From assembly GCF_023634065.1 (NCBI RefSeq), contig NZ_JALKCV010000015.1:62001-126000 (forward strand): DNA of 64,000 nucleotides, in the 5' to 3' direction. Position numbers and translations under genes: made by a program. How positions within the stretch are numbered: the stretch's first letter is position 1; the number at the start of each line of letters is the position of its first letter. The stretch is from Microbulbifer litoralis. GTDB lineage: Bacteria > Pseudomonadota > Gammaproteobacteria > Pseudomonadales > Cellvibrionaceae. The notes below the pieces were generated by a model. The model ran no database searches and was not told the DNA's origin. It saw only the letters and a program-made list of their open reading frames with translations. This document shows, piece after piece, positions 1-64,000 of the stretch.

Positions 1-1
1 G

Positions 2-262
2 GTGCCCATGGCCACCGAACTGGCGCGCTGCCTGGAAGAGGGCATCGTCGAGTCCCCGGCCGAGGCCGATATGGCACTGATCTACGGCATCGGTTTTCCG
101 CCATTCCGCGGCGGCATCTTCGCCTGGCTCGACAGCATGGGCATGAAGACTTTCGTCGAGATTGCCGACAAGTACGCCGACCTGGGCGAGCTCTACAAGC
201 CGACCGAGCGTATGCGCGAAATGGCCGAGAAAGGCGAGACCTACTACCAGGCCGCCGACTGA
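2..262 (+). CDS. fadB: Fatty acid oxidation complex alpha subunit, C-terminal fragment
   Basis: This is the last 86 or so codons of a gene that begins outside the window. The segment contains a [10 protein letters not shown] motif and the short helical tail found at the end of the 3-hydroxyacyl-CoA dehydrogenase part of FadB. FadB hydrates enoyl-CoA and oxidises 3-hydroxyacyl-CoA, and it forms a complex with FadA, which follows 112 bp downstream on the same strand. The GTG at position 2 is only the first possible start in the window, not the real one. The assignment rests on the motif and on fadA being next. Confidence 0.9.
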
Positions 263-322
263 AGCGAAATATTGTTGTGGGAGCCCGGATACCCCGCCGG
301 GAGAAATCGCCTGCAGAGCTTA

Positions 323-341
323 CCCCGGACCTGATCCGGGG
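323..341. repeat. Short GC-rich inverted repeat between fadB and fadA
   Basis: Arms at 323-329 (ccccgga) and 335-341 (tccgggg) with a 5-nt loop lie in the 112-bp fadB-fadA gap. No T-run follows, so it is more likely an mRNA processing or stabilising hairpin than a terminator. Confidence 0.4.
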
Positions 342-362
342 GCGGGTTCCCGCAGCGAGTGA

Positions 363-1550
<1,188 letters not shown>

Positions 1551-1559
1551 GCTGGTTTC

Positions 1560-1613
1560 GGGACTCGGGACTCGGGACTCGGGACTCGGGACTCGGGACT
1601 CGGGACTCGGGAC
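1560..1613. repeat. Tandem repeat, 7-bp unit gggactc
   Basis: Seven perfect head-to-tail copies of gggactc occupy 1560-1608, with a partial eighth to 1613. The array begins 9 bp after the fadA stop codon and runs up to the fadA terminator. Copy number of such a short unit is likely to vary between strains. Confidence 0.9.
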
Positions 1614-1615
1614 GA

Positions 1616-1638
1616 GGGCGCCTTTCGGGGCGCCCTTT
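1616..1638 (+). terminator. Rho-independent terminator of fadA
   Basis: Stem gggcgcc (1616-1622) pairs with ggcgccc (1629-1635) around a 6-nt loop and is followed by ttt. It lies directly after the 7-bp tandem repeat. Confidence 0.75.
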
Positions 1639-1686
1639 GTCGTTGGGAGGGGAGGCGGAGAACAACTCCGTAGTCTGATGCGAAGG

Positions 1687-1793
1687 CCCTGCTGCCGGGA
1701 GCTATTTGCGGGACCTTATGAGACAGGGATGTCGATTAGAGCCTACATGGATGTATTCACGGCGTGTCCCGCAAATAGCTCCCGGCAGCAGGG
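1687..1793. repeat. Perfect 28-bp inverted repeat with 51-bp centre
   Basis: The 28 bp at 1687-1714 recur as an exact reverse complement at 1766-1793, separated by 51 bp. There are no coding signals. The structure looks like a dispersed extragenic palindrome rather than an operator. The rest of 1551-1941 holds only the tandem repeat, the terminator and presumably the tRNA promoter, which I could not place with confidence. Confidence 0.85.
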
Positions 1794-1941
1794 TCGCCCG
1801 GTACCTGTCTTACTGCCCGGTGCCGGGTTTTGTTGAAGCGCTTATGCGGCTGTGGCACAATCTGCTGCCCTCGTCGCGGGGGTCCGGTGTTTTTGCGTTA
1901 AATTGCAGGAATATCAAGGAGTTAGCGCCGAGGACGATTCC

Positions 1942-2026
<85 letters not shown>

Positions 2027-2219
2027 ATCGAGTATTCGCGCAGTCCGCACGCTTGCCTCCAGGGGCAGGTGCGGGCTGCTTGTATTTGGCGTCGGTCGGG
2101 AATTGCTCTGCAGTTCCGCTGTAAATGCCATGCGAGGCGGTCGGCCGGCTGAGTTCCGGGGCCCCTGTAAAGTTGGTGCCGCGGCGCCGATAGAAAGAGA
2201 GAGTCTCACGAGGATTAAC

Positions 2220-3533
2220 ATGCAGGTTTCCATCGAAACAACTTCCGGCCTGGAGCGTCGTTTAACGGTTAATTTGCCGGCTGAAACCGTCGACAAAGAA
2301 GTTGACAAGCGTCTCCAGCAGGCGGCCAAGACCGTCCGTATGAACGGTTTCCGCAAGGGCAAGGTGCCGCTGAAAGTTGTGCGCCAGCGCTACGGTGCCG
2401 GTGTGCGCCAGGAAGTACTGGGCGAAGTGATGAGCCGCTCTTTCTACGAGGCGGTGCAGAAGGAAGACGTCAAGCCGGCTGGCCAGCCGAGCATCGAGGT
2501 GGTCAAGAGCGAGCCCGGTGAAAACCTGGAGTACGTGGCCAGCTTCGAAGTCTATCCGGAAGTGGAACTGAAAGACCTGTCCGAAGTCAGTGTCGAGCGC
2601 CCGGTGGCCGAAGTGACCGACAAAGACGTCGACAACATGATCGAAGTCCTGCGCAAGCAGCAGTCCGGCTGGAAAGAGACCAAGCGCAAGGCGCAGAAGG
2701 GTGACCGCGTAACCATCGACTTCGTCGGCCGCAAGGACGGCGAGGAGTTCGAAGGCGGCAAGGCGGAAGGCCAGCAGCTGGAGCTGGGCTCCGGCCAGAT
2801 GATCCCCGGTTTCGAAGATGGCATCCTGGGCATGAAGCCGGGTGAGGAAAAAGACATCGAAGTCACCTTCCCGGAAGATTACCAGGCGGAAGACCTGCGC
2901 GGCGCGGAAGTGACCTTCAATATCAAGGTAACCGCTTCCGAGAAACCGGAGCTGCCGGCGCTCGACGAAGAGTTCTTCAAGGCCTATGGCGTCGAAGAGG
3001 GCGGCGAAGAGAAATTCCGCGAAGAGGTGCGCAACAACATGGGCCGCGAGCTGAAAAACGCGGCCCTGAACAAGGTCAAGACCCAGGTCATGGACCAGCT
3101 GTTCGAGAAGCACGAAGTGGAATTGCCCGCTTCACTGGTCGCCGGTGAAGTGAAGACCCTGCGCGGCCAGATGGTGCAGCAGTTCGGCGGCCAGATCAAA
3201 GCCGAGGATGCGGAAAAAATGCTGCCGGACACCATGTTTGAAGACCAGGCCAAGCGCCGTGTCGTGCTGGGCCTGGTTGTCGGCGAGATCGTCAAGGAGA
3301 ACAAGATCTCCGTCGATGCCGATCGCGTCAAGGCCAAGGTGGAAGAACTCGCCTCCACTTACCAGCAGCCGGAGGAAGTGGTCGAGTACTACTACAGCAA
3401 CCGCGAGCTGCTGTCCGGCGTCGAGTCCGTTGTGCTGGAAGACCAGGTCGTCGATTTTGTGCTGGACAAGGCCAAAGTCGAAGAGGTGCAGAGCAGCTAC
3501 GACGACGTGATCAAGCCGCAGCAGCAGGGCTGA
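2220..3533 (+). CDS. tig: Trigger factor, ribosome-bound chaperone and peptidyl-prolyl isomerase
   Basis: A 437-aa cytoplasmic chaperone that meets nascent chains at the ribosome exit tunnel. The ribosome-binding signature GFRKGKVP is at residues 43-50. The FKBP-like PPIase domain lies roughly at residues 150-245 (GDRVTIDFVG, followed by the FPEDY stretch), and the long helical arms form the C-terminal half. The frame is open for 75 codons upstream, through the tRNA, but the ATG at 2220 is preceded by ACGAGG and gives the normal N-terminus MQVSIE. It heads the block tig-clpP-clpX-lon. Confidence 0.97.
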   Translation: MQVSIETTSGLERRLTVNLPAETVDKEVDKRLQQAAKTVRMNGFRKGKVPLKVVRQRYGAGVRQEVLGEVMSRSFYEAVQKEDVKPAGQPSIEVVKSEPGENLEYVASFEVYPEVELKDLSEVSVERPVAEVTDKDVDNMIEVLRKQQSGWKETKRKAQKGDRVTIDFVGRKDGEEFEGGKAEGQQLELGSGQMIPGFEDGILGMKPGEEKDIEVTFPEDYQAEDLRGAEVTFNIKVTASEKPELPALDEEFFKAYGVEEGGEEKFREEVRNNMGRELKNAALNKVKTQVMDQLFEKHEVELPASLVAGEVKTLRGQMVQQFGGQIKAEDAEKMLPDTMFEDQAKRRVVLGLVVGEIVKENKISVDADRVKAKVEELASTYQQPEEVVEYYYSNRELLSGVESVVLEDQVVDFVLDKAKVEEVQSSYDDVIKPQQQG

Positions 3534-3744
3534 TCATTCCAGTGCGGTGCCGGTGGTTTTGCGCTGCCGGCCCTGGAGATTGGCGACTGGGACTGTCAGT
3601 CGCCGATCCTTTCCCCTCCTTTTCCGCTGGCTGGCTTTCTCGCGCCTGACCGGTTAAGCTCAGAAAGACTAAATTTTCAGTCCCCGGCAGGTTGCAGGGC
3701 GGGCTGGCTCGCCTGATACGCCACATAAGGAAGCTACGGTATTT

Positions 3745-4398
3745 ATGGCACGATTTGACTATTCCTCCGAAAGGCCCCAGTCCTCAATCGATCCCTCGGC
3801 CACCGGCCTGGTGCCCATGGTAGTGGAGCAGACCGCGCGTGGCGAACGCTCCTTCGACATCTATTCCCGCCTGCTCAAGGAGCGGGTGATCTTCCTGGTG
3901 GGCCCGGTTGAAGACCAGATGGCCAACCTGGTGGTGGCGCAATTGCTGTTCCTCGAGGCGGAAAACCCGGACAAGGATATCCACTTGTATATCAACTCGC
4001 CCGGGGGCTCCGTTACCGCCGGCATGTCGATTTACGACACCATGCAGTTTATCAAGCCCGATGTGAGTACCATGTGCATCGGCCAGGCCTGCAGCATGGG
4101 CGCTTTCCTGCTGACTTCCGGCGCCGAGGGCAAGCGTTTCGCAACCCCGAACTCGCGTGTGATGATCCACCAGCCCAGCGGCGGCGCCCAGGGGCAGGCC
4201 AGCGATATCCATATCCACGCCCAGGAAATCCTCAAGATCCGCCAGCGCCTGAACGAATTGATGGCCCACCATACCGGCCGCAGCGTGCAGGATATAGAGC
4301 GGGATACCGAGCGGGATCACTTCCTGAGCGCCGACGAGGCCCGCGAGTACGGCCTGGTCGACGACGTACTCTCCCACCGCCAGGCGATGAACAAGTAG
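3745..4398 (+). CDS. clpP: ATP-dependent Clp protease, proteolytic subunit
   Basis: A 217-aa serine peptidase that forms the tetradecameric chamber used by ClpX and ClpA. The catalytic triad is visible: Ser117 in GQACSMGAF, His142 in MIHQPSGG and Asp191 in the DTERDHFLS stretch. The first ten or so residues would be the self-cleaved propeptide. AAGGA lies about 12 nt before the ATG. The 211-bp gap after tig carries a weak hairpin at 3582-3604 but no clear terminator. clpX follows after 173 bp. Confidence 0.97.
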
Positions 4399-4571
4399 TG
4401 AACCGACCGGGCCTCCAGCGGCCCGGTGCGGTTGCAGCCCGGTGTTCGCGGGGCCCCGACGGGGCCTCTGTGGCACAAAGGGCTTGAAAAACCCGCCGAA
4501 AGACAGCATCTTGCTATAGAACGTATGAGTAACGCCGGGCCACGGCTGGCTGCAGACCACGGAGTATTTTG

Positions 4572-5858
4572 ATGACCGACCAGAGCAGCGGAGAAGACAA
4601 CGGCAAACTGCTGTACTGTTCTTTCTGTGGAAAGAGTCAGCAGGAGGTGCGCAAACTGATCGCCGGACCGTCTGTCTTCATCTGTGACGAGTGCGTCGAG
4701 CTGTGCACCGATATCATTCGCGAAGAGGTGCAGGAGAGCTCTGACGGCCCCGAGGGTCGACTGCCCACCCCGCGCGAAATCACCGAGATTCTCGACCAGT
4801 ATGTCATCGGTCAGGAGCGGGCCAAGCGCGTGCTGGCGGTAGCGGTGTACAACCACTACAAACGGCTGCGCAGCAAGTCCGGAGTCAAGGGCAAGGACGA
4901 GGTCGAGCTCAGCAAGTCCAATATCCTGTTGGTGGGCCCCACCGGCAGCGGTAAGACCCTGCTGGCAGAGACCCTCGCGCGCCTGCTGAACGTGCCTTTC
5001 ACCATTGCCGATGCCACCACCCTCACCGAGGCCGGTTACGTCGGTGAGGACGTGGAAAATATTATCCAGAAGTTGTTGCAGAAGTGCGACTACGACGTCG
5101 AGAAGGCCCAGCAGGGCATTGTCTATATCGACGAGATCGACAAGATTTCCCGCAAGTCCGACAACCCGTCCATTACCCGCGACGTGTCCGGCGAGGGTGT
5201 GCAGCAGGCCCTGCTGAAGCTGATCGAGGGCACAGTCGCCTCGGTGCCGCCCCAGGGCGGACGCAAGCATCCGCAGCAGGAGTTCCTGCAGGTGGATACC
5301 GGCAACATCCTGTTTATCTGTGGCGGTGCCTTTGCCGGCCTGGACAAGGTTATTCGCGACCGTTCCGAGAAGGGTGGTATCGGCTTCAGCGCCGAGGTCA
5401 AGTCGAAGGACAGCAACAGCAACTTCGGCGAGATACTGCTGGATCTGGAGCCGGAGGACCTGGTGCGCTACGGCCTGATTCCCGAGTTCGTCGGCCGCCT
5501 GCCGGTGACCGCGACCCTGGAAGAGCTCGATCGCGCGGCCCTGGTCGAGATCCTCACCGAGCCGCGCAATGCCCTGACCAAGCAGTACGCCAAGCTGTTT
5601 GAGATGGAGGATGTGGAGCTAGACTTCCGCCCGGACGCGCTCGATGCGGTGGCGGACAAGGCCATGGAGCGCAAGACTGGCGCCCGGGGCCTGCGTTCCA
5701 TTATGGAATCCGTCCTGCTGGAGACCATGTACGACATCCCGTCTAGCGACAATGTTGCCAAAGTCGTAATCGACGAGGCGGTCATCAAAGGCGAGTCGGC
5801 ACCTCTGCTGGTGTACGAAACCAACGAGACCCCGTCCAAGGCCGCACCGGAAGAGTGA
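4572..5858 (+). CDS. clpX: ATP-dependent Clp protease, ATPase and specificity subunit
   Basis: A 428-aa AAA+ unfoldase that recognises substrates (for example ssrA-tagged proteins) and feeds them to ClpP. The N-terminal zinc-binding domain has Cys16, Cys19, Cys38 and Cys41. Walker A is GPTGSGKT at 122-129, Walker B is in IVYIDEID, the pore loop is GYVGED and the ClpP-contacting IGF loop is in GGIGFSAEV. An in-frame TTG precedes the ATG, but the ATG has GGAG at 4561 at proper spacing and is chosen. The hairpin at 5878 ends the transcript. Confidence 0.97.
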
Positions 5859-5874
5859 TTCCGGTCGCCGGCAG

Positions 5875-5898
5875 AAGAGCCCCTTCCCGGGGCTTTTC
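5875..5898 (+). terminator. Rho-independent terminator of clpX
   Basis: agcccc (5878-5883) pairs with ggggct (5889-5894) around ttccc, with flanking A and T runs, 20 bp after the clpX stop. Confidence 0.85.
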
Positions 5899-6102
5899 TG
5901 TATTCCGGTGATGTTCACCGCCTGTCCCGCACCCCGCCCGCCACAGGCCCCGACGGCGCCCTCTTGGAGCGCAGTTGATGGTCAATTTTTGGGGCGTATT
6001 TCTCAACGAATACGTAGTCTCCCGGCGCCCTGGAGTAAGGCCGGATGGCGGTTGCGGCAAAACCGTTTTTTACGGTCGGCACCAATTCACCGTTAGATTA
6101 GA

Positions 6103-6131
6103 CTTGTATTCCGCTGTCCCGCCCCCCATCT
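6103..6131 (+). promoter_or_regulatory. Sigma-32 (heat-shock) type promoter of lon
   Basis: CTTGTAT at 6103-6109 and CCCCATCT at 6124-6131 are separated by 14 nt. The known RpoH consensus is CTTGAAA, 13-15 nt, CCCCATnT, so this is a close match. It lies about 100 bp upstream of the lon ATG in a 371-bp gap that otherwise holds only the clpX terminator. lon is a classic RpoH target. Confidence 0.75.
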
Positions 6132-6229
6132 TCTAGCTCAGATGGGCGCCAGCCGGGCTGCGGAACGTGTCTGCAGTGTGTAATGCCGCGCCAATACAGT
6201 ACCCCAGTGATCGGGCCGAGAGGAGTTCT

Positions 6230-8635
6230 ATGGATCAGCCATCCGACACCAAACTTGAATTTCCGTTGTTGCCGCTGCGCGATGTCGTGGTCTATCCGCA
6301 TATGGTGATCCCGCTGTTCGTCGGCCGGGAGAAGTCCATCGACGCGCTCGAAGAGGCAATGCGCGACGACAAGCAGGTTCTGCTGGTGGCGCAACGCCAG
6401 GCTTCGGAGGATGATCCGGGCGCGGAGGATATCTACCGCGTCGGCACCGTGGCCAGTGTGTTGCAGCTGCTCAAGCTGCCCGACGGCACAGTGAAGGTGC
6501 TGGTCGAGGGCAGTCGCCGGGTCAATATCGCCAATGTGACCGAGGGTGACGGCCACTATCGCGCCACGGTGGAGCCGCTGGAGACCGAGGAGCTGCCCGA
6601 AGCCGAGGCGGAGGCACTGGTGCGTTCGGCAATGACACAGTTCGAGCAGTATGTCTCCGTCAGCAAGAAGGTGCCCAATGAGGTGATCACCTCGCTGTCG
6701 GGGATCGACGAGCCCGGTCGCCTGGCGGACACCATCGCCGCACACATGTCGCTGGAGTTGCCGCAGAAACAGGAACTGCTAGAAACCACCAGTGTAAAGG
6801 AGCGCCTGGAGCACCTGCTGGGCCTGATGGATTCGGAGATCGACCTGATCCAGGTCGAGAAGCGCATCCGTGGCCGTGTGAAAAAGCAGATGGAAAAGAG
6901 CCAGCGCGAGTACTACCTGAATGAGCAGATGAAGGCCATCCAGAAGGAACTCGGCGAGATCACCGAAGAGCCGAACGAGATCGAGGAGCTCGAGAAGAAG
7001 ATTGCCGAGTCCGGCATGAGCGCGGAAGCGGAAAAGAAAACCCGCGCAGAGCTGGCCAAACTGAAGATGATGTCGCCGATGTCCGCCGAGGCCTCGGTGC
7101 TGCGCAGCTATATCGACTGGATGTTGAGCGTGCCCTGGAAGAAGGCCAGCCGCGTCCGCCACGACCTGAAAAAGGCCGAGGAGATCCTGGAGAAGGATCA
7201 CTACGGTCTCAAGGAAGTGAAAGAACGTATTCTCGAATACCTGGCAGTGCAGAAGCGGGTCAAGAAAGTGAAGGGGCCCATCCTCTGCCTGGTGGGACCG
7301 CCCGGCGTTGGTAAAACCTCCCTCGGCCAGTCCGTTGCCCGCGCCACCAACCGCAAATATGTGCGCATGGCGCTAGGCGGCGTGCGTGACGAAGCCGAAA
7401 TCCGCGGCCACCGCCGCACCTATATCGGTTCGCTGCCGGGCAAACTGATCCAGAAAATCTCCAAGGTCGGTGTGAAAAACCCGCTGTTCCTGCTCGACGA
7501 AGTGGACAAAATGGGTATGGATCACCGCGGCGACCCCGCCTCGGCGCTGCTGGAAGTACTGGATCCGGAACAGAACAAGACATTCAATGACCACTACCTG
7601 GAAGTGGACTACGACCTGTCCGACACGATGTTTGTGTGCACGTCCAACTCGATGAATATTCCCGGCCCATTGCTGGACCGGATGGAAGTGATCCGCCTGC
7701 CCGGTTATACCGAGGACGAAAAGGTCAATATCGCGCAGCGCTACCTGGTACCCAAACAGCGCAAGGCCAACGGCTTGAAGGACGACGAGCTGTCACTGTC
7801 GGACGAAACCGTGCGCGATATTGTCCGCTACTACACCCGCGAAGCCGGCGTGCGCGGCCTGGACCGCGAGATTGCCAAGATCTGCCGCAAGGTGGTGACC
7901 GAGCATGTGCGCGAATCCACGACCGTGAAGGCGACCATTGCGCCGGAACAGCTGGACGACCTGCTGGGTGTGCGCAAGTTCGATTTCGGTCGCGCCGAAG
8001 AGGAGAACAAGATCGGCCAGGTTACCGGCCTGGCCTGGACCGAGGTGGGCGGCGAGCTGCTCAGCATCGAGTCCTCCGCCGTTCCCGGCAAGGGGCGGGT
8101 CATCAAGACCGGCTCCCTGGGTGACGTGATGCAGGAGTCCATCCAGGCGGCGCTCACCGTCGTGCGCGCCCGCGCCCAGTCGCTGGGTATTGCTCCGGAT
8201 TTCCACGAGACTCGTGACATCCATATCCACGTGCCGGAAGGCGCCACGCCCAAGGACGGTCCCTCCGCGGGTATCGCCATGTGCACCGCCCTGGCCTCCG
8301 TACTGACCGGCATCCCGGTGCGCTCCGATGTGGCGATGACTGGCGAAATCACCCTGCGCGGCGAGGTGTTGCGTATCGGTGGCCTGAAGGAGAAGCTGCT
8401 CGCGGCCCACCGCGGTGGCATCCAGACGGTATTGATTCCGGCCGATAACGAGCGGGACCTGAAGGACATCCCGGAGAATATTCTCCAGGATCTGGTGATC
8501 AAGCCTGTCAAATGGATCGACCAGGTCCTCGAACTGGCGCTGGAGCACAAGCCGCAATCCCTGACCGACGAGGAGTATTCGGCTCTCCAGAAGCAGGCGG
8601 AGGAGCGCTCGCAGCGTTCCATGCGCACCCACTGA
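6230..8635 (+). CDS. lon: ATP-dependent protease Lon (endopeptidase La)
   Basis: An 801-aa cytoplasmic AAA+ protease that degrades misfolded and short-lived regulatory proteins. The N-terminal LAN domain covers about residues 1-200, followed by a coiled-coil linker. Walker A GPPGVGKT starts at residue 356 and Walker B is [10 protein letters not shown]. The peptidase dyad is Ser679 in PKDGPSAG and Lys722 in GGLKEKLL, the same numbering as E. coli Lon. The frame opens 21 codons earlier, but the ATG at 6230 has AGGAG 4 nt upstream. Expression probably responds to heat through the promoter at 6103-6131. Confidence 0.97.
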
Positions 8636-8747
8636 GCCGGCGGCGCGCTGCGCGGGCCTGCGCCCCGCCCGGCGACGCCATGCCCCGTTATTATCCGCAA
8701 CGGCTAAAAAATAATCTGCCGATGGATAAAACCGGGCACAAACTTGT

Positions 8748-8798
8748 CCAACTGCCCGGAAACCCCCGTGGTTCCTTGACCCACTACCGGGCAGTTGG
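8748..8798. promoter_or_regulatory. Perfect 12-bp inverted repeat embedded in the hupB promoter
   Basis: ccaactgcccgg at 8748-8759 recurs inverted as ccgggcagttgg at 8787-8798. The right arm fills most of the spacer between the -35 and -10 elements of the promoter below, and the left arm lies about 17 bp upstream of the -35. The geometry suits an operator bound by a dimer, or by two dimers forming a small loop. Confidence 0.7.
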
Positions 8799-8804
8799 TA
8801 TAAA
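8776..8804 (+). promoter_or_regulatory. Sigma-70 promoter of hupB
   Basis: TTGACC (8776-8781), a 17-bp spacer and TATAAA (8799-8804) make a near-consensus promoter. Transcription would start near 8811, leaving a leader of about 115 nt before the GTG start of hupB. Confidence 0.85.
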
Positions 8805-8926
8805 ACGTGCCTTATTGGCCGGCGCATATTTTGTCGGTGACCAAAGGCTCGAATGCAAAGCAAGTAAGAAGGTAAGCCCGACCGGGATACCTGAAACATA
8901 CCTAGAAAAGAACAGAGGGATTAAGC

Positions 8927-9199
8927 GTGAACAAGTCCGAACTGATTGAAGCGATTGCCGCATCTGCAGACATTCCGAAAGCAGCCGCAGGCCGTGCTCT
9001 GGACGCGATGGTAGACAGCATCACTGGTGCCCTGAAAAAAGGCGATCAGGTTGCACTGGTAGGCTTCGGCACTTTTGCCGTTAAAGAGCGCGCAGCCCGC
9101 ACTGGCCGCAACCCGCGTACCGGCGACCCGATTGAAATCGCAGCGGCAAAAATCCCGAATTTCAAGGCCGGTAAAGCGCTGAAAGACGCAGTCAACTAA
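8927..9199 (+). CDS. hupB: DNA-binding protein HU-beta
   Basis: A 90-aa nucleoid protein that bends DNA as a dimer. The family signature [21 protein letters not shown], covering the DNA-binding beta-arm, is complete, and the protein starts [11 protein letters not shown] as HU proteins do. Translation starts at GTG with AGAGGGA upstream. The position between lon and ppiD is conserved in Pseudomonas. Upstream are a strong promoter with an embedded palindrome; downstream is a good terminator, so the gene is probably transcribed alone. Codon use is more biased than in its neighbours, as expected for an abundant protein. Confidence 0.97.
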
Positions 9200-9229
9200 G
9201 AAGCCTCGAATACAGCCGAAGCTTCAAAG

Positions 9230-9257
9230 AGGCGTATCTCCCGATGCGCCTTTTTTG
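9230..9257 (+). terminator. Rho-independent terminator of hupB
   Basis: aggcgtat (9230-9237) pairs with atgcgcct (9244-9251, one G-U pair) around a 6-nt loop, followed by a T-run. Confidence 0.9.
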
Positions 9258-9359
9258 TATCTGATCACTGTTTGAATTCAATAATAGGGCGCCCTCAGGA
9301 ATCGATGCCACAGGCAGTGGATTTTTGGGTTGCCACAAGAGTTAATTTCGGAGCTGAGC

Positions 9360-11243
9360 ATGCTTCAGTCCATGCGAGACAACCTCAAAGGCACCGCGGC
9401 GATCATCGTTGCGGCGTTTTTCGGTTTCATTATGGTCATCGGGGGGATCGACTTTTTCTCCGGCGCCAGCGGCGGTTCCGCCGACGAAGTGGCGGAAGTC
9501 AACGGCGTGAAAATCAGTAACCTCGATTTGCAACGCGCTATCCAGAATCGCCGCAACATGATCATGAATCAGTACGGCGAAAATGTGCCCCAGGATCTGC
9601 TCAGCGATGAAAAGCTGCGCGGACCGGTGTTGCAGCAACTGATTTCCAGCTCGGTCATGCGCCAGGCTGCGAAGGACAGTGGAATGGTCATGAGCGCCGC
9701 CGAGGTCGACAGGGAAATCGTGCAGATTCCCGGTTTCCAGGTGAATGAAAAATTCGACCCGCAGATGTACCGCGACGCGCTGCGCCGGATGGGCTACAGC
9801 CCGGCCAGTTTCCGCGAGGTGATGGAGCGGGACCTGGTGTTACAGCAGTATGCGGATGGTGTGACCGAGAGCGCATTTACCACCCGCGCCGATGCCGAAC
9901 AGCTGGTGGCGATTTCCATGGAGGAACGCGACTTCGACTACGCCGTTCTGCCGGTGGCGGACCTGCTCGAGCAGGTTTCCGTCAGCGACGATGAGGTCGA
10001 GACCTATTACGGCGAGCACCAGGGTGACTTCCAGCGTCCGGAGCAGGTGGCCATCGAGTATATCGAACTGAAACCGGAGCTGTTCGCCTCGAATATCGAT
10101 GTTTCCGAACAGGATGTTCGCGCCCAGTACGAACAGGAAGTGGCAAATTTCGCAGCCAGCGAGCGCCGCCACGCAGCGCATATCCTGATCGAGGGCGATG
10201 ACGAAGCCAAAGTGGCCGAGGTGCAGCAGAAACTGGATGCCGGGGAAGATTTTGCCGAGCTGGCAAAAACCTACTCCGACGATGTGGTCTCCAGCGAGGA
10301 GGGCGGTGATGTCGGTTTTACCGGCGGCGATGTGTTCCCGGAGGCGTTCGAGAATGCGCTGGCATCCCTCGAGGTCGGCCAGGTGTCCGGCCCGGTAACC
10401 ACCGATGCCGGTACCCACTTTATCAAGTTGCTGGAAGTGAAGGGCGACGAGCCGCCGGCTTTTGAGGAGCGTAAGATGGCCATCACCGCCCAGTTGCAGA
10501 ACGCCGAGGCCGAGCGCGAATTCGTCGGTGCCCTGAGTCGCCTGGCGGATCTCGCCTACAACGCCGAGACGTTGGCCGGGCCGGCCGAGGAGCTGGGTGT
10601 ACCGGTGGAGTCCACTCCGCTGTTCAGCCGCGAGGGTGGCCCGGGCGTCGCTGCCAACGACAAGGTGGTTGCCGCGGCCTTTGCCCCGGAAGTGATGCTG
10701 GATGGCAATACCTCCAATGTTCTGGACCTGAGCAATGACCACTCGGTGGTATTGCGGGTGACCGAGCACAAGCCCGCCGGTGTCTATCCGCTGGAGGAAG
10801 TGCGCGAACAGATTGTCGACAGCATCAAGCGGGACAAGGCCAGTGCCCAGCTCGCCGAACGCGCCGATTCACTGCAGGAGCAGCTCCAGGCGGGTGCCGA
10901 TTTTGCCGAGCTGGCCGAGTCCGAGGGCCTGACGCTGGAGACCAGTGACAAGACCCGCCGCGGCGGCTTCGGCCAGCGCGGCGAGATCATCGAGCAGGCG
11001 TTTGAAATGCCGGCACCGGCGTCCGGCAGTGCCGTGAAGACCTTCGCCACCAGCGGTGGAGATCGGGTGGTGCTGGCCCTGCGCGATGCGCGCCCGGGCG
11101 AGCTGTCCCGCCAGAGCCCCGAACAGCGCCGCGCACTGATGCAGCAGCTGGCGTCGGCCAGCGGCAGTGCCGAACTGGCGGCAGTACAGGAATACCTGTC
11201 CAGCCGTGCGGATGTCGAGATCGCCGAGACGGACAGTCAGTGA
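9360..11243 (+). CDS. ppiD: Periplasmic folding chaperone PpiD (SurA_N and parvulin domains)
   Basis: A 627-aa inner-membrane-anchored periplasmic chaperone near the Sec translocon that helps secreted proteins fold. Residues 10-32 form the single TM anchor, followed by a SurA_N-like region (about 45-170), one parvulin domain (about 268-360, HAAHILIEG to THFIKLLEV) and a long C-terminal region. An upstream in-frame start is possible, but the ATG at 9360 has GGAG and gives the usual N-terminus MLQSMRDN. The position after hupB matches Pseudomonas. Confidence 0.93.
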   Translation: MLQSMRDNLKGTAAIIVAAFFGFIMVIGGIDFFSGASGGSADEVAEVNGVKISNLDLQRAIQNRRNMIMNQYGENVPQDLLSDEKLRGPVLQQLISSSVMRQAAKDSGMVMSAAEVDREIVQIPGFQVNEKFDPQMYRDALRRMGYSPASFREVMERDLVLQQYADGVTESAFTTRADAEQLVAISMEERDFDYAVLPVADLLEQVSVSDDEVETYYGEHQGDFQRPEQVAIEYIELKPELFASNIDVSEQDVRAQYEQEVANFAASERRHAAHILIEGDDEAKVAEVQQKLDAGEDFAELAKTYSDDVVSSEEGGDVGFTGGDVFPEAFENALASLEVGQVSGPVTTDAGTHFIKLLEVKGDEPPAFEERKMAITAQLQNAEAEREFVGALSRLADLAYNAETLAGPAEELGVPVESTPLFSREGGPGVAANDKVVAAAFAPEVMLDGNTSNVLDLSNDHSVVLRVTEHKPAGVYPLEEVREQIVDSIKRDKASAQLAERADSLQEQLQAGADFAELAESEGLTLETSDKTRRGGFGQRGEIIEQAFEMPAPASGSAVKTFATSGGDRVVLALRDARPGELSRQSPEQRRALMQQLASASGSAELAAVQEYLSSRADVEIAETDSQ

Positions 11244-11280
11244 GCGTCGGGCCGGCCGGAAGGCCGGCGGCCCTACCCAT

Positions 11281-11310
11281 AAAAAAAGCCCGCATTTGCG
11301 GGCTTTTTTA
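11281..11310. terminator. Bidirectional terminator between ppiD and mltD
   Basis: agcccgca pairs with tgcgggct around a 2-nt loop, flanked by A7 and T6. It can serve both convergent genes. Confidence 0.92.
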
Positions 11311-11344
11311 TGGGCGGTTGTTCGGGTGCGACTCGCGCTCCGGT

Positions 11345-12898
11345 TCAACCGCTGGTTGCAGAATCGACAAACAGCGTCAGTCGCTGTCCAGGCTGCAGGT
11401 AGCTGGACTTGCTGATCTTGTTCCAGCGCAGGATATCGCCGATATCCAGGCTGAATTTTCTCGCGATGCGGTACAGGGAGTCGCCGCTGCGCACGCGGTA
11501 GGAAAGCTTGCGGGTGGTGCGGCTGTTGCCGCCGCCGGAGGCGTAGGCGACCAGCTTGTGGCCCGGGCGCAGGGTGTCGCCGGGCGCCATGCTGTTCCAG
11601 CGGGCCAGCTGGCGCACGCTGACGCCCAGCGTGCGCGAGATCTCCCAGAGGGTATCGCCGGGGCGCACGGTATAATCGGTTCTGCGGCCACTGCCGGAGG
11701 CCTGGCCGCGTTTTACCCGCTGGTCCAGCGCGTAGGCATATTCCCCAGAGGGGCCGGAAGCGCTCGGGATCAGCAGTGTCTGGCCGGCGCGAATGTTATT
11801 GTTGCGCAACTTGTTGGTATCGCGGATGGCTGCCACCGTGGTCTCGTAGCGGCGGGCGATGGTGGACAGGGTGTCGCCGCGGGCGATTCTGTAGCGCTGC
11901 CAGGAAACCCGCTGGTCCCTGGGCAGTTTTGCCAGCGCGGCGATGAAGGTATCGCGTTTGTCCCGCGGGATCAGCAGGTCGTGGTCGCCGTTGGGATCGG
12001 TGGCCCAGCGGTTGAAGCCGGGGTTCAGCAGGTAGAGTTCCTCGGTTTCGATATCGGCCAATTCCGCCGCCTGGGCCAGGTCGATCTGGCTGCCCACATC
12101 CACTTCGGCATAGTAGGGTGCGTTGGGAATTTCGTGCAGCGGCACATGGTAGTAGTCCGGCCGCGAGACCACCTCGGCCAGTGCCAGCAACTGCGGCACA
12201 TAGCGCTCGGTCTCCCGCGGCAGGTCCAGGTCCCAGAAGCTGGTGCCCCGGCCGCGGCGCTGGTTGCGCTCGACCGCGCGTCGAACCCGGCCCTCGCCGG
12301 CATTGTAAGCGGCCAGTGCCAGTTCCCAGTCGCCGTCAAAATGCTCCGACAGGTAGGTGAAGTACTTGATTGCCGCGCGGGTGGATTCGTCCACGTCGCG
12401 GCGGCCGTCGTACCACCAGTTCTGGTGCAGCCCGAAGTGGCGGCCGGTGGCGGGAATGAACTGCCACATGCCGGAGGCGCGGGCGTGGGAATAGGCGAAC
12501 GGGTCGTAGGCGCTCTCCACGATCGGCAGCAGCGCCAGCTCCAGTGGCAGGTTGGCCTCTTCCAGCAACTCCGCTACGTGGAAGATATAGCGCCGCGAGC
12601 GTTCGGTAACCCGCGCCATATAACTTTCATTGCGGGAAAAGTAGGTGATGTAGTCCTCGACCTTGGGGTGGTTGGTATGGCGGTCGAGCCGGAAACCGCG
12701 GCGCAGGCGTTCCCAGATGTCCGTTGGTGGCAGGGCTTTTTCCGCCGGGCTCCGGACTGGATTGGCGGTGATGTCGGCCGCCAGGGCCCTGGAGGGCTCG
12801 GCGCTGGTGTCCTGCGGTGCCGCCGGCCTGTCGGCCATTTGCGCGCAGCCCCCCACCGCCGCTGCCAGTAGCGCAACGGCAAATTTTTTATGAACCAT
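11345..12898 (-). CDS. mltD: Membrane-bound lytic murein transglycosylase D
   Basis: A 517-aa outer-membrane lipoprotein that cleaves peptidoglycan to 1,6-anhydroMurNAc products. The signal peptide ends in VGGC with lipidated Cys18. The SLT domain contains the catalytic Glu128 in ALLPIVESAYDP, then SGMWQFIPATG and the AYNAGEGRVRR block near residue 200. Three LysM peptidoglycan-binding repeats follow at roughly 336-378, 409-453 and 467-512. The frame extends 47 codons upstream without signal-peptide character, so the start is placed at MVHKKF. The gene is convergent with ppiD. Confidence 0.95.
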   Translation of the reverse strand: MVHKKFAVALLAAAVGGCAQMADRPAAPQDTSAEPSRALAADITANPVRSPAEKALPPTDIWERLRRGFRLDRHTNHPKVEDYITYFSRNESYMARVTERSRRYIFHVAELLEEANLPLELALLPIVESAYDPFAYSHARASGMWQFIPATGRHFGLHQNWWYDGRRDVDESTRAAIKYFTYLSEHFDGDWELALAAYNAGEGRVRRAVERNQRRGRGTSFWDLDLPRETERYVPQLLALAEVVSRPDYYHVPLHEIPNAPYYAEVDVGSQIDLAQAAELADIETEELYLLNPGFNRWATDPNGDHDLLIPRDKRDTFIAALAKLPRDQRVSWQRYRIARGDTLSTIARRYETTVAAIRDTNKLRNNNIRAGQTLLIPSASGPSGEYAYALDQRVKRGQASGSGRRTDYTVRPGDTLWEISRTLGVSVRQLARWNSMAPGDTLRPGHKLVAYASGGGNSRTTRKLSYRVRSGDSLYRIARKFSLDIGDILRWNKISKSSYLQPGQRLTLFVDSATSG

Positions 12899-13111
12899 GC
12901 TGGTGTCCGCGAGTCGTTGTTCTGATTTACGGGTTCTGGGCACCACTTTGGAGTCGTACCTGAACTTTTCGTTGTAATTGTCTGATTCTAAAGAGGTGGA
13001 TAAGTTTCGGTCAATGACACCTGGATGGAATTTAGGCAAAAAGTCGGCGTATTCCCCCGCTTGGCGGTAGTTGTTTTTTTGTTCGCTGGGTGTTGTGATA
13101 GGGAGAGCTGG

Positions 13112-13885
13112 TTAAAAATTGTCCTTCCAGCGGCGCAGGCTTGCAAACACTTCCACCTCGTCGGAATTCTCCTTGCCCGCGCACTCGGCCGCGCGGCGGG
13201 CCACCGCGGGGACATGACAGCGCAGAAAGGGATTGGTGGCCAGTTCCTCGCCGACGGTCGATGGCAAACTGGGGCGATTGTCGGCGCGCAGGGCCTCCAC
13301 CTCGGCGATGCGGTTGTGCACGGCGTTATTCCCGGGCTCGGCTGCGGCGGCGAACTTGAGGTTGGCCAGGGTGTATTCATGGGCGCAGTAGACACGGGTT
13401 TCCGGCGGCAGGGCGCTGAGTTTGCCCAGGGACGCATACATCTGCGCCGGGGTGCCCTCGAACAGGCGACCGCAGCCGGCGGCAAACAGGGTGTCGCCAC
13501 AGAACAGGTGGATGTGGGCGCCGCTGCCCTCCGCCGGTTCGCGCAGCAGCAGTGCCAGGTGGTCCAGGGTGTGGCCGGGCACGTCGATCACCTCCGTCGG
13601 CATTCCCAGCACGCTGAGGCTGTCGCCGGCGGCGATGGGATGGGTTACGCCATCGATACTGCCGGGGCCATAGACCGGGCAGTCATAGCGTTTGCACAGC
13701 GCCGCGATACCGCCGGTGTGATCCGCGTGGTGATGGGTGATCAGGATTCCGTCGAGAGGCTTCCCGTCCAGCGCCTCGACAACCGGCGCCGCATCGCCGG
13801 GATCTACCACCCAGTGTTCGCCGCCGCGTTGCAGATGCCAGATATAGTTGTCATTGAAGGCGGGAATAGGGGAGATTGTGAGCAT
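13112..13885 (-). CDS. gloB: Hydroxyacylglutathione hydrolase (glyoxalase II)
   Basis: A 257-aa metallo-beta-lactamase-fold enzyme that hydrolyses S-lactoylglutathione to lactate and glutathione, detoxifying methylglyoxal. The binuclear metal motif THHHADH has His51, His53, Asp55 and His56; further ligands sit in VPGHTLDHL and FCGDTLF. The C-terminal helical domain is present, so length is normal. The frame is open 109 codons upstream, but only MLTISPIPAFNDNY gives the family N-terminus. It is divergent from the methyltransferase at 14184, as in Pseudomonas. Confidence 0.95.
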   Translation of the reverse strand: MLTISPIPAFNDNYIWHLQRGGEHWVVDPGDAAPVVEALDGKPLDGILITHHHADHTGGIAALCKRYDCPVYGPGSIDGVTHPIAAGDSLSVLGMPTEVIDVPGHTLDHLALLLREPAEGSGAHIHLFCGDTLFAAGCGRLFEGTPAQMYASLGKLSALPPETRVYCAHEYTLANLKFAAAAEPGNNAVHNRIAEVEALRADNRPSLPSTVGEELATNPFLRCHVPAVARRAAECAGKENSDEVEVFASLRRWKDNF

Positions 13886-14079
13886 TTTCCAGACCCGGTA
13901 AAGTGTACTGTCCCATTGCAAGCGCAGTTGCCCACCGGCTGCGGCAGCCGCTGGATACCCGGTGCATTTACGCAGGCACAGGGCCGTTGCGTCAAGACAA
14001 TTCAGCGCCGCAAACGGACCCCCGACAATCTGTCCGCCGGGAGTCCTCCAGACCGCAATTGCGTTTAGTATTGGGTCGG

Positions 14080-14094
14080 ACCCTACCATAGGGT
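14080..14094. promoter_or_regulatory. Small palindrome in the gloB/methyltransferase divergent region
   Basis: ACCCTA (14080-14085), CCA and TAGGGT (14089-14094) form a perfect palindrome about 90 bp before the methyltransferase start. An operator is possible but unproven. The remainder of 13886-14183 shows nothing else I can identify. Confidence 0.35.
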
Positions 14095-14183
14095 AACGGT
14101 GGGTTGTTGCGGCACTGCCAGTGTTGCCGGCAATAGCCCGGCAAGCCTCTTTTTCATGGACGACCAGTCGCGCGGGAGACAAT

Positions 14184-14972
14184 ATGGCCAAACAGTCCCT
14201 ATGGGGTCGCAAAAACGGGCCCCGCTCCCTGGCGGATTCCTGTCCGGGTCTGGCGCGCTGGTTCGATAGCGGCCTGGGCCGGGAAATTCTCAGCCAGCAA
14301 CTGGCGCTGGCGCAGCCGCTGGTGGAGCGCCTGTTCGGCTACCACCTGATGCAGGCCGGTGTTACCAGCGCGGTCGATTTCTCGGCCTGCAGTCGCATCA
14401 ATCACCGTTTCCGGCTCAGTCCCACGCCCGAGCAGGGCGGTGCCGCACTGGTGGAATTCGAGCAGTTGCCCCTGCCGTCGGAATCCATCGATGTGGTGCT
14501 GCTGCACCACCTGCTGGACTTCTCCAGCCACCCGCACCAGGTTCTGCGGGAAGCGGGTCGGGTGTTGATCCCCGGCGGCCACCTGGTGCTGATCGGCTTC
14601 AACCCATTCTCGCTGCTGGGATTGTCGCGGGTACTCTTCTCGGGCGGCGCGCACCAGCGCGGCAACCAGCTGCGGGCAGCGCGCCTTGCGGACTGGATGA
14701 ACCTGCTGGACCTGCAGGCCAGTACCCTTGAGCGGGGCTTCTTCCGCCTGCCCCTGCAGCAGCGCGAACTGCTGGCCAAGACCACCTGGATGGAGCGGCT
14801 CGGCGCCCGCTGGCGCTTGCCTTGCGGGGGCTTTTACATCATAGTCGCGCGCAAAGAGGTGGCGCGTATGCGCACCATCAAGCTGAATTGGCGCGGCGAC
14901 AGGAAGCCTGCGCTGACGGCGGTGCCATCGAGTCCGCGCGTGGCCGCGCGCCGCCGACACCGAAAACACTGA
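14184..14972 (+). CDS. SAM-dependent methyltransferase (Methyltransf_11 type)
   Basis: A 262-aa class I methyltransferase of unknown substrate. A degenerate SAM-binding motif ([13 protein letters not shown]) is followed by the acidic block [14 protein letters not shown], the post-motif [19 protein letters not shown] and a basic C-terminus. This gene family sits between gloB and rnhA in Pseudomonas too, which suggests a conserved but unassigned housekeeping role. The start ATG at 14184 has GGGAGA upstream. rnhA follows at 15008 in the same direction. Confidence 0.85.
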
Positions 14973-15007
14973 GGTCACACCGGGCCGGAAAAAGACAAGC
15001 GATCACG

Positions 15008-15445
15008 TTGAAAGAAGTCACCATCTACACCGACGGCGCCTGCCGCGGCAATCCCGGCCCGGGTGGCTGGGGAGCGCTGCTGGTTCACGGCGACCGCGAG
15101 CGCGAAATATTCGGCGGCGAAGGCCATACAACCAATAACCGTATGGAGTTGCTCGCGGCTATCAGGGCTCTGCAGGCCCTGAAACAGCATTGCCGGGTCG
15201 ATCTGCATACCGATTCCCAGTACCTGCGCCAGGGCATTACCAGCTGGATTCACGGCTGGAAAAAGAACGGTTGGAAGACATCCAGCAAGAAGCCGGTCAA
15301 GAACGCCGATCTCTGGCGTGAACTGGACGACAGCATCGCGGATCATGAAGTGCACTGGCACTGGGTAAAAGGGCACGCTGGTCACCCGGGCAACGAGCGT
15401 GCCGACCAGTTGGCCAACCGCGGCATCGACGAACTGGAGGATTGA
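15008..15445 (+). CDS. rnhA: Ribonuclease HI
   Basis: A 145-aa nuclease that removes RNA from RNA-DNA hybrids. The four catalytic carboxylates are Asp9 (YTDGACRGN), Glu47 (NNRMELLAA), Asp69 (LHTDSQY) and Asp133 (NERADQLA). The tryptophan-rich handle [12 protein letters not shown] is present. No ATG or GTG lies near the conserved N-terminus; the TTG at 15008 (giving [10 protein letters not shown]) is the best start although its Shine-Dalgarno is weak. The stop codon is separated from the dnaQ ATG by a single base, implying coupling. Confidence 0.93.
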
Positions 15446-15446
15446 G

Positions 15447-16172
15447 ATGCGCCAGGTAGTTCTGGATACCGAAACCACCGGCCTCGACCCGAAAAGCGGT
15501 CATCGCATTATCGAGATCGGTTGTGTGGAACTGGTCAATCGCAAGCTGACCGGCCGCCACTATCACCAGTATATAAACCCGGAGCGCGAGGTCGACGACG
15601 GTGCCATCGAGGTACACGGCATCACCAACGAATTCCTGGAGGACAAACCGGTATTCGCACAGGTCGCCGACGAGTTCATGGCGTTCTGTGAGGGCGCCGA
15701 GCTGGTGATCCACAACGCACCCTTCGACGTCGGCTTTATCAACTGGGAGCTGAAATGGCTCGGCAGCCCGCGCTGGCAGAATGTGGCCGCGCACTGCAGC
15801 GTGCTGGATACCCTGGCACTGGCGCGGGAAAAGCACCCGGGGCAGAAGAACAACCTGGACGTGCTGTGCAAGCGCTACTTCGTCGACAACTCCCAGCGCG
15901 ATCTCCACGGCGCCCTGCTGGATGCGGAAATCCTCGCCGACGTCTACCTGATGATGACCGGTGGCCAGACAGACCTGGCCCTGGGGCAGAACGACGATCA
16001 GCAGGCGGAAGGCGATGAGGGGAGTGAGCAGCATCTGGCGACGCCGGGTATTCGCCGCCTGTCACGGGAGCGGGCGCCACTGAGTGTGGTGGCGGCGTCG
16101 GCCGAGGAGACGCGGGCCCACGAGGAGATGCTGGTGGAGCTTGAGAAGTCGGCCGGCAAACACTTCTGGTAA
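15447..16172 (+). CDS. dnaQ: DNA polymerase III epsilon subunit, 3'-5' proofreading exonuclease
   Basis: A 241-aa DEDDh exonuclease that proofreads for the replicative polymerase. Exo I is VLDTETTGL (Asp7, Glu9), Exo II is HNAPFDVGF, and Exo III has the His and Asp in RDLHGALLDAE. The C-terminal tail carries the segment that binds the alpha subunit. The ATG is one base after the rnhA stop. The terminator at 16199-16231 follows. The rnhA-dnaQ pair is conserved in gammaproteobacteria, where it is often divergent, but co-directional here as in pseudomonads. Confidence 0.96.
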   Translation: MRQVVLDTETTGLDPKSGHRIIEIGCVELVNRKLTGRHYHQYINPEREVDDGAIEVHGITNEFLEDKPVFAQVADEFMAFCEGAELVIHNAPFDVGFINWELKWLGSPRWQNVAAHCSVLDTLALAREKHPGQKNNLDVLCKRYFVDNSQRDLHGALLDAEILADVYLMMTGGQTDLALGQNDDQQAEGDEGSEQHLATPGIRRLSRERAPLSVVAASAEETRAHEEMLVELEKSAGKHFW

Positions 16173-16198
16173 GCCGGTCGGCGAAAATATCCAGATAC

Positions 16199-16231
16199 AA
16201 AAAAGCGGACGCGAGAGCGTCCGCTTTTTTG
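16199..16231. terminator. Bidirectional terminator between dnaQ and nhaB
   Basis: gcggacgc pairs with gcgtccgc around gaga, flanked by A-run and T-run. It serves the convergent pair dnaQ and nhaB. Confidence 0.92.
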
Positions 16232-16244
16232 TTTGCGGCGGCAA

Positions 16245-17780
16245 TTAACCGACTATGAATATCACCGATACCAGTGCCACGGCGCTCAGCACCAGGGTAT
16301 AGGGCAGTGCCATCAGCACCATGCGCCCGTAGGACAGCCGGATCAGCGGCGCCAGTGCGGAAGTGAGCAGGAACAGGAAGGCGGCCTGGCCGTTGGGCGT
16401 CGCTACGCTCGGCAGGTTGGTGCCGGTATTGATGGCAATGGCGAGCTTGTCGAAATGTTCGCGGGTGATCTCGCCGGCGGTGAGTGCCGTCTTCACTTCA
16501 TTGATATACACCGTCGCCACAAATACGTTATCGCTGATCATCGACAGGATACCGTTGGCCAGGAACAGCATGCCGGGCTGTTGTTGGGGCTCCAGGCCGA
16601 GTACGAAATGCGTGACCGGTTCAAACAGGTGCTGCTCGTGAATCACCGCCACGACCGCGAAAAATACCACCAGCAGGGAGGTGAATGGCAGCGCTTCCTC
16701 GAAGGCGTGGCCGATGCGCGCCTCCTGCACCACGCCGTTGAATGAAGTCAGCAACACAATGATCATCAGGCCGATGATGCCGACTTCGGCTACGTGGAAG
16801 GCCAGTGACAATACCAGCAGGATGGCCACCAGCCCCTGTATCCAGAGTTCTGCGCTGTCACTGGCGGTGCGTTTCTTTTCCTGCTCGGTGGCGAAGTTCA
16901 CCAGAACCTCGCGCACTGCGCTCGGCAGCTTGGCACCGTAGCCGCAGATGCCGGTTTTTTCCAGTAGCACGCAGGTAAGCAGGCCGGCGGCGAAGGCGGG
17001 CATGGTGACCGGCGCCATATTGAGGAAGAATTCCACGAACTCCCAGCCCGCCTTTTCGGCAATCAGCAGGTTCTGCGGCTCGCCCACCAGGGTGCAGACA
17101 CCGCCCAGGGCGGTGCCCACGGCCCCGTGCATGATCAGGCTGCGGAGGAAGGCGCGGAACTGGTCCAGATCCTCGCGGTGGTATTCCACGATGTGTTCGT
17201 CATCGGCGTGGTCGTGATCGTGCTGGTGTGGCCGGTTGCTCGCCACGCGGTGGTAGACCGAATAAAAGCCGACCGCCACGGCGATCAGTACCGCGGTGAC
17301 CGTGAGCGCGTCGAGAAAGGCCGACAGGACTGCGGCCACGGCGCAAAACAGCAGTGACAGCAGGGCCTTCGAGCGCACGCCGATCAGGATCTTGGTAAAG
17401 GTGAACAGCAGCAGGCTCTTCATGAAGTAGATGCCGGCCACCATGAACATCAGCAGCAGAATGACCTCGATGTTTTCCGTCACCTCGTGATAGACCGCGT
17501 CGGCGCTCGTCATGCCGAGCAGTACCGCCTCGATGGCCAGCAGGCCGCCGGGCTGCAGCGGGTAGCACTTGAGTGCCATGGCGAGCGTGAAAATAAATTC
17601 GCCGACCAGTACCCAACCGGTGAAGAAAGGACCGGTGGCGTAGAGGAGAATCGGGTTGACGATCAGGAATACTGCGATTGTCAGCTTGTACCAGTCGGGT
17701 GCCTCGCCGAGAAAATTGTCGGTAAAGGCGCGGGCAAAGTGGCCGTCAGAGGTGGAGAGCGCACTGTTATAGGTATTCAT
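16245..17780 (-). CDS. nhaB: Na+/H+ antiporter NhaB
   Basis: A 511-aa inner-membrane protein, close to the 513 aa of E. coli NhaB, exporting Na+ in exchange for H+. About a dozen hydrophobic segments are visible, including [15 protein letters not shown] near the start and the conserved [32 protein letters not shown] and [14 protein letters not shown] regions. A His-rich loop ([12 protein letters not shown]) is in the middle. The frame opens 72 codons upstream, but [15 protein letters not shown] gives the family N-terminus. Marine salinity would make such an antiporter useful. Confidence 0.94.
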
Positions 17781-18286
17781 TTGTCGATTACTTCCTTGGT
17801 TACCCAAAGGGACCGGATTGACAGCCCCCCAGATGTCGCCGGCTGTCGACGCCGCCGCTGTGTTGGCTGGAGAGCGCGCGGCGCGACGTCGGTCTGCGCA
17901 AATCGTGCGCCTGGCGGCGGGAGCGGCAGATGGACGAAGCTGGAAAGCTACCCAATTTGCAGGAAAAATCAAGGGATAGAACGCGATCTGTACCAATCTG
18001 GAACCGGTTCCCGACCGCCCTGTGCAGGCCCCGCTGCCCGCGGAGGGCGCCGGCCCTCGGGGACGGGCGTCCGCAGTATTGCCGAAATCGGGCCGGTGGA
18101 GGTCGTTTTGTCGATTGTTCGATGGAAATTATTGCCGCAAAGGTGGACTCTTGCGCGGTTTGGTATAAATTGTTTGAACCCTCTCGCAGGTAGCCCCGAT
18201 TCAATCAGACCCACTCTTGACTGGTTGAGATTTGTACAAAACTCTAAAAATTTCTGTAATTTCTGTAGAGTGCAGCGGTGTAGGCA
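17781..18286. other. 506-bp non-coding divergent region between nhaB and fimL
   Basis: No supported gene. It must hold the nhaB and fimL promoters. A 9-bp tandem duplication (atttctgta at 18250-18258 and 18259-18267) lies 19 bp before the fimL GTG. A TATAAA at 18164-18169 lacks a good -35. TTGACT at 18217-18222 lacks a clear -10. I saw no riboswitch-like or repeat structure otherwise. Confidence 0.5.
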
Positions 18287-19984
18287 GTGACTGAATTGCG
18301 CGATATCAATATAACTTCCGTAAACTTGGTCCGGGATGAGCTGGTGACGGCCGTGGACGGCGCCGCTTCACATCTGGACCAGTTTGCGGCCGACAACAGT
18401 AACAAGGTGTCCCTGGAGCAGTGCATGGCCGCGCTGCGCCAGGTCAGCGGCGTGCTGCAGATGGTGCAGCTGCACGCCGGCGAGCTGCTGGCCCAGGAAA
18501 TGCTCAGCGCCCTGGCCGACCTGCAGGAAGAACGCCAGGAGGCCGCCGTCGACCTGATGGAGGGCCTGGGTACCGGTTTCTATGTACTGACCCGCTACCT
18601 GGATTTCGTGCAGAACCGGGGCACGTCGCGGCCCGAACTCCTGATTCCCTATATCAACAACCTGCGCGCGGCCCGCTCGCAACCGCCGGTACCGGAGAGC
18701 CACTTTTTCCGCTGTCGCCTGGATGCCAGCGTGCCGGGCGCGGTGTCCTCGGCGGTGATGTCCGAGGACCTGCGCAATTTCGTGCGGCGCTTCCGGCATA
18801 TGTACCAGGTGGGCCTGCTGGCACTGTTGCAGGGCAAGCCCTGCAAGCCGGCCTATACCATGATGGCGCGGGCCCTGCAGAGGATCGCCAGTATCTCCGC
18901 CGGTCGCCCCAACGGCAGGCTCTGGGCCGTGGCCGGCGCCGCCCTGGGCGGCATGGCATCGCGGGAAATGACCATCAACCGCTCGCGGGTAATGGTATTC
19001 AGCATGCTCGACCGGCGACTGCGCGCGCTGCAGAAAGAGGGCGATGCGGTACTCGACCAGCCCGCGCCGCCGGTATTGCTCAAGGAGAGCCTCTACTGGC
19101 TGGCCCTGTCCGCCCCCGGGGGGCAGGGCGCCGGGGTGCTGGAGGCCTTCTCCGTGGCCCCGCTGGGCTACAGCGAGACGGAACTGGAGCGCGAGCGGGC
19201 CAGCCTCGGCGGTCCCGGTGCCACCGCCATCAACGCCGTCGCCAGTGCCCTGGACGAGGAACTGGCCGGCGTGCGCCGCATGCTCGACGACGCGGAGTTG
19301 ATCGGCGCCGCCGGTCTCGACGAGGAGGACGGCCTCGCCGGTACCCTGCGCCGCATTGCCAGTACCCTGCAACTGCTGAATTTCAAGCGCGTCGGAGAGG
19401 GGCTGCGGGGGGCGATAGACGAATACTGCAGCTGCGCCGGCGCCGGTGGCAGCGCCGCGGAAGCGGCGCTGCAGAAACTGACCGGCCAGGTGCTGATGGT
19501 GGACAGTACGGTTCGCGCGCTGCGCCAGAGTTCCAGTATCGACGTGGACGAATTCGGCCACGCCGACCTGGCGCTGGAGCACAGCCAGCTGGCGGAGGCT
19601 GAGGTGGCGGTGCTCAAGGAGGCGGAATCCGGCCTGTCCCTGATCAAGCGCGCCCTCGGTTCCTACGCCGAGTCCAACTACGACCACGGCCATATCCGCA
19701 ATGTGGCCACCACGCTCAACTCGGTGCGCGGCGGTATGGTGGTGCTGAACCTGCGCCACGCCGCGGCGGTGGTCGAGCGGCTGGTGGATTTTGTCGAGGC
19801 GGTGGTCGACCAGCGCGATGCGGCACCGCAGATCGAGCAGTCACTGGAGATATTTGCCGATGCGATCATCAGCCTCGAGTACTATCTCGGCGAAGTGAAA
19901 ATGCACCGCAAGGTGGATGTGCAATCTCTGAACCTGGCGGTGGAAAGCCTCGATGCGCTCGGCTATCCGGTCGAGGTTGCCTGA
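18287..19984 (+). CDS. fimL: FimL-like scaffold protein (ChpA N-terminal homologue)
   Basis: A 565-aa soluble protein that resembles P. aeruginosa FimL: SVNLVRDELVTAVDGAASHLDQF at the start, the LELAQEML-like GELLAQEMLSAL, and the RPELLIPYINNLRAAR block. It looks like Hpt-type helical modules without phosphorylatable histidine motifs. In P. aeruginosa FimL promotes type IV pilus assembly, twitching and cAMP signalling through the Chp system. Identification is strengthened by nhaB-fimL-nudC order, the same as PA1820-PA1823. The GTG start has a weak Shine-Dalgarno. No pilus gene is in this window. Confidence 0.82.
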   Translation: MTELRDINITSVNLVRDELVTAVDGAASHLDQFAADNSNKVSLEQCMAALRQVSGVLQMVQLHAGELLAQEMLSALADLQEERQEAAVDLMEGLGTGFYVLTRYLDFVQNRGTSRPELLIPYINNLRAARSQPPVPESHFFRCRLDASVPGAVSSAVMSEDLRNFVRRFRHMYQVGLLALLQGKPCKPAYTMMARALQRIASISAGRPNGRLWAVAGAALGGMASREMTINRSRVMVFSMLDRRLRALQKEGDAVLDQPAPPVLLKESLYWLALSAPGGQGAGVLEAFSVAPLGYSETELERERASLGGPGATAINAVASALDEELAGVRRMLDDAELIGAAGLDEEDGLAGTLRRIASTLQLLNFKRVGEGLRGAIDEYCSCAGAGGSAAEAALQKLTGQVLMVDSTVRALRQSSSIDVDEFGHADLALEHSQLAEAEVAVLKEAESGLSLIKRALGSYAESNYDHGHIRNVATTLNSVRGGMVVLNLRHAAAVVERLVDFVEAVVDQRDAAPQIEQSLEIFADAIISLEYYLGEVKMHRKVDVQSLNLAVESLDALGYPVEVA

Positions 19985-19996
19985 TCCGGAGGTGCC

Positions 19997-20806
19997 GTGA
20001 GCGACCTGTTTGTCCCCGCTGCCAGCGCGCACCCCGCGCCGCGGTTTGCCCGCCATATTGTCATCGCCGACGGCCAGTTGCTGTGTCGCGGCGATGTCTT
20101 CCTGCACGTCCAGCCGGTCGCCGCGCCGGTTGTCTCGAGTCACTACCTGGGCGAATTGGCGGGGGAATCCTGTGGTGTGCACCTGCTGTCGCACCGGGTA
20201 GAGGTTCCCGGCTGCGAGTGGTGCAACCTGCGCAGCCTGCTGGGGCGCGTCGATGAAATCCACTTTGCCCTGGCCGGGCGCGCCTTGCAGGTGGTCAACT
20301 GGGACCGCGACCACCGTTTCTGCGGCCGCTGTGGGCGCGAGACCGAGTACCATGCCAGCGACCGCGCGCGCATCTGCCCCGGTTGCCAGCTGGCGGTATA
20401 TCCGCGCATATCCCCCTGTGTCATCATGTTGGTCACCCGCGGAGAGGAATGCCTGCTGGCACGCCACGCACACCACCGCCACTCGCTCTACACGGCACTG
20501 GCGGGTTTTATCGAGCCGGGTGAGAACGCCGAGCAGGCCCTGAGGCGCGAGGTGCAGGAGGAAGTGGGGTTGGAAGTGGGCGAGAGCCGTTATATCGGCA
20601 GCCAGTCCTGGCCCTTTCCCGGCCAGTTGATGTTGGGGTACCTGGCGCAGTGGCGCGCCGGCGAGGTGCAGCCCGATGGCGATGAAATCGCCGAGGCGGA
20701 TTGGTACCACTACAGTGAACTGCCGGAAATTCCGCCGCCGCAGACCCTGTCGGGACAGTTGATTCGCACCTTTGCCGCCGCCATATCGAAAGCGGGGAAA
20801 CAGTAA
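19997..20806 (+). CDS. nudC: NAD+ diphosphatase / NADH pyrophosphatase (RNA deNADding enzyme)
   Basis: A 269-aa Nudix hydrolase that cleaves NADH to NMNH and AMP and can remove NAD caps from RNA. The zinc ribbon has CGRCG and CPGC. The Nudix box is GFIEPGENAEQALRREVQEEVG in essence, running from about residue 171, followed by SQSWPFPGQLM, the NudC-specific SQPWPFPxS-like motif. GTG start with GGAGG nine bases before it. It begins 12 bp after fimL. Confidence 0.95.
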   Translation: MSDLFVPAASAHPAPRFARHIVIADGQLLCRGDVFLHVQPVAAPVVSSHYLGELAGESCGVHLLSHRVEVPGCEWCNLRSLLGRVDEIHFALAGRALQVVNWDRDHRFCGRCGRETEYHASDRARICPGCQLAVYPRISPCVIMLVTRGEECLLARHAHHRHSLYTALAGFIEPGENAEQALRREVQEEVGLEVGESRYIGSQSWPFPGQLMLGYLAQWRAGEVQPDGDEIAEADWYHYSELPEIPPPQTLSGQLIRTFAAAISKAGKQ

Positions 20807-20824
20807 CGCGAGCGGAGCATAACA

Positions 20825-21475
20825 ATGTATATCGCCATTACTTTTCTGATAGCGCTGATCGCGCTGTTGCTGGTCTTCTGGGGTGGCCGGGTGCTGATGA
20901 AGGGCACCTGGGTGTTCGGTTTTATCCGCGGCAGCATCGGGTTGCTGCTGCTGGCGGTGGCGCTGATGATCGTTCTGGTCGCCGCCGACGTATACAGCTA
21001 CCGGAACCTGGCCGAGGAACACAGTGTCGGCACCGTGGCCTTCCGCGAACTCGGCGCTCAACACTACGAGGCCAAGTTCTCCGATGAGGACGGCCTCGCG
21101 CAGCGTTTCGAGCTGCACGGCGACCAGTGGCAGCTGGACGCGCGCCTGCTGAAGTGGAAGGGCCCGTTGGCGCGCTGGGGAATCCAGCCGGCCTACCGGC
21201 TGGACCGGCTCAGTGGCCGCTACCTGACCCTGCAGGACGAGCGCAGCAAACAGCGGACTGTCCACCAGCTCACCGGCAGCAATTACGGCGTCGACGTCTG
21301 GCAGTCCCTGCGCAGCATCGACAGGAAACTGTCTTTCGTGGATGCCGTATACGGCAGCGCGACATTCCTGCCGATGGAGGACGGTGCTGTCTACGATGTG
21401 CGGATCTCGCACAGCGGCCTGCTCGCGCGCCCGCTGAACCAGCAGGCCAGCTCGGCGCTCGAAGCCTGGCAGTAA
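20825..21475 (+). CDS. Conserved membrane protein, two N-terminal TM segments, function unknown
   Basis: A 216-aa protein with hydrophobic segments at residues 3-21 and 34-55, then a soluble domain of about 160 residues, presumably periplasmic. Relatives are often labelled cation/multidrug efflux pump, but nothing here looks like a transporter: two TM helices and a beta-rich tail (FELHGDQWQLDARLLKWKG) only. The gene sits between nudC and sohB in the same direction, the neighbourhood its homologues have in Pseudomonas. I do not assign a function. Confidence 0.8.
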   Translation: MYIAITFLIALIALLLVFWGGRVLMKGTWVFGFIRGSIGLLLLAVALMIVLVAADVYSYRNLAEEHSVGTVAFRELGAQHYEAKFSDEDGLAQRFELHGDQWQLDARLLKWKGPLARWGIQPAYRLDRLSGRYLTLQDERSKQRTVHQLTGSNYGVDVWQSLRSIDRKLSFVDAVYGSATFLPMEDGAVYDVRISHSGLLARPLNQQASSALEAWQ

Positions 21476-21508
21476 GCCGCCCCTTTCAATTTTCAGACTG
21501 GAGTCTCA

Positions 21509-22693
21509 GTGGAATTTCTCAGTGAATACGGCCTGTTTCTGGCCAAAGTGGTAACCATCGTTGTCGCACTGCTGGTGCTGGTTGGTTTTATCGTCGCCAA
21601 CCGGGAGCAACTGAAAGAGCGGGTGCATGGGCATATTCACGTCACCCGCCTGAACGACCGCTACGAACAGATGAAAGAGACCCTGCTCGAGGCGGTGATG
21701 GACAAGCACGAGTTTGCCAGCCGCCAGAAAAAGCATGCCAGGGAAAAGAAAGCGGAGGAAAAAGCGCAGCGGAAAAAGCACAAGGCCGAGCTGAAAAAGA
21801 AACCGCGCGAGAAAGTGCAGCACAAGGGGCTGGAAAGCACCGAAACACCGCTGCCGGAACAGGGCGAGGCCGATGCGGAGAGCGGCGAACCACACAGTTC
21901 CGCACTGGTGACGGAGAAACCCGGCGGTGAACGCAAGCGCATTTTCGTGTTGCATTTTGACGGCGATATCAAAGCCAGTGCGCTCGATCACCTGCGCGAG
22001 GAGGTCACTGCGATACTGCAGGTGGCGGAGCCGGGGGATGAAGTGTTGCTGTGTCTCGAGAGCCCCGGCGGTATGGTGGCCAACTACGGCCTCGCCGCCA
22101 GCCAGTTGACACGCGTGCGCAGCGCGGGCATCCAGCTCACCATCGCCGTGGACAAGGTGGCGGCCAGCGGCGGCTATATGATGGCCTGTGTCGGTGACCG
22201 CATCCTGGCCGCACCCTTTGCGATGCTGGGTTCCATCGGCGTGCTGGCGCAGCTGCCCAACTTCAACCGCCTGCTGAAACGCCACGATGTGGATTTCGAG
22301 CTGTTTACCGCCGGCGAGTACAAGCGCACCGTCACCATGTTCGGCGAGAACACGGAAGAGGGCAAAGAGAAATTCCAGAGTGACCTGGAGGAGATACACG
22401 CGCTTTTCCAGCACTTTGTCGGCGAGTACCGGCCGGGCCTGGATGTGGCGAAGGTCGCTACCGGCGAAGTCTGGTTCGGCCAGCGCGCGCTCGACCTGGG
22501 GTTGGTGGACGAGCTGAAAACCTCGGACGAATACCTGACCAGCTGCGCCAGGGACGCCGACCTCTACCAGGTGGAATACAAGGAAAAGGCGAACATCGCC
22601 AAGAAAATCGGCCTGGCGGCGCAGTCCGGTGTCGAGGCGGCAACCATGCGGCTGTTCTCGCGGCTGGAGGCCTGGCGGCACCAGGCCCAATAG
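21509..22693 (+). CDS. sohB: Inner-membrane serine protease SohB (signal peptide peptidase family)
   Basis: A 394-aa S49 peptidase. One TM helix at about residues 8-30 is followed by a highly charged Lys-rich linker (70-105) and the S49 domain. The catalytic Ser220 is in VAASGGYMMAC and Lys272 in GEYKRTVTMFG. GTG start with GGAG upstream. SohB overproduction suppresses loss of DegP in E. coli, suggesting a role in envelope protein quality control. The charged linker is longer than in E. coli SohB. Confidence 0.92.
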   Translation: MEFLSEYGLFLAKVVTIVVALLVLVGFIVANREQLKERVHGHIHVTRLNDRYEQMKETLLEAVMDKHEFASRQKKHAREKKAEEKAQRKKHKAELKKKPREKVQHKGLESTETPLPEQGEADAESGEPHSSALVTEKPGGERKRIFVLHFDGDIKASALDHLREEVTAILQVAEPGDEVLLCLESPGGMVANYGLAASQLTRVRSAGIQLTIAVDKVAASGGYMMACVGDRILAAPFAMLGSIGVLAQLPNFNRLLKRHDVDFELFTAGEYKRTVTMFGENTEEGKEKFQSDLEEIHALFQHFVGEYRPGLDVAKVATGEVWFGQRALDLGLVDELKTSDEYLTSCARDADLYQVEYKEKANIAKKIGLAAQSGVEAATMRLFSRLEAWRHQAQ

Positions 22694-22793
22694 TGGTCAA
22701 TGAGAGGCGGTCAATGCGGGGCCGTCCCATTCTCCATCGGTAAAAGAGAGCGCGCTTCGAGCGGTAATCCAAGCAGCTTATCGGGTTGGTTTT

Positions 22794-23795
22794 ATGGAAA
22801 AAACTTTTCGTGCAATCCTCGTGGATGAAGTGGCTGCCGGCAAATACGACCAGCAGCTGGTGGAGCGGCGGCTGGACCAGCTGCCGGACAATCCGCTGTT
22901 GCTGGCGGTATCGCACTCGTCGCTGAACTACAAGGATGCACTGTCCGCATTCGGCAATCGCGCCATCACCCGCGTCTATCCGCACACACCCGGTATCGAC
23001 GCCGTCGGCAGTGTGGTCGAGGACAAGAGCGGCACCTACGCGCGCGGCCGGCAACTGCTGGTCACCGGTTACGACCTGGGCATGAATACGCCCGGCGGCC
23101 TCGCCGAGCGCATCGCCATCCCCGCCGGTTGGGCGCTGCCGCTGCCGGAGGGGCTCAGTGCGCGCGAATCGATGATTCTCGGCACCGCGGGGCTTACGGC
23201 GGCCCTGTGCGTCGAGAAGCTGCTGGAGGCGGGGGCCGGGCCGGAGGATGGCGAGGTGCTGGTCACCGGTGCCACCGGCGGTGTCGGCTCCATTGCCGTG
23301 TCGCTGCTGGCACACCTGGGGTTCCGGGTGGCGGCGGTGACCGGCAAGCTCGAGTCGGCGGAGTTCCTGACCGGTCTCGGCGCCTGGAAAGTGCTCGACC
23401 GCGACACGCTGGCGCCCTTCGCCAGCAAGGCGATGGCCAAGCCCCTGTGGGCCTGGGCCGTGGATACCGTCGGCGGCGAGACGCTGTTCAATGTGATCAA
23501 ATCCCTGTCCTACGGCGGCGGCGTCGCGGCCTGCGGCATGGCTTCCGGCGCGCAGTTCCAGGCCAATGTCTTCCCCTTTATCCTGCGCGGTATCAGCCTG
23601 CTCGGTGTCGACAGCGTCGAGTTGCCGCTGGAGAAAAAGGCCGCGGTGTGGGAGAAACTGGCCGGCGACTGGTATATCGGCGAACAGCTCGATCGCCTGG
23701 CGGAGGATATTTCCCTGGAGCAGGCGCCGGAATTCCTGGCCCGGCTGCACCGAGGGCACGGTATCGGTCGCTATGTCGTCGATATGTCGCGCTGA
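22794..23795 (+). CDS. acuI: NADPH-dependent acrylyl-CoA reductase / YhdH-YhfP quinone oxidoreductase
   Basis: A 333-aa zinc-free medium-chain dehydrogenase. The N-terminal block HSSLNYKDALSAFGN and PHTPGIDAVG is typical of the YhdH/AcuI family, and the cofactor-binding motif is VTGATGGVGSIAVSLL near residue 160. AcuI reduces toxic acryloyl-CoA to propionyl-CoA, including during DMSP catabolism. No other DMSP gene is nearby, so a general detoxification role is as likely. The gene has its own 100-bp upstream gap. Confidence 0.88.
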   Translation: MEKTFRAILVDEVAAGKYDQQLVERRLDQLPDNPLLLAVSHSSLNYKDALSAFGNRAITRVYPHTPGIDAVGSVVEDKSGTYARGRQLLVTGYDLGMNTPGGLAERIAIPAGWALPLPEGLSARESMILGTAGLTAALCVEKLLEAGAGPEDGEVLVTGATGGVGSIAVSLLAHLGFRVAAVTGKLESAEFLTGLGAWKVLDRDTLAPFASKAMAKPLWAWAVDTVGGETLFNVIKSLSYGGGVAACGMASGAQFQANVFPFILRGISLLGVDSVELPLEKKAAVWEKLAGDWYIGEQLDRLAEDISLEQAPEFLARLHRGHGIGRYVVDMSR

Positions 23796-23992
23796 TCGGG
23801 ACGGCTGCCAGGTTGGCAGGGCGCCCGGCGCCCGCCAATCTGTGACCAGGTTCTCTATCGGGTCACGCAGGTGTATGCCGGCGCCTGCTATGCTTGTTGC
23901 CCCGGCCGTCAGTCGTATTGGGGGACGGGGTTCGCAGAGCATAGTATTTGGCAATGTGTTGGTCTGTATATTGCTGCTATTGGTAGAACAAA

Positions 23993-25258
23993 TTGTCTTC
24001 GAATAACGAATTGCCAAAGCTCACGCACCAGTCGAGCGCGCTGGTTCTCTCCGGCGGCGGCGCCCGTGCCGCCTACCAGGCCGGGGTGCTGAAGGCGCTG
24101 GCGGAACTGACGCCGGAAAGCAATCCCAATCCATTCCAGATTATCTGTGGTACCTCCGCCGGCGCCGTCAACGCGCTGCTGCTCGCCACCCACCCGGGCA
24201 CTTTCCGGGAGGCGGTCGATCGCCTCTGCGACCTGTGGCTGCAACTGACGGTGGACCAGATCTACCGCAGCAGCTGGCGCAGCCTGCTGGGCAATATGTT
24301 CACCATCACCCGCTCGCTGTTCAACCAGGGGGTGGCGCGCCAGCGCCCGCTGGCGCTGCTGGACAATGCACCGCTGCGGGAACTGGTGGAGGAGGTGATC
24401 CACTTCCGGAATATTCCCCTCAATATCGCCGAGGGACGCCTGCGCGCGGTGAGTGTCAACGCGCTGTCCTACAGCGAGGGCGAATCGGTCAGTTTCTTCC
24501 AGGGTGTGGAGGAGTTGCGCGAGTGGCGCCGTTTTCGCCGCTACGGTGTGCGCACGGAGCTGACAGTCGACCACCTGATGGCCTCGGCGGCGATTCCGAC
24601 GCTTTTCTCCACGGTGCAGATCGGCAACGACTATTTCGGCGATGGCGCCGTGCGCCAGCTGGCGCCAATCAGCCCGGCGCTGCATTTGGGCGCCAACCGC
24701 GTATTCGTGGTCGGGGTGTCGGACAACCGCTCACCGGTGCACTGGGGCAAGCGGCGCATCAAGACACAGCGGCACTCGCCGTCGATCGCGCAGATCGCCG
24801 GCCAGCTGTTCAATGCGGCCTTTATCGACAGCCTGGAGGGGGATCTGGAGCATCTCGACAGGGTCAACCTGCTGCTGGATTCGGTAGCGGCGGACAAACT
24901 GGAAGGCCTGACGCCGCTGCGGCCGGTGGAATCGGCGGTGATCGAACCGTCCCAGAGCCTCGACCGGCTGGCCGGTCGCAAGGTGCGCCACCTGCCGCCG
25001 GCGTTGCGCTGGTTGTTCCGCTCCACCGGCGCCACCACTTCCGGTGGCGGGGCATCGGCCGCCAGTTATCTGCTGTTCGAGAAACCCTTTCTCGGGGAGC
25101 TGATCGAACTCGGTTATCAGGATGCCATGTGGGAGCAGGACAAGCTGCGGGAATTTCTACGGCCGAATGTGGCGGAAGTGGAGACGGAGCGCAGGAACCT
25201 GTTCGGCATCAAAGTAAAAAATGTAACGGAAGCAGCCAATGGCAATTCGCAATCGTAA
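23993..25258 (+). CDS. Patatin-like phospholipase
   Basis: A 421-aa putative acyl hydrolase. The oxyanion-hole motif SGGGARAAYQAG starts at residue 20, the nucleophile Ser55 is in GTSAG and the catalytic Asp is in FGDGAVR. No signal peptide is present, so it is probably cytoplasmic or inner-membrane-associated. The start is uncertain: TTG at 23993 is the first possible codon and another TTG at 24011 would remove six residues. Its 3' end overlaps the next gene by 20 bp. The substrate is unknown. Confidence 0.85.
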   Translation: MSSNNELPKLTHQSSALVLSGGGARAAYQAGVLKALAELTPESNPNPFQIICGTSAGAVNALLLATHPGTFREAVDRLCDLWLQLTVDQIYRSSWRSLLGNMFTITRSLFNQGVARQRPLALLDNAPLRELVEEVIHFRNIPLNIAEGRLRAVSVNALSYSEGESVSFFQGVEELREWRRFRRYGVRTELTVDHLMASAAIPTLFSTVQIGNDYFGDGAVRQLAPISPALHLGANRVFVVGVSDNRSPVHWGKRRIKTQRHSPSIAQIAGQLFNAAFIDSLEGDLEHLDRVNLLLDSVAADKLEGLTPLRPVESAVIEPSQSLDRLAGRKVRHLPPALRWLFRSTGATTSGGGASAASYLLFEKPFLGELIELGYQDAMWEQDKLREFLRPNVAEVETERRNLFGIKVKNVTEAANGNSQS

Positions 25259-25946
25259 ATCCGGCGCCTGGCTGGCGCCGCTGATCCTGGCAACCCTGGT
25301 GTCGGCCTGTAGTGCGCCGGGAGTGCAACAGGCGGACAGGGACAACGCCGCGCAACAGGGCGGGCAGCCGCCGCATCCTGCAGCGCTCAGCGAGTACCGG
25401 CGCCTGCTGGCGGAAGCACAGCAATTGTCCTTCACACTGGATTTCAACCAGCTGCGCCGCGCCTTCGTGGAGTCCGCAGAGTACAACCCCCACGGCGGGG
25501 TCGAGCTGGCCGGCCTGCCGGAGGCCTACGAGTCGGTGGAGCAGTCGAAATTCGACGAGTGCCTGCAGCATGTGGATGAGGTGCTGGCGCGCAATTATAT
25601 GAGCCTGGAGGCACATATGATCGGTGTCGTCTGCAGCGGTCGCAGCGCCGATATGGAACGCGAGGACCGCCACCGCTATATGGTCGAGGGATTGATGGGC
25701 TCGATCGAGAGCAGCGGCGACGGCCGCAGCCAGGAGAGCGCCTACCAGACCATCAGCACCTCGGAATTGCGCGGTTTCGTGCGGCTGAAAGGGCTGCAGG
25801 TGCTGGATCAGTCACTGGTCTACGACCAGCAGGGCGTCTACGACAAGATGCAGGTGCGCGACCCCGAATCCGGCGACGAATACCCGCTGTATTTCAATGT
25901 CAGCGAGCAGTTTGCGCACAGCGTGGACACCGCTGGCGGTGAGTAG
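25239..25946 (+). CDS. Lipoprotein of DUF4919-like type
   Basis: A 235-aa exported lipoprotein: signal peptide ending LVSAC with Cys24, then a short Gln/Pro-rich linker and a domain beginning LDFNQLRRAFVESAEYNPHG. This pattern, with a conserved C-terminal LYFNVSEQF, reminds me of DUF4919 proteins, a family of unknown role; the match is from memory. The ATG lies inside the end of the patatin gene, so the two are probably cotranslated, hinting at a joint envelope lipid function. Confidence 0.75.
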   Translation: MAIRNRKSGAWLAPLILATLVSACSAPGVQQADRDNAAQQGGQPPHPAALSEYRRLLAEAQQLSFTLDFNQLRRAFVESAEYNPHGGVELAGLPEAYESVEQSKFDECLQHVDEVLARNYMSLEAHMIGVVCSGRSADMEREDRHRYMVEGLMGSIESSGDGRSQESAYQTISTSELRGFVRLKGLQVLDQSLVYDQQGVYDKMQVRDPESGDEYPLYFNVSEQFAHSVDTAGGE

Positions 25947-25980
25947 TAAGCGGCGCCTGCCGGCTGAAAACTTCGCGCCG

Positions 25981-26017
25981 TCTTCCCGGATTCCGCTGCG
26001 CTTCATCCGGGCTACGC
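25981..26017. repeat. Extragenic palindrome, family A, partial copy
   Basis: tcccggattccgctg and catccgggctacg are the same words as in the full copy at 32319-32412, here without the left arm. It lies between the convergent lipoprotein gene and the helicase gene. Confidence 0.6.
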
Positions 26018-26037
26018 TCGGGTGTGCCGCCGGGAAT

Positions 26038-28251
26038 TTACATCAGGTGTTGCTGTAGCTTTTCCCAGTCGAAGCGCCGCGTCTGCTTGTCGCTGAACAG
26101 GATTTCCAGCCTTTCGTCTTCCCACTTGATCACCCGCCCGTGACCGAGTTTGCGGTGGCGGATGCCGTCGCCGACCGCCGGTCTGCGCATGGGCGCGCGC
26201 GGGCCCTCGATGTCCGGATTGTAGCCGCAGGCCTCCAGGTAGTGCAGCGCCTGCCGGGTGACCGGGACATCGCTTTGCACCCTGTCCGGGCGCTCGCGCA
26301 GGGCGTCTGCCATCAACCGGCACAGTGGCAGCTGCATCTCCTCCAGAAACAGCGATGGCTGTTGTTCATCGACGGCCTTGCTGTCCGCGGCCGGTGCCAG
26401 CAGGGTGAGCTGCCGGCGGGCGCGGGTCATGGCCACGTACATCAGGCGCCGCTCGCTCTCCATCGATGCCGGCGTGGAGAAATCCCGCTGTGGCTGGTAG
26501 GGCATATTGTGCTGGGTCAGCGACGGGATGATGACCCGGTCCCACTCCAGCCCCTTGGCCTGGTGCATGGTGGTGATCAGCACCGCCTCGGCGGAGGACT
26601 GCTCGCCCTCGCGGTGCTGGCGCTGCAGTTCCTGCAGCTGTGCCAGCGCGTCGGCGGGCTTCTGTTTCAGGTGGTCGAGAAACTGCACGAAGGCGAGCAC
26701 CGTCTGCTGCCGCTCCTCTCCCTGCTGGCGGGTAAAGCTGTCGTCGGCGATACCGGTCAGGTAGTCCAGCGCGCCCAACTGCCGACGCAGCAGCTCGCCG
26801 GCCAGGCCGCGCCAGTTTTCCATTTCCATCAGCAGCTCGGCGCGCTTGCGCAGCCGTTTCAGTTGCGGCTTGCTGAGGTTGTCCGGCACCAGTGACATCA
26901 TGTGCAGGCCCCAGCCGTCGTCGCGCTTTGCCAGCTCCCCACAGAGTGGCTCCAGCTGCTTGCGGGCAATGCGGATATGCGGTGCGGTCAGCCATTCGTA
27001 AAGCCCCTGCTGGCGGCGCGCCGGGGGCAAATCGGCAAAGCGCCCGGAGGCGATATTCAGGCTCCAGAACAGCGGCCGCAATTCGCGCCGCGAGAGCACC
27101 GTGTTGCGACTGCCGGAGCGGTAGGGGATATTCGCGGCCAGCAGCGCCAGTTCGATCGGTGCGGCCACGGACCAGAGCCGCACCAGGATCGCAACCTGGT
27201 CCAGCGGCTGTTCCTGCAGCTGTGCCCGGCGGATCTCCTCCACCAGCCAGCGGGTTTCCTTTGCCGTCTGTACCAGCTGGATATCCGTCTGGCGTTCGCC
27301 GTCGGCGGACACACAGAATATATCGGCGCGCTCGCGGTTGTTCTCGATAAAGTGATTGGCGGCCATCGACAGCTGGTGGCCGTAGCGGAAGGTGCGGCTC
27401 AGGTGATAGATATTCGACGGCGGGAAATCGCCGTCGAAAAACTTCAGCAGGTAGTCCGGCTTGGAGCCGCGCCACTCGTAGATGGTCTGGTCCGGGTCGC
27501 CGATGGCGATCACATTGCCGGACTTGCCGTATACGACCCGCAGCAGGAAGTGCTGCACTTCGTTGATATCCTGGTACTCGTCCACCAGGATATCCTCGTA
27601 AAAGCTGCCGTACTGCTCGGCGATGCCGGGTTCCAGGCTCAGCAGCATGGCCGGGTCGTAGATCAGGTCGGCATAGGTCACCGCCCGCTGGCTGCGCCGC
27701 CACTCCTCGAAGGTGCGGAATACCTTGAGAAAGTACATGTAGCCGTCGCCGAGCTTGAGCTCGTGCAGTGCGTCCAGGTCGCCGCGCAGAATCGTCTTGG
27801 TGTAATCGATGAAGTACTCCGCCGCCTCGATCTCCGACTGTTTGCGCGCGCGGATCTCCTCCAGTTCATAGGGTGGTGCACAGGCCTCGATAGCCTTCCA
27901 GACCTGCAGCTGTACCGTGGATTGGGGCAGGGGCGTGAGGTTGGCTGGGGCGATATGGCGGTTGTCGATCATCCGCTGGTAGAGGCGGTAGCCGAGGCTG
28001 TGGAAGGTGTGCACCGGGGGTGTTTCGCCGCGCACCAGTTGCCGCAGCCGCTGGCTGAAATCCTCGCGCGCGCTGCGGTTGTACATCAGCACCAGCATGC
28101 GGGCGGGGGCGGTGCCCGACTGCAGGCGCTTGTCGATGTAGTGCAGCAGTGCCGTGGTTTTGCCGGAGCCCGCCACCGCGATGATCTTGGCGTGGCCGCC
28201 GGGGTGGTCGGCAATGGCCTGCTGTTCTTCCGTAAGTGCGGGTGCCTGCAT
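26038..28251 (-). CDS. UvrD/Rep-family DNA helicase
   Basis: A 737-aa superfamily 1A helicase. Q motif region LTEEQQAIADH, Walker A in VAGSGKTTALL, Walker B VDEYQDINEVQ, motif III GDPDQTIYEWRGS, the LEWDRVIIPSL region and motif VI RLMYVAMTRARRQL are all present. The C-terminus (HRKLGHGRVIKW) resembles the Tudor-like tail of UvrD and PcrA. It is not the canonical uvrD, rep or recB by length or context, so it is likely an accessory repair helicase. The frame stays open far upstream, antisense to the SulP gene; the ATG at 28251 precedes the Q motif and is chosen. Confidence 0.88.
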   Translation of the reverse strand: MQAPALTEEQQAIADHPGGHAKIIAVAGSGKTTALLHYIDKRLQSGTAPARMLVLMYNRSAREDFSQRLRQLVRGETPPVHTFHSLGYRLYQRMIDNRHIAPANLTPLPQSTVQLQVWKAIEACAPPYELEEIRARKQSEIEAAEYFIDYTKTILRGDLDALHELKLGDGYMYFLKVFRTFEEWRRSQRAVTYADLIYDPAMLLSLEPGIAEQYGSFYEDILVDEYQDINEVQHFLLRVVYGKSGNVIAIGDPDQTIYEWRGSKPDYLLKFFDGDFPPSNIYHLSRTFRYGHQLSMAANHFIENNRERADIFCVSADGERQTDIQLVQTAKETRWLVEEIRRAQLQEQPLDQVAILVRLWSVAAPIELALLAANIPYRSGSRNTVLSRRELRPLFWSLNIASGRFADLPPARRQQGLYEWLTAPHIRIARKQLEPLCGELAKRDDGWGLHMMSLVPDNLSKPQLKRLRKRAELLMEMENWRGLAGELLRRQLGALDYLTGIADDSFTRQQGEERQQTVLAFVQFLDHLKQKPADALAQLQELQRQHREGEQSSAEAVLITTMHQAKGLEWDRVIIPSLTQHNMPYQPQRDFSTPASMESERRLMYVAMTRARRQLTLLAPAADSKAVDEQQPSLFLEEMQLPLCRLMADALRERPDRVQSDVPVTRQALHYLEACGYNPDIEGPRAPMRRPAVGDGIRHRKLGHGRVIKWEDERLEILFSDKQTRRFDWEKLQQHLM

Positions 28252-28334
28252 GGAGTCGGGTCGTCCAAATACTGGATATTTTGCCAGTATTGCGGGTGTG
28301 GGCACAAGTTGCGGGAGCCTGCCGTGCAGGGTGT

Positions 28335-30053
28335 TCAGGCCTCGGTAGCGGAATCCCCCCGCCGCAGCGCCAGCTCGGCGATATAGGAGGACAGGAACAC
28401 CCGCCCGTTCAGCTCCTCGAGAAATTTCGAGCGCCCCAGCCGGTCCAGTACCGGCCCCTTGACCTCCGACAGGTGCAGGCCGATATCGCGATCGCGCAGG
28501 TCCCGGTTGACCTGTTGCAGCCGCTCCAGCGCGGTGCCGTCGATGCGGCTTACCGACGACAGTATCAGTACCAGTTCGCGCACATCCGCATGCCGTTTCA
28601 GTTCGCTCAGTATGCGTTCCTCCACGGCGCTGATATTGCTGAAAAATAGGCTCTCGTCGATACGCAGGAACAGGATGTCCGGCAGCGTATCCACCGTGTG
28701 CCGCAGTACATTGCGGAAGTGTTCGGTGCCCGGTACCCGCCCCACCACGGCGATGTGCGGCCGGCTGCTGCGCCAGATCAGGGTGGCGAAGGACAGGCCG
28801 ATACCGAGCCCGATACCCGCCTCCACACCGAACAGCAGCACGCCGAGGAAGGTGCCGGCCATGGCCAGGCCGTCGGTGCGGTCGTAGCGCCAGTTGTGCA
28901 CGAAGCCGCGCGCGTCGATCAGGCCGGCGGCGGCGACGATGATGGTGGCGGCCAGCACCGTCAGTGGCAGCTCGGTGAACAGCGGCGTCAGGAACAGCAG
29001 CACCAGCGCCATCAGTGCCGCGGCGATCAGGCCGCTCATCGGCGAGACGGCGCCGGCCTCGTCGTTGATCGCGGTGCGGGCGAAGCTGCCGGTGACGGCG
29101 AAACCGCCGGACAGGGCGCTGAACAGGTTGGCTGCGCCCAGGCCGCGCAGTTCCGCATCGGCGTTCAGCCGCTGGCGGCGGCGCAGGGCGATGGCGTGGG
29201 CGATCGACAGGCTCTCGACAAACCCCAGCAGCGCGATGACCAGCGCCGGCAGCAGCAGCCGGTGGGTCAGGTTCCAGTCGAACGCCGGCAAGGTGAGTGC
29301 GGGCAGGCCCGGCGGAATTTTTCCCACCACCGCCATCTCTTTTTCCAGGTGCAGGATCGCCGTCAGCGCGATGGCGGCCAGCACCACCAGCATCGGCGCC
29401 AGCCGCGCCAGCAGCCGCGCGTTGTGCGCGCGCATACCCATTTTGACCAGGGTGATACCGAGCCAGAACTTGGCCGACACCAGGATCAGAACCGCGCCGA
29501 CCCCCAGCGCCGCTGTCAGGGGCACAGCTTCGGGCAGGTGGGCGAGGGTGCTGACCAGTAGCTGCAGCGCCGTGTCGCCGTCGCTTTCCACGCCCACCAG
29601 GGGACTGATCTGGCCGATGATGATCAGCGCCGCGGCGCCGGAGACGAAGCCGCTGATGACCGGGTGGCTCAGCAGGTTGGAGAGGGCGCCCAGGCGCATC
29701 AGGCCCATGGCGAACAGGAAGAAGCCGCTGAGCGCCGCCAGCAGCACGGCGCCGGCGATATATTCCGCGCTGCCGGGCGCCGCCAGCGGCGTCAGTGCGG
29801 AGGCGGTCATCAGCGCCAGCACCGCCACGGGCCCCACCGACAGCACCGAGCTGGAGCCGAACAGCGCGTAGCCGACCAGCGGCAGCAGGCTGGCGTAGAG
29901 GCCGATATGCGGCGGCAGGCCGGCGAGCGCGGCGTAGGCCAGCGCCTGCGGCACCAGCATCATGGTGGCCACCAGCGCGGCGGTCGCGTCTCCCGCCAGC
30001 CATTGGCGCCGGTAGTTTTTCAGCCAGTCGGGTATCAGTTTATTCGCGCGCAT
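28335..30053 (-). CDS. SulP-family anion transporter with STAS domain
   Basis: A 572-aa inner-membrane protein. About 12 hydrophobic segments span residues 20-420, including the SulP motifs PQALAYAALAGLPPHIGLYAS and FAVTGSFARTAIND. The C-terminal STAS domain (about 440-555) has LRIDESLFFSN and SVSRIDGTALE. It follows the YeeE/YedE pair after 81 bp in the same direction, which suggests sulfate, sulfite or thiosulfate as substrate and transcription from the divergent promoter at 31350-31380. The substrate is inference. Confidence 0.88.
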   Translation of the reverse strand: MRANKLIPDWLKNYRRQWLAGDATAALVATMMLVPQALAYAALAGLPPHIGLYASLLPLVGYALFGSSSVLSVGPVAVLALMTASALTPLAAPGSAEYIAGAVLLAALSGFFLFAMGLMRLGALSNLLSHPVISGFVSGAAALIIIGQISPLVGVESDGDTALQLLVSTLAHLPEAVPLTAALGVGAVLILVSAKFWLGITLVKMGMRAHNARLLARLAPMLVVLAAIALTAILHLEKEMAVVGKIPPGLPALTLPAFDWNLTHRLLLPALVIALLGFVESLSIAHAIALRRRQRLNADAELRGLGAANLFSALSGGFAVTGSFARTAINDEAGAVSPMSGLIAAALMALVLLFLTPLFTELPLTVLAATIIVAAAGLIDARGFVHNWRYDRTDGLAMAGTFLGVLLFGVEAGIGLGIGLSFATLIWRSSRPHIAVVGRVPGTEHFRNVLRHTVDTLPDILFLRIDESLFFSNISAVEERILSELKRHADVRELVLILSSVSRIDGTALERLQQVNRDLRDRDIGLHLSEVKGPVLDRLGRSKFLEELNGRVFLSSYIAELALRRGDSATEA

Positions 30054-30134
30054 ATCCGCGATTATTCCATGGCCGTGGCACGGATGCAGACTGAAAAGAT
30101 AGACGGGAATTGTCGCCGCGGCGGCCCGGGCATG

Positions 30135-30554
30135 TCAGCCACGCCGGCCGGCCAGCTGGAACAGCCCCATACCGGCCAGCATGGCGGCGGTAAAGACAAT
30201 GGCCTTCAGCGCGCCGGCACCGCTGGCGACGATGGCCGGCCCCGGGCAGAAGCCCGCCAGGCCCCAGCCGATACCGAACAGCAGGCTGCCGATCACCAGC
30301 GGCCGGTCGATATCGCGCCGCCTGGGCAGCTGCATCGGCGCGCCCAGCAGGGACAGCGTGCGCCGCCGGGTCAGTTGGAACACCGGCAGGCCCACGGCGA
30401 TGGCGCCGGCCATCACCAGTCCCAGGGACGGATCCCAGGCGCCGAACAGGTCGAGGAACGCCAGCACCTTGTGCGGGTTGGCCATGCCGGACAGCAGCAG
30501 GCCCAGGCCGAACACCAGTCCGGCGGCGAAGGCGGAGAGATCATACTTTTTCAT
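30135..30554 (-). CDS. YeeE/YedE-family half-transporter, second component
   Basis: A 139-aa membrane protein with about four hydrophobic segments and the family motif GFCPGPAIVASG. It pairs with the 144-aa protein just upstream (4-bp gap); together they make one YeeE/YedE-type unit, a family that includes the thiosulfate permease TsuA. The frame is open for 97 codons upstream in a wrong-looking, Cys/Pro-rich sequence, so the start is set at MKKYDLSAFAAGL. Confidence 0.85.
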   Translation of the reverse strand: MKKYDLSAFAAGLVFGLGLLLSGMANPHKVLAFLDLFGAWDPSLGLVMAGAIAVGLPVFQLTRRRTLSLLGAPMQLPRRRDIDRPLVIGSLLFGIGWGLAGFCPGPAIVASGAGALKAIVFTAAMLAGMGLFQLAGRRG

Positions 30555-30558
30555 CGCA

Positions 30559-30993
30559 TCAGGCTCCCGGCAGATGGCGGACGACATACACGGTGGCGAA
30601 ACCGGCGCCCATAAACAGCAGCGTGGCGACCAGGGAGCGCGGCGACAGCCGCGACAGGCCGCAGACGCCGTGGCCGCTGGTACAGCCGGAGCCGTAGCGG
30701 GTGCCGATGCCCACCAGCAACCCGGCGGCGACCAGCAGGGGGTAGCCGGCGTCGATGCGGATCGGCGGCAGCGCCGCGAACAGGCCCCACAGCCCCGGTG
30801 CCAGCAGCAGTCCGGCGACAAACGCCAGCCGCCAGCCGGTTTCACCCGCTGTGGGCTTCAGCAGGCCGCCGACAATACCGGAGATACCGGCGATACGGCC
30901 GTTGGCCAACAGCAGCAGGGCCGTCGCCAGTCCGATCAGTGCGCCGCCGGCGAGGGCGGACAGCGGCGTGAAGGCATTCCAGTCTATGTTCAT
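30559..30993 (-). CDS. YeeE/YedE-family half-transporter, first component
   Basis: A 144-aa membrane protein with the cysteine motif GSGCTSGHGVCGLSRLS, the signature expected to contact the sulfur substrate. It starts 9 bp after the ArsR-type regulator stop and ends 4 bp before its partner. Such split pairs are often found beside persulfide dioxygenase genes regulated by BigR/SqrR proteins, which is exactly the context here. Likely substrate: thiosulfate or a related reduced sulfur species. Confidence 0.87.
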   Translation of the reverse strand: MNIDWNAFTPLSALAGGALIGLATALLLLANGRIAGISGIVGGLLKPTAGETGWRLAFVAGLLLAPGLWGLFAALPPIRIDAGYPLLVAAGLLVGIGTRYGSGCTSGHGVCGLSRLSPRSLVATLLFMGAGFATVYVVRHLPGA

Positions 30994-31002
30994 GTTTGGC
31001 AG

Positions 31003-31317
31003 TTACTTCGCACAGTAGAGTTGATACAGGGTCTGCAGCAGCGCCAGTATCCGCCGGTCTGCGACCCGGTAGTAGATGCGTTTGCCTTCCCTGCGGGTGG
31101 ATACCAGCCCCTCGCGGCGCAACACGCCCAGCTGCTGCGAAAGACTCGGCTGGCGAATCTGCAGGCGCTCTTCCAGGTCGCCCACGCACAACTCCTCCTG
31201 GCTCAACTGGCACAGCAGCAGCAGGCGGTCGCGGTTGCCCAGGGAGCGCAGCGCGGCTGCCGCCTGGTCGGCCGAGGCGAGCATCTTGTCGAGGTCGATA
31301 TCCGAAGTGTCGGGCAT
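31003..31317 (-). CDS. ArsR-family regulator of the BigR/SqrR persulfide-sensing type
   Basis: A 104-aa winged-helix repressor. The recognition helix is in RQPSLSQQLGVLRREG. Two cysteines, Cys44 (ELCVGDL) and Cys102 (LYCAK at the C-terminus), sit where BigR, SqrR and YgaV have the pair that forms a tri- or tetrasulfide link and releases DNA; Cys36 is extra. The gene heads the minus-strand operon (regulator, YeeE/YedE pair, SulP), divergent from the dioxygenase. The palindrome 31360-31380 is its likely operator. Confidence 0.88.
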   Translation of the reverse strand: MPDTSDIDLDKMLASADQAAAALRSLGNRDRLLLLCQLSQEELCVGDLEERLQIRQPSLSQQLGVLRREGLVSTRREGKRIYYRVADRRILALLQTLYQLYCAK

Positions 31318-31350
31318 GGCGGTGGCAGTTCAAATGATTTACAGATTTAT

Positions 31351-31378
31351 ATTATATTGATTTGTATAGTGTATACAA
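31351..31378 (-). promoter_or_regulatory. Promoter of the ArsR-type regulator operon
   Basis: On the minus strand, TTGTAT (31378-31373), 16 bp, then a perfect TATAAT (31356-31351). The -35 lies inside the palindrome 31360-31380. Confidence 0.75.
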
Positions 31379-31385
31379 ATATAGT
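31357..31385 (+). promoter_or_regulatory. Promoter of the persulfide dioxygenase gene
   Basis: TTGATT (31357-31362), 17 bp and TATAGT (31380-31385). The spacer contains the palindrome 31360-31380. The dioxygenase ATG is 30 bp further on. Confidence 0.75.
31360..31380. promoter_or_regulatory. Candidate BigR/SqrR-type operator
   Basis: atttgtata (31360-31368), gtg, tatacaaat (31372-31380): a perfect 9-bp inverted repeat in an AT-rich island, overlapping both divergent promoters, next to the regulator gene. Confidence 0.75.
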
Positions 31386-31415
31386 GTTGCCAATACCGAA
31401 ATCGGGAGACGAATC

Positions 31416-32294
31416 ATGTCCGCAAGCAAGCCTGTCACCCAGGTGCAGCCCTTTCTCGATCCGGACACCGAAACCTGGAGCTATGTGGTCTACGACCATC
31501 CGGGTGGTTCCGCCGCGGTGGTGGATCCGGTGCTGGATTTCGATGCCCCGTCGGGTCATACCGGCACCGGCGGCGCCAAGGCCATTATCGAATTCCTGCA
31601 CCGGGAGAAGCTGACCGTCGAGTGGGTACTGGAGACCCACGCCCACGCGGATCACCTGTCGGCGGCGCCCTTTGTGCGCCAGCAGGTCGGTGGCAGTATT
31701 GCCATCGGCGACCGGATCACGGAGGTGCAGGCCATTTTTCGCGAGGTGTTCAACCTGGAAAAGGCGTTCCTGGTCGATGGCAGCCAGTTCGACCACCTGT
31801 TCCGCGACGGCGATACCTTCCGCGTCGGTGCACTGGAGGCGCGTGTCATCTATGCGCCGGGCCACACACCGGCGGATATGGCCTGGCTGATCGGCGATGC
31901 GCTGTTTGTCGGCGACACCCTGTTTATGCCGGACGTGGGCAGCGCCCGCTGCGATTTTCCCGGCGGCGATGCGGCCACCCTGTACCGCTCGGTGCAGAAG
32001 CTGCTGGAACTGCCGGAAGAGACACGTATGTTCATGTGTCACGATTACCCGCCGGCCGGTGGCCGCAGGCACCGCTGCGAAACCACGGTGGGCGAACAGA
32101 AACGCAATAACATCCATCTGCACCAGAGTGTCAGCGAGGCGGAGTTCGTCGCCATGCGCAATAAGCGCGACGCAACGCTGCCGATGCCGCGGCTGATCAT
32201 TCCGTCCATCCAGGTCAATATTCGCGCGGGCCAGATGCCGCCGGCGGAAGACAACGGCACCGTCTATTTGAAAGTGCCGATCAACAAACTCTGA
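31416..32294 (+). CDS. Persulfide dioxygenase-like MBL-fold enzyme (Blh/ETHE1 family)
   Basis: A 292-aa protein expected to oxidise glutathione persulfide to sulfite with one iron. The MBL motif THAHADH gives His75, His77, Asp79 and His80; the second half has YAPGHTPADMAWL and FVGDTLFMPDVGSARCDFPGG, characteristic of this branch, and FMCHDY. The ATG at 31416 has CGGGAG upstream; the frame opens 18 codons before, inside the promoter. No sulfide:quinone oxidoreductase gene is in the window. Regulation by the adjacent ArsR-type protein is inferred. Confidence 0.9.
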   Translation: MSASKPVTQVQPFLDPDTETWSYVVYDHPGGSAAVVDPVLDFDAPSGHTGTGGAKAIIEFLHREKLTVEWVLETHAHADHLSAAPFVRQQVGGSIAIGDRITEVQAIFREVFNLEKAFLVDGSQFDHLFRDGDTFRVGALEARVIYAPGHTPADMAWLIGDALFVGDTLFMPDVGSARCDFPGGDAATLYRSVQKLLELPEETRMFMCHDYPPAGGRRHRCETTVGEQKRNNIHLHQSVSEAEFVAMRNKRDATLPMPRLIIPSIQVNIRAGQMPPAEDNGTVYLKVPINKL

Positions 32295-32318
32295 TCGCGC
32301 ATAGACCGGATAGTTACA

Positions 32319-32412
32319 GGCGTAGCCCGGATGGAGTGCAGCGGATCCGGGACAGGGGGTCGGCACCACAATCCCGGATTCCGGCGCTGCGCGCCTCCAT
32401 CCGGGCTACGCC
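32319..32412. repeat. Extragenic palindrome, family A, full copy
   Basis: 18-bp arms ggcgtagcccggatggag (32319-32336) and its exact reverse complement (32395-32412) enclose two smaller tccggga/tcccgga arms. Related copies are at 25981-26017 and 63028-63087. Confidence 0.85.
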
Positions 32413-32472
32413 CTTTCATCGCGGTAAACTCCTGACTTGAGCGACTAAAGCGTGCGAAAAGCTGAGGTAAAT

Positions 32473-32880
32473 ATGCATATCAAACAGCTCGACGAGCAGG
32501 TCAGTGTCTCGGCGCAGTTCAGCTGCGACGCCATGGCCGAACTGGCCGCATCCGGTGTGCAGGTGATTGTCTGCAACCGTCCCGAGGGAGAGACCGAAGA
32601 CCAGCCGACGTATGCGGCAATGGAAAGTGCCGCGGCGGAGCAGGGCATGGCGTTCGTGGCCATCCCCTTCGCCCGCATGACCGCGGATCACTGCCGGCAG
32701 TTCGGCGAACTGCTCGACAGCGGCAAAAAGATCCACGCCTTCTGCCGCACCGGCAACCGCTCGTGTAACGTCTGGGCCGGTGCCCGGCTGTTGGCCGGCG
32801 CGGACGGGAAATCGCTGCTGAAAAGCGCCGGCGGCGCCGGTTTCGATATCAGCGGCGTGCTGGTGGCGATGGACCACTAG
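32473..32880 (+). CDS. DUF442 / TIGR01244 family phosphatase-like or sulfurtransferase-like protein
   Basis: A 135-aa cytoplasmic protein with the P-loop-like HAFCRTGNRS near residue 97, as in the DUF442 domain that is fused to the persulfide dioxygenase in Xylella Blh. Here it is a separate gene 178 bp downstream of the dioxygenase. The start ATG at 32473 has GAGG upstream; a GTG 7 codons earlier is possible. Probably handles sulfane sulfur with the dioxygenase, though activity is not established for the family. Its stop is 3 bp from the convergent PQQ-protein gene. Confidence 0.82.
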   Translation: MHIKQLDEQVSVSAQFSCDAMAELAASGVQVIVCNRPEGETEDQPTYAAMESAAAEQGMAFVAIPFARMTADHCRQFGELLDSGKKIHAFCRTGNRSCNVWAGARLLAGADGKSLLKSAGGAGFDISGVLVAMDH

Positions 32881-32883
32881 CGT

Positions 32884-33987
32884 TTATTGCAGTGCGTAGA
32901 TATAGCCATCGATGGTGCCGACGTAGAGCCGCTCGCCGTAGACGGTAATACTGGTGACCGTATCGCTGAGCGGGCTGGAGCGCCACAGCAGCTCGCCGCT
33001 GCGGGGCGCCAGTGCACAGATCTGCTCGCCACAGGCGGCGTAGAGCCGCTCGGCGGTGGCGGCTACGGAGCGGAAGATGCGCTCGCCGAAGGACCAGCGG
33101 AGTTCGCCGCTGCGCGCATCCACCGCCTGCAGCGGTCCCAGGCCGCTGATATACACCAGCCCGTGGGCGACCGCCGGCGGCTGGTCGATGCGCATACCGG
33201 TGTCGTAAGTCCAGTTGATGTCGCCGCTGCTGGCGTCGATGGCCGACAGCTTCTGTCCCCAGCCGCCCACGAACACCTGGCCATCGCGTACCACCGGCGC
33301 GGTGGTCAGCCACTGCCCGTCGCCGGCCGGGGTGCGCCAGCGCTGCTCGCCGGTTTCCGCGTCCAGCGCGTAGAGGCGGCTGTCGAATGAGGCGGCGAAG
33401 AGGGTGTCGCCGGCCAGTGTGACGCCGGCGCCGACTGCCCTCCCGGCTGCGAATTCCCAGGCCGTATCCCCGCTGGCCCTGTCCAGCGCATGCACCTTTT
33501 TGTCGAAACCACCGAAATAGACGCGATCGCTGTCGATCGCGGCGGGGCCCTGCGGTGTCTTGTCGAAGTGCTCGCGCCACAACAGCTTGCCGGACGAGCG
33601 GTCCAGGGCGTAGAAGCCGCGATCCTCGCTGGCGACATAGACCCGCTCCCGGTCGACGGCGACGCTGCCGCGGATATTGCCTGTGGTCTTGAAGCGCCAG
33701 CGCCGCTCGCCACTGTTCACATCCACGGCGTAGACGGAGTCGTCGGTGGTGCCGACAAACAGGGTGTCGCCGGCGATGACCGGTGTCTCTGTCAGCACCC
33801 CGAGGGTCAGGAACCGCCAAAGCTCCCGCGGCTTGTCCGCCGGCCCGTCGCCGGCGAAGAGTCCGGTGCGCTGGGCGTTGCCTCGGTACTCCACCGGTGG
33901 ACCGCCGTCGCTTTGCGGCCCGCAACCGGCGAGCATCGCCGCCAGCAGCAGGGGCGCGATACGACCGCCGCGCGCAGATTTTGCCAT
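32884..33987 (-). CDS. PQQ-like beta-propeller lipoprotein
   Basis: A 367-aa outer- or inner-membrane lipoprotein: signal peptide ending LAGC with Cys22, then about seven to eight propeller repeats of the form VYALDRxSGxxxW. It resembles BamB in fold, but bamB normally sits beside hisS and der, so this is more likely a paralogue with another partner. The start ATG shares one base with the stop of the MORN gene (TGATG), which implies translational coupling. It is the last gene of the three-gene envelope operon. Confidence 0.85.
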   Translation of the reverse strand: MAKSARGGRIAPLLLAAMLAGCGPQSDGGPPVEYRGNAQRTGLFAGDGPADKPRELWRFLTLGVLTETPVIAGDTLFVGTTDDSVYAVDVNSGERRWRFKTTGNIRGSVAVDRERVYVASEDRGFYALDRSSGKLLWREHFDKTPQGPAAIDSDRVYFGGFDKKVHALDRASGDTAWEFAAGRAVGAGVTLAGDTLFAASFDSRLYALDAETGEQRWRTPAGDGQWLTTAPVVRDGQVFVGGWGQKLSAIDASSGDINWTYDTGMRIDQPPAVAHGLVYISGLGPLQAVDARSGELRWSFGERIFRSVAATAERLYAACGEQICALAPRSGELLWRSSPLSDTVTSITVYGERLYVGTIDGYIYALQ

Positions 33988-35888
33988 CACTGTTCTTCCG
34001 CCCCGCTGTCGTCGCGTTCCAGTGAGCGCACATAGGTGCCGTTGTCATATTCCTCGGCCATATAGCGCTCGCCGTTGGACAGGAAATACTCGGTGACGCC
34101 GTGCTGTCTGCCATTGCGGAAGGGTTCGACGGCGACCAGGGTACCGTCTCTGTATTTCTCGTGCCGCCCGTGTCTTTTGCCGTCCTTGTAGGGGGTCACT
34201 TCCCGCACCGAACCGTTGCGGGCGAAGATGTAATTCTTGCCGACGGGGACGCCGTGCTCGAAGCGTAAGCGGGCCATTTCATAGCCCTCGGGGGAACGTG
34301 CCAGCCACAGGCCGTGGCGCTTGCCGTCGACATATTCGCCCTCGAAGAGGCCCTTCGCGTACTCGTCGTACTCCTGCCAGGTGCCGACCTTTACTCCGTG
34401 GCGGTATTCGCCGCGGCTGGTCAGCCTGCCGTCCCGTTCGCGCTTGACCTGTTCGCCGTGCAGCTCGCCGGCGACATAGTGCGACCGCTCCAGCACCAGG
34501 CCGTCGTCCAGTTCCCGGCGGCGCTCGCCGTGTCGCCGGCCCCGGCTGTCGTAGGACTCGTAGACCGTGGTGCCGTATTCCCGCCTGACCCAGTCGCCGA
34601 CCTGTTTACCGCGCTCGTACTGGCCGTGGGAGAGCACTTTGCCATCCCTGTCGACTTCGCGGTAATCGCCCACCGCCAGGCCGTGCTGGTAGCGGGTGAT
34701 ATCGTAGCTGCCGATGCCGCCCGGCTGCGGGTTGCCGCTGATCTGGAGGCCGTGCTTGTCGCCATCGACGGTCTCGCGGCGGTAGCTGGGCTTGTCGCCG
34801 CGGCCGCGATAGCGCTCTTCCAGAATCCAGCGCCGGTCCACGCTGTAGATGGTGCGCCGGGACAGGCTGCCGTCGTCCCTGTAGGATTCCTTGCGCTCCG
34901 CCGGGCCGTAGGTACTGTCCTCGACAACGAAAAGCTGCGTCAGCCCGCCCTGGCGGTTGTATTCGCGCCGCTCGGTCAGCTCGCCTTCTTTATTGCGGTG
35001 CTCGTAGCTTTCCGGCGAACCGTCCTGGTAGTAGTAATGCGCCTCCCCGCGCTTGCGGCCGTCCACATAGTGGAGTGCCTTCACCAGCACGCCATCTTCC
35101 CAGCGTTTGGCCGTACCGTGGCGTTTGTTCGCCCGGTAGTAGGTTTCGCGGGTGAGCTGTCCCTCGTGCCACTCCCTGACAGCGCCGAGCCGCTCGTCGT
35201 CGACGTAGTTAGCCTCGAATATTTTCTGGCCGTCTCTGGAGAAGCGTTGCACCAGGCCGTCGTATTTGCCGTGCTTGTAGTGAACGCGCTTGTAGATGAC
35301 GCCATCATCGCGGAAGTATTCCTGGACACCGTGCTTCTCGCCGTCGACGATCGAATAGCGCAGTTTCACCTGGCCGTCTTCGTTGTAGCAGATGCGCTCG
35401 CCGTCCTGCTCCTCGCCATCGATATAGGGGACCTCGATCTCCAGCTGGCCGTCGGCGTAGAAGTGCCGCTTGCTGCCGTGGAGGACGCCGTTGCGAAACT
35501 GGCTGACGGTGTAGTGACCATTTTCCCGGTAGCGGGTGAATTCGCCCTGCCAGCGGCGGTTTTCGTTGAGGGTGCCCCGGAGCTTGACGCTGCCGTTCGG
35601 GTAGTAGCTGGTGTATTCGCCGACCTGGTGTGCGCTGGCCAGGTCGGGGCCGTCCAGTTGCGTTTTGACGGCGGGTACCGCCTCCTCGCCGCTCTCGGCG
35701 AAATAGAGCGTCACTCTCCAGAGTTCGCCGTCTCGTGTGGGGGGCGCCGCATAGTAGTAGGCACTGTCGCTGTCGGCGTCCACCAGCTCGAAATTGCGAT
35801 CCAGCCACAGCCGCGGCTGTTTCGCGGCGTACGATGCGGACGGCAGCAGGGCCAACAGAATCCAGAAAAGCGTTGTTTGGGCTCGCAT
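33987..35888 (-). CDS. Exported MORN-variant repeat protein
   Basis: A 633-aa protein: signal peptide (residues 1-24, ending SYAA) followed almost entirely by some 20 tandem units of about 22-24 residues with the pattern YxxGxxHGxxxxYxxDG (for example DGEKHGVQEYFRDDG, DGKRHGRHEKYRDG), related to the MORN_2/YwqK type. Such repeats form long beta-sheet rods. The first possible start is GTG at 35897, but that codon abuts GGGAGG; the ATG at 35888 has this Shine-Dalgarno at 8 nt. Middle gene of the envelope operon, coupled to the next. Function unknown. Confidence 0.85.
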   Translation of the reverse strand: MRAQTTLFWILLALLPSASYAAKQPRLWLDRNFELVDADSDSAYYYAAPPTRDGELWRVTLYFAESGEEAVPAVKTQLDGPDLASAHQVGEYTSYYPNGSVKLRGTLNENRRWQGEFTRYRENGHYTVSQFRNGVLHGSKRHFYADGQLEIEVPYIDGEEQDGERICYNEDGQVKLRYSIVDGEKHGVQEYFRDDGVIYKRVHYKHGKYDGLVQRFSRDGQKIFEANYVDDERLGAVREWHEGQLTRETYYRANKRHGTAKRWEDGVLVKALHYVDGRKRGEAHYYYQDGSPESYEHRNKEGELTERREYNRQGGLTQLFVVEDSTYGPAERKESYRDDGSLSRRTIYSVDRRWILEERYRGRGDKPSYRRETVDGDKHGLQISGNPQPGGIGSYDITRYQHGLAVGDYREVDRDGKVLSHGQYERGKQVGDWVRREYGTTVYESYDSRGRRHGERRRELDDGLVLERSHYVAGELHGEQVKRERDGRLTSRGEYRHGVKVGTWQEYDEYAKGLFEGEYVDGKRHGLWLARSPEGYEMARLRFEHGVPVGKNYIFARNGSVREVTPYKDGKRHGRHEKYRDGTLVAVEPFRNGRQHGVTEYFLSNGERYMAEEYDNGTYVRSLERDDSGAEEQ

Positions 35889-35901
35889 GCTGTTCACCTC
35901 C

Positions 35902-38136
35902 CTACGGCAGCGGTTGGAAGTCGGTGGACCAGAGCCGCTCTTCGGGCTCGCCGGTAAATACCCGTTGTTCGACGCGCTGTACCTCGCCGGCCAGTCTCAA
36001 CAGACCGTCGCGGGTCAGGTAGTCGCCGACCGTGGATGCGCTGAGTGAAACTTCGCTGTTCGGTGGTACCGGGGCGAGGGGCCAACCCTGTGTGCCGATA
36101 AAGCGATAGCGCTGCAGGAAATCGGCGATGGGCTGGTGCGGGTCGAACTGGTCCCCCAACTGTGTCGGCTCTACCAGCCAGGGCCTGTCGCCCAGGGAAA
36201 TCGGGACCGCCCGCCACTCGCTGCGGCCCTTGCAGCGGATGGCGTGCTCGATTTCCAGGCCGTAGAAATAGTGGCGGATGCCGTCTTCGGTACTGAGTTG
36301 CCACTGCTGTGTAGTGCCCAGCTGGTTATTGTTGGTCGCGTTTTCGGTCAGTCGGCGCCAGACCAGTGGGTGGCCATCGATATCCGGCGCTTCGACCACA
36401 GTGGGCTGGCAGCTGCCCACCAGAGAGGCGGGCAGTTCCAGTGCCAGCTGGTTGTTCTGTGGCTGTGGCAGCTCGAGTTCGCCGAGGGCGATATCGGCGG
36501 TATCGTCGCCGTCGGCATTCTCATACAAGGGCACTTCGGTGGTGGGCGGCAGGCTCAGGTCGTTGCGCATCGCCGCTTCTGTCACGAAGCGCAGCTGGTA
36601 ATCGAAGGGTTGGCGATCGCTGTCGCTGAGCAGGTAGAGCGTCAGTTCGTCCGGTACCTGTTCGCTGAACACCATTCGGATATCCCCGAGGGCGTAGTGG
36701 CCCAGTGCCACCAGCCGCAGAATCTCGCGCTCTTCCGCGCTGAGCCACTCGCCGTCGGGCTGGATGCCGCGCGCCTCTTCGAGGCCGTGAATGCGGGAGC
36801 TGAAGTGGTGTGTGCCCGTGTGCTGCAGACGCAGCCGGAATTCGCGCGGGTTGTCGGTGGGAATTGCCTCGGCGCGGGCGCCGTGCAGTGTCACTTCGGT
36901 GGCCTTTTCTCCATCCAATGGCAGGGTCACGGCTTCCACATCGAGCGCCTGGTAGTGCCCGGTTGCGGTAATCTGGCCGATTTTCTCCAACTGCTCGCCG
37001 GCGTTGTCCCAGCCCAGGGGGACATACCGCGCCATGGTACTGTGCTTGCCGGCATCGGGGTCGAAAAAGTCGTAGCGCGACATGCGGAACAGTTCCAGGG
37101 GCAGGGGCTCGCCGTCGGCGCCCTGCAACTGCAGGTCCTCCAGGTCAAAGCGACCCGGGAAGGCGTTGCGACCCAGGTCGTGCCCCACTTGCAGGAGCAG
37201 CCAGTCCTGGGTCTGCACGAGGCTGCCGACCGGTACCGGCAGCACCTGTTCCGCAGTGGCGGTGTCGGCGACCTTGTTCGCGGTCGGCGCCGGCTCGAAG
37301 GGGCGGCCCTGCTCACCGCCCAGGCGCATATTCAGGAGCCAGCTGCCCAGTACCGAGGGCGAGTCCTCGGGCAACACCAGCAATTGCTGGCGGCTGGAAC
37401 CCCCGATGTCATCCTGCTCGATGTGATTCTCGCTGATCAGCGCCAGGCGTTTCAGCCAGCCGCTGTCCCGCTCCAGCACCATGGTGCCCTGTAAGCGCAT
37501 CGCTTTCCCGTGCGCTTCCAGCCTGGTGACCACTTCGCTGTCGGTCACCCGCTCGACTGTCAATTGCAGCTGGTCGGCTCCACGGAAATTGGAGAGGGTC
37601 ACCGTCTTGCCCTCAATGGCTGGCACAGCCAGTTGCGGGACGCCGGGAGGGCTCATCTGCTTTTCCAGGTTGTCCACCACCGGGCCGCCAGCATCTTCCA
37701 GTACGGTCTGCCACAGGGCATCGTTGCTGCTGGCGAAGTGTTCGATGGTGCCGGTTTCGGTATCGATCTCCAGCTCGAAACCGGCGGACATCAGCTCGCG
37801 CAACACGTTGCCGGCGCGACTGTCGTCGGCTCGGGCATTGGAAAAATTAGTGCGGCCGTCGAGGGAAAACCTGGTGTAAGTGGGTTCTATCGCCAGTTTC
37901 AGGGTGCGGCCGGTGCCGAGTACCTTGTAGCGAAGCACGGTATCGCTATCCACGGTCAGGCTGCGCTCGAGGGACGGGGCCCCCACGCGGATGCGGGAAC
38001 GGCTGTGGACCTGGTAACTGCGCGTGTCGCCCGTCGACGGAGAGAACCGGACTGTGCCCGGAGGCGCGTCGGAACAGGCGGTAAGGAAAGCCAACGTGGC
38101 CAATACGGTGGGGAAAAGGTAGCGGGCGCTTTTCAT
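35902..38136 (-). CDS. Large lipoprotein of unknown function
   Basis: A 744-aa protein with a lipoprotein signal (LTAC, Cys21) and no family I recognise. The N-terminal third reads as beta-rich with SLTVDSDTVLRYKVLG and FSLDGRTNFSNARADDSRA; the middle has a long acidic segment with CQPTVVEAPDIDG; a C-terminal part contains IRHYFYGLEIEHAIRCKGRSEWRAVPI. Two cysteines (in GSCQP and IRCKG) could form a disulfide. It opens a three-gene operon with a 13-bp gap to the MORN gene. All three products are exported, so they likely act together. Confidence 0.8.
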   Translation of the reverse strand: MKSARYLFPTVLATLAFLTACSDAPPGTVRFSPSTGDTRSYQVHSRSRIRVGAPSLERSLTVDSDTVLRYKVLGTGRTLKLAIEPTYTRFSLDGRTNFSNARADDSRAGNVLRELMSAGFELEIDTETGTIEHFASSNDALWQTVLEDAGGPVVDNLEKQMSPPGVPQLAVPAIEGKTVTLSNFRGADQLQLTVERVTDSEVVTRLEAHGKAMRLQGTMVLERDSGWLKRLALISENHIEQDDIGGSSRQQLLVLPEDSPSVLGSWLLNMRLGGEQGRPFEPAPTANKVADTATAEQVLPVPVGSLVQTQDWLLLQVGHDLGRNAFPGRFDLEDLQLQGADGEPLPLELFRMSRYDFFDPDAGKHSTMARYVPLGWDNAGEQLEKIGQITATGHYQALDVEAVTLPLDGEKATEVTLHGARAEAIPTDNPREFRLRLQHTGTHHFSSRIHGLEEARGIQPDGEWLSAEEREILRLVALGHYALGDIRMVFSEQVPDELTLYLLSDSDRQPFDYQLRFVTEAAMRNDLSLPPTTEVPLYENADGDDTADIALGELELPQPQNNQLALELPASLVGSCQPTVVEAPDIDGHPLVWRRLTENATNNNQLGTTQQWQLSTEDGIRHYFYGLEIEHAIRCKGRSEWRAVPISLGDRPWLVEPTQLGDQFDPHQPIADFLQRYRFIGTQGWPLAPVPPNSEVSLSASTVGDYLTRDGLLRLAGEVQRVEQRVFTGEPEERLWSTDFQPLP

Positions 38137-38468
38137 GGAATTCCCTGTCTTCTTGCTCGTCCCCCAAAAACACAGCTTCTCGCTGATCGCCTGGCGTAGC
38201 GCTGCAGTGAAACGGGGCTTTGTGGAGATATGACTGAACTGTTACAGGCTATGGCGTCACCGCGGCCACGCTGGAATATCGTGAAAGGGATACAACTACT
38301 GGACGGGCAGACTGCAGATCGGAATAGATTCTCCGCTGAACTTCATAACCGGCGGCGGAGTGTATCACTGGTGGGTGGTGACGTGTAGGCGGGGGATTCA
38401 GTGGCGTCGCGGGCAATCGATTGAACCGGGAGACCACCTTGCGCGATCTCCCGACGGCGCGGTGCCGG
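38137..38468. other. 332-bp gap upstream of the envelope operon
   Basis: No gene is supported. The promoter of the 744-aa lipoprotein must lie here; I found no convincing -35/-10 pair. A hairpin gggaga/tctccc at 38428-38452 lies just beyond the YceI stop and may end that transcript, though it lacks a T-run. Confidence 0.4.
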
Positions 38469-39047
38469 TTATTCTTTTGCGAAAACCAGTTGTGCGCTGA
38501 CCGGCACTATGGGGCTGATGGTGTCGAGACCGGCGATCTGGCGCAGTTTCTCGATACCTTCCAGCAGTTTGAAGTCGGCGGCGTTGAGGACGATGGGGGA
38601 TTCGGTGCTGACCAGCAGGCGGTTGTCCTTCAGGCCGGTGACCTGCAGTTTGGCCGCTTCACTGTGTTCACTGCCGTGAATGGACAGCTGCAGTTCCGCA
38701 TCCAGGGTGGCTGTCTGGCCCGGTTGCATGGCCTGCAGTTTCGCTGCATCCACCTTGGCGTTCACCGAAGCGCGCGCATACTTGGTGGTTTCGAACAACA
38801 GCTTCTGCATGCGCTCGTTGCGGATGGGAATATTGGTTTCCACGCTGGCCAGCGGGATCGACAGGGTGGCTGTGCCGCTATCGGCAATCTGCCCCTCCAG
38901 TGCCTTGAAGTGGTGGGTCTCGGCGATGGTGCCTTTCTTGACGGATACAAACGAGATCTGTGATGCATCGCCCACCAGCTTCCAGTCCGCCAGTGCGGCG
39001 GGGGTGGTGAACAGCAGGGTTGTCAGAGCAAGCAGTCGGATCAGCAT
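38469..39047 (-). CDS. YceI-family periplasmic protein
   Basis: A 192-aa secreted lipocalin-like protein: signal peptide of 20 residues ending ALA, then WKLVGDASQISFVSVKKGTIAETHHF, the usual YceI opening, and a C-terminal LDTISPIVPVSAQLVFAK. The family binds isoprenoid or other amphiphilic molecules in a beta-barrel and is often base- or stress-induced. The partner molecule here is unknown. It is not linked to an obvious cytochrome b561 gene. Confidence 0.88.
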   Translation of the reverse strand: MLIRLLALTTLLFTTPAALADWKLVGDASQISFVSVKKGTIAETHHFKALEGQIADSGTATLSIPLASVETNIPIRNERMQKLLFETTKYARASVNAKVDAAKLQAMQPGQTATLDAELQLSIHGSEHSEAAKLQVTGLKDNRLLVSTESPIVLNAADFKLLEGIEKLRQIAGLDTISPIVPVSAQLVFAKE

Positions 39048-39128
39048 GATGTGCGGTCCCTATCTGAGAATGAATAGCAGTGACCATATCATATCCCGGC
39101 CGTGGCGCTCACGAAAACCCGTCCCAGG

Positions 39129-39153
39129 GGCGGGGCGCCACTGGCGCCCCGCC
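39129..39153 (-). terminator. Strong hairpin downstream of the GH16 gene
   Basis: ggcggggcgcca (39129-39140) pairs perfectly with tggcgccccgcc (39142-39153). It follows the minus-strand glucanase stop, but a T-run appears only about 10 nt later, so termination is likely but not certain. Confidence 0.55.
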
Positions 39154-39178
39154 GGATTTACAAAAATTTACAGTCTGT

Positions 39179-40429
39179 TTACTGGTAGACCCGCACATAG
39201 TCCACATACATGCGCTGCGGGAAACTGCTGGAGCCGTCCGGGCTACCGGGCCAGTTGCCGCCCACGGCCACGTTCAGCAGGATAAAGAACGGGTGGTCGT
39301 AGACCCAGTTGCCATACTGCTCCACCTGGGCGCGGGTCGCGCTGTAGAACTGGTTGCCGTCCACAAACCAGCGGATGCCGTTGCTGTCCCACTCCACGGC
39401 GTAGACATGGTAGTTGGCGTCCACGCTCTGGCCGACATTGTAGGTGCCGGTGATCGGTGTGTTGCCGGAATAGCCGGGGCCGTGCAGCGCGCCGTGGGTC
39501 AGCGTGGGCTCGTAGCCGACGTGTTCCATGATGTCGATCTCGCCGGAATTCGGCCAGCCGGTACCGCTGAAAATGTCGTTGCCGAGCATCCAGAAGGCGG
39601 GCCAGATACCCTGGGTCTGCGGCAGCTTGATGCGCGCCTCGACGCGCCCGTACTGGAATTCGCGCTTGCCGGCGGTAATCATGCGGGTCGAGGTGTACTG
39701 GCAGGCCCCGTACCAGCAATTGTGGCCGCCTTCCTGGCGGGCCTCGATCACCAGCACATTACTGGCCGCCTGGCCGTCGTACTGGATGGACGCGTTCTGG
39801 CCACCGGTGTAGTACTGCAGCTCGTTATTGCCCCAGCCACCGCCGCCGGTTTCGAAGGACCAGTTGGCCAGGTTGAGGCTGTCGAACTCGTCGCTCCAGA
39901 CCAGGTTCTGGCCGCCGCCACCGCCGGCGCCGACCACTTCGATCCAGTTCAGGTTCCAGTTGCCGGTGGTTGCATAGACACCCAGGCTGTAAGTGCCGGC
40001 GTCGATGTGCACCGTATGGGAGATGGTCTGCCAGTTCTGCCAGCCGCCGGTGTCCGGCACGTTCAGGCTGCCCAGCACGATAGAGCCGCCGTTCAGGTCG
40101 TTGGATAGGGTGCCGCCGCCCTGGCTGGCGACACGGAAGCGGATGGTGTAGTTGCCGGACGTGGGGATATTGACGTTGTTGTACGCCAGCCATTCGCCGG
40201 TTTCAGTCCAGCCCACATTGAAACCGCCGCCGCTGTCCTGGGTTGCCTCGATGTCGACGTCGTCACTGCGGTAGGCGCCGCCGGTGTTGCCCGGCGTCGT
40301 GTCGTAAAATGCGTTGTAGTCCTCGGCCTGGATCACCGCCGCGTTTGCAGGTGCCAGGGCAAAAAGCAGGAGCGGCGCCAGTGCCGCTCTCAGTGTCTGT
40401 CGCGTCTTCTTCAGTTGCAAAAAGTTCAT
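39179..40429 (-). CDS. Secreted CBM6 + GH16 beta-glucanase (laminarinase-like)
   Basis: A 416-aa exported enzyme. Signal peptide residues 1-30 (ending ANA), a CBM6-type module (about 31-167, starting VIQAEDYNAFYDTTPGNTGG), a Gly linker, then a GH16 domain (about 175-416). The catalytic motif GEIDIMEH gives nucleophile Glu297 and acid/base Glu302. The family hydrolyses beta-1,3 or beta-1,3-1,4 glucans; with the CBM6, laminarin is the best guess. Start chosen at MNFLQLKKTR with AGGGG upstream. Fits a marine polysaccharide degrader. Confidence 0.93.
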   Translation of the reverse strand: MNFLQLKKTRQTLRAALAPLLLFALAPANAAVIQAEDYNAFYDTTPGNTGGAYRSDDVDIEATQDSGGGFNVGWTETGEWLAYNNVNIPTSGNYTIRFRVASQGGGTLSNDLNGGSIVLGSLNVPDTGGWQNWQTISHTVHIDAGTYSLGVYATTGNWNLNWIEVVGAGGGGGQNLVWSDEFDSLNLANWSFETGGGGWGNNELQYYTGGQNASIQYDGQAASNVLVIEARQEGGHNCWYGACQYTSTRMITAGKREFQYGRVEARIKLPQTQGIWPAFWMLGNDIFSGTGWPNSGEIDIMEHVGYEPTLTHGALHGPGYSGNTPITGTYNVGQSVDANYHVYAVEWDSNGIRWFVDGNQFYSATRAQVEQYGNWVYDHPFFILLNVAVGGNWPGSPDGSSSFPQRMYVDYVRVYQ

Positions 40430-40719
40430 GGGTTTATCCCCTGTGACTGGGTCGAGGGCGGGCCGGGAACCTTCCTGAACAGCAGTGCACCTCTCGTCAT
40501 CCCTGCGCAAGCGCCCTACGTTGTTTGAGTTTATTTGGTTATTGGTGCCGGGCCTTTTGGACCGGCCGGACCATTGTCCAACCGGTGTGCCAGCCATTTC
40601 GCCCCGGTAAGCGCTGTCAGCGGAAAGTGGTACAGGGGTATGCAGAAGAGGGCGCCAGTTTTTGACATCAGGGCGAAAGTGGGAAATGTTCGGGAATTGT
40701 CCTGGCAGAAATAATTTCC
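40430..40719. other. Gap upstream of the GH16 gene
   Basis: 290 bp without a supported gene. It should contain the glucanase promoter; I could not identify it, nor a catabolite or sugar-regulator site. Confidence 0.4.
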
Positions 40720-41220
40720 TTAAGGCGCATTCCTGTCCAGCAGGCATTGCCAGTAGCCGACGTCGATCCAGCGATCAAACTTGTACCCAACTTCGTTGAA
40801 ATGCGCGACTTTTCGCATGCCCATCTTTTCATGCAGGGTCACGCTGGCGGGGTTGGGCAGGGCGATACCGCCGATGGCGGCGCGAATGGAGCGGCTGCGC
40901 AGCGCGTCGAACAGCTGTTGATACAGGAGGGAGCCCCAGCCGCGCCCCCGCGCCTCCCGGTCCAGATACACGGTGACCTCGACCGAGTGCCGATAGGCCG
41001 GGCGACTGCGCCAGGGGCTGGCATAGGCGTAGCCGACCGGCTGCCCGTCTTCTTCGGCGACCAGCCAGGGCAGTCCGGTCGAGCGGATGTGTTGGATGCG
41101 TTCCGCCAAATCCGCAGCAGTCACCGGCTCGGTTTCAAAGGTGATGATGGTACTGTGGATATAGTGGTTGTAGATGCCGGCGAGTTTGCCGGCATCCTCT
41201 GGGCGGGCGTTGCGGATCAT
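40720..41220 (-). CDS. GNAT acetyltransferase, phosphinothricin acetyltransferase-like
   Basis: A 166-aa N-acetyltransferase. The features RNARPEDAGKLAGIYNHYI, FETEPVTAADLAERI and the acetyl-CoA loop EARGRGWGSLLYQQL place it in the Pat/Bar/YwnH group, whose members acetylate glutamate analogues such as phosphinothricin or methionine sulfoximine. True substrate unknown. Complete length; the neighbours on the same strand (GST, methyltransferase) are separated by about 100 bp each and show no shared pathway. Confidence 0.87.
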   Translation of the reverse strand: MIRNARPEDAGKLAGIYNHYIHSTIITFETEPVTAADLAERIQHIRSTGLPWLVAEEDGQPVGYAYASPWRSRPAYRHSVEVTVYLDREARGRGWGSLLYQQLFDALRSRSIRAAIGGIALPNPASVTLHEKMGMRKVAHFNEVGYKFDRWIDVGYWQCLLDRNAP

Positions 41221-41328
41221 GGTGGCGATTTCACTGCAGCAATTTCATTGTCTGCGGCCAGCATAACGGCGGCCGTATAAGCTGGCAACGCGCGTACCGC
41301 GACCGGTGAGCGCACGGCCGCATGACCG

Positions 41329-41988
41329 TCAATCCCGATCCGGCGCTCCCAGTGGGAACAGCGGCCGGTAGGGGCGCGCCTCGTCGACCGCGCGGGCAAA
41401 CGACGGGCGCTGCAGCAGCCGTTTGCGGTAGTTGTGCACATGGGTAAACGACGGATCGATGGGATAGGTCCAGTCGGCGTAAAAGAGTGCAGGGGCCGCG
41501 GCGCAGTCCGCCAGTGTGAAGCTGTCCCCCGCGGCCCATTTGCGGTCCCGCATCTTGTCGTCGAGCCATTGATAGGCCGTGTCGAACATCCTCCCGGCCT
41601 CCTCGACGCCGAATGGATCGCGGCTGTCTTCCGGTCGCAGGCGATCGAGTACGAATTTCTGTTGCGGGGTGGAGATATACAGGTCGAAGAAGCGATCCAT
41701 AAAACGCACTTCCAGTGCCGCCCGCGGGTCTTCCGGCAGCAGCGGCACCGGTCCCGGGTGATAGAGCACCAGGTGCTCGATGATGACACTGGATTCGCAC
41801 ACCGCCCGGCCATCTTCCACCAGCACCGGGAAGCGCCTGAACGGCCAGATCTCTGCCAGCCGTTCGGTATTCTCTGGCTCATCCGGCGACAGCATGCGGA
41901 ATTCGAACGGGGTCCCATTTTCGTAGAGCGCTACTAACACCTTCTGGCAGTAGGAGGAAAAGGGGTGCGCGTAGAGTGTCAATGCCAT
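41329..41988 (-). CDS. Glutathione S-transferase family protein
   Basis: A 219-aa protein with an N-terminal thioredoxin-like domain (LYAHPFSSYCQKVLVALYENG, and the cis-Pro segment RRFPVLVEDG followed by ESSVIIEHL) and an all-alpha C-terminal domain containing FTLADCAAAPALFYADW. Start chosen at MALTLYAHPF with AAGGAG 8 nt upstream. Probable glutathione-dependent detoxification enzyme; the substrate cannot be read from sequence. Confidence 0.9.
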   Translation of the reverse strand: MALTLYAHPFSSYCQKVLVALYENGTPFEFRMLSPDEPENTERLAEIWPFRRFPVLVEDGRAVCESSVIIEHLVLYHPGPVPLLPEDPRAALEVRFMDRFFDLYISTPQQKFVLDRLRPEDSRDPFGVEEAGRMFDTAYQWLDDKMRDRKWAAGDSFTLADCAAAPALFYADWTYPIDPSFTHVHNYRKRLLQRPSFARAVDEARPYRPLFPLGAPDRD

Positions 41989-42111
41989 ATCCGGCTCCTT
42001 GTATTGCCGCTGATTGTGGAATTGCACGGCATTTCCCGCACAGGGTTCTGCAGTGCTCCCCCTGGTCGTCTGGCGAAGACAGAAATCGACAACGGGTGTG
42101 TTGCCGGTCGG

Positions 42112-42759
42112 TCAGCAGCGCTGGCAGAGCGCGATATTGATGATCTTCTCCACTTCCTCACCGGTGTTACCGACTTCAGTTTCCCGGTGCTGCTGGAATT
42201 CCAGCACGTCGAAGCCTGAACTGCGCAGCAGCTCCTGCCCCAGGATCGCGTCGTAGAGCCGGAAACCGTACGGTACAAACGGCAGGTGCTGCATGAATTC
42301 CAGGTCGCCAAAAGCGATACAGAAAAGCCCGCCGGGGTTCAGGACGCGCCGCACTTCTGCCAGATGATCGGTGGGTGTTTCCCAGAAATAGAGAGTGTGG
42401 ACCGTCAGGGCCTTGTCGAATGAGGCCTCTTCGAAGGGCATGCTGTCGGAGCTGCCCTGCAGGAAGCGTGCGCTGCCGGAGGTCACAGCCCCGGCATTCG
42501 CCTCCCCGGCTTCGGCCACCATATCGGCAGACCAGTCCAGCCCCGTGTAATGTACCTCCGCCGCCTTATTGACGATCCTGTCGACAAAGGCACCGTTGCT
42601 CGGCCCTATCTCCAGAATCCGGTCCGCCGCAAAGATCTGCAGCAGGTCGATACACTTGTGGTTGAGGCTGCGGTTGGCCTCGTTCATCCTGCCTGCGACT
42701 TCGGCTGCGTCGGCCCCGTTGGGGCAGCGCAGTTGGGCGGCCAGTTCCCGGTCTTCCAT
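42112..42759 (-). CDS. Class I SAM-dependent methyltransferase
   Basis: A 215-aa protein with motif I ILEIGPSNGAFVDRI near residue 48, an acidic YTGLDWSADM, the EEASFDKALTVHTLYFWE block and LRRVLNPGG-like VRRVLNPGGLFCIAFG. The ATG follows AAGGAGAG. Acceptor unknown. It lies at the right edge of a run of minus-strand enzymes, next to a lower-GC segment. Confidence 0.87.
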   Translation of the reverse strand: MEDRELAAQLRCPNGADAAEVAGRMNEANRSLNHKCIDLLQIFAADRILEIGPSNGAFVDRIVNKAAEVHYTGLDWSADMVAEAGEANAGAVTSGSARFLQGSSDSMPFEEASFDKALTVHTLYFWETPTDHLAEVRRVLNPGGLFCIAFGDLEFMQHLPFVPYGFRLYDAILGQELLRSSGFDVLEFQQHRETEVGNTGEEVEKIINIALCQRC

Positions 42760-42872
42760 ATATTTTCTCTCCTTGGGTGGGCTACTTTGCCGTAAAATTT
42801 AGACCAATTTCAGCTCCAGTTAAATTTCCTGTCCAAGTTGCGCCATTGCCTCAGTGCGAATTCTGCGGTGTT

Positions 42873-43769
42873 CTACAGCTCTTTTACATTGGCATCCAGG
42901 AATTCGCGAATAGCAGGGATGATCACGTCGCCATGGGTTTCCAATGCGAAATGCCCCGTGTCGTAAAAGCGAATGTCCGCCCGGGGAATATCCTGTTTCC
43001 ATGCCTCGGCGCCGGGCGGAAGGAAGAATGGATCGTGTTTCCCCCACACGGCGAGCAATGGCGGTTGGTACTCGCGGAAATAGGCCTGGAACTCGGGATA
43101 TTTTTCCACATTGGTGGCGTAATCCAGCAACAGGTCGAGCTGAATATCCGCCATGCCAGGTCGGGAGATCTGAACCCCTTCCAGTGTATAGGCGTCTGGT
43201 GCGACAGCACTCGTATCGCTTACGCCCTCCACGTACTGCCACTTAATGGATTCCGGCGTCGGGAAGTCGTTGAGGGCATCCCGGTTCTCTTGCGTAGGAT
43301 TGTTCCAATACTTCTGGATGGGTTCCCACCCTGTCGAGAGACCTTCCTCGTACGCATTGCCGTTTTGCGAAATGATGGCCGTGACTCTGGACGGGTGGGC
43401 CAGAGCCAGGCGCCATCCGACAGGCGCGCCGTAATCGTGAACGCCAATTGCGTAGCGGTCGAGCTTCAACTGTTCAGTAAATCGATCGACCGTCTTCGCG
43501 AGATTGGCGAATGTATAGTCATACCTGCCGCGCTCAGGTGATTCGGTAAAGCCAAAGGCCGGCAAATCCGGAGCAATCACGTGATACCCGTCTGCCAGCG
43601 CTGCAATGACATCGCGCCACATGTATGAGGAGGCGGCGAATCCGTGCAACAGCAGAACGGTCGGTGCCGCCGGATCACCCGCTTCACGATAGAAGATGTT
43701 TACATCGCCCACTTGCTCGAAACGATAGTGGACCTGCGGCTTTGTCGATGGGGAAGCGTCAGATGTCAT
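42873..43769 (-). CDS. Alpha/beta hydrolase with Asp nucleophile (haloalkane dehalogenase/epoxide hydrolase-like)
   Basis: A 298-aa hydrolase. The oxyanion HGF is at 42-44, the nucleophile elbow is VHDYGAPVG with Asp112 rather than Ser, the acid is in WGKHDPFFLP and the base is His in TGHFALE. An Asp nucleophile marks the haloalkane dehalogenase, fluoroacetate dehalogenase and epoxide hydrolase branches. AAGGAG precedes the ATG. Divergent from the CGNR regulator; the shared 92-bp gap has repeated AGGTTA half-sites. The segment is visibly less GC-rich than its surroundings. Confidence 0.85.
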   Translation of the reverse strand: MTSDASPSTKPQVHYRFEQVGDVNIFYREAGDPAAPTVLLLHGFAASSYMWRDVIAALADGYHVIAPDLPAFGFTESPERGRYDYTFANLAKTVDRFTEQLKLDRYAIGVHDYGAPVGWRLALAHPSRVTAIISQNGNAYEEGLSTGWEPIQKYWNNPTQENRDALNDFPTPESIKWQYVEGVSDTSAVAPDAYTLEGVQISRPGMADIQLDLLLDYATNVEKYPEFQAYFREYQPPLLAVWGKHDPFFLPPGAEAWKQDIPRADIRFYDTGHFALETHGDVIIPAIREFLDANVKEL

Positions 43770-43807
43770 GGTCGAGCTCCTTGATAACCAGTAATGAGTG
43801 ATATTGA

Positions 43808-43856
43808 AGGTTATTCAAGATAGAGGTAACCTGTCAATAGTAGAATTAAAGGTTAC
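43808..43856. promoter_or_regulatory. Triple AGGTTA half-sites between the hydrolase and CGNR regulator
   Basis: AGGTTAT (43808-43814), inverted GTAACCT (43826-43832) and AGGTTAC (43850-43856). The last two form an inverted repeat ending 5 bp before the regulator ATG. A plausible operator for the adjacent regulator. Confidence 0.55.
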
Positions 43857-43861
43857 TCTGC

Positions 43862-44434
43862 ATGTCGTCAAAAACTACGCCACCGTTTATTGCAAGCAAT
43901 CTCGCAATCGACTTCATCAACACGCAATTTGGGGTCGGGGCTGAGCGCCGGGAGTGTCTGGATGACGACGGCAGCGTCCTCGCGTGGCTTCAACAGGCGA
44001 ACGTGTTGTCGGAAGATCCCGAAAAGGCACCGGCGGGGATAGTCAAACTAGCCCGGGAATTGCGTGAAAATATGAGGGATCTGATCATCTTGGCAAAACA
44101 GGGCCGGGCCGCGGATCCCGCAGTGGTCAACCATGTGCTGGAACGGGGTTGCCCCATAGAGAAAATCGAATGGGAGCCAACTGAGGCTGTGTTTGTGAAA
44201 AAAGCGTGTAAGCGCGATATGGAGAGCGAGAGCCTGCTGCAGCCCGTAGCGCGGGCCCTGGTCCAGTTGCTTACAGAGGAAGATCTGCAGCTCGTGAAAG
44301 AGTGCGAGGCCCCGGACTGCGTCCTGATGTTCCACGATCAAACGAAATCCCATCGCCGCCGCTGGTGTAGCATGGCCTCTTGCGGAAACAGAATGAAAGC
44401 GGCAGCGCATCGGGCCAGGAAAAAAGCCGGATAG
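43862..44434 (+). CDS. CGNR zinc-finger (ABATE domain) transcriptional regulator
   Basis: A 190-aa protein with the N-terminal ABATE-like domain (ASNLAIDFINTQFG near residue 12) and a C-terminal CGNR zinc finger: Cys in ECEAPDC, then RRRWCSMASCGNRMKAAAHR. The family is thought to bind DNA through this finger and sense a small molecule through the N-terminal domain. It is divergent from the alpha/beta hydrolase, the likely target. Lacks a clear Shine-Dalgarno. Confidence 0.87.
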   Translation: MSSKTTPPFIASNLAIDFINTQFGVGAERRECLDDDGSVLAWLQQANVLSEDPEKAPAGIVKLARELRENMRDLIILAKQGRAADPAVVNHVLERGCPIEKIEWEPTEAVFVKKACKRDMESESLLQPVARALVQLLTEEDLQLVKECEAPDCVLMFHDQTKSHRRRWCSMASCGNRMKAAAHRARKKAG

Positions 44435-44481
44435 TTCGTTTCACCGGGATTACTATTTTTTCGGCGCTGCCATCCGCATGA

Positions 44482-44766
44482 CAAGCGTACTTGGCAAAAG
44501 CGGCCGTGGAGGGGCTGGTCAGGGTCCTGGCGAATGGAGTGCGGGGCAGGGGAATCACCGTCAATGCGGTGGCCCCCGGCCCGGTGGAAACGGAGTTGTT
44601 CCCGGCGGGTAAACCGCAGGAAGTCATCGATAGCCCGGCCAAGGCCTCACCCTTTGAGCGGTTGGGACAACCGGCTGACATAGCGCGGGTCACGACCTTC
44701 CTCGCAGGCGCCGAGAGCGGCTGGATTCACGGTCGGGTGGCAAGGGTCAATGGCGGCTTCGCCTGA
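44482..44766 (+). pseudogene. Short-chain dehydrogenase remnant (C-terminal third)
   Basis: Reading from 44482 gives QAYLAKAAVEGLVRVLANGV, then GITVNAVAPGPVETELF and a C-terminal ARVNGGFA. This is the part of an SDR from the catalytic Tyr-x3-Lys onward. A TGA at 44479-44481 closes the frame and the first 140 or so residues, including the NAD-binding GxxxGxG, are absent, so the gene is a 5' deletion relic. A 91-codon frame from TTG 44491 exists but would lack the active site. Confidence 0.8.
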
Positions 44767-44846
44767 TATCGCGTCGATAGCCGAAAACTGGCAGTGGCCG
44801 CTGTTGATCTGCAGTGGTCAAGCGGTTGACTCAGTATCAAGAACAG

Positions 44847-44875
44847 ACAAAAGCCCCTCCATTTGGAAGGGCTTA
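44847..44875 (-). terminator. Terminator of the second alpha/beta hydrolase
   Basis: agcccctcc (44852-44860) and ggaagggct (44865-44873) form a stem with one mismatch; on the minus strand the T-run (a-tract at 44848-44852) follows. It lies 25 bp beyond the stop of the gene at 44898. Confidence 0.65.
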
Positions 44876-44897
44876 TGAGGCGTGTGACTGCCGGTCG

Positions 44898-45839
44898 TCA
44901 ATTCCCGAAAAAGCCTGCCAGTTGGCCGGCGACCGTGTCGGGGGCCTCCTCCGGCGGAAAGTGCCCGCATTGCTCGATCACGCCGCCCTCAACCCGGTCG
45001 GCGATATCCCGCATCGTGGTGTAGAGCCGGTTTCCAACACCGCCGTCTGCACCCCAGGCCATAACCGGCATGGCCAGCTTTTTGTCGGCGCGCTGCCGGT
45101 TCTGTTCGAGTCCCCCGGCATTGAACAGCGTGCGGTAGTAGGCAAACGCGGCCCGCATGGCGCCCGGCGCGCTGAATAGGCGCGTGTATTCATCCAGGTC
45201 CGCCGGGGTGATGGCTGCGGGGTTGCGTGTCTTGGTTCTGAACAGCCAGTCCAGATAGGGCCGCTCGCGCCCAGTGATCAACAGTTCCGGAAGGTCGTCC
45301 AGCCGGTTGAAGCCGAAGTGCCAGGTCCGCACATTGATGGTCTCATCGGGAATGCCGCCGGGGCCGGCCGGGCTGATGCCGGGCAGGGCCGCATCGTAGA
45401 GCGCCAGCCGGCGGATATCGTCCGGCCAGTCCGCGGCCCAGGCATAGGCGATCCAGGCGCCGATATCGTGTCCGGCCACATTCAGGGGGCCGTTGTCGGT
45501 CAGTCCCAGGTGCCCGGCAAACCGGTGCAGGTCGTGGGCGACCGTCGCCAGGTCATAGCCGCCGAGTGGTTTATCCGAGTCGCCGATTCCCCGCGGGTCG
45601 ACGGCAATCACCCGGTGGCCGCTTGTCGCCAGCCGTTCCATGACGTGGCGCCAGGTATACCAGCTCTGCGGCCAGCCGGGGATCAGCAGGATGGGTTTGC
45701 CTGACCCGCCTTCGACATAGTGCAAGCGGATATCATCCAGAACGGCGTAGTTGCGGCTGAAGCGGTTCCAGAAAGAACCGGGGTCAAACGCAGGCAAGGG
45801 TGCTGTGGCGTGCGCGTTTTGCTGAATCTGTTCAGTCAT
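44898..45839 (-). CDS. Alpha/beta hydrolase, epoxide hydrolase-like
   Basis: A 313-aa protein. The block LLIPGWPQSWYTWRHVM carries the epoxide-hydrolase-like oxyanion turn, AVDPRGIGDSDKP follows, and the nucleophile is Asp125 in AGHDIGAWIAYAW. The base His is in QCGHFPPEEAPD. Substrate unknown. The gene lies 30 bp downstream of the MFS gene on the same strand, so the two likely share a transcript controlled by the divergent LysR regulator. Confidence 0.87.
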   Translation of the reverse strand: MTEQIQQNAHATAPLPAFDPGSFWNRFSRNYAVLDDIRLHYVEGGSGKPILLIPGWPQSWYTWRHVMERLATSGHRVIAVDPRGIGDSDKPLGGYDLATVAHDLHRFAGHLGLTDNGPLNVAGHDIGAWIAYAWAADWPDDIRRLALYDAALPGISPAGPGGIPDETINVRTWHFGFNRLDDLPELLITGRERPYLDWLFRTKTRNPAAITPADLDEYTRLFSAPGAMRAAFAYYRTLFNAGGLEQNRQRADKKLAMPVMAWGADGGVGNRLYTTMRDIADRVEGGVIEQCGHFPPEEAPDTVAGQLAGFFGN

Positions 45840-45869
45840 GGGTAAAAGCCTCTGTTCTGGAAAGGTAAA

Positions 45870-47093
45870 TCAAACGGGGGATGGCGCCTGGCGTCGAAGA
45901 CGCCACAGGGCGAGCAGGGTGAAGGCAATCAACACCATGATGGCCGCCGTAAAGGCGATGCCCGCGTCCCGCAATCCAAATGCCTCGACGGCGAGCCCGA
46001 GGCTGACGATTGGTACCGAGATGGCAATGTAGGCAATCACGAACAGCAGCGAGGTCACCTCCGCTTTTTTCCCCGACGGGCTGGCGTCGGCTAACGCTGC
46101 GAGACTGGCCGCAAAAATAGCGCCCTGGCCGGCACCGGCAATCAGCGCGGCCACGATCAATGCCTGCAGGGCGCCGCAGGCAATCGACAGCCCGAGCAGC
46201 CCGACACCGATGAGCAGTGCCACGCAGGCAAGGGGCAGGCGCATCGAGTCCGGTATGCGACGCTGCACCATCTGGCCGGCAAGGGAGGCGGCAAAGACGG
46301 TGAAGACCAACACGCCGATACCGGCCCGATTGGTCAGGCCCAGAACCTGGCCCATGACTGCCGGGGCCAGCGAGGTAAACAGGCCGAGTACCGCGAAGCC
46401 GGCAAAGCAGCCCACGGCGGCCGGCACGAACAGCGGGCGAACTTCCGGCGGCAATCCCAAGGGCTGCCGTCGCAGTTGCAACCGGGGCGGCGGTGTCACG
46501 GTTTCGGGCAGCCGCCACAGCAGCACTGCGGCGACCAGGATCAGGACCAGGTGCAGCAGGTAGGGGAGGTGAAGCGGCCAAAACGCGTATTGGGAAAGGA
46601 GGCCCGAGATCAATGGCCCCATGCCCAGGCCGCCCATATTCGCGACGCCGGCGGCCAGTGTTGCCCGGCCGCGTTGTTGCAGGGGCGCCAGCTCGATCAC
46701 CGCGATGGTCGCCGTCGCGGTGAACAGGCCCGCAGAGATGCCCGACAACAAACGGGCCAGCAGCAGGATCGGGAGCGAGCCCTGGCACAGGAACAGCAGG
46801 GCGCTCAGGGCGGACGCGATCAGACCGGCGAAGAGTACCGGACGGCGCCCGACCTGGTCCGACCAGGGGCCGGTAGTCACCAGCGCGCCCAGAACCCCCA
46901 CGGCGTAGGTGGCAAAAATTACTGAGACGGTGAGATTGCTGAAACCGAAGACGTGCTGGTAGAGCGGATACAGTGGCGCAGGCAGTGTGGTGCCCGCCAT
47001 GTTGATGGCGAATATCAGTGCCATCAACAGAAAATAATGCGAGGGGAGTGGCGGCGACCCGATGTCGTCGATGGATCTGTGCTCAACTGGCAT
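45870..47093 (-). CDS. MFS transporter (drug-efflux type)
   Basis: A 407-aa inner-membrane protein with 12 predicted helices. The MFS motif between TM2 and TM3 reads GPWSDQVGRRPVLFAG, and FAINMAGTTLPAPLYPLY is typical of drug-efflux MFS N-termini. It ends with an Arg-rich cytoplasmic tail. Divergent from the LysR gene at 47286 with a 192-bp gap; the hydrolase follows. Likely exports a compound that the regulator senses; the compound is unknown. Confidence 0.88.
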   Translation of the reverse strand: MPVEHRSIDDIGSPPLPSHYFLLMALIFAINMAGTTLPAPLYPLYQHVFGFSNLTVSVIFATYAVGVLGALVTTGPWSDQVGRRPVLFAGLIASALSALLFLCQGSLPILLLARLLSGISAGLFTATATIAVIELAPLQQRGRATLAAGVANMGGLGMGPLISGLLSQYAFWPLHLPYLLHLVLILVAAVLLWRLPETVTPPPRLQLRRQPLGLPPEVRPLFVPAAVGCFAGFAVLGLFTSLAPAVMGQVLGLTNRAGIGVLVFTVFAASLAGQMVQRRIPDSMRLPLACVALLIGVGLLGLSIACGALQALIVAALIAGAGQGAIFAASLAALADASPSGKKAEVTSLLFVIAYIAISVPIVSLGLAVEAFGLRDAGIAFTAAIMVLIAFTLLALWRLRRQAPSPV

Positions 47094-47278
47094 ACGGCAT
47101 ATTCCCTGTCAGGAGATAATCGTTGGATCGAAGTTCCGGTGTGCCACCGGCACCGGCCGGTGGCAATCAGCGGCAACCGCCTGGCCGGGAATACCGGCGA
47201 AGGTTGCTCGGGCGATGTGGAGTGTCACCGATGCGCTGCCTTGCCGGTAGACGGCTGACGGGAAAGACTGTTATACAC

Positions 47279-47294
47279 TTGGCGTATGAGCCAA
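47279..47294. promoter_or_regulatory. TTGGC-N6-GCCAA palindrome over the LysR start codon
   Basis: A perfect 5-bp inverted repeat with a 6-nt centre, covering the ATG at 47286. The half-site spacing fits LysR-type or other dimeric regulators, suggesting autoregulation; a short motif could also occur by chance. Confidence 0.35.
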
Positions 47295-48224
47295 CTAAGT
47301 ACCTTGGGAATAGACCGTATAGAACTGATGCGGACATTCGTGCGGATCGTCGATAGCGGCAGTCTCTCGGCGGCCGCCCGGCAGCTCGGCACGACCCAGC
47401 CCACCATCAGCCGCCGCCTGAAGACCCTGGAGAAACTGCTGGGAACCGAGCTGATCCTGCGCAGCACCCACGGCCGGAAGCTGACCGACGATGGCGAGCG
47501 CTGCTATGCCCACGCGAGAACACTGATCGAGCAGTGGTCCGAGCTGGAAGACGGCCTGCGGGGTGCGGGAGAGGAACCGATGGGGCGCCTGCGGGTGCGC
47601 GCTCCCCATGCCTTTGGCCAGGATCAGATGATCCGGCCACTGAGCCGTTACCTGCAGCGCTATCCCGGGGTGTCCATCGACTGGATGCTGAACGATCATT
47701 CGCCCGATTTTATCGCCGACAACATCGACTGCGCGATCCATGTGGGCAGCGTGACGGACCCGTCGGTGATCGCGGTCCTGCTGGCGGAGGTGCCGCGTAT
47801 TGTGGTTGCGGCGCCGGGACTACTCGAGCAATTCCCGACCATAGAGCGGGTGCAGGATCTGGAGCGGCTTCCCTGGGTTGCCTTGAGCACCTATTACCGC
47901 AACGAGGTGACCCTGGTCGATCGGCGAGCGGACCGCTCACAGCAACTCAATATCCAGCCCCGGGTCAGTACCGACAGTCTCTATGCCCTGCGCCAGAGTG
48001 CGCTCGAAGGCTTGGGGGTCGCGATCGTGTCGACATGGATTGTGCAGGAGGACCTGGAGGCCGGGCGCCTTGTCCGTATCCAGCCGCAGTGGTGTGCGCA
48101 TCCGCTGCCCATTTATCTGCTGTACCCCTACGCCGCCTATTACCCGGCCCGACTGCGCACCTTTATCGACCTGATGCGCGAGGTCATGCCAACGATGGCG
48201 GGCACACGCCCGCCGGGTGTGTAG
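47286..48224 (+). CDS. LysR-family transcriptional regulator
   Basis: A 312-aa regulator. The N-terminal winged helix includes FVRIVDSGSLSAAARQLGTTQPTISRRLKTLE; the remainder is the substrate-binding domain of the LysR_substrate/PBP2_CrgA type (GRLRVRAPHAFGQDQM, then ALEGLGVAIVSTW). No good Shine-Dalgarno precedes ATG 47286; a start 14 codons later (MRTFVRIV) is possible. Divergent from the MFS-hydrolase pair, its likely target. Confidence 0.9.
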   Translation: MSQLSTLGIDRIELMRTFVRIVDSGSLSAAARQLGTTQPTISRRLKTLEKLLGTELILRSTHGRKLTDDGERCYAHARTLIEQWSELEDGLRGAGEEPMGRLRVRAPHAFGQDQMIRPLSRYLQRYPGVSIDWMLNDHSPDFIADNIDCAIHVGSVTDPSVIAVLLAEVPRIVVAAPGLLEQFPTIERVQDLERLPWVALSTYYRNEVTLVDRRADRSQQLNIQPRVSTDSLYALRQSALEGLGVAIVSTWIVQEDLEAGRLVRIQPQWCAHPLPIYLLYPYAAYYPARLRTFIDLMREVMPTMAGTRPPGV

Positions 48225-48279
48225 AGACAATTGTTGGCGGAGTCTGGATAACTGGTAAGCCCTGCATTCACTCCCCTGA

Positions 48280-48360
48280 GTCGTCATTCCGGGCTCGATC
48301 CGGAATCCAGGGCGCCGGGGGCACCTTCGCTGGATCCCGGATCGAGTCCGGGATGACGAC
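48280..48360. repeat. Extragenic palindrome, family B, copy 1
   Basis: 31-bp arms 48280-48310 and 48330-48360 are inverted with only three mismatches around a 19-nt loop (gtcgtcattccgg to ccgggatgacgac). It sits between the convergent LysR and ahpF genes and may terminate both. Confidence 0.85.
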
Positions 48361-48374
48361 TGCTACGGGAGGGT

Positions 48375-49973
48375 TCAGGCACTCTCGGCCAGCGCTTCAG
48401 GCTCACTCTTGTCCGAGGCTTCGTCAGAGACGGAAGAGCGGATCAGGTAGTCAAAGGCCCCCAACGCCGCGGTAGCGCCCGCGCCCATGGAGATCACGAT
48501 CTGCTTGTAGGGCACGGTGGTGGCGTCGCCGGCGGCGTAGACGCCCGGCATGGAGGTCGCGCCGCGCGCATCGATGGCGATTTCGCCCACGCGGTTCATT
48601 TCCAGGCCGCTGTCCTGCAGGAACTCGGTGTTGGGCACCAGGCCGATCTGGACAAAGACGCCGGCCAGTTCCAGTTGTCTGCTGTCGCCGCTCTCGCGAT
48701 CGGTGTAGACGAGGCCGTTGACCTTGTTGCCGTCGCCGACGATTTCCGTTGTCTGGGCGTTAACGATGATATCGATGTTGTCCATCGAACGCGCCTTGCG
48801 GACCAGGACGTCGTCCGCGCGCAGCGTGTCGGCGAATTCCAGCACGGTGACGTGCTTGACGATACCCGCCAGGTCGATGGCCGCCTCGATCCCGGAGTTG
48901 CCGCCGCCGATCACCGCCACGTGTTTGCCCTTGAAGAAGGGGCCGTCGCAGTGCGGGCAGTAGGCCACGCCCCTGGTTTTGTACTCATCTTCACCGGGCA
49001 CACCCAGTTGCCGCCAGCGGGCGCCGGTAGCCAGTACCACAGAGCGGCCGGACAGGCTGGCGCCGCTCTCCAGCTCCAGTTTAACCAGTCCGTCGCGGCT
49101 GAGGCCGGCGGCGCGCTGGTCGGTGATGATGTCGACACCGTATTCCTTGACGTGCTGCTCCAGGCCCGCGGACAGTTTCGGGCCCTCGGTGTAGGGCACG
49201 GAGATAAAGTTCTCGATGCCGACCGTATCCATCACCTGGCCGCCGAAGCGCTCGGCGACGAGGCCGGTGCGGATCCCCTTGCGCGCGGCGTAGATGGCGG
49301 CCGCGGCGCCGGCGGGGCCGCCGCCGACAACCAGTACATCATACGGGTCCTTCTCGCCCAGCTCGTCGGCCTTGCGTTCCGCGGCACCGGTGTCGAGTTT
49401 GCCGACGATCTCCTCGAGGGTCATGCGGCCCTGGCCGAAGTGTTCTCCGTTCAGGTAGACCGACGGCACCGCCATGATATTGCGCTGCTCCACTTCCTCC
49501 TGGAAGAGGGCGCCGTCGATCATTACGTGGGTGATCTTCGGGTTCAGGGTGGCCATCAGGTTAAGGGCCTGGACCACGTCCGGGCAGTTCTGGCACGACA
49601 GCGAAATATAGGTTTCGAAATGGAATTCGCCGTCCAGGTTACGTATCTGTTCCAGCAGTTCCGGGTCCGCCTTGGACGGGTGGCCGCCCGCCTGCAGCAG
49701 GGCCAGTACCAGCGAGGTGAACTCGTGGCCCATGGGGATGCCGGCAAAGCTGACACGCGGTGTTTCACCAGCGCGGCCGATGGCCATGCTGGGGGTGCGC
49801 CGGGCATCGCCCTCGCTGGCACGGATCCTGTCGGACAGGCCGACAATCTCGTAGGCGAGTTCTTCCAGTTCGGCGGATTTGGGGCTGTCGTCGCCGGACA
49901 CTCGGATCTCGATCGGCTCCTTGATATTGCGCAGGTAGGTGTCCAGTTGCTGTTTCAGGTTTGCATCCAACAT
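48375..49973 (-). CDS. ahpF: Alkyl hydroperoxide reductase subunit F
   Basis: A 532-aa flavoprotein that passes electrons from NADH to AhpC. The N-terminal tandem thioredoxin-like domain has the active Cys127 and Cys130 (SCQNC). FAD binding begins at [19 protein letters not shown]; the central disulfide is Cys339 and Cys342 in CPHC; the NADH motif is [15 protein letters not shown]. Length is normal. It follows ahpC after a 294-bp gap filled with repeats, so its expression may be partly uncoupled. Confidence 0.96.
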
Positions 49974-50007
49974 CGTTGTGTCCTGTTTTCGGTTTGGCTT
50001 GAGAAGT

Positions 50008-50050
50008 CTCTGAATAAATTCCCTGATCGCTCAGGAATTTTGTTCAGGGG
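50008..50050. repeat. Imperfect inverted repeat upstream of ahpF
   Basis: ctgaataaattccctga and tcaggaattttgttcag form imperfect arms around tcgc. The hairpin would be in the ahpC-ahpF intercistronic RNA, about 40 nt before the ahpF start. Confidence 0.6.
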
Positions 50051-50164
50051 CTCCCTAAAAATGCCCACCCGGAGGTGGGCCAATGGGGATGGCAGTCCCG
50101 GTTGAGGTTTGGGAATTGGGGGAGGGCCTTTGCCCCGGCCCTCTGGCTCGGGCCATCTCCCCGG

Positions 50165-50255
50165 GTCGTCATTCCGGCGCAGGCCGGAATCCAGCGGGGA
50201 CTGGATCCCGGATCGTATTGTCATGCCGGACTTGATCCGGTACCGGGATGACGAC
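50165..50255. repeat. Extragenic palindrome, family B, copy 2
   Basis: Begins gtcgtcattccggcgcagg and ends ccgggatgacgac, the same outer words as 48280-48360, with an inserted middle segment. Located just after the ahpC stop. Confidence 0.8.
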
Positions 50256-50267
50256 TGTCGGGGCGGC

Positions 50268-50834
50268 TTAGATCTTGCCGACCAGGTCCAGGGACGGCGC
50301 CAGGGTTTCCTCGCCTTCTTTCCATTTGGCCGGGCAGACTTCACCCGGGTGGGCGGCGATGTACTGGGCTGCCTTGATCTTGCGCAGCAGTTCCTGGGCG
50401 TCGCGGCCGATACCGCCGGCGGTGATCTCGACGATCTGGATCTTGCCTTCCGGGTCGATCACGAAGGTGCCGCGGTCGGCGATGCCTTCTTCCTCGATCA
50501 TCACGCCAAAATTGCGGGTGATGGTGCCGGTCGGGTCGCCGATCATCGGGTACTGGATCTTGCCGATGGTTTCGGAAGTGTCGTGCCACGCCTTGTGGGT
50601 GAAGTGGGTGTCGGTGGATACGGAGTAGATTTCCACACCCAGTTTCTTGAACTCCTCGTAGTTGTCGGCCAGGTCGCCGAGCTCGGTCGGGCAGACGAAG
50701 GTGAAGTCGGCCGGGTAGAAGAAGAACACGGCCCACTTGCCCTTGACGTCGGCATCGCTCACGTCGAAGAAGTCGCCGGCCTGGTAAGCTTTGGCGTTGA
50801 AAGGTTTCAGTTCGGATTCGATGTAGCGAGACAT
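50268..50834 (-). CDS. ahpC: Alkyl hydroperoxide reductase C (2-Cys peroxiredoxin)
   Basis: A 188-aa typical 2-Cys peroxiredoxin reducing H2O2, organic peroxides and peroxynitrite. The peroxidatic Cys48 is in [15 protein letters not shown] and the resolving Cys167 in [10 protein letters not shown]. The ATG at 50834 has GAGGAGC; an in-frame start six codons earlier covers this Shine-Dalgarno and is rejected. An OxyR-like site lies 86 bp upstream. AhpF is its reductase. Confidence 0.96.
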
Positions 50835-50890
50835 AGATTGCTCCTCGTTCACTGTGTGTTTTGCGGATAAAGTTGTCTGGAACGCGAGTA

Positions 50891-50919
50891 ATACTATGGG
50901 TGGGAGGTGACTAATAAAA
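50891..50919 (-). promoter_or_regulatory. Candidate ahpC promoter
   Basis: On the minus strand a weak -35 (TTTTAT, 50919-50914), 17 bp, and a -10 TAGTAT (50896-50891), about 50 nt before the ahpC ATG. A weak -35 directly next to the OxyR-like site fits an activated promoter. Confidence 0.5.
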
Positions 50920-50956
50920 ATAATCTATTCCAATGATTCTGATAGTCTTTAGTGAT
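50920..50956. promoter_or_regulatory. OxyR-like binding site upstream of ahpC
   Basis: Four tetranucleotides at exact 7-nt spacing: ATAA, CAAT, ATAG, TGAT on the plus strand (minus: ATCA, CTAT, ATTG, TTAT). The OxyR consensus is ATAG-N7-CTAT-N7-ATAG-N7-CTAT; 12 of 16 positions match on the minus strand. It abuts the -35 of the ahpC promoter. Confidence 0.55.
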
Positions 50957-51125
50957 TGATTGCTTTTTGTCCATAGTCTGTATGGCAGATTGACTACAGC
51001 GGCGCCCAATTGCACCTTCCGGCGCCATTCGGGATACTCGGCAAGCAACTGACCACCGCGTCGCCCCGATCCGGGTGACCGGGTGGCGGATAGGGATTCC
51101 CAATACCGGTGAGCGGAGCCACAGG

Positions 51126-52442
51126 ATGCGCTTGATACGACTGCTGAAGAACGACCTGGCGCAGGAGGCGGCCGAATGGGTGGAAGAGGGCCTGATCAGC
51201 GAGCCCCAGGCGGAGCAGATCTGCCGGCGCTACGACGTGGACTACCACCGGGCCAAAAACCGCTCCTTCGGTTACAACGTGCTGGTAGGGCTGGGCTACC
51301 TGTTTATCGGCCTCGCCATCATTACGCTGCTCGGCGCCAACTGGGACGAGATTCCCCGGGCCCTGCGCATGGTCGGCCTGGTCGCGCTGACCGTGACGAC
51401 CCAGGTGCTGGCGCTGCGGCGCTACTGTGGCGGCGATCGCAGCGGCGGGGTGGGGCTCTTCCTGCTCGGCAACCTCTTCTTCGGCGCCGCGATCATACTG
51501 ATCGCGCAGATCTACCACCTGGGCGAGCATATGCCGGACGGCGTCTTCTGGTGGGCACTGGGCTGCCTGCCGTTCGCGCTGCTGACCCGCAACCCGTGGC
51601 TGGCGCTGCAGGCGAATATCCTGGCGCTGACCTGGTTCTTCCTGGAGATCTCGCTGGGTTTCTACCCGGCGCTGTTTCCGCTGTTTGTGCTCGCCTCTGT
51701 GTTCGCGCTCTGGCGCGGGCCGCGCAGTATCGTGCTGTTGCTGGTGGTGGTCGCCAGTATCGGTTTCTGGGTCGAGTACTCGCTGGCGGCGCTGTGGCGC
51801 GACGGGGGGCGTTTTTTCCTGTTCGACTTCCACCCCGGAAACCTGGCGGTGGCCGCGGCCCTGTTTGTGCTGCTGTTCGCCTTCAGCCACTGGCTGGCCG
51901 GGCGCGCCTCGGTGACGGCGAAGGACTACGCGGCGGTGATTTCGGTCTGGTGCCTGCGCTTTGCGCTGGTGCTGATGCTGGTGATGAGTTTTGCCAGGCC
52001 CTGGGAGGGGCTGCTGGAGGCGGACTGGCGCCACCAGCCATCCATGTGGCTGGTGATGGCCCTGTTCGGAGCGTTGGCCCTGTGGCTCGGCTGGCGCGCA
52101 CGGCGCCTGAAATCCGTCGCCGCGCTGCTGGTGGCGCTCTGGGGGCTGGTACTGGCAGTGGTGCTGTCGCGCAACCCGGATGACGCGGTGCCATTGCAGG
52201 TGATTACCAATTTTGCCCTGGTCGGCGGCGGTATCTGGCTGATCGTGCGCGGTATTCACGGCGGCATTTCCCACTACTTCTTTCTCGGTGTGGCGGCCAT
52301 CCTGGTCACGGCCTTCCTGCGCTATATCGACCTGATCGGCGACTACATCGGCGGGGCCCTGATTTTCGCCGTGTTCGCCGCACTGCTGCTGGGAGCGGCC
52401 AAGTACTGGAAGCGCCATCGGGCGCGGGAGGAAAGCCGGTGA
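51126..52442 (+). CDS. DUF2157 multi-TM membrane protein
   Basis: A 438-aa protein with a soluble N-terminal helix-turn region (about 1-55, WVEEGLISEPQAEQICRRYDVDY) and some 12 hydrophobic segments, typical of DUF2157. Start at MRLIRLLKND; 17 earlier codons are in frame without support. Its stop overlaps the next start (GTGA), so it is translationally coupled to the GDYXXLXY protein. This DUF2157-GDYXXLXY pair is widespread; the function is unknown. Confidence 0.88.
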   Translation: MRLIRLLKNDLAQEAAEWVEEGLISEPQAEQICRRYDVDYHRAKNRSFGYNVLVGLGYLFIGLAIITLLGANWDEIPRALRMVGLVALTVTTQVLALRRYCGGDRSGGVGLFLLGNLFFGAAIILIAQIYHLGEHMPDGVFWWALGCLPFALLTRNPWLALQANILALTWFFLEISLGFYPALFPLFVLASVFALWRGPRSIVLLLVVVASIGFWVEYSLAALWRDGGRFFLFDFHPGNLAVAAALFVLLFAFSHWLAGRASVTAKDYAAVISVWCLRFALVLMLVMSFARPWEGLLEADWRHQPSMWLVMALFGALALWLGWRARRLKSVAALLVALWGLVLAVVLSRNPDDAVPLQVITNFALVGGGIWLIVRGIHGGISHYFFLGVAAILVTAFLRYIDLIGDYIGGALIFAVFAALLLGAAKYWKRHRAREESR

Positions 52443-52966
52443 AACCGACACTGAAGCTGGGCCTGGCGGCCGCCATTGCCTTCCAGTTCCTGATCCTGGT
52501 GGGCATGTATGTCAGCGCGCAGGTACCGCTGTGGACCGGCGAGGAGATCCGGCTGAAGACGATCCCGGTGGATCCGCGCTCGCTGTTCCGCGGCAACTAT
52601 GCGCGCCTCGAGTACGAGATTTCACAGGTGTCCGCGAACCTCTTTAAGGAAGGCAGAAAGCTGCGCGAGGGGGAGGTGGTCTATATCGCGCTCAGGCCCG
52701 GCCGCAACGGTCTCTACGAACTGGCCGATGCCGGCCTGCAAAAACCGGAAGGGGGAATCTTTCTGCGCGGCAGGGTCAGCGGCACCTGGTTCGGCGGTGA
52801 CTCGGACAAATACCGCGTCCAATACGGGATAGAGGCATTCTTTGCGCCGAAGGAAAAGGCGCTGGGGCTGGAGAGCGACCTGCGCAACGGCGGCGTGGCG
52901 GAAGTGATGGTATCCGGCGGCGGCCGGGCGCGGCTGAAAGATGTGATCGCCGCGGAGGAGGACTGA
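52439..52966 (+). CDS. GDYXXLXY-domain membrane-anchored protein
   Basis: A 175-aa protein with one TM helix (residues 8-26) and a periplasmic domain containing RGNYARLEYEIS, the GDYxxLxY family signature with Asn for Asp. GTG start overlapping the DUF2157 stop by 4 bp. The CPBP protease gene starts 2 bp after its stop. Function unknown; obligatory pairing with DUF2157 suggests a membrane complex. Confidence 0.88.
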   Translation: MKPTLKLGLAAAIAFQFLILVGMYVSAQVPLWTGEEIRLKTIPVDPRSLFRGNYARLEYEISQVSANLFKEGRKLREGEVVYIALRPGRNGLYELADAGLQKPEGGIFLRGRVSGTWFGGDSDKYRVQYGIEAFFAPKEKALGLESDLRNGGVAEVMVSGGGRARLKDVIAAEED

Positions 52967-52968
52967 TC

Positions 52969-53574
52969 GTGACGGGCCCGGCAATGAAAGACCCGGACAC
53001 TTTCGGGCTGGCCATGGGGATCCAGCTGGTCACCCTGTTTATCGCCCTGGCCTGCCTCTATTTCGTCGACGTTGCCGTCTCCTGGTGGGGCGGCGGTGCG
53101 TTCGAATCCCTGGCGCTGGGCCTGCTCGGCGCCGCCTTGAGCTACGCCGCGATCCTGGCGCTGACCCGCTCGCCGACCGCACTGGGAGAGCGGCTGCGCG
53201 TACTGTGCGGCGCGCTGCACCCGTTTTTCCGCCATTTTTCCTGGCCGCAGATCGCGGCCACCGCGCTGGCCGCCGGTGTCTGCGAGGAATTGCTGTTTCG
53301 CGGTTTCCTGCAGCCGTGGCTGCAGGGCTTCACCAGTCCGCTGACGGCGGTTCTGGTGACGTCCCTCGCCTTCGGCCTGCTGCACTACGCCTCGTTTACC
53401 TATTTTGCGATCACCACCGCCATCGGCGTGATACTGGGGCTGGCATACTGGTTCAGCGACAGCCTGGTGCTGGTCATCACCTGGCACGCAACCTACGATC
53501 TGTTCGCAATCGTCGCGCTGGCCAAGTATCCGCGTTCTCTGGGGATTCCGGTGTCGGAGGAATCGGTGCGATAG
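52969..53574 (+). CDS. CPBP-family intramembrane glutamic endopeptidase
   Basis: A 201-aa membrane protein with six or so hydrophobic segments and the three CPBP/Abi motifs: EELLFRGFLQPW (catalytic Glu pair), FGLLHYAS and HATYD. Relatives include CAAX prenyl proteases and MrtX-type maturation proteases. GTG start preceded by GGAGGA, 2 bp after the GDYXXLXY stop; an ATG five codons on is possible. The three-gene order suggests that it processes or regulates the upstream pair. Confidence 0.87.
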   Translation: MTGPAMKDPDTFGLAMGIQLVTLFIALACLYFVDVAVSWWGGGAFESLALGLLGAALSYAAILALTRSPTALGERLRVLCGALHPFFRHFSWPQIAATALAAGVCEELLFRGFLQPWLQGFTSPLTAVLVTSLAFGLLHYASFTYFAITTAIGVILGLAYWFSDSLVLVITWHATYDLFAIVALAKYPRSLGIPVSEESVR

Positions 53575-53597
53575 CGGCGAGGCACCGACCTGCCGCG

Positions 53598-54191
53598 CTA
53601 CATCAACCCCAGTGCGATCACCATTGCCAGCAAGGCGGTAAAAAGAAAGGCCAGTACCGCCAGCAGGCCGTCGTGGGTCACCAGCGCCAGGCCGAAGGCG
53701 GTCAGCGCCAAACCGGCGGTGGTCGCGGAGAAGGGGATGATTTCCATTGCCGGCAGGCCCAGCGCGATCACCGCGCAGATGGCGGCGATCGCGTAGGTGC
53801 CGGTGCGCCGCACCAGGAAGGTCAGCCGCGGTTGCAGCCAGCGGTCGATAAAGCGCGCCGGCCGGCGCAGCCAGTCCAGCGCTTTCAGCAACTTTTTTTC
53901 CGAGATGGAGCGCTTCAGCATCCACTGCGGCAGCCAGAAGTGGCGCCGGCCCAGCAGCAGTTGTACCGCCACCAGCAGCACCAGAATCGCCATCAGCGTG
54001 GGAACGCCGGGAATACCGGAAATGGGGGAGAACAGGATGATCCCCACCAGCAACAGCAGCGGCGCGAAGGAGCGCTGGCCCACGGCGCGCACCACCATGT
54101 CCAGCGACACGCGCTCCTGCCGCTCGGCAGTCCTGGCGATATGGTCCAGGAGCTGGTGCAGGCTGGCAAACTCCGGTGTGGTTTTGTCCAT
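53598..54191 (-). CDS. ExoD-family membrane protein
   Basis: A 197-aa protein. A soluble N-terminus (LHQLLDHIARTAERQERVSLDMVVRAVGQRSFAPLLL) precedes three to four TM helices with ILFSPISGIPGVPTL, the ExoD pattern. In Rhizobium ExoD affects exopolysaccharide and alkali tolerance; the molecular function is unresolved. Convergent with the CPBP gene with a 23-bp gap; 10 bp downstream of the Cys-rich protein gene, so probably cotranscribed with it. Confidence 0.85.
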   Translation of the reverse strand: MDKTTPEFASLHQLLDHIARTAERQERVSLDMVVRAVGQRSFAPLLLLVGIILFSPISGIPGVPTLMAILVLLVAVQLLLGRRHFWLPQWMLKRSISEKKLLKALDWLRRPARFIDRWLQPRLTFLVRRTGTYAIAAICAVIALGLPAMEIIPFSATTAGLALTAFGLALVTHDGLLAVLAFLFTALLAMVIALGLM

Positions 54192-54201
54192 GGAGTCGGT
54201 T

Positions 54202-54543
54202 CTACCGGGCCTCGCTGCACAATCTGGCAGAGGCGGGCGCGCAGTCGCCGAGACATTTCACTTCGCCATTGCGATCCCCGGCGGCGCCGCCCTCCGGCTT
54301 TTCGGAGCACCAGATCTCGCCCAGGTAGTCCTCGGCGCAGTAGCCCACGCCACACACCACTTTGCCGTTGCGGTTTTTCATGGCGCCACCGCCGGCATTG
54401 GCGCAGTAGATCTTGCCGTAGACGTCCCTGGCACACTCGCCTTCGCCGCAGCGGACATTGCCCTGCCGGTCCTGTCTGCAGTCGGCGCTGGCGCCGGTGG
54501 CAAGAAGGATGCCGGTAAAGAACAGAATTGAGATGCGTATCAT
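54202..54543 (-). CDS. Small exported Cys-rich repeat protein
   Basis: A 113-aa protein with a 20-residue signal peptide (ATGASA) and ten cysteines in a mature part of about 90 residues. The repeating unit is roughly CxxDxxGxVxCGxGxC (CRQDRQGNVRCGEGEC, CARDVYGKIYC, CGVGYC, CSEKPEGG). I recall similar unnamed proteins in pseudomonads. The even Cys count suggests disulfides in the periplasm. A start six codons upstream lacks support. Function unknown. Confidence 0.82.
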   Translation of the reverse strand: MIRISILFFTGILLATGASADCRQDRQGNVRCGEGECARDVYGKIYCANAGGGAMKNRNGKVVCGVGYCAEDYLGEIWCSEKPEGGAAGDRNGEVKCLGDCAPASARLCSEAR

Positions 54544-54643
54544 GTCGGGCCCCCGGGGCAAGTCAGATGGCTTTCCGGATATCTTCGAACCGGTTTAGTC
54601 GGGTCGGGATGGGCATGTGCGCCCAGCAGTTCCCGAGCATATC

Positions 54644-57600
54644 CTATATATTCTGCGTCCGCCGCGCCCGATCCGCCAGCCGTTGGTGCCAGTTCAGCAC
54701 GATGACCGTCAGCGCCGGCAGCATGGTCAGTGTCACCACCGTGGCACCGATGATACCGCTCATGACGATGGCGCCCACACCGCGGTACAGCTCGGTGCCG
54801 GCCCCGGGCAGGAACACCAGCGGCGCCAGGCCGCAGATGGTGGTGATGGTGGAAATCGCGATGGGTCTCAGGCGCGAGCTGATCGCCTCCCTTACCGCCT
54901 CCAGCGGCGGCATGCCGTCCTCGTTCACATTGCTGATGGCGCGGTGCACGATCAGGATCGGGTTGTTGACCACGGTCCCCATCAATATCAGGAAGCCCAG
55001 CATCGAAATCATATCGAACGGCTGGTGAAAGCCCTCCAGCCCCATGCCGCGCAGTGCGGCGCCGACCAAGTTGAGCAGGGCCAGCCCGGCGATACCGCCG
55101 GCGATGCCCAGCGGTATCGTGGTCATGATCAGCAGCGGGTAGCCCCAGTGGGCGAAGATGGCCACCATCAGCAGGTAGACGATCGCCAGCGCGACGATAT
55201 AGTTGCCGCCCAGGGATTCCCGCGTGGCATCCAACTGGTCGGCTGCGCCGGAAATCGTCAGGTTGACACCGGCCGGTACCCGGCCGCGATCCTTCAGGTG
55301 CCGGACCAGTTCCGTCCCGACCCGCTCGACACCGGTCTCGAGTGCCACCGAGCGCGGCGGGATGATATTCAGCGTGACCGTGCGCCGCCCGTCCACGCGC
55401 CGCACGGTGCTGGTGTCCACCGTCTCCACCGTCCGCGCCAGTTCCGACAGTGGCAGCACGCGGCCCGCCGGTGTGTAGACGAAAATATTCTGCAGCGTTT
55501 CCACCGTGGCCGCCGGCCCCCGGCGGTTGTACAGATACATATCGATCTTGTCGTCGTCGAGGAAAAACTCGTTGACGAAGGCCCCGTCGGTCAGCGCCGC
55601 CACGGTATAGCCGATATCCTCCGCACTCATGCCCACTTCCGCGGCCCTGTCCCAATCGGGGGTGACCTGCAGCAGCGGCTGCGCCAGCGACAGGCTGGAG
55701 GGCCGCGTCTGGATGCTCGGGTTGTCGAAGATTGCCTCGGCGCGGCTGTAGGCGGCGCGCGCCACGCTGTACAGATCGGCCAGGTCGGGCCCGGAAATAT
55801 CCAGGTTGACACTGCGGGTGCCGCCATCGTTGCTGCTGATGATCGAGCCGCGCGCGGCGAAGGCGCGCATGCCCGGGTAGCTCTCGTATTTCTCCACGAT
55901 CGCCTGCATCAGTTCGTCGATATGCGACGGATCCCGCGATTCGGAAATAATGCGGATACTCTGCGGCGTCACGCGCAGGTTGAGGTATTTCATCGGTGGT
56001 ACCGCGATTTCACCGCTGTCGAAGGCCTCCGGCGCCCGCCCGACAAACGGCAGGAAATATTCCTGCAGTTCAGTGGCGATCTGTTCCATCGTCGCCAGGT
56101 TGTAGCCGGGCGGTGCGTTCATGGTGGCGAAGGTCTTGGCCTCCTCGCCCTCCGGCAGGTATTCCGCCGGCGGCGTCAGGAACACGACGATGGCGAGGCT
56201 CGCGGCGACGGTGACGCCGATGGTATAGAGCCGCCGCGCGGGCGTCTCGATCAGCCGGCCGATGCCATCGAGCACGGCGTTGCGCGACCGGCTGTGGGAA
56301 ATGGCCGCGGCCCTGGCGCCGTCGAGGGGCAGTCGCGCGCTGGCGGTGGGAATCACCGTGATCGCCACCAGCATCGATACCAGGATCGACGACGAAATGG
56401 CAATGGCGATATCGGAATACAGCTGGCCCGCCTCCTCGGCGATAAACACCACCGGCAGGAATACCATCACCGTGGTCAGCGTCGATGCCAGCACTGCCGG
56501 CCACACCCGCTGTACGCCGGCAACGGCCGCCTTCAGCCTGTCGAGACCGCGGCGGCGCTCCAGCTCGATGCTCTCCAGCACCACGATACTGTTGTCCAGC
56601 GTCATGCCGATGGCGAACGCCACCCCGGCGAGTGAAATCACATTGATGGTGCGCCCGGCGATCAGCAGGCCGATAAAGGCGGCGATGGTACAGATCGGAA
56701 TACCCACCACGCCCAGTGCCGTGGCGCGCAGGGACCGCAGGAAGGCGTACATGATGGCGGTGGCCAGCAGGGCACCCAGCAGCAGGTTTTTCCAGACATT
56801 GAACACGGAATCCTGCACATAGGTGACATCGTCCGCCGTCAGTTCCAGAATCATGCCGCGCGGTTCCAGCAGCTCGGCGTTGATCTGTTCCACTGCCTTC
56901 ATCATCGCCCGCTTGATGGCGATCACATTGGAGCCGCTCTCGCGCCGGATCGACAGGCTGATCACCGGTCGCCCGTCGACGTAGGAATTGCTGCGGACCT
57001 TGAAGTGGTCGAGGGACACCCCGGCCACATCGCCGAGCCGCACTATGCCGTCGCCACTGCGCTGCAGGACCATCCCGCGCAGTTCGTCCAGATCGCGGAA
57101 GCGGCCCAAGGTGCGCAGCAGGTAGCGGCGCTTGCCGCTCTCCACTTCGCCGCCGGAGATATCGCGGTTGCGGGCGTTGATGGCTTCGCGCACATCGTTG
57201 ATGTTCAGGTTGCGCTCCGCCAGCCGCTCGGGCATCAGCCGGATCTGTATCTGCCGCTCGGCGCCGCCGCCCACGTCCACCTGTGCCACGCCGGGCACGC
57301 CGGACATGCGCGGGCGCACATTGTCCTCGACATAGTCGCGCATCATGTCCATATCCAGGTTGCGCGGGTTGCCCGGCAGCGGCGAGATGCGGAAATACAT
57401 GAATGAGTTGGCGGAAAACGAGGTGGCGTAGACCCGCGGCTCGTCGACATTTTCCGGGTAGGAGGGCACCTGGGTCAGGGCGTTGTTGACGCGGATCAGT
57501 GTCTCGGTGATATCCACACCGAACGGGAATTCCAGTTCGATCTCCGCCGTGCCCAGGTCAGCGGTGGATTGCAGCTCCTGCAGGTAGGGAATATTGCGCA

Positions 57601-57805
57601 GGTACTCCTCCTGCTCGATCAGGATTTCCTTTTCGATATCCTGCGGTGTGGCGCCGGGCCAATTGGTCTGGATGGAGATGGTGCGCACCTCCAGGTCCGG
57701 GATCATCTGCACCGGAATCCGCAGCGCCGCCACCACGCCGAGAATGGCGATGATCATCACCGTGACGGTGACGAGGATGCCGTTGCGGATGATTTGTTCA
57801 AACAT
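54644..57805 (-). CDS. RND-family efflux transporter permease
   Basis: A 1053-aa inner-membrane pump of the AcrB/MexF-like class. The TM1 opening is MFEQIIRNGILVTVTVMIIAILG; TM4 carries the proton-relay region GVAFAIGMTLDNSIVVLE; two large periplasmic loops follow TM1 and TM7. The missing second relay aspartate pair pattern (only one Asp clear in GMTLDNS) is usual for the HAE2-like/heavy-lineage pumps. The frame opens 40 codons upstream through a palindromic repeat, so the start is MFEQII. Adaptor gene upstream; no TolC gene here. Confidence 0.92.
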   Translation of the reverse strand: MFEQIIRNGILVTVTVMIIAILGVVAALRIPVQMIPDLEVRTISIQTNWPGATPQDIEKEILIEQEEYLRNIPYLQELQSTADLGTAEIELEFPFGVDITETLIRVNNALTQVPSYPENVDEPRVYATSFSANSFMYFRISPLPGNPRNLDMDMMRDYVEDNVRPRMSGVPGVAQVDVGGGAERQIQIRLMPERLAERNLNINDVREAINARNRDISGGEVESGKRRYLLRTLGRFRDLDELRGMVLQRSGDGIVRLGDVAGVSLDHFKVRSNSYVDGRPVISLSIRRESGSNVIAIKRAMMKAVEQINAELLEPRGMILELTADDVTYVQDSVFNVWKNLLLGALLATAIMYAFLRSLRATALGVVGIPICTIAAFIGLLIAGRTINVISLAGVAFAIGMTLDNSIVVLESIELERRRGLDRLKAAVAGVQRVWPAVLASTLTTVMVFLPVVFIAEEAGQLYSDIAIAISSSILVSMLVAITVIPTASARLPLDGARAAAISHSRSRNAVLDGIGRLIETPARRLYTIGVTVAASLAIVVFLTPPAEYLPEGEEAKTFATMNAPPGYNLATMEQIATELQEYFLPFVGRAPEAFDSGEIAVPPMKYLNLRVTPQSIRIISESRDPSHIDELMQAIVEKYESYPGMRAFAARGSIISSNDGGTRSVNLDISGPDLADLYSVARAAYSRAEAIFDNPSIQTRPSSLSLAQPLLQVTPDWDRAAEVGMSAEDIGYTVAALTDGAFVNEFFLDDDKIDMYLYNRRGPAATVETLQNIFVYTPAGRVLPLSELARTVETVDTSTVRRVDGRRTVTLNIIPPRSVALETGVERVGTELVRHLKDRGRVPAGVNLTISGAADQLDATRESLGGNYIVALAIVYLLMVAIFAHWGYPLLIMTTIPLGIAGGIAGLALLNLVGAALRGMGLEGFHQPFDMISMLGFLILMGTVVNNPILIVHRAISNVNEDGMPPLEAVREAISSRLRPIAISTITTICGLAPLVFLPGAGTELYRGVGAIVMSGIIGATVVTLTMLPALTVIVLNWHQRLADRARRTQNI

Positions 57806-57834
57806 GCTTTTCCCGGTTGGCACTCTGAGTTCTT

Positions 57835-57868
57835 GTAGGATGGGCAAAGCGCAGCGTGCCCATCCTAC
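57835..57868. repeat. Palindrome C1 in the adaptor-pump gap
   Basis: gtaggatgggca (57835-57846) and tgcccatcctac (57857-57868) are perfect 12-bp arms around a 10-nt loop. Confidence 0.85.
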
Positions 57869-57881
57869 GGCCTGCAATTCC

Positions 57882-57947
57882 GTAGGAGCCTGCCTGCAGG
57901 CGAAAAGAACCGAGCCCGGACCCATTCGCCTGCAGGCAGGCTCCTAC
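57882..57947. repeat. Palindrome C2 in the adaptor-pump gap
   Basis: A perfect 23-bp inverted repeat, gtaggagcctgcctgcagg and four more bases at 57882-57904, and its complement at 57925-57947, with a 20-nt loop. On the minus-strand transcript it lies between the adaptor stop and the pump start. Confidence 0.9.
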
Positions 57948-57963
57948 AAAAAACGCTGCGGCT

Positions 57964-59118
57964 TTAGCGGGCCTTTCGCAGGATCACCTGCTGCCCTTCC
58001 TGCAGGCTCTCGTTACCCTGGGTAATCACAACCTGGCCGGCCTCGAGCCCGGAGCGGATCTCGATCAGGCCGTCGAAACTGAGCCCGGTGGAAATCGGTT
58101 GCTCGCGCACCGTGGCGGCTTCATCCCAGCGGCTGAATGTCTCCACCACCCAGACGGTGATGCGCCCGTCCGGGTAGCGCAGCACCGCGTCGCGGGGCAC
58201 GGCGATACCGCGTCGGTCGGTGCCCAGCAGCAGCGTGGCGGATACGGACATACCCGGGATCAGTTCCGGCGATTCCCGCCCGGTGATTTCGGTGCGCAGC
58301 AGAAAGGTGCGCGCGCCGCTGGTGCTGAGCGGCACCTTGTACTGCACATTGGCCTTGTAGGTTTTGGCGGCCTGGATCCGGTTGTCGCCGGTGTCGAAGC
58401 GCACTTCCAGCGGCGTCCCGGGATCGATACGGGAATAGAAACGCTGCGGCACCTGGAAGTCCGCGCGCAGGCGGTCGGCGGATACCAGCTCGAACAGTTC
58501 GGTGCCGGGCGATACCCATTCGCCCAGTTCCGCCGCGCGGCTGCTGATGGCGCCGCTGAATGGCGCCTCGATACGGTGGCGCTGCAGCAATGCCTCCTGG
58601 CGCCGGGCCTCGATCTCTGCGGCGCGCAGTTCGGCGTTGCGGATACGCACCTCCGACGCCCGGGATTTCACCTCGGTCTCGGCGATATGGTTGTCGCCCA
58701 CCAGCCGCTGCGCCTCGCCCAGGCGCCGGCGGGCGTCGGCCAGGGCCTCGCGGCTGCGTTCGACCTCGGCCAGCGCCGCATCGCGGGCGATTTCATTCAG
58801 CTCCGGGTCCAGCTCCAGCAGCGGCTGGCCCTTGTCCACACGGTGGCCGATATCGGCGTGGATGGCGCTTACCAGTCCCTCCACTTCCGTCGACAGCGCG
58901 GCCTGTCGCGGCGGCGTCAGCGTGCCGGTCACCGGCACCGGTTCCACGATCGGCCGCGCGGAAACCGGTACCGCCTCGACGGTAATCGCGGCGTTGTCGT
59001 TCTCCTGGGCAAAAATTAACGGCGGGGGAAAAGCGCAGGCGACAAAGGCCAGGCCCAGTAGCGGGTGGGTAAGGGAGCGGTTGGCACTGTCGCACTGCAT
59101 CAATCGGATTGCTTCCAT
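57964..59118 (-). CDS. RND efflux periplasmic adaptor (membrane fusion protein)
   Basis: A 384-aa exported protein linking the pump to an outer-membrane channel. Hydrophobic N-terminus (about 14-38, signal peptide or anchor), biotinyl-lipoyl halves (VEGLVSAIHADIGHRVDKGQPLLEL and HRIEAPFSGAISSRAAELGEWV), a coiled-coil hairpin between them (about 110-180) and a beta-barrel domain. The start is uncertain: a second Met is six codons in. The pump gene follows after 158 bp of palindromic repeats. Confidence 0.9.
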   Translation of the reverse strand: MEAIRLMQCDSANRSLTHPLLGLAFVACAFPPPLIFAQENDNAAITVEAVPVSARPIVEPVPVTGTLTPPRQAALSTEVEGLVSAIHADIGHRVDKGQPLLELDPELNEIARDAALAEVERSREALADARRRLGEAQRLVGDNHIAETEVKSRASEVRIRNAELRAAEIEARRQEALLQRHRIEAPFSGAISSRAAELGEWVSPGTELFELVSADRLRADFQVPQRFYSRIDPGTPLEVRFDTGDNRIQAAKTYKANVQYKVPLSTSGARTFLLRTEITGRESPELIPGMSVSATLLLGTDRRGIAVPRDAVLRYPDGRITVWVVETFSRWDEAATVREQPISTGLSFDGLIEIRSGLEAGQVVITQGNESLQEGQQVILRKAR

Positions 59119-59242
59119 CCATTTCCGAAAGTGTCCGACTGAGGATACACAGCCGGTTGAGTCACGTCACAGGTTTTACGGTGAGATCCCGCGGTGGATC
59201 ACCGGGCGACTGTCGCAAAAACCTCACTCCCGCACTGCCCGG

Positions 59243-59710
59243 CTATTGGCACAGGGTTGCGTAGCGGCCGCCGGTCAGTTTCTTCAGGTCTTCCGGCGCC
59301 AGCTCTATTTCCAGCCCGCGGCGGCCGGCGCTGACGTAGACGGTCGGGTGGCCGGTCGCGGAGTCGTCGATAGCCGTTCGCAGGCGTTTCTTCTGTCCCA
59401 GTGGACTGACGCCTCCCAGAATATAGCCGGTGGAGCGTTCCGCTTCCGATTTGTCCGCCATGGTGGCCTTCTTGGCGCCGAAGGCTTTCGCCGCCAACTT
59501 CATGTTCAGCATGGAGGAGACGGGCAAAACCGCTACCGCCAGCTCCCTCCCATCCAGGCTCAACACCAGTGTCTTGAATACCTGCGCCTCGGCCAGGCCC
59601 AGTTTTTCGGCGGCCTCGGTGCCGTAGGACGCGCTCGAGGGATCGTGGGCATACTCGTGCACCCGGTGTGTGATTTTGTGCTTTTTGGCGAGATTGATCC
59701 CCGGTGTCAT
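59243..59710 (-). CDS. ybaK: Cys-tRNA(Pro)/Cys-tRNA(Cys) deacylase YbaK
   Basis: A 155-aa trans-editing enzyme that hydrolyses mischarged Cys-tRNA(Pro). Family landmarks are TPGINLAKKHKITHRVHEY at the start, VFKTLVLSLDG and the key lysine in SMLNMKLAAKAFGAKK, then GYILGGVSPLGQKKRL. An upstream frame of 13 codons is ignored because MTPGIN has AGGAA at correct spacing. Stands alone; convergent with nothing closer than the adaptor 125 bp away. Confidence 0.92.
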   Translation of the reverse strand: MTPGINLAKKHKITHRVHEYAHDPSSASYGTEAAEKLGLAEAQVFKTLVLSLDGRELAVAVLPVSSMLNMKLAAKAFGAKKATMADKSEAERSTGYILGGVSPLGQKKRLRTAIDDSATGHPTVYVSAGRRGLEIELAPEDLKKLTGGRYATLCQ

Positions 59711-59785
59711 GGTTCCTTTCCTTTCGGGATATCGGTGGATGGGTGGCATATTTTACCGGTTCTGGAGCGGTACGAATTCAATAGT

Positions 59786-59814
59786 TTGGTGAAATCAATT
59801 TATTTCTATATATA
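59786..59814 (+). promoter_or_regulatory. Promoter upstream of the 42-aa ORF
   Basis: TTGGTG (59786-59791), 17 bp, TATATA (59809-59814) in a conspicuous AT-rich island. Transcription would begin near 59821, about 115 nt before the small ORF. TATAAA at 59811 with a 19-bp spacer is an alternative -10. Confidence 0.65.
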
Positions 59815-59935
59815 AATTTTTGCTATCCACCTGAGTGAGAGAATCCATTTCAAACGCGGGGGGGGCCATCTCTATTCTGCCCGGGTATCGGAGACAAAAC
59901 CGGACAATTGAAAACCCCAATTAAGGAGCCAGAGA

Positions 59936-60064
59936 ATGAAAACCGTCATCTCCATCGTAAACCGATCCGTCCGCGATTACGGCCGGCCGGCGCAGGCGGC
60001 CGAGTGCAACTACAGCGACAATTACTACGGCGACCAGGTCTGCGTGCTGCGCCGCAGCGCTTAG
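59936..60064 (+). CDS. Small ORF, 42 aa, function unknown
   Basis: ATG at 59936 has a near-ideal Shine-Dalgarno (AAGGAG, 7 nt spacing) and a good promoter 120 bp upstream. The product begins MKTVISIVNRSVRDYGRP, continues with AAECNYSDNYYGDQVCVL and ends RRSA; it is basic, with two cysteines and a Tyr/Asn-rich middle. It does not look like a signal peptide, a toxin of the hydrophobic type or a leader with codon runs. The stop overlaps the convergent LysR stop by 4 bp. I recognise no family; it could be a secreted or modified peptide precursor. Confidence 0.6.
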   Translation: MKTVISIVNRSVRDYGRPAQAAECNYSDNYYGDQVCVLRRSA

Positions 60065-60957
60065 TCCGGCGCAAGGTACTGTTGCAGCCCGGTTGCAAGC
60101 GCATCGAAGGCCGCGCGGCAGGGTGCGCTGTTGCGCAGGTCCTCGTGCATGGTCACCCAGGTTTCCATCGGCAGGCTGAAATGCTCCGGCAGTACCCGGA
60201 CCAGCCGCCGGTCCCTGCTCGCCAGCGGCACCTGGCAGGCGCCGATACCGGCCCCGGCGCGGATCATTGCCAGCTGCGCCAGGTCACTGTCGGCGCTCAG
60301 GACAAAGCGTTCCCGATCGAACCCGGCGGGCAGTTTCCTGGCGGCCTGGCGGATGAAATCAGTCTGCTGGTCGAAGCCGATCAAGGCGTGATCCACCAGC
60401 TGTTGAGGCTGATCGGGGCAGCCGTGGCGGCGAAGATAGTCCTCGCGGGCGTGCAGCCCCACCTCTATTTCCCCGATCCGGCGCGCCACCAGTTGCGTCT
60501 GTTGAGGGCGGAACATGCGCACCGCGATATCGGCCTCCCGGTGTAGCAGGTCCTGTGGCCGGTTGGACAGCACCAGTTCCAGCCTCAGTTCGGGAAAATC
60601 ATTGCGCAGCCCCGCGAGAATGGTCGGGAGTACTTCCACTCCGACCACTTCGCTAGCGGTAACGCGCACCACGCCGCGCACGCCCGTCCCCTGGTTTGCC
60701 GCCGCCCGCTGTAGCGCCGCGGCCGTCTTTGCCATCTCTTCCGCGTGAAGCCGCAGCGACTCCGCCGCCTCGGTCGGCAGCAGGCCGCCCTGTGAACGGA
60801 CGAACAGCGTGAGCCCGAACGATTTTTCCAGCGCGGCGATATGGCGCCCGACGGTGGGCTGGGTCACGCCCAGGGCGCGCGCCGCGGCGGACAGCGAGCC
60901 CTCCCGCAGGACACCGAGAAACGAGCGATAGAGTTCCCAACCGATATCGTTAGCCAT
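60061..60957 (-). CDS. LysR-family transcriptional regulator
   Basis: A 298-aa regulator. The DNA-binding domain ELYRSFLGVLREGSLSAAARALGVTQPTVGRHIAALE is followed by an effector-binding domain (RVTASEVVGVEVLPTILAGL, then GAGIGACQVPLA). It is divergent from the epimerase gene (96-bp gap), its likely target. A perfect 10-bp inverted repeat covers its own start codon. The stop codon overlaps the small ORF at 60064. Confidence 0.92.
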   Translation of the reverse strand: MANDIGWELYRSFLGVLREGSLSAAARALGVTQPTVGRHIAALEKSFGLTLFVRSQGGLLPTEAAESLRLHAEEMAKTAAALQRAAANQGTGVRGVVRVTASEVVGVEVLPTILAGLRNDFPELRLELVLSNRPQDLLHREADIAVRMFRPQQTQLVARRIGEIEVGLHAREDYLRRHGCPDQPQQLVDHALIGFDQQTDFIRQAARKLPAGFDRERFVLSADSDLAQLAMIRAGAGIGACQVPLASRDRRLVRVLPEHFSLPMETWVTMHEDLRNSAPCRAAFDALATGLQQYLAPD

Positions 60958-60973
60958 ACATAAATGTATGGCT
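60952..60973. promoter_or_regulatory. Perfect palindrome over the LysR start codon
   Basis: agccatacat (60952-60961), aa, atgtatggct (60964-60973). The LysR ATG (60957-60955, minus) is inside the left arm, a strong arrangement for autorepression. Confidence 0.7.
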
Positions 60974-61053
60974 GATCATACTATTTAGTCAATTCCGTTT
61001 AGATGGGCAGGGCCGTAAGCTCCGTCCGTCAGTCACCTTTGAGGAATTGAAAG

Positions 61054-62043
61054 ATGAATAAACAGCAGACAGCACTGGTGCTCGGGGCGACCGGCGGTAT
61101 CGGCGGCGAAGTGGCGCGGCGACTGTGCGATACCGGCTGGACCGTGCGGGCGCTGCGGCGCAGCGTAGCCCCGGAGCAGGACTGGGGGCAGGGGATAACC
61201 TGGCTGAAGGGAGATGCGCTGAATCCGGGCGACGTCGAAGCGGCCGCGGAGGGCTGTTCCGTCATTGTGCACGCGGTCAATCCGCCGGGTTATCACAACT
61301 GGGCGGGCCTGGTTCTGCCGATGCTCGACAGCACACTGGCCGCGGCACGGAAAACCGGCGCTTCGATCCTGTTGCCCGGAACCGTGTACAACTACGGTCC
61401 CGATGCCTTCCCCCGACTGACGGAGACATCGCCGCAACAGCCCCGGACCCGCAAGGGCGCCATCCGGGTCGAGATGGAGCAGCGCCTGCGGGATTACGCC
61501 CAGAGTTGGGGTGGGCAGCGCGGCGCGCGCGTGCTGGTGGTACGGGCCGGCGACTTTTTCGGTCCGCGCGCCGGCAACAACTGGTTTGCGCAGGGCCTTG
61601 TCCGGCCCGGCCGTGCGGTAACGGTGATCGACAACCCCGGCCGCGCCGGTGTCGGCCACCAGTGGTCCTATCTGCCGGACGTGGCCCGCGTCGCGGTGGA
61701 ACTGCTGGAGCGCCGTCGGGATCTCGAGCCCTTTGCCTGTTTCCACCTCGGCGGACACTGGGATGCCGACGGTACCGGGATGGTCGAGGCGATCCGCGAT
61801 GTGGTGATACGCGAAACCGGGCGGGCCCCGAAAATCAAGGCGTTCCCCTGGTGGCTTGCCAGGCTGTTCGCTCCCTTCCAGGAAACCCTGCGCGAACTGA
61901 TGGAACTTCGCTACCTGTGGCAGCAGCCGGTCAGAATGGACAACACCAAGCTGGTCTCGCTACTGGGCCGGGAACCGGTGACGCCGCTGGAACAGGCGGT
62001 GGAGGAGACGCTGCGGGGGCTCGGCTGTCTGCCCGAGAACTGA
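61054..62043 (+). CDS. NAD(P)-binding epimerase/dehydratase-family protein
   Basis: A 329-aa Rossmann-fold protein of the extended-SDR/atypical type. The nucleotide-binding motif is LVLGATGGIGGEVARRL (residue 8 on); the YxxxK region reads PGTVYNYGPDAFP, with Tyr followed by no conventional Lys at +4, so it may be a regulatory or atypical member. It begins 12 nt after GAGGAATTG. Divergent from the LysR regulator. Substrate unknown. Confidence 0.82.
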   Translation: MNKQQTALVLGATGGIGGEVARRLCDTGWTVRALRRSVAPEQDWGQGITWLKGDALNPGDVEAAAEGCSVIVHAVNPPGYHNWAGLVLPMLDSTLAAARKTGASILLPGTVYNYGPDAFPRLTETSPQQPRTRKGAIRVEMEQRLRDYAQSWGGQRGARVLVVRAGDFFGPRAGNNWFAQGLVRPGRAVTVIDNPGRAGVGHQWSYLPDVARVAVELLERRRDLEPFACFHLGGHWDADGTGMVEAIRDVVIRETGRAPKIKAFPWWLARLFAPFQETLRELMELRYLWQQPVRMDNTKLVSLLGREPVTPLEQAVEETLRGLGCLPEN

Positions 62044-62047
62044 TGCA

Positions 62048-62893
62048 CTAGAACAATCCCATCTGCGGCTTCTGCTCGTCGAGTTCCAGGGGCTGCAGTT
62101 GCGGCAGTCGCTCGCCCAGCAACTGGTTCCAGAGCGACGCGATCGACAGGGCATCGCCTTTTTCCGGCATATGCATGAATACAAACGGCCGCTGGCCCTG
62201 CTCGATCCAGGTACCGACCCGGTCGACCCAGGGCGCCAGAAAACGGCGGTTGCTTTCCAGCTCCGGGTGGCCGATATAGCGGATGACCGGGGGCGCCTCG
62301 ACCGGCAGCAGGTGCACCGGTACCTGCGGTTTCTTGCGTTGCGCATCGCGTGTGGCTTCACTGTCGGGGGCCGCGCTGAACAGTGCGCGGCTGTCGAGGC
62401 ACACGCGGGCGATATTTCTTTCGCGCAGTCCGCGGTTCAGTGCCCGCTCCGCGTCCCCCTTGCTGAAAAATGCTCTGTGGCGGACCTCGACGGCGCAGGT
62501 CAGCGGCGCGGGCAGGGCGTCGACAAATCGCCACAGGTTGCCCAGGTACTCGGGACCGAATGACGCTGGCAGCTGCAGCAGGAACGGGCCCAGCACATCT
62601 TCCAGCGGCGCGACAATATCCAGGAAGGCCCGCACTTCGGCACGGGGCCCGGCCAGCAACTGGTCGTGGCTGACCTGCCGCGGAAACTTGAGCAGGAAGC
62701 GGAAATCGTCGGGTACCTGCGCGCGCCACTGACGGCACTGCTCGCGAGTCGGGGTGGCGTAGAAGGTCGTGTTGCCCTCGACGCAGTTCAGGACACGGCT
62801 ATAGCGTTCCAGCGGGCTGGCCCCGGCCGGCAGCCGCGCATTCCAGCTGGGATGCTGCCACTGCGGGCAGCCGAGAAAGTAGGGGAGTGTCAT
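62048..62893 (-). CDS. DUF72 family protein
   Basis: A 281-aa protein with the DUF72 landmarks: LGCPQWQHPSWNARLPAG, NCVEGNTTFYATPTREQCRQW, FRFLLKFPRQVSH, FLLQLPASFGPE and CAVEVRHRAFF. The fold is a TIM-barrel related to UVDE/xylose isomerase; function is unknown. Complete. Convergent with the epimerase gene, 4 bp apart. Confidence 0.9.
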   Translation of the reverse strand: MTLPYFLGCPQWQHPSWNARLPAGASPLERYSRVLNCVEGNTTFYATPTREQCRQWRAQVPDDFRFLLKFPRQVSHDQLLAGPRAEVRAFLDIVAPLEDVLGPFLLQLPASFGPEYLGNLWRFVDALPAPLTCAVEVRHRAFFSKGDAERALNRGLRERNIARVCLDSRALFSAAPDSEATRDAQRKKPQVPVHLLPVEAPPVIRYIGHPELESNRRFLAPWVDRVGTWIEQGQRPFVFMHMPEKGDALSIASLWNQLLGERLPQLQPLELDEQKPQMGLF

Positions 62894-63027
62894 GGTACGG
62901 CGATCGGCTCCGGTGAAATTCAGCGATCTGGGTCGGGCGCATTCTACCGGTTTGCCGACGCAGGTCGAACGGGGCCGGGCTCAAGCGTCGTAACTCAGAT
63001 TTCGGAGTTCGGTATTAAGGACCGATA

Positions 63028-63087
63028 GGCGTAGCCCGAAGAATCCGGGATAGGGTTGCGGCTTGACACCACCATCCGGGCTACGCC
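63028..63087. repeat. Extragenic palindrome, family A, third copy
   Basis: ggcgtagcccg (63028-63038) and cgggctacgcc (63077-63087) are the same arms as in 32319-32412, with a shorter centre containing atccggga. Located between the DUF72 gene and the next minus-strand gene stop. Confidence 0.8.
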
Positions 63088-63094
63088 CTGGCAA

Positions 63095-63583
63095 TCACTG
63101 CGAACCCCGAAACCTTAGGTCGTAAAATCCCCGTCTGGCCAGCGCCGAGCGGATACGGCTTACCAGTGCATTGCTGAGTTGCCGGTAGTCGGGGTAGGGC
63201 GTCAGCAGCAGGCGCCGGTCCGGGTCGATGGATACGCCGGGGCTGTCGGCCAGCGGTTGCGCCCTGTGCTGCAGTGCGGAAAAACGCCGCAGGTTGTCCA
63301 TGCCGCCGATCCAGTGCCAGGCAGTGGTATTCACGAGCTCCGGTGCAAAGCACAGCGCCGCGCGCCGGAACAGCTCTTCATCCCGGAACCGCCGCCAATC
63401 GTCCGCATCGGGGCTCGCGATCTTGGCCAGCAGTGTCACTATCTTGCGCCAGTGGTTGGAGTTGGCGGCAACCAGCGCTCGCGCATCGGGTGCCGCCACG
63501 AGTTCTGCCAGGCCGTATGGGCGGTGGGGCAGGTAGAGAAGCAGCCGCGGGTGGCGGCTGCCGAGGTAGTCGGGTTCGGGCAT
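63095..63583 (-). CDS. Protein of unknown function (162 aa)
   Basis: A 162-aa basic, probably cytoplasmic protein, with RLLLYLPHRPYGLAELVAAP, NSNHWRKIVTLLAKIA and WHWIGGMDNLRRF. No TM helix or catalytic motif is evident. It may be one of the DUF6942-type gammaproteobacterial proteins, but I am not sure. It follows the deaminase-like gene on the same strand after 63 bp. That position is where an immunity gene would be, yet immunity proteins are usually acidic and this one is not. Confidence 0.7.
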   Translation of the reverse strand: MPEPDYLGSRHPRLLLYLPHRPYGLAELVAAPDARALVAANSNHWRKIVTLLAKIASPDADDWRRFRDEELFRRAALCFAPELVNTTAWHWIGGMDNLRRFSALQHRAQPLADSPGVSIDPDRRLLLTPYPDYRQLSNALVSRIRSALARRGFYDLRFRGSQ

Positions 63584-63646
63584 GCTGTTGGATACTTGCT
63601 GACGGGCGCCCGTATCCGCGATGGGAAAATCGGGTACGGGCTTGTC

Positions 63647-64000
63647 TCAGATGGCCTTGTCTGCCTGTAAATTTATATATTCGTTCCAGTAGTCCTTGTT
63701 GACGGTCCAGAATTTCTCGAAGGCAAATGCATTGATTGCCATGGTTCCGGAGTTTTCCTGGGCTTCTTCCCAACGGGGCCGCTTTATCTTTTCCGTCGAA
63801 GCGTACTTTATGCCCAGCCTTGAGACCGCATAGACAACGGGTTTCAGGCAGGATCCGCAGGGAGGCTTGCAACCACCGAGATAAACGTCACCGGTAGAGC
63901 CATGCTGAGGGCCGATGGCATAAGCGTATATGAGTTTCTGCTCTGCGTGGACATTCGTCTCTCCATTTTCCACCGGCGGATTACCGGTGATGAAAACGAT
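63647..64000 (-). CDS. C-terminal deaminase-like toxin domain (partial, continues past the window edge)
   Basis: The frame is open to the window edge; 117 codons are visible. It contains a HAE zinc-ligand/catalytic-Glu motif (NVHAEQKLIYAYA) and, 25 or so residues on, a CKPPCGSC motif: the HAE...PCxxC signature of the cytidine-deaminase-like fold. This layout at the extreme C-terminus of a protein is typical of polymorphic toxin tips (contact-dependent or Rhs). The segment is less GC-rich than its neighbours, which hints at recent acquisition. The upstream part, which would decide, is outside the window. Confidence 0.7.
   Translation of the reverse strand: MVFITGNPPVENGETNVHAEQKLIYAYAIGPQHGSTGDVYLGGCKPPCGSCLKPVVYAVSRLGIKYASTEKIKRPRWEEAQENSGTMAINAFAFEKFWTVNKDYWNEYINLQADKAI

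Follow-up and report, generated by a model that had tools for sequence, protein, structure and literature searches.

An accessory, apparently mobile envelope module of a lipoprotein family and an exported MORN_2 rod protein, with a possible protective or modifying role at the cell envelope

Three adjacent genes of Microbulbifer litoralis, designated A, B and C, were found to be inherited together, and the A-B pair is the core of the set. The pair represents an accessory and apparently mobile envelope module, whose role may lie in the protection or modification of the envelope. The preferred reading, to which we give rather less than even odds, is that of a mobile, probably periplasm-facing A-B complex, most likely protective, i.e. 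conferring immunity or resistance against envelope-acting toxins. The window, that is the whole stretch of 64,000 nucleotides analysed (contig NZ_JALKCV010000015.1, positions 62,001 to 126,000), contains A, B and C as three real genes, minus-strand open reading frames (ORFs) lying across positions 38136-32884, with the following features:

35902..38136, minus strand: gene A, a 744-aa lipoprotein of an unnamed family (lipobox LTA-C21; Pfam and NCBIfam searches)
37372..38073, minus strand: N-terminal domain of A, residues 22-255, a predicted half-barrel (low-confidence model)
35905..36579, minus strand: C-terminal domain of A, about residues 520-744, limits approximate (missing in 11 short relatives)
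33987..35888, minus strand: gene B, a 633-aa Sec-exported MORN_2 rod protein (Pfam; signal peptide by eye)
34029..35561, minus strand: MORN_2-type repeat array of B, limits approximate (Pfam and motif search)
32884..33987, minus strand: gene C, a 367-aa PQQ/BamB-type beta-propeller lipoprotein (lipobox LAG-C; PQQ_2)

The gap between A and B is 13 nt when counted from the B start ATG at 35888, which is preceded by GGAGGTG, and 4 nt if an in-frame GTG is the start; the stop codon of B and the ATG of C have one base in common (33987). This spacing makes the co-expression of the three genes, as proposed in the original prediction, very likely, and the export signals which it had assigned to all three products were recovered, A and C carrying a lipobox and B a signal peptide recognised by eye. 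The scan of the operon region for sigma-70 promoters gave 0 sites against 1.0 in shuffled sequences, and 10 terminator-like sites, mostly within genes, were counted against 3.9 expected. Gene C is met by a convergent BLH-type phosphatase gene (32452-32880), and the two ends are 3 nt apart (32878-32886), so that a separate terminator has no room. The latter gene and a metallo-beta-lactamase gene account for the two Pfam matches within the cluster at 30135-32880, whose remaining members we take to be transporter-like ORFs and a small ArsR-like regulator ORF; the cluster presumably resembles one for sulfide/persulfide detoxification. No recognised effector adjoined the operon in the window when the neighbours were checked by Pfam. 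A known anti-phage defence system was considered and rejected, as PADLOC returned 0 families for A, B and C up to E 0.1. The literature search gave no paper on the A-B-C gene set, which is also absent from the excerpts of PMC7970981 and PMC12419801.

The three genes were detected in the same three of 96 genomes, that of the window included (G000, G016 and G039), with cut-offs of E <= 0.001 for A (single-sequence query), E <= 1e-30 for B and E <= 1e-60 for C. Such a distribution makes them a unit beyond chance, and the homologues proved to be linked, not scattered independently across genomes, in line with the original prediction. G016, which belongs to the same genus, carries the trio in the window's own neighbourhood with flanking genes common to both, and G039 carries it at another chromosomal site, next to what look to us like LysE-type and selenium-related genes. 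The identities of A, B and C between the window and G016 are 65, 68 and 76%, against 74-89% for five flanking genes, a pattern compatible with transfer of the unit or with its rapid divergence; between G016 and G039 they are 87, 97 and 83%.

In wider surveys gene A turned up in 4 of 369 genomes sampled from the class and in 7 of 398 from the phylum, its own genome being included in both and one further genome being common to the two samples; these counts are lower bounds, as two candidates were scored per genome. The phylum survey also gave a weak match in G632 (18.8 bits). The frequencies in three families, each sampled because its centre genome has A, were 9/197, 7/17 and 3/5. Moreover, A occurs in nine plasmid records, eight of them with a coverage of at least 80%, including those of Martelella, Rhodovulum, Shewanella oneidensis MR-1 and Plesiomonas; six of the nine, all except H3, H5 and H7, were examined. 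A phage or viral origin of A was rejected, since the phage collection contained no match and none of the 536 pattern matches on viral contigs was confirmed. The A-B pair is rare, scattered over Proteobacteria and seemingly spread by horizontal transfer.

The coupling of A and B was followed in 37 A loci, the window counted and some originating from the same genome or genus, which comprise 53 A genes, two of them split into two pieces. The C-terminal domain of A is tied to the presence of B. Gene B lies directly downstream of 28 of the 42 full-length A genes (27 by script, and L009 by annotation and alignment) and of none of the 11 short ones, which lack the last ~225 residues, i.e. the C-terminal domain, and end at profile position 522-536 of 751. 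The Fisher p of 5.8e-5 for this difference overstates the evidence because the loci are related and the copies not independent; nevertheless, the difference suggests that the C-terminal domain works with B. In the arrays, the gene after a short A is often a full-length one with a B. Full-length A genes with no B at the locus include those of L015, L031, L052, L085 and L086. A and B also co-vary, their distances being correlated with r 0.97 (Mantel p 1e-4) in a set of 20 chosen pairs and with r 0.81 among the pairs with A identity below 50%, and vertical descent alone could account for much of this correlation.

Tandem A arrays occur in L029, L052, L078, L079 and L080, and tandem B genes in L045-L049. 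L052 holds five A copies without B, one of which is cut by the locus edge; these diverged A-family lipoproteins (7600-19891), with a small ORF in between that we assume to be an IS200-type transposase, have the appearance of an expanding array. DUF805 follows B in three of the four alphaproteobacterial plasmids examined (L009, L012 and L013, where it was Pfam-tested in L013; not L008). On the Shewanella megaplasmid (L010, 8170-10497) a 775-aa MORN_2-repeat protein is encoded upstream of A-B, near an annotated Sel1-repeat gene.

Protein B has a MORN_2 rod preceded by a short region, conserved among its relatives, at the N-terminus. Its match to MORN_2 (PF07661; E 1.9e-19) scored 67.9 bits, above the gathering cut-off of 29.6. 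Pfam scores three MORN_2 stretches individually and a loose motif search gave 19 MORN matches, some overlapping, so that the earlier estimate of about 20 repeats is roughly right. The sole NCBIfam match of B was the LIC20035 adhesin (NF033566), at 79.9 bits against a cut-off of 250.

Neither Pfam nor NCBIfam contained a match to protein A at E values up to 1, which agrees with its first description as a member of no recognisable family, and the best Pfam matches of ten aligned members, the window included, were scattered (E 0.017-0.02). No sequence similarity of A to the LolA or LLTP families was detected. A clear lipobox was present in 26 of 55 A pieces by a crude test, which overlooks some ORFs with a wrongly assigned start. 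As judged by eye, the signals of the alphaproteobacterial proteins are plain and Sec-like, and a helix is apparent at the N-terminus of others; each inspected member carries a lipobox, a signal of the Sec type or a hydrophobic stretch at the N-terminus. Export thus looks to be kept across the relatives and the type of anchor not, which argues against a strict outer-membrane assembly role.

The full-length model of A, built from three input sequences, was unusable as a whole (pLDDT 52.5), and the N-terminal domain modelled alone was of low confidence (pLDDT 59.6, pTM 0.52). Ranks 1-5 of the Foldseek search with the latter model were all MTP, lipovitellin or ApoB (E 2e-7 to 3.5e-5), MTP being the best (E 2e-7, prob 1.00, to be read against the low pLDDT), with TM-scores of the top matches of 0.45-0.48 by query length; LolA came next (E 2.4e-3). 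VIA-align gave Z of 8-9 to ApoB and lipovitellin, and its list also contained LolA and the RseB homologue MucB; porin and autotransporter barrels, i.e. unrelated outer-membrane barrels, were tied at the same Z, and the lipid-cavity fold of A is therefore a lead only. On this low-confidence model the N-terminal domain may resemble the lipid-cavity proteins LLTP and LolA.

The search for type VI secretion genes by tblastn revealed Hcp, VgrG or DUF4123 sequence in two of the 37 loci, those of Plesiomonas (L011) and Halomonas (L007). The other 35 gave no match to the single Plesiomonas queries, by which distant homologues could be missed. The same two loci, and only these, contain a family of hydrophobic proteins that neighbours VasX. 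In Plesiomonas the order is hcp-vgrG-DUF4123-vasX, four related hydrophobic proteins and, after 237 nt, A-B. The Halomonas locus starts with a 41-aa vgrG fragment (71% identity), and its five hydrophobic copies are of the same family as those of Plesiomonas (hhalign probability 96%, E 2.6e-9); the array is separated from A-B-C by ~4 kb, in which four ORFs lie, and two of these gave sub-threshold DUF6708 matches. The five tandem copies of ~240 aa (L007, 184-6248), behind the vgrG fragment, are interspersed with repeats of a ~134-aa fragment, an arrangement which resembles displaced toxin-tail and immunity cassettes. The fragment had no match in the plasmids, and neither the Halomonas locus nor the window matched the Plesiomonas VasX in tblastn, so that a toxin-tail nature is a guess.

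An in-frame stop splits the Plesiomonas A (L011, 11146-13419) not far from where the C-terminal domain begins; the natural short copies end close to this point. Near A-B-C of Microbulbifer halophilus (L006, 4715-6246) a PG_binding_1 gene overlaps the gene of a small exported protein, and the two resemble an effector-immunity pair. A SUKH-1 gene is located ~4 kb upstream in L014. The neighbours of most of the 37 loci look like ordinary chromosomal genes, as judged by eye in a partial scan.

At the level of whole genomes, VgrG was present in 7 of 9 genomes with A and 120 of 188 without A in one family (p 0.50), in 3 of 7 and 1 of 10 in a second (p 0.25), and in 6 of 11 genomes with A of a further set. 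Where a listed VgrG site of a genome with A shared the contig of A, the only case in which a distance can be judged, it was never closer to A than 190 kb. A general accessory role of A in type VI secretion was rejected, because VgrG did not track A in the two families, was present in 6 of the 11 further genomes with A and was not near A at any of these listed sites. An immunity gene can sit apart from its own secretion system, and the VgrG and neighbour data are thus weak evidence either way.

Gene C has a PQQ_2 match in Pfam (E 5.1e-52). Its scores against the BamB models TIGR03300 (170.1 bits, cut-off 285.2) and NF008351 (120, cut-off 423) and the PQQ protein of the PLuB system NF040673 (24.7, cut-off 250) all fell below the cut-offs. 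C, the BamB-like propeller of the original prediction, is a PQQ_2 propeller lipoprotein and not BamB, and a BamB paralogue was rejected by the NCBIfam cut-offs. C is present in 4 of the 37 loci, three of Microbulbifer and one of Halomonas, and is a lineage-specific third gene, a local addition to A-B.

These data bear directly on the first interpretation of the operon as a fixed three-gene periplasmic scaffold or surface-assembly machine, which now appears very improbable. The order A-B-C is kept in the three Microbulbifer genomes and the Halomonas; however, C is missing from most loci, where DUF805 or no fixed gene occupies its position, several loci have A but no B, and the anchor of A is variable. 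The core is of two genes, for which a scaffold role as such is still conceivable. The sporadic distribution, the tandem A and the duplicated B fit an accessory or protective module better. A surface adhesin or receptor complex, in which A-B(-C) would expose the rod at the cell surface, with the arrays as antigenic or ligand variants, is unlikely: the lipoproteins, the diversified arrays and the adhesin MORN family as sole NCBIfam match of B speak for it, but that match is far under its cut-off, several versions of A without a lipobox look inner-membrane anchored or soluble, and no surface-export partner was identified.

Ranked next after protection, and overlapping with it, is the handling of envelope lipid, lipoprotein or glycan, with A carrying or masking a lipid, B spanning the periplasm and the benefit being niche fitness instead of immunity. 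This reading is a possible one, of about one chance in three at best. It draws on the lipid-transfer proteins and LolA at the top of the Foldseek list, on LolA and MucB in the VIA list and on the export or membrane signals of the inspected A members; it is opposed by the weakness of the model and its TM-scores, by the lack of a sequence match to these families, and by the sporadic occurrence and the tandem arrays, beside which no biosynthetic gene was seen to recur. The protective reading draws on the co-inheritance of the genes, the co-variation of A and B, the tie of the C-terminal domain to B, the sporadic occurrence, the two sites of the trio in Microbulbifer, the tandem genes, the type VI sequences and hydrophobic arrays of L011 and L007, the SUKH-1 gene of L014 and the Foldseek ranks. 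Against it stand the operon of the window with no recognised effector beside it, the 35 loci without a type VI match, the lack of correlation between VgrG and A, the ordinary-looking neighbours and the weak structure model; moreover, A is large for an immunity protein and the immunity-like array of Halomonas is 4 kb off instead of adjoining A.

If the protective reading holds, A and B would form a mobile two-component complex, most likely facing the periplasm. We infer a physical complex, lipid binding by A and a protective role in the following way: A would be held at a membrane by lipidation in the case of the window, and shows an apparent N-terminal helix or a plain Sec-like signal in other lineages; its N-terminal half-barrel may hold a lipid; the extended MORN rod of B would dock on its C-terminal domain; and C would be a lineage-specific propeller joined to the operon. 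The most likely task would be immunity or resistance against envelope-acting toxins that competitors deliver. One could speculate further on an undescribed, horizontally spread envelope-protection system, in which a membrane-held, lipid-binding A with a lipovitellin/LolA-like domain recruits B via the C-terminal domain, both shield or repair the envelope against the toxins of competitors, the arrays diversify specificity, and the third genes (propeller, DUF805) are lineage-specific partners; in this complete form the scheme is improbable.

Whatever its function, A is a family of ~750 residues without a match in the searched libraries and with a recurrent partner gene, and the link between its C-terminal domain and B opens the interaction to a direct test. 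If the pair serves immunity or envelope protection, it would be a new class in interbacterial defence, and would supply a defined partner as well as a testable role for the exported bacterial MORN_2 proteins, which often receive the automatic name 'YwqK antitoxin'.

Comparison with known systems showed partial similarities. C shares the PQQ-type propeller and the lipoprotein nature with BamB and other PQQ_2 propeller lipoproteins; unlike BamB, it is encoded with A-B and scores 170 bits where 285 are required. B shares MORN_2 repeats with the YwqK-like proteins (PF07661, PGAP 'toxin-antitoxin system YwqK family antitoxin'), and the Martelella B is annotated under this name, which rests on automatic annotation. 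In contrast to these proteins, B is exported, over 600 aa long here and encoded as a pair with A, and in the window no gene beside it was recognised as a toxin partner. The likeness of A to LolA and the LLTP proteins (lipovitellin, MTP, ApoB) lies in the half-barrel predicted for its N-terminal domain by a low-confidence model, whereas A has no sequence match to them and possesses additional middle and C-terminal domains. As for the VasX-type effector-immunity islands of type VI secretion, whose immunity role is itself deduced from the position behind vasX, 35 of the 37 A loci differ in having no such neighbour, but in Plesiomonas such an array immediately precedes A-B, and in Halomonas one of the same family, accompanied by a vgrG fragment, lies ~4 kb ahead of it.
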